A DNA stretch of 27,778 nucleotides, from positions 1-27,778 of IMG/VR virus record IMGVR_UViG_3300030060_005203. The stretch is one strand, 5' to 3'. Source of the stretch: a virus. A model generated the notes under the pieces. It did not search any database. It was not told the origin of the DNA and saw only the letters and a list, made by a program, of their open reading frames with translations. How positions within the stretch are numbered: the first letter of the stretch is position 1; every line of letters starts with the position of its first letter. This document shows, in pieces, positions 1 through 27,778 of the stretch. Position numbers and translations under genes: made by a program.

Positions 1-159
1 GATAAAATGTATTGGTATGATTCAAAGATATTTGATTTGATTTCAAATGGTATGAGTATTTCTGAATTATCAAAAAAATCAGGAATTAGTTATTATTCGT
101 TATATAATAGCTACAAGAATGTAAAAAATATAATTAAAGATAATATAGAATGGGATTAG
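1..159 (+). CDS. Sigma-factor-like protein, C-terminal fragment (cut by window edge)
   Basis: This open frame enters from the left edge and stops at TAG 157-159, giving about 52 residues. It is nearly identical to the last 52 residues of the complete sigma-like protein at 26989-27483, differing only in IIKDNIEWD versus IIKQNIEWH at the tail. It holds the C-terminal helix-turn-helix-like segment (ISELSKKSGISYYSLYNSYK), which in sigma-70 relatives would contact promoter DNA. The stop overlaps the ATG of the next gene at 150. It is either the same gene seen again because the phage genome is circular or permuted and the ends come from different strains, or a true partial duplication. The sequence alone does not decide. 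Confidence 0.7.
   Translation, partial: DKMYWYDSKIFDLISNGMSISELSKKSGISYYSLYNSYKNVKNIIKDNIEWD
1..159 (+). repeat. Imperfect end repeat, left copy (partner 27325-27483)
   Basis: Bases 1-159 align without gaps to 27325-27483 with 6 mismatches (about 96% identity). Two mismatches are silent (AAA/AAG, ATT/ATC); four lie in the last 25 bases and change D to Q, D to H and TAG to TAA. Similarity ends abruptly just after the stop codon. An exact assembly overlap would show no mismatches, so the copies are different alleles or paralogues. Confidence 0.9.
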
Positions 160-281
160 GAGATTTAATAGAAAAGATTACAACATATACAGGTATTAAA
201 TGGATAGTAAAAAAAATATGGGGACAGGATTGTGGATGTGATAAACGAAAAGAAAAGGCAAATAAGGTCAGATTATGGTAG
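150..281 (+). CDS. 43-aa protein, MGLGDLIEKI family, unknown function
   Basis: The ATG at 150 lies inside the end of the sigma-like frame and the ORF ends at TAG 279-281, overlapping the next start (275). The product begins MGLGDLIEKITTYTGIKWIV and carries a short Cys pair in a basic tail (CGCDKRKEK, about residues 28-36). From memory, similar micro-proteins occur at this spot in flavobacterial phages, next to a sigma-like gene and a CTCN-type protein. The first half could form an amphipathic helix. No function is assigned. The HNH gene at 27474 starts at the equivalent ATG in the other copy of this locus. Confidence 0.65.
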   Translation: MGLGDLIEKITTYTGIKWIVKKIWGQDCGCDKRKEKANKVRLW

Positions 282-484
282 AAGAGGATAGAATACTTTG
301 GAAAGCCTTTTTAGAAAGAGAAAGACAGCATGAGATAGACAGGCAAGAGATTGAGCTTATAGCTAGATTACATGCTGAATTATATAGACATAAATATGAA
401 GAGCCTTGCACCTGCAATGGTAGTATATATCGAAAGTGGATTAGTGAGATAAATAAAATATATGAAGCCCAAAAAAGCGTTTAG
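275..484 (+). CDS. 69-aa protein with CTCN motif, unknown function
   Basis: The start overlaps the previous gene by 7 bases and the end overlaps the next by 23, as expected in a packed phage operon. The N-terminal half is highly charged and helical (EEDRILWKAFLERERQHEID). The C-terminal part has EEPCTCNGSIYRKWISEIN, a Cys-x-Cys-Asn then Trp pattern that I recall from small flavobacterial phage proteins. The two cysteines are too few for a zinc site unless the protein dimerises. Function unknown; the position among DNA-metabolism genes suggests an early role. Confidence 0.65.
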   Translation: MVEEDRILWKAFLERERQHEIDRQEIELIARLHAELYRHKYEEPCTCNGSIYRKWISEINKIYEAQKSV

Positions 485-953
485 AGCTTATTGTCATAAA
501 ATAGGCAATGATACTGAGAGTAGATTTAAGAAACTTTTAGAATCAAAAGGCTTTGAAGTAATTAAATCTTCAAGAAGTGAGGATATGTTCGACCACATAG
601 ACTTTTTTGTTAAAGGATATGGGATAGACGTAAAAGGCAATAGATATACTAATACAATCTGGCTAGAGATTCAAAATGTAAGAGGAGAGGATGGTTGGTT
701 AAAAGGCAAAGCAAAATATATTGTCTTTGATATTATAGATTTACAGGAGTTTGTATTTTTCTACAGACAGGATTTGTTAGAATATGTACAACAATTTACA
801 GAGACTACTGACAATAATAAAGAGCATTTAAAATGGTATTCGCGAACAAAATGGGATAGAAACGATAAAATTATCAAAGTAAAATACAAACATATAAAAC
901 ATTTACAAATTAAAAATTATAGTTATGCCACTACCTTTAGTAAGACCAAATGA
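462..953 (+). CDS. Putative PD-(D/E)XK-type phage endonuclease
   Basis: This 163-aa protein shows the pattern of a small PD-(D/E)XK nuclease: Glu19 in the first helix (NDTESRFKKLLESKGF), Asp47 in DHIDFFV, the core Asp56-x-Lys58 in GIDVKG, and Glu69 in IWLEIQNV. These match the E...D...(D/E)xK order of Holliday-junction-resolvase-like and Vsr-like nucleases. It would cut or trim DNA using a bound metal ion; the real substrate is unknown. It lies upstream of the RecE-like exonuclease and DnaA-like genes, which fits recombination or processing of replication intermediates. The ATG at 462 overlaps the previous gene by 23 bases. Fold call moderately sure, role inferred. Confidence 0.6.
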   Translation: MKPKKAFRAYCHKIGNDTESRFKKLLESKGFEVIKSSRSEDMFDHIDFFVKGYGIDVKGNRYTNTIWLEIQNVRGEDGWLKGKAKYIVFDIIDLQEFVFFYRQDLLEYVQQFTETTDNNKEHLKWYSRTKWDRNDKIIKVKYKHIKHLQIKNYSYATTFSKTK

Positions 954-1071
954 GAACAGAAAAGATTATATGCAACGTTGCATGAATGATAGAGTCATGA
1001 TTATGGAATACAAAGACGCTAATCAAAGACTTGCTGTCTGCTCAAACATATATTCAAAAAAAAATAGTTAA
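925..1071 (+). CDS. 48-aa MPLP-type micro-protein, unknown function
   Basis: The frame runs from ATG 925 to TAA 1069-1071 and overlaps the nuclease gene by 29 bases. It reads MPLPLVRPNENRKDYMQRCM followed by NDRVMIMEYKDANQRLAVCS. The pattern MPLP...(D/E)...F/YmqRCM...ey.....R.AvC is one I recall in many phage-associated micro-proteins and at ends of phage structural proteins in Bacteroidota and other groups. Function is not known to me. The two conserved Cys flank a helical segment. The pattern match is the main reason to call it real, because its length alone would not. Confidence 0.65.
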   Translation: MPLPLVRPNENRKDYMQRCMNDRVMIMEYKDANQRLAVCSNIYSKKNS

Positions 1072-1073
1072 CA

Positions 1074-1104
1074 TTTGTTTATATAATATTTTTTTGTATA
1101 TTGC
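1074..1104 (+). promoter_or_regulatory. Candidate Bacteroidota-type promoter
   Basis: TTTG at 1074-1077 is followed after 19 bases by TATATTGC at 1097-1104, close to the Bacteroidota host consensus of TTTG near -33 and TAnnTTTG near -7. It lies in the only gap (1072-1133) in this part of the early block, about 30 bases before the ATG at 1134. An early promoter read by the host sigma factor is the likely role. Confidence 0.5.
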
Positions 1105-1133
1105 AATATAATTAATAACAAAAACTAAATATT

Positions 1134-1301
1134 ATGAAAACACTTATAGACAAATTAGTAATCTTAGATGATTGTATAGTAACAGGTACTTTTAAATGGA
1201 GGTCAGAGATTGACCCTAATTGGAAGCCTAGAGTATGGAATGAGACCTTTCAATGTTGGACTAAAGATTATACAGGATTACTAAATGAAAAAAATAGATA
1301 A
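1134..1301 (+). CDS. 55-aa hypothetical protein
   Basis: This is the first gene after the candidate promoter at 1074-1104. It starts MKTLIDKLVILDDCIVTGTF, is rich in Trp (four in 55 residues), and ends by overlapping the next ATG (1285) by 17 bases. No family is recognised. The spacing from the promoter, the overlap and the A-rich leader (AACAAAAACTAAATATTATG) support it as a real coding frame. No function is proposed. Confidence 0.5.
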   Translation: MKTLIDKLVILDDCIVTGTFKWRSEIDPNWKPRVWNETFQCWTKDYTGLLNEKNR

Positions 1302-1557
1302 TTTGAAAGAGATGCAGGTATGGAATGACTTGCATTTTTTGTCTAGTACAATCAAAAAACAATTAGAAAAAAGAGAGACTAAAAACCTTAAGAAACTTTC
1401 AAGCTCTATTATTAGAATCATATTTTATTTTCAAGAGTATTCTAACAATATTAAGCTGTATAAAAAAGCTATTTCAGAATACAGATTAGCTAAAAACAAA
1501 GCAATATTAAGAGCAAGAAACGCTGAGGAAACATTAAGAAAAATAAACAAATTATGA
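1285..1557 (+). CDS. 90-aa helical hypothetical protein
   Basis: The product is Lys-rich and predicted to be almost all alpha-helix, with a basic middle (KKQLEKRETKNLKKLSSSII) and a charged C-terminal helix (LRARNAEETLRKINKL) that could form a coiled coil. It overlaps the exonuclease gene by 4 bases (ATGA at 1554), implying translational coupling. It could be an accessory protein for the nuclease, but nothing in the sequence shows that. Family not recognised. Confidence 0.6.
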   Translation: MKKIDNLKEMQVWNDLHFLSSTIKKQLEKRETKNLKKLSSSIIRIIFYFQEYSNNIKLYKKAISEYRLAKNKAILRARNAEETLRKINKL

Positions 1558-2324
1558 TTCAATTATTAGATGGTAAAACCTTTGAGGAGAAAGACATACT
1601 AGAAAAAATGAAAGAGGACTCTTTTTACTATGGATATTTAGGTAAAACAGCTCTTAGCTCCTCATCAATTAAACTACTTTTAGACAGCCCTAAAAAGTAC
1701 AAATATGTTACTGAATATGGTTCGCAAACTTCTCAAGGTCTTAGGGATGGATACTTGTTTCATACAGCAATACTAGAGCCTGATGTATTTGAGAATCAAA
1801 TTTTTGTTGACGTACAATCAAAAAATACAAAGGCTTACAAATTAGCTAAAGAGGAGCATGGAGAAAAGGTTTTTACTATGAAAGAAAAAAAGGATGCTGA
1901 AAGATTAGCTGATGCTTTCTTAAGAAACGAATATGCTTTACAAATGATTACAGATTGTGAATTCGAAGTACCAGCAATTTCTACAATTGGAGGCTATCCA
2001 TTTAGAGCCAAAGCTGATGTATTAGATTCTTATAGAATCGTTGATTTGAAAACTACAGCAGACTTAAAGGCGTTTCCTTATGCAGCTCGCAAATATGGAT
2101 ATGATGTACAGGTTTATATCTATTCAGAATTATTCAATAAATCATATAAAGAATTTAAATTTATAGCTATCGACAAAGGCTCACTAGATATTGGCATTTA
2201 TGATGTTTCAGAGGATTTTTACAATTCAGGTAAGGACAAAGTAACCAAAGCCTTAGAAACTTTTAAGACGTTTTTTATTGATGGAGCTGATATAGATAGT
2301 TATTGTATAAAAAGTATATTATGA
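1554..2324 (+). CDS. RecE-like exonuclease (PD-(D/E)XK, exodeoxyribonuclease VIII type)
   Basis: The 256-aa protein matches the phage RecE/ExoVIII-type nuclease family. An N-terminal SSSSIKLLLDSPKKYKYV segment leads to GYLFHTAILEP with His70, then KADVLD with Asp155, DLKTT with Asp164-x-Lys166, and DVQVYIY with Gln186. These are the metal-binding and catalytic residues of the fold, in the usual order. The enzyme would chew one strand of double-stranded ends to make single strands for annealing or recombination during replication and packaging. No annealing protein of Red-beta, Erf or RecT type is recognised here, so the host or one of the ssDNA-binding candidates at 25173-26057 may fill that role. 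It overlaps both neighbours by 4 bases. Confidence 0.8.
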   Translation: MIQLLDGKTFEEKDILEKMKEDSFYYGYLGKTALSSSSIKLLLDSPKKYKYVTEYGSQTSQGLRDGYLFHTAILEPDVFENQIFVDVQSKNTKAYKLAKEEHGEKVFTMKEKKDAERLADAFLRNEYALQMITDCEFEVPAISTIGGYPFRAKADVLDSYRIVDLKTTADLKAFPYAARKYGYDVQVYIYSELFNKSYKEFKFIAIDKGSLDIGIYDVSEDFYNSGKDKVTKALETFKTFFIDGADIDSYCIKSIL

Positions 2325-2752
2325 ATATAGAAGCAAAAAAAATAGCAAACTACTTAAATGATATTTCAGGAGTAGATGTATTTGAAAATAAGAGAACAAG
2401 ATACAACATAGAGGCAAGGTCATTATTAACCTTTATATTAAGAAATCATTTTGACATGACTTTCCACCAAATAAAAGAGTTTTATAGAAAAAATGGTAAA
2501 ACCTACGACCATGCAACAGCTATTCATAGCTTAAAATCTTTTGAGGTACACAGAAAATATTCAAAGTTTTTAAATAAATGGCTAGATGATATACAGCATT
2601 TTTTGAAAGACAAAACCAACATAAGAAAGGGTTTACTAATAAACACCTTAGAAACTTTTGATGATATACAAATAAAAAAATTATATAAAGCAGTAAACAA
2701 AATAAAAGATGGAAAAAAACAAACAAAACAGAAAACAAATTCCTCTTTATAG
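2321..2752 (+). CDS. Protein resembling the DnaA C-terminal DNA-binding domain
   Basis: I place the start at ATG 2321, which forms an ATGA overlap with the upstream stop; an in-frame TTG at 2303 is less likely. The 143-aa product has RYNIEARSLLTFILRNHFDM, then FHQIKEFY, then KTYDHATAIHSLK (Asp63-His64 at its core). This closely follows DnaA domain IV, with its conserved helices and the DHxTV-H-A signature that contacts the DnaA box. No AAA+ ATPase part is present. It may bind the phage origin or DnaA boxes, recruit or block host DnaA, or act as a regulator. The tail after residue 100 is Lys-rich. The domain call is fairly good and the role is inference. Confidence 0.65.
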   Translation: MNIEAKKIANYLNDISGVDVFENKRTRYNIEARSLLTFILRNHFDMTFHQIKEFYRKNGKTYDHATAIHSLKSFEVHRKYSKFLNKWLDDIQHFLKDKTNIRKGLLINTLETFDDIQIKKLYKAVNKIKDGKKQTKQKTNSSL

Positions 2753-3044
2753 GGGATTGATTAAATACTTTCCTGATGCACTTTGCGAGGTGGCTAGAGT
2801 TAGTTACATAGGAAGTAAACAACACCACCCAGATGAGGATATACACTGGGATAGAGAAAAGAGTCAAGATGACCTAGACGCTTTGATGAGGCATTTGATG
2901 GAAAATGGCATGCATGATATTGATGGAGTAAGACACTCTGCAAAAATAGCATGGAGAGCCTTAGCACACTTACAAAAGGAAATTGAGGGAGATAAATTTC
3001 ACAGTGAACATTGGGAGGATAACATAATATCTGGGACAGAATGA
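2709..3044 (+). CDS. dATP/dGTP diphosphohydrolase-type domain (DUF5664-like)
   Basis: The 111-aa protein contains RGLIKYFPDALCEVARVSYI, then KQHHPDEDIHWDREKSQDD and GVRHSAKIAWRALAHLQKEI. These are the conserved blocks of the phage family annotated as the dATP/dGTP diphosphohydrolase N-terminal domain (DUF5664). The His/Asp/Glu-rich helices would bind metal and nucleotide. The family may shape the dNTP pool; in phages with modified bases, related enzymes remove dATP or dGTP. No PurZ is seen, so base Z synthesis is not supported. The start overlaps the DnaA-like gene by 44 bases and the end overlaps the methyltransferase by 4 bases. Confidence 0.7.
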   Translation: MEKNKQNRKQIPLYRGLIKYFPDALCEVARVSYIGSKQHHPDEDIHWDREKSQDDLDALMRHLMENGMHDIDGVRHSAKIAWRALAHLQKEIEGDKFHSEHWEDNIISGTE

Positions 3045-3919
3045 ATATAGATTTATTTGGAAATACAATAGAAAACAATCCCTTATTGCGAGATAAGTTT
3101 ATAGAGCCTCCTTTTAGTATATTAGATACAAAAACTGGTAATTGGCAAAGAAGAAAAAAATTATGGAGAAAATTAGGAATTAAAAGCGAATTGGGCAGGT
3201 TTACAAAAGGCTCAAGTTCGTATGATAGTTTAAATAGAAAAAAATACAGCGAAAGTGTTTCAAAAATTGCTTCAGTAGGTAAAACTGCTTCTATATTTGA
3301 TCCTGCCCTATGTGAAATTTTATACCATTGGTTTTGCCCAAAAGGTGGTGATATACTTGACCCATTTGCAGGTGGAAGTGTAAGAGGTATTGTTGCAAAC
3401 TATATGGGCTATTTTTATACAGGAATTGAGCTAAGAGGTGAACAAGTAGAAAGTAATAGAAAACAAGCAATAGAAATACTTAAATTAAACAACCAACCTC
3501 AATGGTATGTAGGAGATAGTAATAAGGTTTTAGATGAATTAAATAAAGAATATGACTTTGTTTTTAGTTGTCCTCCTTACGCAAACCTTGAGGTATATAG
3601 TGAATTGGAGGGAGATATATCAAATATGAATTATAAAGATTTTCTTTTTGCCTATGAAAGTATTATTAGTAAAAGTTGTAAATTGCTCAAAGTAGGTGGA
3701 TATGCTTGTTTTGTTGTAGGCGAGGTAAGAAATAAAAAAGGCGATTATATTGGTTTTGTACCTGATACTATAAGAGCTTTCAAAAAATGTGGTATGCATT
3801 TTTATAATGAAGCAATATTGCTCAATGCAGTAGGAAGTGGTAGTTTAAGAGCGAACAACCAAATGAAAAATAAAAAATTAGTTAAGATACATCAGAATGT
3901 ATTAGTTTTTAAAAAATGA
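3041..3919 (+). CDS. DNA methyltransferase (SCPPY type)
   Basis: The 292-aa protein has the S-adenosylmethionine-binding motif DPFAGGSVRG at residues 107-116 and the catalytic motif SCPPY at 176-180, followed by a typical KVGGYACFVVGEVRN strand-loop. With motif I first and (S/N/D)PPY second, it is an amino-methyltransferase forming N6-methyladenine or N4-methylcytosine. Its recognition site cannot be read from the sequence. The likely use is protection from host restriction or marking of phage DNA. No restriction gene is adjacent. It overlaps the previous gene by 4 bases (ATGA) and the next by 4. Confidence 0.8.
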   Translation: MNIDLFGNTIENNPLLRDKFIEPPFSILDTKTGNWQRRKKLWRKLGIKSELGRFTKGSSSYDSLNRKKYSESVSKIASVGKTASIFDPALCEILYHWFCPKGGDILDPFAGGSVRGIVANYMGYFYTGIELRGEQVESNRKQAIEILKLNNQPQWYVGDSNKVLDELNKEYDFVFSCPPYANLEVYSELEGDISNMNYKDFLFAYESIISKSCKLLKVGGYACFVVGEVRNKKGDYIGFVPDTIRAFKKCGMHFYNEAILLNAVGSGSLRANNQMKNKKLVKIHQNVLVFKK

Positions 3920-3957
3920 AACAAAAGAAATACACCACAATACAAAGAATAAAAAAA
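3916..3957 (+). repeat. Duplicated 5' coding segment (partner 4049-4090)
   Basis: The 42 bases from ATG 3916 match the 42 bases from ATG 4049 at 36 positions. Four of the six differences are silent third-position changes (AAA/AAG twice, ACC/ACA, ATA/ATT); the others give Q to P and K to R. The pattern indicates two related genes kept under selection in the same relative frame. Confidence 0.8.
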
Positions 3958-4149
3958 TATCTCAAAGATTTATTTGAGGAATGGGAGGCAATAGAAAAAA
4001 CTTATGACAAAGCTCAACATTTAGGTATTAACTTATATGCAAAACATTATGAAGCCAAAGAAGTACACAACAATTCAAAGAATAAAAAGACTAGAAAACA
4101 TAGTAGCTCAGATATATCTAAGCCTAGAAACAATAAAAAAACATCTTGA
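3916..4149 (+). CDS. 77-aa hypothetical protein with overprinted C-terminus
   Basis: The product starts MKQKKYTTIQRIKKYLKDLF and is helical and charged up to about residue 49 (KHYEAKE). The remaining 28 residues (from VHNNSKNKK) are low-complexity and basic. They are read from DNA that, in another frame, encodes the related protein at 4049-4174. The first 14 codons are duplicated in that second gene. It appears that this gene has lost its original stop and now runs through its paralogue. Function unknown; it sits between two methyltransferases. Confidence 0.6.
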   Translation: MKQKKYTTIQRIKKYLKDLFEEWEAIEKTYDKAQHLGINLYAKHYEAKEVHNNSKNKKTRKHSSSDISKPRNNKKTS

Positions 4150-4174
4150 CAAAAAAAAAGATGAAAATAAATAA
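4049..4174 (+). CDS. 41-aa micro-protein, paralogue of the 3916 gene in an overlapping frame
   Basis: ATG 4049 opens a frame ending at TAA 4172-4174. The product begins MKPKKYTTIQRIKRLENIVA and ends in a Lys/Asp-rich tail. Its first 14 residues match the first 14 of the upstream protein (MKQKKYTTIQRIKK) with two changes, and most DNA differences there are silent. Nearly the whole gene overlaps the end of the 3916 ORF, and its own end overlaps the next methyltransferase start (4161). It is predicted to be a helical hairpin or coiled coil. Function unknown. Confidence 0.65.
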   Translation: MKPKKYTTIQRIKRLENIVAQIYLSLETIKKHLDKKKDENK

Positions 4175-4859
4175 TATATATTTAGGCAATGCAATAGAGC
4201 TGTCAAAACAAATACAAGATAATAGTATTGATTGTATTATAACATCCCCTCCATATTACAACTCGAGCCACAAATATCAAAGAGGAAATGGTTTCCATTA
4301 TACAGCAGATGTAGGAGAGCCCTTGTATGTTATTGTTGATTTTTTCAAAGAAATAAAGCCAAAACTTAAAGAGGATGGCATAGTTTGCCTTAATTTAGGT
4401 TTTAGTTATGGAGAAACAGGCGTTATGCGACCTTTCGATATAATTAACAGATTGAGGGAAAAAGAAGGATATTTTATAAATGATATAATTATTTGGCATA
4501 AAAACAATCCTATACCTATGAATAAAAGATTGACAAATGCCATTGAGTACATATTTATTTTAAGCAAACATCCTATAGGAAAATATTATACTAATACATA
4601 TACGCATAATGTCTGGAAGTTTCCTGTAGATAAAGGTGGTAGAAATCATAGCGCTGTATTTCCTATTACATTGCCTAAATTATGTTTAGAACACTTTACA
4701 AAAGAAAATGATTTAGTACTTGACCCTTTTATGGGTAGTGGTACCACAGCTTTGGCTTGTACAGAGATGAAGCGTAATTATATAGGTTTTGAAATTAACA
4801 AAGATTATATTGAAGTAGCAAATCAAAGAATTAACACATCTCAAAAAAAGTTATTTTAA
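4161..4859 (+). CDS. DNA methyltransferase, beta-class (TSPPY type)
   Basis: I chose ATG 4161 rather than the in-frame TTG at 4146, because ATG starts dominate here and the protein then begins directly at MKINNIYLGNAIEL, the usual start of this family. The 232-aa product has catalytic TSPPY at residues 28-32 and the AdoMet-binding motif DPFMGSGTT at 188-196, with GFEINKDYIEVANQRI after it. This motif order defines the beta class, which includes N4-cytosine and N6-adenine enzymes; TSPPY leans to N4-cytosine. It is a second modification enzyme near the 3041 gene and probably has a different target site. Confidence 0.85.
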   Translation: MKINNIYLGNAIELSKQIQDNSIDCIITSPPYYNSSHKYQRGNGFHYTADVGEPLYVIVDFFKEIKPKLKEDGIVCLNLGFSYGETGVMRPFDIINRLREKEGYFINDIIIWHKNNPIPMNKRLTNAIEYIFILSKHPIGKYYTNTYTHNVWKFPVDKGGRNHSAVFPITLPKLCLEHFTKENDLVLDPFMGSGTTALACTEMKRNYIGFEINKDYIEVANQRINTSQKKLF

Positions 4860-4869
4860 CGTTATATAA
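4859..4869 (+). promoter_or_regulatory. ACGTTATATAA motif before the packaging genes
   Basis: This is the first of four exact copies of ACGTTATATAA, each at a boundary between gene blocks. Here it starts on the last base of the methyltransferase stop and lies 25 bases before the small terminase ATG (4894), further than at the other sites. Together with the copy at 17642 it shares the longer core TAACGTTATATAA. It is a candidate phage late-promoter element. Confidence 0.6.
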
Positions 4870-4893
4870 TTGATTAATCAATCTTTTTCAATT

Positions 4894-5136
4894 ATGGATA
4901 AAAGGAAATTCAATGGAGGCAAGCGAGAGGGTTCAGGCAGAAAAGCAAAAGCTGAGGAGATAGCACTTATAGAAAGACTCACACCACTTGAGCCTTTGGC
5001 TTTTGATGCTTTACAGAAAGGTTTACAAAAGGGAGATTTTAAATTTGTACAGCTATATTATAATTACGTTGCAGGGAGACCTAGAGAGACAAAAGATATT
5101 CACGTTAATGAAGATGTACCTTTATTTATTGATTAA
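4894..5136 (+). CDS. terS: Terminase small subunit (putative)
   Basis: I start at ATG 4894; an in-frame TTG at 4870 would add residues with no family support and overlap the regulatory motif. The 80-aa product opens MDKRKFNGGKREGSGRKAKA, the basic Gly-rich N-terminus typical of phage small terminase and related DNA-binding proteins, followed by helices (LEPLAFDALQKGLQKGDFKF) and an RPRETKDIHV tail. It would bind the packaging site and hand DNA to the large subunit directly downstream. The stop shares a base with the large subunit start (TAATG), which supports coupling. It is short for the family but has the expected parts. Confidence 0.7.
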   Translation: MDKRKFNGGKREGSGRKAKAEEIALIERLTPLEPLAFDALQKGLQKGDFKFVQLYYNYVAGRPRETKDIHVNEDVPLFID

Positions 5137-6305
5137 TGCAAATTAAAAAAACCTCAGCTCTTAATCAGCTTAGAGAACTTAAGAAAAGAATCAGAATCAT
5201 AAGAGGAGGTAGCTCTGCAGGAAAAACATTTGCAATCATAGCAATACTGATTGACTATGCAATAGTAAACAAAGGCAAAGAAATCAGTATAGTGGCTGAG
5301 TCTATCCCTCATCTACGCAGAGGAGCTTTAAAAGACTTTCTAAACATCCTTAAGGGTCTTAATAGATATGATGATAGAAAGTTCAACAAAAGTACCTTAA
5401 AATACGAATTTAGCACAGGTAGTTACATAGAGTTTTTTAGCACTGATCAGCCTGATAAATTAAGAGGAGCTAGGAGAACAGACTTATTTATCAATGAGTG
5501 TAATAACATTAGCTTTGATTCATACCAACAACTAGCTGTTAGGACTTCTGGCAATATATGGCTAGACTATAATCCTGCTAATATCTTCTGGGTAGATAAG
5601 GAATTGATAGGACAGAAAGATGCTAATTTTATAACGCTAACTTACAAGGATAATGACAGCTTACCTAAATCAATAATCAACGAAATAGAAAAAGCAAAAA
5701 CAAAAGCTAAGACCTCAACTTATTGGGCTAATTGGTGGAGGGTTTATGGCTTAGGTCAAATAGGTAGTTTAGAAGGTGTTTGTATTCCTGACTGGAAAAC
5801 TATTGACATAATTCCAGAAGAGGCTAGATTGCTTTGCTCTGGCTTAGACTTTGGATATTCTGTTGACCCCTCAACAATCATAAGATTATACAAGTGGAAT
5901 CATGCTTATATATTTGATGAGGTGCTTTATAGAAAAGGTATGTTAAATAGAGACCTCAGCTATTTTATAAGACAAAATCAAATCATTGAAAATATCTATG
6001 CTGATAGTGCTGAGCCTAAGTCTATACAAGAGCTAAGAAGCTATGGTCATAAAATATATCCTGTTACAAAAGGCAGAGATTCTGTAGTCTATGGAATCAA
6101 TCTAATAAATCAAAATGAGATATATGTAACTTCTAAGTCAAAGAATCTAATAAGAGAACTACAGGGCTACATTTGGCAAAAGGATAAAGAAGGAAACAAT
6201 CTACAAAAACCTACAGGCACACACCCTGATTGTATTGACGCTGCAAGATACGCTCTCATGATGCAACTAAAGAATCCTAACAGAGGGAATTATGCAATAC
6301 AATAG
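5136..6305 (+). CDS. terL: Terminase large subunit
   Basis: The 389-aa protein is a PBSX/SPP1-like large terminase. The N-terminal ATPase has Walker A GGSSAGKT (residues 24-31) and a Walker B-like TDLFINE around Asp116 to Glu121, followed by a coupling region with WLDYNPA. The C-terminal RNase-H-like nuclease has LDFGY with Asp238, YADSAEP with Asp290, and HPDCIDAARYAL with Asp365/Asp368. It pumps DNA into the prohead using ATP and cuts the concatemer. The length is usual for this branch. It ends just before a regulatory gap containing the second ACGTTATATAA copy. Confidence 0.95.
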   Translation: MQIKKTSALNQLRELKKRIRIIRGGSSAGKTFAIIAILIDYAIVNKGKEISIVAESIPHLRRGALKDFLNILKGLNRYDDRKFNKSTLKYEFSTGSYIEFFSTDQPDKLRGARRTDLFINECNNISFDSYQQLAVRTSGNIWLDYNPANIFWVDKELIGQKDANFITLTYKDNDSLPKSIINEIEKAKTKAKTSTYWANWWRVYGLGQIGSLEGVCIPDWKTIDIIPEEARLLCSGLDFGYSVDPSTIIRLYKWNHAYIFDEVLYRKGMLNRDLSYFIRQNQIIENIYADSAEPKSIQELRSYGHKIYPVTKGRDSVVYGINLINQNEIYVTSKSKNLIRELQGYIWQKDKEGNNLQKPTGTHPDCIDAARYALMMQLKNPNRGNYAIQ

Positions 6306-6326
6306 TCTCTAAAACTTTCCATAATT

Positions 6327-6337
6327 ACGTTATATAA
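6327..6337 (+). promoter_or_regulatory. ACGTTATATAA motif before the tail genes
   Basis: This exact copy of ACGTTATATAA is followed by AT and then the ATG at 6340. It fills most of the 34-base gap between terL and the tail block. If it acts as a -10-like element, transcription would start at or very near the start codon. Confidence 0.6.
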
Positions 6338-6339
6338 AT

Positions 6340-6996
6340 ATGAAAGTAGATTTAGTTGTACCAAATAGTCTAGCTGATATAACTTTAGGACAATATCAAA
6401 AGTTTGTAAAAATATCAGAAAGCAATACAGATGAAAAATTTATATCTATAAAAATGCTTGAGATATTCTGCAAGTTGAAGCTAGAAACAATTATGACAAT
6501 GAAAGCTACAAGCATTAAAACTGTAACAGCAACGCTAACAGAGATGTTCAATGCTAAGCAAGATTTAAAGCATATATTTAGAATGGATGGCATTCAATAT
6601 GGATTTATTCCAAATTTAGAAGATATGACCTTTGGAGAGTATGTTGACCTTGATTCTAATATTTCTGATTTTCAAGAAATACATAAAGCAATGGCTGTAT
6701 TATACAGACCTATCGAAAAGAAATTTAAAGGGCAATACACTATTAAGCCATACGAGGCAAAAGAGGCTGATTTTATGAAAGCTATGCCTATGGATGTTGT
6801 ATTTGGGTCAATGATTTTTTTTTATCATTTAGGGAGCGACTTGTCAAAAGTTATGATGGATTATTTACAACAGGAGGAGAACAGGGAGCTACATACTCAA
6901 CTATTGGAGCTTTCAGCGAAAAATGGGGTTGGTATCAATCAATTTTTGAACTCGCTCAAGGAGATGTTACACAGCTCGAAGATATCGTTAAATTAA
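6340..6996 (+). CDS. Putative tail assembly chaperone (short product)
   Basis: The 218-aa product begins MKVDLVVPNSLADITLGQYQ and has a helical body with MTFGEYVDLDSNISDF and AMPMDVVFGSMIFFYHLGSD. I recall this pattern from flavobacterial phage proteins encoded before the tail genes. Its location upstream of the tape measure and the coding sequence that continues in the -1 frame (6822-7085) fit the G/GT-type chaperones that coat the tape measure during tail assembly. Inside it, nine T bases (6815-6823) form the slippery heptamer T-TTT-TTT in the reading frame. The zero-frame tail ends GVGINQFLNSLKEML plus a few residues. Confidence 0.55.
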   Translation: MKVDLVVPNSLADITLGQYQKFVKISESNTDEKFISIKMLEIFCKLKLETIMTMKATSIKTVTATLTEMFNAKQDLKHIFRMDGIQYGFIPNLEDMTFGEYVDLDSNISDFQEIHKAMAVLYRPIEKKFKGQYTIKPYEAKEADFMKAMPMDVVFGSMIFFYHLGSDLSKVMMDYLQQEENRELHTQLLELSAKNGVGINQFLNSLKEMLHSSKISLN

Positions 6997-7085
6997 ATGT
7001 ACATCAATGTCTTTATGCTTTAACTTATATGAAAGAAAGAGCTGAGGCAGAAAATACATATATGAAAAGTAAAATAAGAAAATGA
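6822..7085 (+). CDS. -1 frameshift extension of the tail assembly chaperone
   Basis: In the -1 frame relative to the 6340 gene there is clear coding potential ending at TGA 7083-7085: GAFSEKWGWYQSIFELAQGD, then NVHQCLYALTYMKERAEAEN. I recognise this KWGWYxSI...LAxGD...QCL pattern from flavobacterial phages. The frame is open from 6771 but contains no ATG before the conserved part, so independent initiation is unlikely. Slippage at T-TTT-TTT (6816-6822) would join 161 zero-frame residues to 87 from this frame, giving about 248 aa. A slip further down, for example near GCG-AAA-AAT around 6912, is an alternative. Coding is well supported; the exact joint is inferred. Confidence 0.65.
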   Translation, partial: LSFRERLVKSYDGLFTTGGEQGATYSTIGAFSEKWGWYQSIFELAQGDVTQLEDIVKLNVHQCLYALTYMKERAEAENTYMKSKIRK

Positions 7086-7204
7086 CAGAATTTATAAATC
7101 ATGTTTTTGGATTATGTGGAGAGCCTCATCTCAACGTATTTACATGTATTATAATTATAGGATTTATAGTATTTACATTTAGAAAAAAAATAGCAAATGA
7201 GTAA
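7082..7204 (+). CDS. 40-aa single-pass membrane micro-protein
   Basis: The frame runs from ATG 7082, overlapping the frameshift stop by 4 bases, to TAA 7202-7204, overlapping the next start by 8. The product begins MTEFINHVFGLCGEPHLNVF, then has a hydrophobic segment (about residues 19-33, rich in Ile and Phe) and a basic RKK end, so it is probably one membrane helix with the tail inside. FGLCGEPH is a motif I recall in flavobacterial phage micro-proteins next to the tail chaperone. Its role is unknown. Confidence 0.65.
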   Translation: MTEFINHVFGLCGEPHLNVFTCIIIIGFIVFTFRKKIANE

Positions 7205-7670
7205 TCAAGGAGTAAGAGGATTTTATCAAATTACAGACACACTAAAAACTAATCTACTTTTAGATGAAAATGTAAACACAGTAACAACAGGAGATATTTT
7301 TGATATTGATTTAGAAAAGCAAACAATCTTTCCATTATCTCATATAGTTGTAAACTCAGTCGAGATACAAGAGCAGGCTTTGTCTTTTAACATTACAGTT
7401 ATGTGCATGGATATTGTAGATGTATCAAAGGATGAAACAACAGATATATTTATAGGCAATAATAATGAACAAGATATACTAAACACTCAGCTAGCTGTAG
7501 CAAATAAACTAATAGCAATACTAAGCAAAGGAACTTTATACAGAGATAAATACCAGCTTGAGGGTACAGCTTCTTGTGAGTTTTTTTATGAAAGATTTGA
7601 AAACCAATTAGCAGGAGTGGCTTGTACTTTTGATGTATTGGTACAAAATGATATAAATTCATGCAGTTAA
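7197..7670 (+). CDS. Putative tail completion/terminator-type structural protein
   Basis: The 157-aa product starts MSNQGVRGFYQITDTLKTNL and has QTIFPLSHIVVNSVEIQEQA and NNEQDILNTQLAVANKLIAI blocks. I recognise these as conserved in flavobacterial phage virion proteins without a precise functional name. Alternating beta strands and one long helix resemble tail-terminator or neck folds. Its place before the gp10-like protein matches the head-tail joining region of many siphoviruses. The end overlaps the next gene by 10 bases. The structural role is likely; the exact role is inferred. Confidence 0.6.
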   Translation: MSNQGVRGFYQITDTLKTNLLLDENVNTVTTGDIFDIDLEKQTIFPLSHIVVNSVEIQEQALSFNITVMCMDIVDVSKDETTDIFIGNNNEQDILNTQLAVANKLIAILSKGTLYRDKYQLEGTASCEFFYERFENQLAGVACTFDVLVQNDINSCS

Positions 7671-8161
7671 AAGAAACTAAAAAAGAGTTAGAAAAGTTTG
7701 CAAAATTTGTAATTAAACAGGCTAGAACAAACCTATCTAAACGTAAGAAAATATCAACAGGTAAATTATACAAATCCTTAGGATTCAAAACCATGCAAGG
7801 AAACAGAGGTGTGAATGTATTTTTTACTATGGAGGATTATGGTACTTTTCAAGATTTAGGAGTAAGTGGTAAAAAAAGAAAATATAAAACACCTTATAGA
7901 TATAAGTCTAAAATGCCACCTTCTAGCGCTTTTAGTGGATGGGTAGTTAGAAAAGGATTGAAAGGTGTAAGAGATGAAAAGGGTAGATTTATCCCTAGAA
8001 AGAGTTTACAGTTTTTGATTGCAAGGTCAATATTTAGAGATGGTATAAAACCCTCTTTATTTTTTACTAGACCTTTTGATTTAGGATTCAGAAAACTGCC
8101 TGAAAAATTACAAGATAAATTTGGAATAGACTTAGAAAATTTAATAGAAACAGATGGCTAA
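7661..8161 (+). CDS. Putative neck/tail completion protein (HK97 gp10-like)
   Basis: The 166-aa protein is strongly basic. It begins with a helix (KKELEKFAKFVIKQARTNLS), then has KLYKSLGFKTMQG and MEDYGTFQDLGVSGKKRKY, the YGxFxDxGvSG pattern typical of gp10-like head-tail joining proteins. After that comes a loop rich in Arg and Lys, and a helix ending in LFFTRPFDLGFRKL. It would help close the connector or attach the tail. It overlaps the genes on both sides by 8-10 bases, within the tail operon that begins at 6340. Confidence 0.6.
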   Translation: MQLKETKKELEKFAKFVIKQARTNLSKRKKISTGKLYKSLGFKTMQGNRGVNVFFTMEDYGTFQDLGVSGKKRKYKTPYRYKSKMPPSSAFSGWVVRKGLKGVRDEKGRFIPRKSLQFLIARSIFRDGIKPSLFFTRPFDLGFRKLPEKLQDKFGIDLENLIETDG

Positions 8162-9119
8162 TATATTATTAAGAAGTCCCTATTATGTAACAGCTACTAC
8201 AGCTTCTCATTTATCAGCTCAACTAGCTTTGACGATTGATGGGACTTTACGATACACAATACTAAAAAACGCAACAAATAATAGAACAGTATTTGAGATA
8301 GCAACGCTAGTAAGAGATTATGTAGATATAACTTTTGCAGGTACAACAATAGTTGCTGACACAGTTGCAATATCTTATGTACTTACAACCTTTACAGCTG
8401 TAGATGGTGGAGGCACAGGCACAGCTCAAAGTGCTGTAACTCACACAGGTTTTGATGGCTATTCTAAATTTGAGCAAGGAGCAAACTTTGAACTAGCTAC
8501 GACTCAAGACCCTACCTATGTTGGAGATTGTGGAGGAGATGGCACAATATACGCTCCTGATAATACAGCTGGAAAGCTCATAGGATTTTCAGATGATGCA
8601 ACCCCTGTTGCGAGTGTTTTTAGTTATTCTACCTCTGCAACTTCAATAGATACTCCAGCTAGAACTTACAATATCATCAGAGTTTGTAATCCAAAATACA
8701 ACAATGTAAAAATGGTTTATCTAAATAGATTTGGTCAGTTTCAGGAGTTTTATTTCTTTCTAAAAAATACAGAATCATTTACTGTAAAATCAGAAAAATT
8801 TAAGCGTAATATATTTACATCCTCCTCATCTAATTATAGCATATACGACCATCAGGATAAGGTGTTTAATAAAAATGGTAGAACTAGGGTTACACTAAAC
8901 ACAGAATATATTATAGAGTGTTACAATGAAGTCATACAAGATATATTATTAAGCGAGTATCTTTGGATAGAGTTTACTCAAGCGAATGACGCTAAAACTT
9001 GGAGACCTTGTAGTATCGTAACAAACTCTCTTACATTCAAAACGTCAGTAAATGACAGGCTTACACAATATACAATACAAGTAGAATACACCAACGAAAT
9101 AATAAATAATATTATTTAA
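8154..9119 (+). CDS. Tail structural protein (321 aa), distal-tail candidate
   Basis: The protein begins MANILLRSPYYVTATTASHL and is rich in Thr, Ser, Tyr and Asn with a beta-strand pattern throughout, as expected for a virion protein. The middle carries a Gly/Asp-rich stretch (YVGDCGGDGTIYAPDN) and a conserved-looking RTYNIIRVCNPKYNNVKMVY. It lies next to the 726-aa gene and in front of the tape measure, all in one overlapping operon. Similar paired proteins occur in flavobacterial phages. It may form part of the baseplate or tail tip. No enzymatic motif is visible. Confidence 0.55.
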   Translation: MANILLRSPYYVTATTASHLSAQLALTIDGTLRYTILKNATNNRTVFEIATLVRDYVDITFAGTTIVADTVAISYVLTTFTAVDGGGTGTAQSAVTHTGFDGYSKFEQGANFELATTQDPTYVGDCGGDGTIYAPDNTAGKLIGFSDDATPVASVFSYSTSATSIDTPARTYNIIRVCNPKYNNVKMVYLNRFGQFQEFYFFLKNTESFTVKSEKFKRNIFTSSSSNYSIYDHQDKVFNKNGRTRVTLNTEYIIECYNEVIQDILLSEYLWIEFTQANDAKTWRPCSIVTNSLTFKTSVNDRLTQYTIQVEYTNEIINNII

Positions 9120-11299
9120 TGAAGCGTGAAGTACAATTATTTATTTCAGATACTAGAGTTGACTTATTTAAAGATGAGACAATCTCCATAACAGACACTA
9201 TTCAAAATGTATCTGACATAAGCAAAATATTTACACCTTTCTCAAAACAATTTAACCTACCTGCCTCACAAACCAACAATAAACTATTCAAGCATTATTA
9301 TAATTTTGATATACAAGATGGATTTGATGCTAGATTTACAGTATCTGCAAGAATAGAAATCAATCATGCACCATTCAAAAATGGTAAGTTGAGGCTAAGT
9401 GGTGTTACAATGAAAAACAATTTGCCTCATACATACAAGGTAGTTTTTTTTGGCGAACCAAATGACATCAAAGATATTTTTGCTGATGAGGATTTAAGCT
9501 CTCTAAATGGTCTTTCTACTTATGATATATCTTATGCTACATCTGACTTTTTAAATGCTTTTAAAACAGGCTTACAAAGCGCAGGAGTAGATGCTACAAA
9601 TACATCAAATAGAAATATAGTAGTGCCTTTGATTTCGCTAAACACTTATTATACTTATGATTCAGGTACAAATAGACTTGACAATGTAAACTTTACAGAT
9701 TTGAGAAAACAGTTAAAACCTGCAATCAAAGTAAAGAGAATCATTGAAGCTATTGAAACTCAATACTCAGTAAATTTTAATATGACAGACCTACACTCTG
9801 ACAGCTTGATACTTGCAGAGAATGACGATCAGATTACAGATGAGCAAGGTAATGAGCTAGTAACAGAGGATGCCTCAGCAGAGTTTCAAAGTTTCTTTGG
9901 GTCTGATATGTTTGATGAGTTGTATTTATGGCTACACAGAGAATCAAGTCCTGTAACAGAGCCAGAGGCTACGACAGAGACTTTTGGTGTAGATGAAACT
10001 ACTAGAAGTATAAAGCTAGGATTTTCTGATTTTACCTATGTAACAGGGGGTAGTGGAGATACTCTTACAGCTAATAAACTTGTAGTAAACAAAGGCGAGA
10101 CTTTTGGAATCAGGCTAGTACTCGACCCAAATCAAACAAACAATACAGGAGAAATAATTGTAAAAGACAAAACAACAAATGAATTATTATTTTACAGAGA
10201 TTCTGTTGCTTTCAATAACAGCTCTAACCTATCAGCTCCTATTGTAGATTTAACAAGTGGAGAACTTGATTCTAGGACTTATGATTTAGAGTTTAGAATC
10301 AATTGTCAAATAGGTGTAACATTCGCAGCCTTGAATCCTGCCTTAGTAATTACAAAGGACAGCACAACTCAGTTTGAGTATTCAAATAGTGGATTCAGTT
10401 TAGGTTCAAATATTTTTATACAAGATTATTTGCCTCAAATGAAAGTTATTGATTTCTTGACAGGTTTGTTTAAAATGTTTAATCTAGTTGCTTACAAAAA
10501 ATCAATACAATCAGAAACTATTAGAGACGCTTTTGTAGATACAATCATGGTGCAAACTTTTGATGATTTCATGACTCAAGGCGTATCAAGAGATATTACA
10601 GAATATGTAAATATTAATCAGTCTAACATAGACAGACCTGTCCCTTACAATCAAGTCAATTTTGAGTTCTCTCCAGCAGTAACACAAACTAGCATACGAT
10701 TTAGAAATCAATTTGCTCAAGCATTTGGAGATTTAAAATATTCAGCTCCTGAAAAATATGATGGTAAAAGTTTTGACCAGATTGTACCTTTTGAGAGAAG
10801 CGTATTAATAAATCTTATAGACTCATCTGGAGACGTTACAAATAATATTTTAGGATGGTGGGTAGATGATTCAGGTAATACAATTCTAGGCGCACCATTT
10901 TTATTTTTTAACAGAGTCATAACTAACACTACATATCCTGTTACAGCTACAAGTATAACTACTTACAATGCGCCCTCAAGTGTTTCTAGTGATAGTAACC
11001 ATACGCTTAATTTCAATGCTGAGTATGACGAATTTGCAAGAGAGGTAAATCTTAATAGTTTGTTTAGTAGATTTTATCAACAGTACATTGTGCAAACATT
11101 TAATAAAAATACTAGAATCGTAAAAGTAAAAGCAAAACTGCCTGTAAGTTTTATTTTAAATTACAGCGTAAATGATACAATAGTAATAGGAGACCAGAGC
11201 TATTATATAAACAGTATAAAAATAAATCTTAATTCTGGAGATTCTGACTTAGATTTAATCGTAAAAAAACAATCATATACTAACAGCGTACTAACATGA
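9119..11299 (+). CDS. Large tail/baseplate protein (726 aa)
   Basis: This is the largest tail protein apart from the tape measure. It opens MKREVQLFISDTRVDLFKDE and continues IQNVSDISKIFTPFSKQFNL, then PASQTNNKLFKHYYNFDIQD. I recall this block at the N-terminus of large virion proteins in flavobacterial and crAss-like phages. The rest is Asn/Thr/Asp-rich beta structure with DYLPQMKVIDFLTGLFKMFN near residue 440. It is likely a tail hub or tip protein that may carry receptor-binding parts. The start shares a base with the upstream stop (TAATG), and its end forms an ATGA overlap with the small gene at 11296. Confidence 0.6.
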   Translation: MKREVQLFISDTRVDLFKDETISITDTIQNVSDISKIFTPFSKQFNLPASQTNNKLFKHYYNFDIQDGFDARFTVSARIEINHAPFKNGKLRLSGVTMKNNLPHTYKVVFFGEPNDIKDIFADEDLSSLNGLSTYDISYATSDFLNAFKTGLQSAGVDATNTSNRNIVVPLISLNTYYTYDSGTNRLDNVNFTDLRKQLKPAIKVKRIIEAIETQYSVNFNMTDLHSDSLILAENDDQITDEQGNELVTEDASAEFQSFFGSDMFDELYLWLHRESSPVTEPEATTETFGVDETTRSIKLGFSDFTYVTGGSGDTLTANKLVVNKGETFGIRLVLDPNQTNNTGEIIVKDKTTNELLFYRDSVAFNNSSNLSAPIVDLTSGELDSRTYDLEFRINCQIGVTFAALNPALVITKDSTTQFEYSNSGFSLGSNIFIQDYLPQMKVIDFLTGLFKMFNLVAYKKSIQSETIRDAFVDTIMVQTFDDFMTQGVSRDITEYVNINQSNIDRPVPYNQVNFEFSPAVTQTSIRFRNQFAQAFGDLKYSAPEKYDGKSFDQIVPFERSVLINLIDSSGDVTNNILGWWVDDSGNTILGAPFLFFNRVITNTTYPVTATSITTYNAPSSVSSDSNHTLNFNAEYDEFAREVNLNSLFSRFYQQYIVQTFNKNTRIVKVKAKLPVSFILNYSVNDTIVIGDQSYYINSIKINLNSGDSDLDLIVKKQSYTNSVLT

Positions 11300-11442
11300 T
11301 AAAAGATATAATTGAGTTATTGCCTTTAGCGACAGGCGAAACAGAAAATATAAGAATAGCAAAGGGAAAATATAAGCTCCCTGAAACATTTAAAGAGGGT
11401 TACAAAAAATTTAAAAATGAGATAAAATGGCAAAAAAAGTAA
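11296..11442 (+). CDS. 48-aa hypothetical protein before the tape measure
   Basis: The frame runs from ATG 11296, forming ATGA with the upstream stop, to TAA 11440-11442. It overlaps the tape measure start (11427) by 16 bases. The product starts MIKDIIELLPLATGETENIR and ends basic (KFKNEIKWQKK). No family is recognised. Its tight coupling on both sides argues it is translated, perhaps mainly to carry ribosomes into the tape measure gene. Confidence 0.55.
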   Translation: MIKDIIELLPLATGETENIRIAKGKYKLPETFKEGYKKFKNEIKWQKK

Positions 11443-13424
11443 CAGTTCAATTACAAACAGTAGGAGCAGACTCTGCTGTAAAAGATATTGAAAAGGTTAA
11501 TGGCAGTTTAGACAAACTAAACACAAACCAGAAACAAACTACGAAAAGCTCTGAAACACTTACAACTAGAGTGTCAGAAAATGGAGGAGCTATGGGTCTC
11601 TTGAATCAGCTTACAGGAGGTATGGCTCAAACTTTTAAAGATGCTGGAGAGGCTGTAGGTTTAACCAGCAAAAGTCTTAAAGGACTTAAAGGTGCTATAC
11701 TAGCAACAGGTATAGGTCTTCTAGTAATAGGTTTATCAGCTCTTATAGCAAACTTCAGAGAGGTTAAAATATTTTTAGGTATAATAAACCCTCAACAGGA
11801 GAGATTCAACGAAGTTATGGAGGAGGCAAATGTTGCTGCAGTTGATGCAGCGAGAGGTCTTGAAACATTGAGAGATATTGTACTAGATACCTCAAGAAGT
11901 GAGGAAGTTAGAAACGAAGCACTTAGACAATTATCAGGCACAGTAACTGAGCTGAATGGATTGACCATAGATAGTGCTGGAGCCTTAGACCAAGTTACAG
12001 CCTCAACAGGTCCTTATATTACTGCGACTATGGCTAGAGCTAAGGCAGATGCTTTTGCAAAAATAGTAGCTGAGGAGGAGGCAAAATTAGTAAAACAAAG
12101 AATAGCTAATGAAGCTGAATTAGGCGAATTATTCCAAAAAAGATTTGACCTTGAGGCAGGAAATTTATATGGAAAAGAAAGAAAATTAGCTGGCACAAAT
12201 GCACAAATAGAAAAACTTACTAATAGCTATGGAGAGCAAGAAGCTATTATCAGTGGTTTAAAAGATGTATTTCAAGATTTGACAGCAGAGGCTCTTGAGG
12301 CAGAGGCTGCTCTCAACAGCACAGAGAAAAAAGTTAAGAAAACAGGAAGCTCTAGCGAAACGACAGAACAAAAAGCTGCTAAGATGGCTCGTGCTTTGGA
12401 GGAGATTAGAAAAGGTACAATCATAGGACCTCAGGAGGAGAGAGACGAACAGATAAATCAAATCAACGCACACTACGACAAATTACTCGAAAACGCTAAA
12501 CTATATTTGGAGGAGGATTCAGAGGTATTCGTGCAGTTAACAACAGCTAGAGATAAAAAGATTTCAGATTTAAGACAGAAATTTGCAGATGAGGATGCAG
12601 CAGCAGCAGATGCAGAATTACAAAAGAAAATACAAAAAAAGATTGAAGCAAATACTCTAGAAACTTCAGATGAGGTAGCAAGAAGAGAGAGATTACTAGC
12701 TGCAAAACAATTTGATTTGTCTCTTGAGGAGGACCCCATGAAAAAAATAGAAATAGAAAGGGAGATACTCGAGCTAGAGAAAGAGCTAGCACTAGAAAGA
12801 GTTAACTTTGAAATTGAGACATTTGAAGAAGGTACTCAAGCTCACACAGATGCTGTAAATAGAAAAATAGCTCTTGAAGAAAAATTTTCAAGACAAAGCA
12901 CTAAATTGACTGATGATACAAGAAAGACAGAAACTGCAATCAATAAAAAAGGAGCGAAAGAGAGAGAAGAAGCTATACAAGAAGCATTTAAAAATATTAC
13001 TTCCATTGTAGGAGCTTCAAGTAAATTTGGTAAAGGTATTTCAGCAGCTAACGCTATAAGAAGTACTTATGCAGGTGCAACAAAAGCTTTAGAGCAAGGT
13101 GGTATATTTGGGTTTATACAGGCAGCTGCAATTATAGCCTCTGGTTTTAAAAATGTAAAAAGTATTTTAGCAACTGAAGACCCAGCACCTCCAGCAGAAT
13201 TAGGAGCCTCCACTCCAGCAGGTGGAGCTGAGCCTACTGTACCACCAACCCCAGAGGCACAATCACTACCTCCTACATTTACAACAGTAGGAGCAAGTGG
13301 TATCAATCAAATAGCTGATGTATTAGGAGAGTCAAAACCTCAAAGAGCCTTTGTAGTTAGTGGAGATGTAAGCACAGCTCAAGAGCTTGAGAGAAACATT
13401 GTTCAATCAGCTAGTTTAGGATAA
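11427..13424 (+). CDS. Tape measure protein
   Basis: The 665-aa protein has a tape-measure pattern: an N-terminal VTVQLQTVGADSAVKDIEKV segment, a hydrophobic stretch at about residues 89-110 (LATGIGLLVIGLSALIANF), then very long Glu/Lys/Ala-rich coiled-coil regions, a second Ala/Gly-rich region (SKFGKGISAANAIRSTYAGA), and a Pro-rich tail near residues 585-616. Such proteins set tail length at roughly 1.5 angstrom per residue, so a tail near 100 nm is expected. The hydrophobic segments may enter the host membrane during DNA ejection. It closes the tail operon and is followed by a short gap with the next ACGTTATATAA copy. Confidence 0.85.
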   Translation: MAKKVTVQLQTVGADSAVKDIEKVNGSLDKLNTNQKQTTKSSETLTTRVSENGGAMGLLNQLTGGMAQTFKDAGEAVGLTSKSLKGLKGAILATGIGLLVIGLSALIANFREVKIFLGIINPQQERFNEVMEEANVAAVDAARGLETLRDIVLDTSRSEEVRNEALRQLSGTVTELNGLTIDSAGALDQVTASTGPYITATMARAKADAFAKIVAEEEAKLVKQRIANEAELGELFQKRFDLEAGNLYGKERKLAGTNAQIEKLTNSYGEQEAIISGLKDVFQDLTAEALEAEAALNSTEKKVKKTGSSSETTEQKAAKMARALEEIRKGTIIGPQEERDEQINQINAHYDKLLENAKLYLEEDSEVFVQLTTARDKKISDLRQKFADEDAAAADAELQKKIQKKIEANTLETSDEVARRERLLAAKQFDLSLEEDPMKKIEIEREILELEKELALERVNFEIETFEEGTQAHTDAVNRKIALEEKFSRQSTKLTDDTRKTETAINKKGAKEREEAIQEAFKNITSIVGASSKFGKGISAANAIRSTYAGATKALEQGGIFGFIQAAAIIASGFKNVKSILATEDPAPPAELGASTPAGGAEPTVPPTPEAQSLPPTFTTVGASGINQIADVLGESKPQRAFVVSGDVSTAQELERNIVQSASLG

Positions 13425-13442
13425 ACAAAATACAAATGATAG

Positions 13443-13453
13443 ACGTTATATAA
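13443..13453 (+). promoter_or_regulatory. ACGTTATATAA motif before the head genes
   Basis: This exact copy of ACGTTATATAA is followed by AT and ATG 13456, the same arrangement as at 6327. It occupies the 31-base gap between the tape measure and the prohead protease. Confidence 0.6.
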
Positions 13454-13455
13454 AT

Positions 13456-15036
13456 ATGAAAATAGTAGAACTAATTTTAGGAGATGATGAGTTAACAGGA
13501 ATTGAAGCAATTTCAATCGTAGAAAATCCAGCAATTGAAGAGGATTTTATAGCTCTTAAAAATGAAATAGTTAAACTTGCAGAAGTTGACAAAGAAAAAA
13601 GAATCTTGATAGGAGCTTTGTTAATTCCTAATAAACCTATTTTCAGAAAAAAAGGAGATGAAAGTTATTATATTTACTTTTCAAAAGAAACAGTAGAGAA
13701 AGCCTCACAATTATATCTTACAAAAGGCAATCAATCAAAAGCTACGTTAGAACATCAACACTCAATAAATGGTTTAACTTTAGTTGAATCATGGCTAGTT
13801 GAGGATGATGTACACGATAAATCCAGAAAGTATGGATTAAGTGTGCCTGTTGGTACGTGGATGGGTACAGTCAAAGTAAACAATGAGGACATATGGAATA
13901 ACTATGTAAAAACAGGAAAGGTCAAAGGGTTTTCTATTGAAGGTTACTTTGCAGATAAAATGGAAAGACCTAAAGAGCCTGTAAATGATTTTGAGGATAT
14001 TGAAGAGGCAGAAGCCTTAGAAATGCTTTCTGTAATTCGTAGTATAATCAACTATGATAAAAGATTGAAGAGTGGCAAAAGAAGAGAATTAGAATCTTAC
14101 ACAGATTATCCTGATGCTGTAAAAAACAATGCTAAAAAAGGTATTGAACTAAACGAAAAGGTAAACAATAAGTGTGCTACTCAGGTTGGTAAGATACGAG
14201 CTAAACAACTTGCTCAAGGACAGCCTATATCAAAAGAGACAATCAAAAGAATGTACTCCTTTTTAAGTAGAGCTGAGGAGTATTACGATGAAAGTGATAG
14301 TGAAGCCTGTGGTACTATAAGCTATTTACTTTGGGGTGGCAAAGCTGGTAAGAGATATGCAGAAAAAAAGCTAAGAGAATTTGGAGAGCTTGAACTAGCT
14401 TCAATGGTAGTAGATGATGAGTTCGCAATCATTGATGACAGACTAGCCTACTCTACTCAAGAGAAAGCTGAAGAGATGGCAAAGAATATAGGCTGTCAAG
14501 GATTTCACACTCATGAGCTTGAGGGCAAAACATGGTATATGCCATGCGAGTTTCACGTCAAAGAAGAGATGAAAAAATGTCCTAAGGGTTTTAAAAAAGT
14601 TTATGGTAAGTGTGTTAAGATGGCAGAAGTTGGACCAAGAGGAGGTATCAGAAAATCCCCTAAGGCTCCAAAATCAGGCACACCAAATCCAAAACCAAAA
14701 GGCAAAGGCACAGCCAAAGGAGATGCCTCAACAGGCAGAGGTGCTAAGGTATCAAAAAAAGATGAAGCAACTCTACAAAAGAAATCTGATGATTTCAACG
14801 AAAGATATAAAAAGAAACTAGGATATGGGGTTACAGTAGGTAAGCTCAAGGCAGTATTCCAAAGGGGATTAGGAGCTTTCAATGTCTCTCACAGTCCACG
14901 TATAAAATCCCCATCTGCTTGGGCTTTTGCTAGAGTAAATGCGTTTCTTTATTTAGTAAAGAATGGCAGACCTCAAAACAAAAAATATACAGGAGATAAT
15001 GATTTACTCCCTAAAGGACATCCTAAAAATAAATAG
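13456..15036 (+). CDS. Prohead protease (XkdF-like) with fused C-terminal domains
   Basis: The N-terminal 170 residues fit XkdF-type phage serine proteases: ISIVENPAIEEDFIAL, LIPNKPIFRK, then LEHQHS (His100/His102) and KGFSIEGYF (Ser160), the probable catalytic His and Ser. A middle domain (about 215-310) reads YTDYPDAVKNNAKKGIELNE through EACGTISYLLWGGKAGKRYA. A Cys-containing linker (CPKGFKKVYGKCVKM) and a Pro/Lys/Gly-rich disordered stretch lead to a C-terminal block (GYGVTVGKLKAVFQRGLGAF ... WAFARVNAFLYLV) that I associate with DUF5824. The protease would process scaffold and capsid proteins encoded just downstream. At 526 aa it is far longer than a plain protease. The function of the fused domains is unknown. 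Confidence 0.75.
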   Translation: MKIVELILGDDELTGIEAISIVENPAIEEDFIALKNEIVKLAEVDKEKRILIGALLIPNKPIFRKKGDESYYIYFSKETVEKASQLYLTKGNQSKATLEHQHSINGLTLVESWLVEDDVHDKSRKYGLSVPVGTWMGTVKVNNEDIWNNYVKTGKVKGFSIEGYFADKMERPKEPVNDFEDIEEAEALEMLSVIRSIINYDKRLKSGKRRELESYTDYPDAVKNNAKKGIELNEKVNNKCATQVGKIRAKQLAQGQPISKETIKRMYSFLSRAEEYYDESDSEACGTISYLLWGGKAGKRYAEKKLREFGELELASMVVDDEFAIIDDRLAYSTQEKAEEMAKNIGCQGFHTHELEGKTWYMPCEFHVKEEMKKCPKGFKKVYGKCVKMAEVGPRGGIRKSPKAPKSGTPNPKPKGKGTAKGDASTGRGAKVSKKDEATLQKKSDDFNERYKKKLGYGVTVGKLKAVFQRGLGAFNVSHSPRIKSPSAWAFARVNAFLYLVKNGRPQNKKYTGDNDLLPKGHPKNK

Positions 15037-15038
15037 GT

Positions 15039-15158
15039 ATGCCTCGCAAGGTTGTAAATGTTTTTAGAAAAAATAAAAGAAAATCACATCCTCACTCAAA
15101 AAATGCAAGTGATGGTCAGAATGGTTTTAAAAAAAAATATAAAGGTCAAGGAAGATGA
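15039..15158 (+). CDS. 39-aa basic micro-protein (KGQGR family)
   Basis: The frame runs from ATG 15039 to TGA 15156-15158. The product MPRKVVNVFRKNKRKSHPHS plus a tail ending KKYKGQGR is more than one third Lys/Arg and has no acidic residues apart from one Asp. I recall KxYKGQGR-ending micro-proteins beside head genes in Bacteroidota phages. It starts 2 bases after the protease stop and ends in an ATGA overlap with the next micro-gene. A DNA-binding or internal capsid role is possible but unproven. Confidence 0.65.
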   Translation: MPRKVVNVFRKNKRKSHPHSKNASDGQNGFKKKYKGQGR

Positions 15159-15292
15159 AAAAAACTTTTAAAACACCTAGTAAAACAAGTCCAAAGGGAG
15201 GCAGAAGAGCTTGTCTATGTGATGATAAAGAAACGTATTCAATCAAATGCTGTAAAGGCAATATCATGAATCAAGGTATTGGCAGTATTTGA
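15155..15292 (+). CDS. 45-aa Cys-rich micro-protein (NQGIGSI end)
   Basis: The frame runs from ATG 15155 to TGA 15290-15292, coupled to the preceding micro-gene. It has a basic N-terminus (MKKTFKTPSKTSPKGGRR) followed by ACLCDDKETYSIKCCKGN and ends NQGIGSI. Four Cys arranged C-x-C...C-C could bind one zinc ion. The pattern RxCLCxD...YSxKCC.G..xxQGIGxI is one I recall in Bacteroidota phages and prophages next to head genes. It may be a minor capsid or DNA-binding protein. Function not established. Confidence 0.7.
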   Translation: MKKTFKTPSKTSPKGGRRACLCDDKETYSIKCCKGNIMNQGIGSI

Positions 15293-15314
15293 AAATACAA
15301 ATAGTAATTATTAA

Positions 15315-15323
15315 TCGTTATAA
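15315..15323 (+). promoter_or_regulatory. Degenerate ACGTTATATAA-like motif (TCGTTATAA) before the scaffold gene
   Basis: TCGTTATAA lies in the 46-base gap 15293-15338, about 16 bases before ATG 15339. It resembles the four exact motif copies but lacks the leading AC and one TA step. The upstream string AAATACAAAT is shared with the gap before 13443. It is a weaker candidate for the same regulatory element. Confidence 0.3.
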
Positions 15324-15338
15324 GAAATATATATTAAC

Positions 15339-15920
15339 ATGAAATCAACACAAATTTTAGAAAAAATCAAAACCTTTTTAGGAGAGGAAACTTCTGATGA
15401 GGTATTAGTAGAGTTAGCTCAGGCTAAGCTCGAAAATGGAACAGTTTTAGAAGCTGAGGCTTTTGAAGCTGGTAAAGAAATTTTTATTGTATCTGAGGAT
15501 GATAGAGTAGCTGTCCCTGTAGGAGAGTACATGATGGAGGATGGTAGAAAACTTATTGTCAAAGAAGAGGGAATCATTGGAGAAATCAAAGCAAAAGAAG
15601 AAGAGCCATCTGTAAAAGAAGAGGATAGAACTGATGCTAAATTAGAAGAGGAAAAAAAAGAAGAAAAGGAAGACATGAAAAAATATGTTAGAAAAGAAGA
15701 GTTCCAGACAGCTATTGATGAAATCAAAGATATGATAAACAAACTTCAAGAAGAGAAAGAAGAGAAGAAAGAAGAGATGAGCCAGAAGCTAAGCGCAGCT
15801 CCAGCATCAGCTCCTATCACTCACAATCCTGAAGTTAGAAGTAATACTAAGGTTCAATTTGGAACAAACAGAAGAGAAACGACCTTAGATAGAGTAATGA
15901 AAAAATTAACAAATAATTAA
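15339..15920 (+). CDS. Putative capsid scaffolding protein
   Basis: The 193-aa product is directly upstream of the major capsid gene. Its N-terminal third has VELAQAKLENGTVLEAEAFE and DDRVAVPVGEYMMEDGRKLI, a block I recall from Bacteroidota phage proteins in this position. The middle and C-terminal parts are Glu/Lys-rich, nearly continuous helix and coiled coil (EEFQTAIDEIKDMINKLQEE), with a basic C-terminus (RETTLDRVMKKLTNN) such as scaffolds use to bind the capsid shell. It would guide capsid assembly and then be removed by the protease. Assigned by position and composition. Confidence 0.65.
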   Translation: MKSTQILEKIKTFLGEETSDEVLVELAQAKLENGTVLEAEAFEAGKEIFIVSEDDRVAVPVGEYMMEDGRKLIVKEEGIIGEIKAKEEEPSVKEEDRTDAKLEEEKKEEKEDMKKYVRKEEFQTAIDEIKDMINKLQEEKEEKKEEMSQKLSAAPASAPITHNPEVRSNTKVQFGTNRRETTLDRVMKKLTNN

Positions 15921-15931
15921 AATTAAATAAA

Positions 15932-16867
15932 ATGCCAAATCCAACAATTACAGCAAGTAGTTATGCAGGAGAATTTGCAGGCAAATATATTGCAGCAAGT
16001 TTATTAACAGCAAAAACTTTAGATGATGCTGCTATAACTATTTTGCCAAATGTAAAATTTAAGGCTGCTATGAAAGTAGGAGCTTTTTCAAATCTAGTAA
16101 GAAGTGCTGATTGTGATTTTGATTCAACGACATCTGGACTTACACTTACAGAAAAGGTTATAACTCCTACTGAGTTACAAGTAAACCTACAAATATGTAA
16201 AAAAGAATTACACGCAGACTGGGAAGCTGCTCAAATGGGCTTTAGTGCTTTCGATAGTTTACCTCCTTTGTTCTCTGACTTTGTTATCGCTAGAGTAGCA
16301 GCAGAGGTTGCAAGTGCAACTGAAACTTCTATTTGGGATGGTGCTGCAGGCGAGGGAAATTTTGATGGCTTTAGAGCTTTAGCTTTAGCTGATGGTACTG
16401 TAAATGATGTTACAGGTGCTGATGCAGGAGCAGTTACAGCTTCAAATGTAGTCGAAAAATTAGGAAACATTGTAGATGCTATTCCAAGTGGTGTTTATGG
16501 TGCTGATGATTTATACATCTATTTATCTCAAAATATGTTTAAGGCTTATGTAAGAGCTTTAGGTGGTTTTGGAGCTAATGGTCTAGGTGCTGCTGGTGTT
16601 AACAATCAAGGTACAAACTTCTACAATGGAGGAGAGTTAATGTTTGATGGAGTAAAACTATATCCATCTTCAGGATTTAGAGACAACTGTGCAATTGCAG
16701 CAAGAGCTTCAAACTTATACTTTGGTACTGGTTTATTAAATGACAGAAACGAAGTCAAAGTTATTGATATGTCAGATATTGATGGCTCTCAAAATGTAAG
16801 AGTAGTCATGAGATATACAGCAGGAGTTCAGATAGGAGTAGGTGCAGACGTTGTACTTTACGACTAA
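15932..16867 (+). CDS. Major capsid protein
   Basis: The 311-aa protein follows the scaffold by 11 bases and precedes a strong terminator. It is rich in Ala, Gly, Asp and Thr with few Cys and has features of HK97-like capsid proteins: a helical N-terminus, a long TPTELQVNLQICKKELHADW segment, a spine-helix region (FVIARVAAEVASATETSIWD), and a late block SDIDGSQNVRVVMRYTAGVQ typical of the domain that ends such proteins. GAAGEGNFDGFRALALADG is a pattern I recall in flavobacterial phage capsids. No signal or enzyme motif is present. Context makes this assignment strong. Confidence 0.8.
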   Translation: MPNPTITASSYAGEFAGKYIAASLLTAKTLDDAAITILPNVKFKAAMKVGAFSNLVRSADCDFDSTTSGLTLTEKVITPTELQVNLQICKKELHADWEAAQMGFSAFDSLPPLFSDFVIARVAAEVASATETSIWDGAAGEGNFDGFRALALADGTVNDVTGADAGAVTASNVVEKLGNIVDAIPSGVYGADDLYIYLSQNMFKAYVRALGGFGANGLGAAGVNNQGTNFYNGGELMFDGVKLYPSSGFRDNCAIAARASNLYFGTGLLNDRNEVKVIDMSDIDGSQNVRVVMRYTAGVQIGVGADVVLYD

Positions 16868-16886
16868 GAGAAATAATTAACTAATC

Positions 16887-16911
16887 AAAGGGGAGGTTAA
16901 CCCTCCCTTTT
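16887..16911 (+). terminator. Rho-independent terminator after the capsid gene
   Basis: AAAGGGGAGG at 16888-16897 can pair with CCTCCCTTTT at 16902-16911 around a TTAAC loop, with the right arm ending in T residues. The T run is short, so some read-through into the tail tube gene is likely. It would separate strong capsid expression from the downstream genes. Confidence 0.75.
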
Positions 16912-16926
16912 AAATAAATAAATAAT

Positions 16927-17451
16927 ATGGCTTGTATATTAACAAAAGGTAGAGCTTTACCATGTAAGAGTGGAGTAGGTGGCTTAAAAGCTGTTTTCTT
17001 TGTAGATTTTGGAGGCTTAGGAGATTTAACAAAATCAGCAGGAGAAGTATCAGCTTTTGGAGGCAGTCCAACACTTATGAAATTCGATATTAAAGGTAAT
17101 TCAACTCTCGATACAACTGTAACCTCATCAAGAGAAAATGGTACAACTTTTTATTCATCTAGCCTAGTTCTAAATTTGACGTTTCAGGAAAAGCAAACAT
17201 CAGAAGAAATTAAACTTCTTGCTATTGCTAGACCTCAAATTATAGTTCAAGATTACAACGAAAATTTCTTTTTATTAGGAGAGATTCATGGGTGTGAGCT
17301 TGAATCTGGTACATTTAGTTCTGGAGCTGGAATGGGTGATATGTCTGGGTACTCGTTGACATTTACAACAGCAGAGACTGACCCTCCATTATACGTTCAG
17401 AAATCTGTCATGGATGCTGCTAGTGAGGGTACACAAATAACACCTAACTAA
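16927..17451 (+). CDS. Major tail tube protein (putative)
   Basis: The 174-aa product begins MACILTKGRALPCKSGVGGL and continues AVFFVDFG, with SSRENGTTFYSSSLVLNLTF in the middle and GMGDMSGYSLTFTTAETDPP near the end. I recognise this family from flavobacterial phages, where it is a major virion protein with a beta-rich tail-tube-like pattern. It lies between the capsid and portal genes and is bracketed by terminators on both sides (16887-16911 and 17517-17548), fitting a very abundant product with its own transcript control. No gene for a contractile sheath was found, so a siphovirus tail is likely. Confidence 0.65.
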   Translation: MACILTKGRALPCKSGVGGLKAVFFVDFGGLGDLTKSAGEVSAFGGSPTLMKFDIKGNSTLDTTVTSSRENGTTFYSSSLVLNLTFQEKQTSEEIKLLAIARPQIIVQDYNENFFLLGEIHGCELESGTFSSGAGMGDMSGYSLTFTTAETDPPLYVQKSVMDAASEGTQITPN

Positions 17452-17516
17452 AAATAAATTAGTATATTTACAATACACTTTTAATTTTTCATAATAAGAG
17501 TTAGTTTTGTTTTTGA

Positions 17517-17548
17517 GGGGATAGATTTTTTTCTATCCCTTTTTTTTT
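17517..17548 (+). terminator. Strong Rho-independent terminator
   Basis: GGGATAGA (17518-17525) and TCTATCCC (17532-17539) form a perfect 8-bp stem around six T, followed by nine T (17540-17548). It ends the capsid/tail-tube transcript. This is the clearest terminator in the window. Confidence 0.9.
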
Positions 17549-17593
17549 GTATATTGCTCAAGAGTAGTAAATAAGTTTTTTCATTTGGGAAAG

Positions 17594-17621
17594 GAGTCTG
17601 TAAATACAGGCTCTTTTTTTT
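17594..17621 (+). terminator. Second Rho-independent terminator
   Basis: GAGTCTGT (17594-17601) pairs with ACAGGCTC (17606-17613), with one T-G wobble, around AAAT, followed by eight T. It comes only about 45 bases after the previous terminator, so it either backs it up or ends a short transcript that begins between them. Confidence 0.85.
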
Positions 17622-17641
17622 GTACAAAAAATAAACTATTA

Positions 17642-17652
17642 ACGTTATATAA
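17642..17652 (+). promoter_or_regulatory. ACGTTATATAA motif before the portal block
   Basis: This exact copy is followed by GT and ATG 17655, directly after a double terminator. Transcription must restart here for the portal block to be expressed, which is strong context for a promoter. The upstream bases (ATTA) match those before other copies. Confidence 0.65.
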
Positions 17653-17654
17653 GT

Positions 17655-18005
17655 ATGATACGTCTGACTACATCTTCCTCAGCACAAACTTTAAAGATAA
17701 TACCTAGAAGTTATGCGAGTTCAGTAAGTATGATTCTTAGAGATGATTCTACAAATACCTCTACTACATATACTAGCATAAGCACCTCTACAGACAAAAA
17801 TTATCTTGTAATTTCACAGGCTTTAAATCCTGTTTTAGTGGAGGGCAGGTTTTATGATTTAACAATTAAAGAGGGTAGTAATATAATCTACAAAGACAAA
17901 ATATTCTGTACAGACCAGACTATCTCTGATTACAGCATAAATAGTGGAGAGTACACAATACCAACAGGAGATGATAAGTTTGACAATGACTACATAATTA
18001 TATGA
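17655..18005 (+). CDS. Small virion-type protein (116 aa)
   Basis: The product starts MIRLTTSSSAQTLKIIPRSY and shows ASSVSMILRDDSTNTSTTYT, then NPVLVEGRFYDLTIKEGSNI and IYKDKIFCTDQ. This is a beta-strand-rich pattern I recall next to the portal gene in many flavobacterial phages. It is first after the double terminator and motif, and overlaps the portal start by 4 bases (ATGA). It probably is a minor structural or head-tail protein. No enzymatic residues are visible. Confidence 0.6.
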   Translation: MIRLTTSSSAQTLKIIPRSYASSVSMILRDDSTNTSTTYTSISTSTDKNYLVISQALNPVLVEGRFYDLTIKEGSNIIYKDKIFCTDQTISDYSINSGEYTIPTGDDKFDNDYIII

Positions 18006-19798
18006 AAAAAAGAAATAAATTAGGGCAGTTTGTAAAACAATCAAAATCTGATTTGAGTATTGTCAACTTAAGTAGTTATACCTCGCCTCAAATTAAAGAA
18101 GTTGCTAGTAAAGAGTTTGTAAGCTATGGAGAAGACAATAACTATTTTCAATATCTTATTGACAGATACAATGGCAGTCCCTCAAATAATGCTATCATAA
18201 ATGGTGTTAGTGAGATGATTTATGGCAAAGGCTTAGATGCTACTGATTCAAGCGCAAAGCCTGAACAATATGCACAAATGAAATCTTTATTCAACAAAGA
18301 TTGTACTCGTAAACTTTGTTATGATTTAAAACTTATGGGTCAATGTGCAATACAAGTAATTTATTCTCAAGATAGAGAAAAGGTTGTACAATTAGAACAC
18401 ATTCCTATAGAAACGCTAAGAGCTGAAAAGTGTGATGACAAAGGCGAAATAAACGCTTATTATTATTTTAACGACTGGAGCAAGTATAAGCGAGGAAATA
18501 TTTTAAAACGTATTCCAGCATTTGGAAAGTCTAATGAGGGCTTAGAGATACTTTATATTAAGCCATACAGGGCAGGATTCAAGTATTACTCACCTGTAGA
18601 TTATCAAGGTGGCATACAATACGCTGAACTAGAAGAAGAAATATCCAACTATCATCTAAACAACATAAAGCAAGGTCTAGCACCTAGCATGTTAATTAAT
18701 TTTTCAAATGGTACTCCAGACCCACAGCAAAGGGAAATGATAGAAAGGCGTATCTATGATAAGTTTTCTGGTAGCTCTAATGCAGGTAAATTTATACTAG
18801 CTTTTAATGACAATCCAGAAAATGCTGCAACTATAGAGCCTATACAGTTATCAGATGCTCATAATCAATATCAGTTTTTGAGTGATGAAAGCTCTAAAAA
18901 TATTATGGTATCTCACAGAGTTGTAAGTCCTTTGCTATTTGGTATTAAGGATAATACAGGTCTAGGGAACAATGCAGATGAGTTAAAAACAGCTTCTATT
19001 CTGTTCGACAATCTAGTAATTAAAGGATTCCAAAATTTATTGATTGAGGCTTTTGAAGATATACTAGCATATAATAAAATATCTTTGCATTTATATTTTA
19101 AAACTTTACAGCCTCTCGAGTTTACTGATTTGTCAAATGTAACAGACAAAGAAACAAGAGAAGAGGAGACAGGTGTAAAACTGTGTTCGCATGAATTATC
19201 AAAAGAAGATTTATCTGATGAGGAGTTTGATGTCATACTAGATGAGCTAAGAGGTAAAAAAATGTCAGAGGAATGGGATGAAGTAGAATCAAGAGAATAC
19301 AGCGAGGATAATGAAAGCATTGAGGAATGGGCTACAAAGAATATAGCAACTAACGAAACAGAATTATCTGTATCTATAGGCTCCAAAAAAAGTGGATTTA
19401 GCTATCTTGATAAATCATTTTATAAAGTTAGATACAGATACTCAGAAAAGTATTCATCAGGAAACTCAAGACTATTTTGTAGAATCATGATGAATAGGTC
19501 AAGGAATGGGGTTGTTTATAGAATAGAGGACATTGACAAAGCGAGTGCAGCAGGTGTTAATAGGTCATTTGGGCATAAGGGTCAACCATATGATTTGTTC
19601 AGGTTTAAGGGAGGGGTTAATTGTGGTCATTTTTTTGAAGAGGTTTTATATAGGTTGAAATCAAAAACTTATAAAAAAGTAATTCAAAATTATGATATAG
19701 TAGATAGTATCCCAAAATCATTTTTACCAACACCAAGAGGCTATAAAGATGCTAGAACAGCTCCTAAGGATATGCCTAGACAAGGAAGAAAAAAATAA
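18002..19798 (+). CDS. Portal protein with extra C-terminal domain
   Basis: The 598-aa protein has a phage portal body: an N-terminal YGEDNNYFQYLIDRYNGSPS, then NAIINGVSEMIYGKG, a wing domain with LKLMGQCAIQVIYS, VQLEHIPIETLRAEKC and LEILYIKPYRAG, and a stem/clip part with SHRVVSPLLFGIKDNTGLGN. Portals form the 12-subunit ring through which DNA is pumped. After an acidic linker (about 395-455) it carries a second domain from about residue 473 (FYKVRYRYSEKYSSGNSRLF ... YDLFRFKGGVNCGHFFEEVL). I recall this extension in Bacteroidota phage portals; its Cys/His-rich end might bind metal. Its function is unknown. Confidence 0.85.
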   Translation: MKKRNKLGQFVKQSKSDLSIVNLSSYTSPQIKEVASKEFVSYGEDNNYFQYLIDRYNGSPSNNAIINGVSEMIYGKGLDATDSSAKPEQYAQMKSLFNKDCTRKLCYDLKLMGQCAIQVIYSQDREKVVQLEHIPIETLRAEKCDDKGEINAYYYFNDWSKYKRGNILKRIPAFGKSNEGLEILYIKPYRAGFKYYSPVDYQGGIQYAELEEEISNYHLNNIKQGLAPSMLINFSNGTPDPQQREMIERRIYDKFSGSSNAGKFILAFNDNPENAATIEPIQLSDAHNQYQFLSDESSKNIMVSHRVVSPLLFGIKDNTGLGNNADELKTASILFDNLVIKGFQNLLIEAFEDILAYNKISLHLYFKTLQPLEFTDLSNVTDKETREEETGVKLCSHELSKEDLSDEEFDVILDELRGKKMSEEWDEVESREYSEDNESIEEWATKNIATNETELSVSIGSKKSGFSYLDKSFYKVRYRYSEKYSSGNSRLFCRIMMNRSRNGVVYRIEDIDKASAAGVNRSFGHKGQPYDLFRFKGGVNCGHFFEEVLYRLKSKTYKKVIQNYDIVDSIPKSFLPTPRGYKDARTAPKDMPRQGRKK

Positions 19799-19801
19799 AA
19801 T

Positions 19802-20302
19802 ATGGCAACAGTATTATTTATATCGAGAACAGACTTAATAAAAAATAGTATCATTGATGGTAATGTAGATACAGATAAATTTATACAATTTATTAAAGTA
19901 GCTCAAGAAATAGAAATACGAAATTATCTAGGTAGCAAGTTATATGATAAAATAGTCTCTGATATTTCTGGTAGTGGCTTGACAGGAAACTATCAAACGC
20001 TTGTAAATGTTTATGTACAGCCTATGTTGATTTGGTTTGCACAGGCAGAGTATTATCCCTATGCTGCCTATCAATTGAAACAAGGAGGTTTATTCAAACA
20101 TACCTCAGAAAATGCAGAGCCAGTTGAAAAAACTGAGGTAGATTATTTAGTAGGTAAAGCTAGAGATACAGCTGAGTATTATACTCAAAGATTTTTAGAT
20201 TACATATCTAACAACAGTAATTTGTTTCCTGAGTACAACGATAATTCAGGAGGGGATGTTTACCCTGATTCTGATGCTTTATTTAATGGATGGGTACTAT
20301 GA
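19802..20302 (+). CDS. Head-tail connector-type protein (DUF6712-like)
   Basis: The 166-aa protein is mostly helical: LFISRTDLIKNSIIDGNVDT, DKFIQFIKVAQEIEIRNYLG, then PMLIWFAQAEYYPYAAYQL and KTEVDYLVGKARDTAEYYTQ, ending PDSDALFNGWVL. This matches the Bacteroidota phage family I know as DUF6712, whose helical-bundle pattern resembles gp6-type adaptor proteins below the portal. It starts 3 bases after the portal stop. It likely joins portal to neck. Its end overlaps the next micro-gene (ATGA). Confidence 0.7.
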   Translation: MATVLFISRTDLIKNSIIDGNVDTDKFIQFIKVAQEIEIRNYLGSKLYDKIVSDISGSGLTGNYQTLVNVYVQPMLIWFAQAEYYPYAAYQLKQGGLFKHTSENAEPVEKTEVDYLVGKARDTAEYYTQRFLDYISNNSNLFPEYNDNSGGDVYPDSDALFNGWVL

Positions 20303-20409
20303 CATACAAACCAAAAGAAAAAAATATAACAAAACTAAAACAATATTTAAGTAAGTATTGGACTCAAAACAATACATATAATTTTAACGTAAAATATAAA
20401 AAGAAATAG
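20299..20409 (+). CDS. 36-aa basic hypothetical protein
   Basis: The frame runs from ATG 20299 (ATGA overlap) to TAG 20407-20409. It reads MTYKPKEKNITKLKQYLSKY and ends KYKKK; about one third of residues are Lys. Nothing recognisable is present. The coupling to the connector gene and the 2-base gap to the next micro-gene make it plausible. Confidence 0.45.
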   Translation: MTYKPKEKNITKLKQYLSKYWTQNNTYNFNVKYKKK

Positions 20410-20411
20410 TT

Positions 20412-20567
20412 ATGCCATATGGAAAAATATATGATACATCAAATTTTGGCAATCCTGTCGAGAATGGATGGGGTGGTATTTATTATGACCTTACAGAATT
20501 TGAAATTTTAGCTGAGGATGGAAACTATTTATTAACAGAAGATAATAACAAAATAATTTTAGAATAA
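20412..20567 (+). CDS. 51-aa micro-protein (MPYGKIYDTS family)
   Basis: The frame runs from ATG 20412 to TAA 20565-20567 and shares its last base with the next ATG (TAATG). It starts MPYGKIYDTSNFGNPVENGW and then has GGIYYDLTEF followed by an acidic end. The MPxGKIYxTSxFG pattern is one I recall in flavobacterial phages in front of fibre-like genes. It is probably a small virion component such as a tip or linker, although direct evidence is lacking. Confidence 0.6.
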   Translation: MPYGKIYDTSNFGNPVENGWGGIYYDLTEFEILAEDGNYLLTEDNNKIILE

Positions 20568-21124
20568 TGAGTAACAAAAAATTTAGTGAATTTACAGAGC
20601 AAACAGATAATGCAAACGTAGGATTTGTTGCAGGTTTCAATGGTTCTACGAATGTTAGAATAAGCCCTGCAAATATTGTAAATAGTTCAAAGAAAACAAT
20701 CACACCAAAAACAGGAGATGGTAGCATAGCTGCAACTGAAAGAAATCATATTATCACTTTTAACACAGCTGGCACAGCTAGACTTGATTTACCTGATTCT
20801 GGGGATGGCTCACAGGTAGGCATGAGTTATGAATTTATAACAACAATCAGCGCTTCATCTGGTACTCATACTGTAAAAAATGCAGACACTTCTAATGAGG
20901 TTTTCGTAGGCTCTGTTTTAGTAACAGATACAGGAAGTACAAAATCACAAATTTTCGAAACTGATGGGTCTGATAATTTTAGTAGAATAAATATGGCTGG
21001 AGATGGCACAGGAGGATTAAAAGGCACAAGACTTAAATTTACAAACCTTGCTGCTGATTTATGGTTTGTTGAGGGAGTCCTTATTGGCAGTGGCAATCCT
21101 GCAACACCATTTGCAACATCATAA
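20567..21124 (+). CDS. Virion surface/fibre-like protein (185 aa)
   Basis: The N-terminus NKKFSEFTEQTDNANVGFVA followed by GFNGSTNVRISPANI is a repeat-like module found at the start of many phage fibre or appendage proteins, including marine phages. The rest is Ser/Thr/Gly/Asp-rich beta structure, such as GDGSQVGMSYEFITTISASS, as in head-decoration or tail-fibre proteins. It is a small candidate for a surface spike, fibre or decoration protein. A receptor-binding function is inferred only. It is coupled to the 51-aa gene by a shared A. Confidence 0.55.
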   Translation: MSNKKFSEFTEQTDNANVGFVAGFNGSTNVRISPANIVNSSKKTITPKTGDGSIAATERNHIITFNTAGTARLDLPDSGDGSQVGMSYEFITTISASSGTHTVKNADTSNEVFVGSVLVTDTGSTKSQIFETDGSDNFSRINMAGDGTGGLKGTRLKFTNLAADLWFVEGVLIGSGNPATPFATS

Positions 21125-21134
21125 AATATAAAAC

Positions 21135-21308
21135 ATGAAATATAAATTTAAAGATAGAGAACAAATGAGCCTTATGTATAACAGCATAAGCACACCTCAC
21201 TCGCATGGGATTGTAGTTGATGGAAACTATTTAATTATAGAATGGGATGGAAAAGAGCCTGAGGGATGGAGTGAGTATCAATACAAGGATAAAAAAAGTA
21301 AAAAGTAA
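21135..21308 (+). CDS. 57-aa hypothetical protein
   Basis: The frame runs from ATG 21135 to TAA 21306-21308, sharing a base with the next start. It reads MKYKFKDREQMSLMYNSIST and later GIVVDGNYLIIEWDGKEPEG, a compact beta-hairpin pattern ending in a Lys-rich tail. No family is recognised. Its coupling to the next gene and protein-like composition support it being real. Confidence 0.5.
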   Translation: MKYKFKDREQMSLMYNSISTPHSHGIVVDGNYLIIEWDGKEPEGWSEYQYKDKKSKK

Positions 21309-21622
21309 TGGCTACTAAAATAAGCGAAGATACAAACGTACTACTTGACCTAAAAACAATAGGTATAATTATAGGAGGTGTACTAATGGTAGCTGGAACT
21401 TATTTTACGCTATCCTCATCAGTAGAAAAAAATTCAGAGGATATTGAAGCTATAAATCAAAATACTATCAATCCTGTTGAGTTCGATTATAAGGATAAAT
21501 TGATACGCAGCACCATTGAAAAGATAGAGTCAGATGTATCAACTGTCAAAGATGATGTAAACGAAATAAAAGAGTCTCTTAGTAAGATTGACGAAAGACT
21601 TTATGAGATTCGTAAAAATTAA
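21308..21622 (+). CDS. Membrane-anchored coiled-coil protein, possible lysis or virion factor
   Basis: The 104-aa product has one hydrophobic segment at about residues 17-33 (TIGIIIGGVLMVAGTYF) and then a coiled coil (NSEDIEAINQ...KIESDVSTVKDDVNEIKESL). Proteins with this shape, starting MATKISE, occur next to exported and lysis genes in flavobacterial phages. It could be a spanin-like or anti-holin-like part, but it has neither a lipobox nor a typical spanin pair. The stop overlaps the start of the next exported protein by 20 bases. The membrane coiled-coil call is secure; the role is open. Confidence 0.6.
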   Translation: MATKISEDTNVLLDLKTIGIIIGGVLMVAGTYFTLSSSVEKNSEDIEAINQNTINPVEFDYKDKLIRSTIEKIESDVSTVKDDVNEIKESLSKIDERLYEIRKN

Positions 21623-21950
21623 TAAAATATGTGTGATTATTGCCCTTTTGCTGGGAACTGTGTGTTATGCACAAGCTAACATTGATGTCATTCAATACTC
21701 AGCAGAATTTGTAAAAGACAATGAAATTAGTTTAAAGAACTTTAAACAATATAATACAAAGGTTTTGTATATGTCTAAAGATTCAGACAGCTTTGTAGAA
21801 AACAAAGTAGAATACATTCCTACAATTATTTTATTTCATAATGGAGAAGAGGTGTTTAGAGTTGAGGCAGGTATAAGTTTGACCTTACCTAGTAATACTA
21901 TACAACTAATTGATAATCAGATAGATAGCATATTAGAAAGTAAGTTTTAA
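21603..21950 (+). CDS. Exported thioredoxin-fold-like protein without CxxC
   Basis: The start is ATG 21603; an in-frame TTG at 21588 is less likely because ATG gives a proper signal peptide (MRFVKINKICVIIALLLGTV then CYAQA, cleavage near residue 24). The 115-aa product then has a thioredoxin-like pattern with VEYIPTIILFHNGEEVFRVE, in which the cis-Pro after Ile is kept. The active-site CxxC is absent, so redox catalysis is not expected. It may act as a binding or folding partner in the periplasm. It precedes the outer-membrane-like protein by 2 bases, so joint export is likely. Confidence 0.65.
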   Translation: MRFVKINKICVIIALLLGTVCYAQANIDVIQYSAEFVKDNEISLKNFKQYNTKVLYMSKDSDSFVENKVEYIPTIILFHNGEEVFRVEAGISLTLPSNTIQLIDNQIDSILESKF

Positions 21951-21952
21951 AT

Positions 21953-23203
21953 ATGAATAGATTATATATTTTATTTTTTGTTATTTGTTTTAGCGTAAAT
22001 GCTCAAGTAATTACTGATGATAAAAAAATAGATAATAAGATTACAAGAAAATACAAACTCAAAACTTTCTTAGATAAAACATATAAATCTATTTTTAAGT
22101 ATGGTACGCTTTACATTGCAGGAGACGCTAGAAACTCTTACTTACAACAGCGTAAAGATTATTTTATAAGGACTGACCCTAACGACTTATATGCAGTACC
22201 AGAAGTCATAGATGAAACAATTTACTTTCCTTTTGATTATCGTTATGGCTTAGGACTTAGAAGATTAGCAAGATATGATTACGAAGTAAAACAGAATTAC
22301 ATTGATGGTACTGAAAACATGATAGGATTGTCTGCACCTACAGGAGCTGTCTCAGGTTTTGAGTATCTGTTTCATTTTGAAAAGGAAAGGAGAAGAGGGG
22401 ATGTCTTTATTAATTCCAGATACTTTCTAAGACACACAGGCAAACACCATATAATAAAACTAGAACACAGAGAGCAAGGCAATGTAGATTTCAAATATCA
22501 ATCAGCAGAATTAAGACTTCGATTGCCTATAAGCAAAAAACTTAGCATATCTGCTGGATTGATTGCAAGGACTCATCAGAAAGCCTATGGATACAATCCT
22601 ATTGAAATCTGGTTAAACGAAACAACAACCTTTGTAGATGGTCAAGGAAACGAAATTGAATATCCTTTAAACGCATGGTACAGCTTAGGCTATTTATATG
22701 GATACACAGATGAACCAACTACTTATACAAATGACATTACAGGCGAATCATTTTTTGACTGGATTTGGAGAAATCCTCAAGGAGAGATTGTAGCTTATGG
22801 AGACAGGGATTTTAGAGATAGAGTATATGGTCAGTTAATGAACAGATACAATAATGAAATATGGGACACTTTACAGCCTTATGCTGAGGTAGCTCCCATT
22901 TTAGGATTTGACTTTTACCACTATAAAAATAAATTCTGGCTTCATAGTTATGCAAATTGGATTTTACCTCATCATTATTATTTCAAAGGAGATTCAGATT
23001 TTAACTACTTAAACAGAAACAATTGGGGAAAAGGTGGCTTAAGAGAAGATTCAACTCCTGAGCAATGGTCTGATTATCAGGCTGGAATTATAACAGGGTG
23101 GAGAATCAGTAAGACTTTAGGCATTTTTCTTGAAGGAGAATATACGAAGTTTTGGGATAGTGAACTATATAGAACTTCATTTGGAATTAATTTAAAATTA
23201 TAA
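21953..23203 (+). CDS. Phage-encoded outer-membrane beta-barrel-like protein
   Basis: The 416-aa protein starts with a signal peptide (MNRLYILFFVICFSVNAQ) and continues in alternating polar/aromatic strands, with many Tyr, Trp, Arg and Gly, such as RYFLRHTGKHHIIKLEHREQ and LRLPISKKLSISAGLIARTH. It ends in strands with a C-terminal aliphatic/aromatic pattern (TSFGINLKL), as outer membrane barrels do. I recall homologues in flavobacterial phages with AGDARNSYLQQRKDYFIRT and FPFDYRYGLGLRRLARYDYE, all without a known function. Likely roles are changes to the host surface late in infection, superinfection exclusion or help in lysis. All of these are inferred. Confidence 0.65.
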   Translation: MNRLYILFFVICFSVNAQVITDDKKIDNKITRKYKLKTFLDKTYKSIFKYGTLYIAGDARNSYLQQRKDYFIRTDPNDLYAVPEVIDETIYFPFDYRYGLGLRRLARYDYEVKQNYIDGTENMIGLSAPTGAVSGFEYLFHFEKERRRGDVFINSRYFLRHTGKHHIIKLEHREQGNVDFKYQSAELRLRLPISKKLSISAGLIARTHQKAYGYNPIEIWLNETTTFVDGQGNEIEYPLNAWYSLGYLYGYTDEPTTYTNDITGESFFDWIWRNPQGEIVAYGDRDFRDRVYGQLMNRYNNEIWDTLQPYAEVAPILGFDFYHYKNKFWLHSYANWILPHHYYFKGDSDFNYLNRNNWGKGGLREDSTPEQWSDYQAGIITGWRISKTLGIFLEGEYTKFWDSELYRTSFGINLKL

Positions 23204-23205
23204 TT

Positions 23206-23445
23206 ATGTGGAATTTAACAAAACAATATTTAAAAGATATGTGGAATTACCTTTGGGGGTTAACTACTATTGATGAAAAGGCTTTAGCTGCAGTACAAGA
23301 ATTCAAAACAAGATACAGACTAACAGCAGAAGAGCTTAAAGATGTAGCAAAAGCTATCAAAGAAGTAGGAAATCAAATAGGCGATATTGATGATGCAATC
23401 ATGGGAAAAAAACGTAAAGGGAGAAAAAAGAATGAGAATAAGTAA
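23206..23445 (+). CDS. 79-aa hypothetical helical protein
   Basis: The product starts MWNLTKQYLKDMWNYLWGLT with four aromatic-rich turns that may lie on a membrane surface, then a charged helix (TAEELKDVAKAIKEVGNQIG) and a basic tail (KKRKGRKKNENK). I recall KAIKEVGNQxGDI as a repeated motif in flavobacterial phages before the endolysin. Its end overlaps the endolysin start by 14 bases. It may be a lysis helper or tail-associated protein. Function unknown. Confidence 0.55.
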   Translation: MWNLTKQYLKDMWNYLWGLTTIDEKALAAVQEFKTRYRLTAEELKDVAKAIKEVGNQIGDIDDAIMGKKRKGRKKNENK

Positions 23446-23917
23446 ACACATATCATATAGAGAAGCAACGCACAGCGCAACAGCTAAACGTAGGGGCTTA
23501 GACAACACGCCAAATCAAGAGCAATTAGAAAATATGTATAAAGTGGCTGAATTTATTTTTGAGCCTCTTAGATTGTTTGTAGGAGGTCCTATAAAGATAA
23601 ATAGCTTTTTTAGGAGTGGAGAGGTAAATCAAGCAATAGGTGGTGCATATAAAATAATCAATGGGAAAAAAGTGCAGACTAGTCAACATTGTAAGGGTCA
23701 AGCAATCGATATTGATGATGTATTTGGGCATAAAACAAATGCAGAGATGTTTCAATATGTAAGAGAGAATTTAGATTTTGACCAGATGATTTGGGAATTT
23801 GGCTCAAGCAATAATCCTTCATGGATTCATATAAGCTATGTAAGTAAAGAAAAAAACAGAAACAGAATACTTAGAGCTGTTAAAAGAGATGGCAAAACTA
23901 AATATGAATTATTTTAA
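23432..23917 (+). CDS. Endolysin, D,D-carboxypeptidase/endopeptidase (M15 family)
   Basis: I chose ATG 23432, which overlaps the previous gene by 14 bases and gives the usual family start (MRISKHISYREATHSATAKR). The upstream in-frame ATG 23387 would add a basic stretch that belongs to the neighbour in another frame. The 161-aa enzyme has the zinc and catalytic residues of M15 peptidases: SQHCKGQAIDID with His86 and Asp93, and WIHISY with His133. It would cut peptide cross-links of the host cell wall at the end of infection. The holin lies two genes downstream. A virion-associated role is possible but the context favours lysis. Confidence 0.85.
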   Translation: MRISKHISYREATHSATAKRRGLDNTPNQEQLENMYKVAEFIFEPLRLFVGGPIKINSFFRSGEVNQAIGGAYKIINGKKVQTSQHCKGQAIDIDDVFGHKTNAEMFQYVRENLDFDQMIWEFGSSNNPSWIHISYVSKEKNRNRILRAVKRDGKTKYELF

Positions 23918-24066
23918 TGGACTTTTCTATTATATTGCTTTTTCCAAATAGCTTTATAGTAGGTATAAATTGGTATCCTCCTAGCGAGAAGTATAATTAT
24001 GAAGAGTTTAACTTATATCTACTTATAATACAATTCAAATTAAGATTATATGAAAAAAAAATTTAA
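23917..24066 (+). CDS. 49-aa hypothetical hydrophobic protein
   Basis: The frame runs from ATG 23917 (TAATG with the endolysin stop) to TAA 24064-24066, overlapping the holin start by 17 bases. It reads MDFSIILLFPNSFIVGINWY, then EKYNYEEFNLYLLIIQFKL. It has two hydrophobic stretches separated by an acidic middle and a basic end. I recall FSIILLxPxSFxIGxNYY-type micro-proteins beside lysis genes in flavobacterial phages. It might modulate the holin, though this is inferred from position only. Confidence 0.55.
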   Translation: MDFSIILLFPNSFIVGINWYPPSEKYNYEEFNLYLLIIQFKLRLYEKKI

Positions 24067-24502
24067 ATATACAACTATAGGAAAGCTATTACTAGGAGCT
24101 ACAAGTATCATAAATCCTCATTTAGCTTCTGTCTTGGAGGGAGTTACAACTCCTCAAGATGCTATTGCAGAAATCACAAAATCATCAATCAGTCCAGATG
24201 ATAAAATTAAATTACAGCAAATCATTTATGACCAGCAAAATAAAGAAATACAAGCTATTAGTGATAGATGGAAAGCTGACTCAATATCTGATTCATGGTT
24301 AAGTAAAAATGTAAGACCTTTAGTTTTGGTATGGTGTATTATTATATTTTCTTTAGCTGGTATTTTAGATAGCGTTGATAGTATTGGATTTCATATAAAT
24401 GAGACGTGGAATGATACTTTTGAAAAAGTAATGATGGCTTGTATTCTAGCTTATTTTGGAGGCAGGACTGCTGAAAAATCTACAAATCTATTTAAAAAAT
24501 AA
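24050..24502 (+). CDS. Holin (putative)
   Basis: The 150-aa protein has a charged N-terminal half, with a short hydrophobic region near 11-29 and a helix DKIKLQQIIYDQQNKEIQA, and then SISDSWLSKNVRPLVLVWCI, which enters the first clear membrane helix (about 89-107). A second helix follows (125-139, VMMACILAYFGGRTAEK). The SDSWLxKNVRPL...YFGGRxxEK pattern is known for a family of phage holins with two or three membrane segments. It would form membrane holes and release the M15 endolysin. It ends the late block. Confidence 0.75.
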   Translation: MKKKFKYTTIGKLLLGATSIINPHLASVLEGVTTPQDAIAEITKSSISPDDKIKLQQIIYDQQNKEIQAISDRWKADSISDSWLSKNVRPLVLVWCIIIFSLAGILDSVDSIGFHINETWNDTFEKVMMACILAYFGGRTAEKSTNLFKK

Positions 24503-24612
24503 ATCTCCCCTTATATATAACGTACATATAAAAAATACTCTGTTGTTTAGTGTATGTAAAGTATATGTATATATATAGACGAAGTTATAATTTTTTTTTG
24601 TAATTTCAAAAC
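24503..24612 (+). other. Intergenic regulatory gap between lysis and replication genes
   Basis: This 110-base gap is extremely A/T-rich. TTATATATAACGT at 24511-24523 is close to the reverse complement of the ACGTTATATAA element with an extra TA. A later part, GAAGTTATAATTTTTTTTTG and then TAATTTCA, ends 5 bases before ATG 24613. The T9-TTGTA part resembles the sequence before 1097 and 17551. No gene and no strong hairpin terminator were seen. It probably holds a promoter for the replication genes. Confidence 0.4.
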
Positions 24613-25023
24613 ATGCCTAGAAAAATCTCTCGTAAAAATTTAATCAAAAAATTAGATAAAATATTCAGCGAATACATTAGACAAAAATATGCTGATAAAA
24701 AAGGCTATGTAAAATGTTATACCTGCAATGTAAAAAAATTTTGGAGAGGAGAGGGTATGCAGGCAGGTCATATGATTTCGAGAAAGAGTAGGATTCTTAG
24801 ATGGTCAGAATTAAATGTTAGACCACAATGTTATAGCTGCAATTGTCATTTTTATGGCAGGCAGCTAGAGTTCGCTTTGAATCTAAATAAAGAGTATGGA
24901 TATGATATTGCAAATGAATTACTTATTGAAAGCAAAAAAATCATAAAACAAACAGACCATGACCTGATAGACTTAATAGATTTATATACACAAAAAATAC
25001 AAGATTTAAAAAAAACTTATTAA
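24613..25023 (+). CDS. ninG: NinG/Rap-like recombination protein
   Basis: The 136-aa protein matches the NinG (lambda Rap) family: a basic N-terminal helix (KISRKNLIKKLDKIFSEYIR), KCYTC with Cys35/Cys38, GMQAGHMISRKS with His53, and NVRPQCYSCN with Cys73/Cys76 as metal-binding residues. Such proteins cut branched recombination intermediates. It would act with the RecE-like exonuclease (1554) and the PD-(D/E)XK nuclease (462) in phage recombination and replication. It is the first gene after the lysis block. Confidence 0.8.
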   Translation: MPRKISRKNLIKKLDKIFSEYIRQKYADKKGYVKCYTCNVKKFWRGEGMQAGHMISRKSRILRWSELNVRPQCYSCNCHFYGRQLEFALNLNKEYGYDIANELLIESKKIIKQTDHDLIDLIDLYTQKIQDLKKTY

Positions 25024-25029
25024 CAATAG

Positions 25030-25059
25030 TTTGTATTCTAAATATTTTTTATAACTTTA
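25030..25059 (+). promoter_or_regulatory. Candidate Bacteroidota-type promoter before the ssDNA-binding genes
   Basis: TTTG at 25030-25033 is followed after 18 bases by TAACTTTA at 25052-25059, close to TTTG...TAnnTTTG. It lies in the gap between the ninG-like gene and the small ORF at 25070, which leaves a leader of only a few bases. Early expression by the host sigma factor is likely. Confidence 0.5.
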
Positions 25060-25069
25060 AAGAAAAATT

Positions 25070-25198
25070 ATGAGATATAATCATAAAACGCCTCAAGATG
25101 AAGTAATACATTATTTAAAATTGAGGATAGAGAACTTAACAATAGAAAATAATAAACTTAAACAATTAAATTATGAAAGGAAAAGTAAAATACGTTGA
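25070..25198 (+). CDS. 42-aa coiled-coil micro-protein
   Basis: The frame runs from ATG 25070 to TGA 25196-25198 and overlaps the next gene by 26 bases. It reads MRYNHKTPQDEVIHYLKLRI, followed by a leucine/asparagine-spaced helix (ENLTIENNKLKQLNYERK) that looks like a short coiled coil. No family is recognised. It is the first ORF after the candidate promoter at 25030. Plausible but short. Confidence 0.45.
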   Translation: MRYNHKTPQDEVIHYLKLRIENLTIENNKLKQLNYERKSKIR

Positions 25199-25523
25199 AG
25201 ATAAAGGCACTTATACAAATGCCTCTGGTACATTCAACAAATATCAAGTAACGTTTGATGATGGCAGAGCTTATCAGTTTTTAGCTAAAGGTCATTTTAA
25301 AAAGAATGTAGGAGACTTTGTAGAGTATGAGGTTACGAATGAGGAGTATAAAACAGCTAAGCTAAGCTATACACCTCAACCTATGCAATCTAATAAAGAC
25401 CAGCTAATTATAAGACAGAGTATGTTAAAAGCATCTTGCGACTTTCATGCACACAGACCTCAATCTGATGTACATACAGTTTTAGCAGATGCTCAATTAT
25501 TAATAGATTTTGTAAACAAATAG
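25173..25523 (+). CDS. Putative OB-fold ssDNA-binding protein
   Basis: The 116-aa protein has a beta-barrel-like N-terminal region (GKVKYVEDKGTYTNASGTFN, KYQVTFDDGRAYQFLAKG, VGDFVEYEVTNEEYKTAKL), which fits a small OB fold. A helical C-terminal part (KDQLIIRQSMLKASCDFHAH ... TVLADAQLLIDFVNK) resembles the tail of phage proteins proposed to bind single-stranded DNA. It would protect or present single strands during replication. It sits beside a second OB-type protein (25716) and the helicase-like ATPase. The fold is inferred from pattern, not from a clear signature. Confidence 0.5.
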   Translation: MKGKVKYVEDKGTYTNASGTFNKYQVTFDDGRAYQFLAKGHFKKNVGDFVEYEVTNEEYKTAKLSYTPQPMQSNKDQLIIRQSMLKASCDFHAHRPQSDVHTVLADAQLLIDFVNK

Positions 25524-25525
25524 TC

Positions 25526-25723
25526 ATGCCTATATACAATGAAACATTTGAAAGCTATCGCATAGAAGTAAAAAAAATTCAAAATGCTATGGGATTGCTT
25601 ATAGAAAGAGGATATAAGATTATCGATTTAGAAAATAATATTATAGACAAAAACAGCGTGAGAAACGTTGGTTACAAAAGAGGTACAGATAAAGTATATA
25701 TAAACAAAAATAACAATGAATAA
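25526..25723 (+). CDS. 65-aa hypothetical protein
   Basis: The product begins MPIYNETFESYRIEVKKIQN and contains AMGLLIERGYKIIDLENNII, a helix followed by a beta hairpin pattern common in small regulators. No family is recognised. It lies 2 bases after one putative ssDNA-binding gene and overlaps the next by 8 bases, so it is likely part of the replication operon. Confidence 0.55.
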   Translation: MPIYNETFESYRIEVKKIQNAMGLLIERGYKIIDLENNIIDKNSVRNVGYKRGTDKVYINKNNNE

Positions 25724-26057
25724 AATGTCAGTAACAGGAAAAATAAAAAAGATAACAGATGTACAAGAGAAAGGTACATTTAGATTTAGAAAATTAATTT
25801 TAGAAACTCAGGAGAAAGAGGCTAAATATAATCAGACAATATGTATTGATTTTATAGCTAATAACTGTGGATTATTAGATGTATGGAAACAAGGAGACCT
25901 AGTTGAAGTACAATATAATCTAAGAGGTCGAGAGTGGACAAATCCAAAAGGAGAGGTTTTATATTTCACTACTTTGAATGGATGGAAAGTTAAACACTTT
26001 GAAGAGGTAAGCGTAACAGACCAAGCTCCAGATGTTGATGATGATTTTCCATTTTAA
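25716..26057 (+). CDS. DUF3127-like single-stranded DNA-binding protein with acidic SSB-type tip
   Basis: The 113-aa protein reads SVTGKIKKITDVQEKGTFRF, then RKLILETQEKEAKYNQTICI, DFIANNCGLLDVWKQGDLVE and GREWTNPKGEVLYFTTLNGW. These are the blocks of the Bacteroidota DUF3127 family, which has an OB fold. The end, DVDDDFPF, closely resembles the acidic C-terminal tip of bacterial SSB (DDDIPF), used to recruit replication proteins. It probably coats single-stranded phage DNA and recruits host partners. An alternative start at ATG 25725 would remove three residues. A terminator follows directly. Confidence 0.75.
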   Translation: MNKMSVTGKIKKITDVQEKGTFRFRKLILETQEKEAKYNQTICIDFIANNCGLLDVWKQGDLVEVQYNLRGREWTNPKGEVLYFTTLNGWKVKHFEEVSVTDQAPDVDDDFPF

Positions 26058-26063
26058 AATATA

Positions 26064-26089
26064 GGGGGGTTTTTTGACCCCCTTTTTTT
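26064..26089 (+). terminator. Rho-independent terminator abutting the next start codon
   Basis: GGGGGG (26064-26069) faces CCCCC (26078-26082) around TTTTTTGA, followed by seven T (26083-26089). The next gene's ATG is at 26090, directly after the T run. It would lower expression of the ATPase and sigma-like genes relative to the SSB-type gene, or a structure near the start could affect translation. Confidence 0.85.
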
Positions 26090-26992
26090 ATGCTAATAAA
26101 CTACGACCAACATATCAATAAATTAAATGACTATCGAAAAGGCAAAATACAGAAAGCATACTCTTTAGGCAATACTGAATTTGACGAAGCGTTTAGACTT
26201 GTAAAAGGGCATTTATGTTTTATCTTAGGTCATAACAATGTAGGTAAGACTCATTTTACTTTTTATCTTATGCTTTTGTATGCAATCAAACATGGTATTA
26301 AGTATCTAGTTTTTTCGTCTGAGAATGACCCATATCAACTAATCAAAAAACAAATACAATTCATTCAGGGTAAACCTTTAAACAAGATTGAGGATTCTGA
26401 TTATAAAAAGTCTTTAGAATTTGTAAAAGAGCATTTTCAGTTTGTAGATACAAATAGACAATATACTTATAAAGAGCTTTTACAATTAGCTGAATCAGTA
26501 AAAGAGGAATGGGATTACGATGTCTTACTTATTGACCCAATAAACTCTCTTAGAAAAGATTTAAGAAATACTAATGGCTATGAGTATAATTATGAACAGC
26601 TTACAGATATAAGAATATTTTGCAAAAAATATGATATTGCAGTGTGGATTTGCGCTCATGCAGTTACAGAGGCTCTGAGGCGTAAGCATGGAGCATCTCA
26701 TGAAATGGCAGGTCAAGTACAGCCTCCTAGTGCTGGAGATTCAGAGGGTGGTGCTGTCAATAGCAATAGAGCTGATGAAATGATATGTATTCACAGGTAC
26801 ACATCCTGTCCAAATTCATGGATGTATACTAGAATGTACACGCTTAAGGTAAAAGAAATATCTTTAGGCTTCAAGCCTACAAGTTATGAAAGTCCTTTAA
26901 TGTTTAAATCAGTTTTGAATAACGTAGGATTTGAGCTATCTGGTAAAAACTTAGTAACATACAAAACCAAAAAACAGCTAAAAGCATTATGA
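26090..26992 (+). CDS. DnaB/RecA-type replicative ATPase (helicase-like)
   Basis: The 300-aa protein has Walker A GHNNVGKT at residues 47-54 in LCFILGHNNVGKTHFTFYLM, a SSENDPYQLIKKQ sensor strand, and a Walker B strand YDVLLIDPINSL with Asp149, then DIAVWICAHAVTEALRRKHG. These features belong to the RecA/DnaB (KaiC-like) ATPase family. A conserved Gly/Ser/Asp region (QPPSAGDSEGGAVNSNRADE) follows. It would unwind DNA at the phage replication fork or load other proteins. No primase or DNA polymerase is visible, so these may come from the host. Its start abuts the terminator at 26064-26089, and its end overlaps the sigma-like gene by 4 bases. Confidence 0.75.
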   Translation: MLINYDQHINKLNDYRKGKIQKAYSLGNTEFDEAFRLVKGHLCFILGHNNVGKTHFTFYLMLLYAIKHGIKYLVFSSENDPYQLIKKQIQFIQGKPLNKIEDSDYKKSLEFVKEHFQFVDTNRQYTYKELLQLAESVKEEWDYDVLLIDPINSLRKDLRNTNGYEYNYEQLTDIRIFCKKYDIAVWICAHAVTEALRRKHGASHEMAGQVQPPSAGDSEGGAVNSNRADEMICIHRYTSCPNSWMYTRMYTLKVKEISLGFKPTSYESPLMFKSVLNNVGFELSGKNLVTYKTKKQLKAL

Positions 26993-27483
26993 CTACCCTT
27001 GAGAAACTTGCGAAAAAACATCAGGACTGGATAAGGATTGTTAGAAGTTTTGGCTGCAAAGGCTATCTCTGTGAGGACATTGTTCAAAGTGCATACATAA
27101 AAATCCATTATCTCTTAGAGAGAGGCTTAGATATTAATTACAATGATGGTATAAATTATTTTTATATGTATAGAGTTTTGAAATCATTGTTTTTAGATTT
27201 ATGTAGAAAAGAGGCAAAGATACAAAAGGTAAATGTAGAATATCTTGAAAAGTATGTAGATGAAGAGGTCAAAACAGAATACAAAGATATACAGGGAAAG
27301 ATGAGAAAGCTAAACAGCCTTTTAGATAAAATGTATTGGTATGATTCAAAGATATTTGATTTGATTTCAAATGGTATGAGTATTTCTGAATTATCAAAAA
27401 AGTCAGGAATCAGTTATTATTCGTTATATAATAGCTACAAGAATGTAAAAAATATAATTAAACAAAATATAGAATGGCATTAA
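26989..27483 (+). CDS. Sigma-70-like transcription factor (phage-encoded)
   Basis: The 164-aa protein resembles small sigma-70-family factors: HQDWIRIVRSFGCKGYLCED, then IVQSAYIKIHYLLERG, is the region-2-like part, and the last 35 residues hold a helix-turn-helix (ISELSKKSGISYYSLYNSYK) as in region 4. In phages such factors redirect host RNA polymerase to late genes. The window has several copies of one promoter-like motif (ACGTTATATAA) at late block starts, making it a natural candidate partner, although no binding evidence exists. It overlaps the ATPase by 4 bases and the HNH gene by 10. Its 3' end is repeated at 1-159. Confidence 0.65.
   Translation: MTTLEKLAKKHQDWIRIVRSFGCKGYLCEDIVQSAYIKIHYLLERGLDINYNDGINYFYMYRVLKSLFLDLCRKEAKIQKVNVEYLEKYVDEEVKTEYKDIQGKMRKLNSLLDKMYWYDSKIFDLISNGMSISELSKKSGISYYSLYNSYKNVKNIIKQNIEWH
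27325..27483 (+). repeat. Imperfect end repeat, right copy (partner 1-159)
   Basis: See the left copy for the alignment. In this copy the segment is the 3' end of the complete sigma-like gene and leads into an HNH endonuclease gene instead of the 43-aa gene. The junction is sharp, at the stop codon. Confidence 0.9.
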
Positions 27484-27778
27484 GTTATAAAAAAACATAC
27501 GAAAAACATCATAACATAAAAATACCAAAAGGTTTTGAAATACATCATATAGATGCAAACAGGAATAACAATAACATAGACAACTTAATTATGTTGCCTA
27601 AAGAATTTCATAGAGCATTACATAATTGGGTAGGTCTGATACCAAGACATCATATAGAAAAGCTGCTTGATTGGTATAAAAATCAAAACAGAAAATTTAC
27701 ACCAAAAGCATTAGGTTATTATTTGTCAGCAAAATTTAAGAAAAATAATACAGATAAAAAATTAGAAATAGCTTGTAA
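27474..27778 (+). CDS. HNH homing-type endonuclease (truncated by window end)
   Basis: The ATG at 27474 overlaps the sigma-like stop, and the frame stays open to the last base, giving at least 101 residues. The product shows FEIHHIDANRNNNNIDNLIM followed by LPKEFHRALHNW, with His24/His25, Asn37 and His46 of the HNH nuclease fold, and the spacing of phage homing endonucleases. Such genes insert beside essential genes and spread by cutting alleles that lack them. Its start codon aligns with the start of the 43-aa gene in the left copy of the repeat, so it occupies the place of that gene. The C-terminal DNA-binding part is missing from the window. Confidence 0.75.
   Translation, partial: MALSYKKTYEKHHNIKIPKGFEIHHIDANRNNNNIDNLIMLPKEFHRALHNWVGLIPRHHIEKLLDWYKNQNRKFTPKALGYYLSAKFKKNNTDKKLEIAC

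Follow-up and report, generated by a model that had tools for sequence, protein, structure and literature searches.

Phage-encoded sigma factors that act on bipartite late promoters are already known, and the closest in logic to the system described here is gp47 of Salmonella phage 7-11 (PMC8948821). This late sigma factor, which has region 4 homology, uses a bipartite late promoter (GTAAtg-16-aCTA) placed before late units, with transcription starting 6–9 bp from the promoter element, a distance also reported for the phiEco32 factor (PMC8948821). The latter, gp36, redirects host RNA polymerase to middle and late promoters but relies on a single element (tAATGTAtA) without a -35 and lacks region 4 homology (PMC8948821). 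T4 late promoters pair an AT-rich -10 with the phage sigma-like factor gp55, have no -35 and require the sliding clamp. ECF (group 4) sigma factors, such as E. coli sigmaE and Mtb SigH/SigL, have a two-domain architecture, and their promoters generally carry a CGT-type -10, a spacer of ~14–16 and a -35 of the AAC type. The system proposed here resembles that of 7-11 in its phage-encoded factor with region 4 homology, its bipartite promoters before late units and its predicted start distance. It differs in that the promoter sequences are unrelated and the host of 7-11 is enterobacterial, and PMC8948821 does not mention leaderless geometry. Like phiEco32 and T4 it would employ a phage sigma or sigma-like factor, and as in T4 the -10 is AT-rich, but it has a -35 and its sequence differs from the T4 promoter; with ECF promoters it shares the CGT-type -10 and the spacer, the -35 here being TRCAAA. 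The full-text literature searched, which did not cover subscription papers, contained no account of promoters of this kind in Bacteroidota phages.

The analyzed DNA is a 27,778-nucleotide stretch (hereafter the window) of a 28,052-base IMG/VR virus record, in which terminase, portal, protease and capsid genes are present. It contains four exact copies of the 11-mer ACGTTATATAA (4859–4869, 6327–6337, 13443–13453 and 17642–17652), all on the + strand, with no exact match on the - strand. In 500 dinucleotide shuffles of the window, exact ACGTTATATAA occurred on average 0.008 times (maximum 1), confirming the repeat and the positions given in a preliminary description made from the sequence alone. 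When two mismatches were allowed there was no excess (22 vs 17), and the signal is therefore carried by exactness and position. In the copies at 6327, 13443 and 17642, ATG comes after an interval of exactly two bases, as that description had also stated for three cases; at 4859, TTGATTAATCAATC comes next and the better start is ATG 4894. The variant near 15315 reads ATCGTTATAAGA. Near-copies at 97 and 27421 were considered as internal promoters and rejected as coding coincidences, as they lie inside the sigma-factor reading frame and encode conserved SLYN residues for which relatives use other codons.

The 11-mer accounts for no more than the -10 half of an element in two parts, whose second and equally conserved half, a -35 of the form TRCAAAWW in relatives, the preliminary description had missed. 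The full element, TRCAAAWW - 14/15 nt - CGTTATATAA - 2/3 nt - ATG, spans ~38 nt. Its conserved blocks are separated by a fixed distance (14 or 15, invariant in any one phage), which satisfies the spacing criterion for a bipartite sigma-dependent promoter. A TRCAAAWW-like half lies 14 nt upstream of CGTTAT at four of the five window sites, in weaker form (CTCAAAAA) at 4859; at 6327 the -35 half is only a poor CTAAAA. The proposed promoters (P1–P5) and associated features are as follows.

4838–4869, + strand: P1, terS-terL unit; -35-like ATCTCAAAAA at 4838–4847, -10 CGTTATATAA at 4860–4869; PWM score 18.2.
4870–4893, + strand: predicted short terS leader, headed by the palindrome TTGATTAATCAA; translation likely starts at ATG 4894.
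6305–6337, + strand: P2, tail gene unit (ATG 6340); weak -35 CTAAAA, strong -10 CGTTATATAA at 6328–6337.
13422–13453, + strand: P3, protease gene (ATG 13456); -35 TAAACAAAAT, -10 CGTTATATAA at 13444–13453; PWM score 22.4; conserved in relatives.
15294–15325, + strand: P4, scaffold-major capsid unit (ATG 15339); -35 AATACAAATA, -10 CGTTATAAGA at 15316–15325; PWM score 18.2.
17515–17550, + strand: first terminator-like hairpin, after the 16927–17451 gene.
17594–17621, + strand: terminator-like hairpin and T-run directly upstream of P5, recognized by sequence.
17621–17652, + strand: P5, pre-portal and portal unit (ATG 17655); -35 TGTACAAAAA, -10 CGTTATATAA at 17643–17652; PWM score 23.9.
26989–27483, + strand: ECF-type sigma factor, proposed reader of P1–P5, identified by TIGR02937, Foldseek and co-variation with promoter type.

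P4 is atypical, with -10 CGTTATAAGA and an ATG 23 nt from the C. The P1 site also precedes terS in relatives G001, G031 and G045 and, with lower scores, in G069 and G071. At the position of its leader palindrome, TTGATTAAWCAATM is kept in the distant relatives G001, G031, G069 and G071. Since the palindrome (4870–4881) lies at the predicted terS transcript start, it is a possible operator or packaging-related site. As a separate observation, the interval between the two terminators (17550–17621) could encode a small RNA of ~60–70 nt and carries a TATATTGC box similar to the -7 element of the host.

Relatives were found via the portal gene (79 loci), and the motif was built from 103 upstream regions, comprising protease, scaffold and pre-portal genes from the 79 related viral contigs together with the window terS and tail sites. 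The bipartite element was present in 100 of these 103 regions, its -10 being CGTTATATA or a lineage variant (CGATATA, TGATATA, CTATATA or TTTATATA), usually followed by 2 or 3 nt and ATG. Promoters of one phage have a common -10 variant and spacer, which is what recognition by a single factor should produce. Across 21 longer records the motif model gave 63 sense sites and 1 antisense site, against ~1.7 expected by chance, and nearly all sense sites lay before terS, tail, protease, scaffold or pre-portal genes. A score of at least 14 was reached at 48 of 50 protease, scaffold and pre-portal starts, whereas no start in 35 other gene families, capsid and portal genes included, scored that high; tail gene starts had a good -10 and a poor -35 (CTAAAA in the window, G001, G045 and G016). 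The element is thus restricted to the genes that open five late units (terS, tail gene, protease, scaffold and pre-portal), so that strand-specific placement at transcription-unit starts, the second criterion for a bipartite promoter, is also met.

Protease, scaffold and pre-portal genes served to train the motif model, and the counts at those genes are therefore partly circular. Eight records fetched via the sigma gene (G045–G071) and the cultured phage P12024L served as an independent check and agreed with the model. No clear element was found at late genes of G073, whose sigma factor is only 31% identical. Conservation, bipartite structure and strand and position bias are thereby shown. They bear out the earlier claim that the motif sits at boundaries of late gene blocks, and the motif search in relatives proposed at that stage found both its position before the same genes and its ATG spacing conserved. 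The earlier reading also had transcription restart near 17642 after two terminators; P5 adjoins the T-run of the upstream terminator-like hairpin, and a T-run precedes the element of the orthologous pre-portal gene in 65 of 68 relatives.

The open reading frame at 26989–27483 encodes 164 aa with sigma regions 2 and 4. It matched NCBIfam TIGR02937 (sigma70-ECF) along its whole length (residues 5–160, E 9.6e-8), although its 31.8 bits fall short of the curated cut-off of 42.9; the same model was matched by 39 of 45 family members, and Pfam Sigma70_r2 by half. The AF2 model had a mean pLDDT of 84 and a pTM of 0.46, the low pTM probably stemming from uncertain relative placement of the two domains. 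The top PDB matches in Foldseek were ECF sigma factors, region 2 superposing on that of sigmaE at 2.4 Å, and identity to ECF (group 4) factors, which unlike this protein are not phage-encoded, was 10–16%. With a full-length match to the ECF model, regions 2 and 4 only, a length within ~160–180 aa and the ECF fold, the protein meets the ECF criteria, and a homologue is encoded in all 18 near-complete related records examined. We conclude that it is an ECF-type sigma factor, so that the suspicion of the preliminary description about the protein at 26989 was right; its binding to core RNA polymerase and to the promoters is inferred, with only indirect support from co-variation.

Several observations concern the surroundings of this gene. 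Its 3' end (27325–27482) is repeated at window positions 1–158, 97% identical over 158 bp before diverging, which could mean either that sigma is present in a second copy or that a permuted contig end holds strain variants. The slot directly after it (27474–27776; L080, L096 and L109) differs in gene content among relatives and appears to be a variable insertion site, holding an HNH endonuclease in the window and other unrelated-looking short genes elsewhere. In G013 (L092), a second, divergent sigma-like gene lies beside the main one.

To compare promoters with the sigma factor, we expressed promoter difference as the seven -10 bases plus the spacer, for which 16 genomes were usable. Promoter difference correlated with sigma divergence (r 0.72), and in partial Mantel tests this held given portal, MCP or protease divergence (r 0.72, 0.62 and 0.72, respectively; p 0.0002 each). 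Once sigma was accounted for, portal, capsid and protease divergence explained nothing of the promoter difference in these 16 genomes. Individual genomes illustrate the pattern: G004, with a portal 73% and a sigma factor 42% identical to those of the window, has different promoters (CGATATA, spacer 15), whereas G045, with a portal only 61% but a sigma factor 77% identical, has promoters that agree. Partial Mantel tests can be over-confident and the sample is only 16 genomes; co-occurrence and co-variation of element and sigma gene are shown, and it is likely that promoter variants track the phage sigma gene and not the neighboring portal, capsid or protease genes.

Portal relatives were present in flavobacterial and Polaribacter MAG bins and in one Bacteroidia bin. 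In the Flavobacteriaceae bin (G083), three of four element matches fell on the phage contig; the Polaribacter bin (G084) had no element matches (control 9), and the larger Bacteroidia bin had 9 against 16 for the control. The element therefore seems to be phage-specific in these three bins, a small sample. Among cultured phages, only Nonlabens phages P12024L and P12024S (Inhavirus) were found to encode this sigma factor, as a distant homologue annotated Sigma-70 region 2. They share with the window a related portal, a small pre-portal gene, the ECF-like protein and the promoter geometry, but their -10 is CGTTAATA, their sigma factor ~26–28% identical and their portal 33–34% identical. In P12024L, ACAA, ~14 nt and CGTTA precede seven genes; at six of these the C and the A of ATG are 12 nt apart.

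The distance from the -10 C to the A of ATG was exactly 12 nt in 39 of 63 sites and 12–16 nt in 52 of 63, compared with 1.2% at random positions. Measured from the A of ATG, CGTTAT thus occupies -12 to -7, which would place the RNA start on the start codon or no more than ~4 nt away; a count of 6 bp past CGTTAT lands +1 on that A, and an RNA that is leaderless or has a leader of at most ~4 nt is therefore predicted. In most units the start is likely to lie at the ATG or 1–4 nt before it, a prediction from spacing in the absence of mapped 5' ends. For terS, where 24 nt separate element and ATG, a short leader of ~22 nt is probable, and the window scaffold site (15316) probably gives one of ~11 nt because its ATG is 23 nt from the C; both rest on an inferred start site. 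The earlier proposal of initiation at or near the ATG thus has strong comparative support, with the correction that terS (4859 copy) and the window scaffold are predicted to have leaders. In the hosts, leaders are the rule: in F. johnsoniae 87% of predicted leaders exceed 10 nt and most flavobacterial transcripts are leadered (PMC6847099), and in B. thetaiotaomicron 3.7% of 5' UTRs are shorter than 10 nt (PMC7366714).

We consider it likely, with a probability of roughly 0.8, that the element is the late promoter of a flavobacterial tailed-phage family and is read by the phage ECF-type sigma factor, the late-promoter role suggested earlier now having strong comparative support. The factor would be made from the early/DNA-replication region and then join host RNA polymerase, region 4 binding the -35 TRCAAAWW and region 2 the -10 CGTTATATA; no binding data exist, and sigma-DNA contact and late timing are inferred. 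Each structural-gene unit (terS-terL, tail, protease, scaffold-capsid and pre-portal-portal) would be transcribed from its own promoter. The tail, protease and pre-portal units, and scaffold in relatives, would yield leaderless or near-leaderless mRNAs in hosts that do not use Shine-Dalgarno sequences, terS retaining a short leader; leaderless translation is likewise inferred. Against this reading stand the poor tail-gene -35, the atypical window scaffold site and the mostly leadered flavobacterial transcripts. A search of phage records for early promoters of the TAnnTTTGC type returned mostly coding matches and no clear early class.

Among the alternatives, the phage might borrow a host promoter type, read by a primary or ECF host sigma factor, the phage protein having another role. 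The -10 does resemble ECF promoters generally, and Bacteroidota hosts have many ECF sigma factors (PMC7366714). We regard this as unlikely: the host primary -7 box TAnnTTTG is absent from the element, whose consensus is CGTTATATA; what matches the two flavobacterial bins contain lie almost entirely on the phage contig, and the Bacteroidia bin shows no excess over control; and variants of the element follow the phage sigma gene, not neighboring genes.

A second alternative keeps the promoter but has transcription start further upstream, or the RNA trimmed, leaving leaders of 5–20 nt. It draws on the leaders at the window terS and scaffold, on the ATG spacing of 12 to 16 nt between lineages and on the fact that the start distance of a new sigma factor is not known. 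It too is improbable, given that a start 6–8 bp after the -10 core, as in phiEco32 and 7-11 (PMC8948821), falls on or just before the A of ATG, and initiation any earlier would run into the -10 box.

If the element were instead a signal for translation initiation carried by the RNA (A/T-rich, Kozak-like or an enhancer), its place right next to ATG would be explained, and Kozak-like contexts rich in A are used at flavobacterial starts (PMC6847099). This reading is very unlikely, as the element is missing at all 35 other gene families, extends over ~38 nt in two blocks at fixed spacing, stands 24 nt from the ATG at terS and, before the pre-portal gene, comes straight after a terminator-like T-run, a point at which transcription has to begin anew. 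The preliminary description had kept this alternative, which fails as a general signal. A T4-type late promoter (TATAAATA at -10, sliding-clamp coupled, without a -35), suggested by TATAAATA in two window copies as correctly described, is all but excluded by the strong -35, by the lack of strand bias of TATAAATA in relatives (116 forward vs 110 reverse, hence no sense enrichment) and by P12024L, which retains CGTTA but not TATAAATA.

With the phage-sigma promoter as the preferred reading, three things appear to be new: this family of sigma factors and promoters in phages of Bacteroidota, the concerted way in which it varies between lineages, and the placement of the promoter relative to the start codon. 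We lean, by a narrow margin, towards a bolder version in which a widespread marine flavobacterial phage family relies for most late expression on an ECF-type sigma factor of its own that is diversifying rapidly. With promoters joined to start codons, virion proteins would then come from leaderless mRNAs, a mode of translation rare in the host, and CGTTATA, CGATATA, CTATATA and TTTATATA (spacer 14 or 15) would mark lineage-specific, possibly mutually exclusive sigma/promoter pairs. The phage-sigma reading gives an abundant, poorly studied ocean virus group a concrete transcription programme. It also offers Bacteroidota, in which regulated promoters are few, sigma factors and promoters that occur as natural pairs, and with P12024L or P12024S on Nonlabens there is a cultured phage in which leaderless translation during infection can be put to the test.

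Two further records carry related features. The distant relative G077 (L207, L208), with a divergent sigma factor, has a different word, TTTCCTTTnnATAGTAT, before late-type genes, in one case directly before ATG, possibly representing another sigma/promoter pair. In G004 (L173), the pre-portal promoter and gene start are duplicated identically, near 4651 and again ~3.8 kb downstream near 8440.
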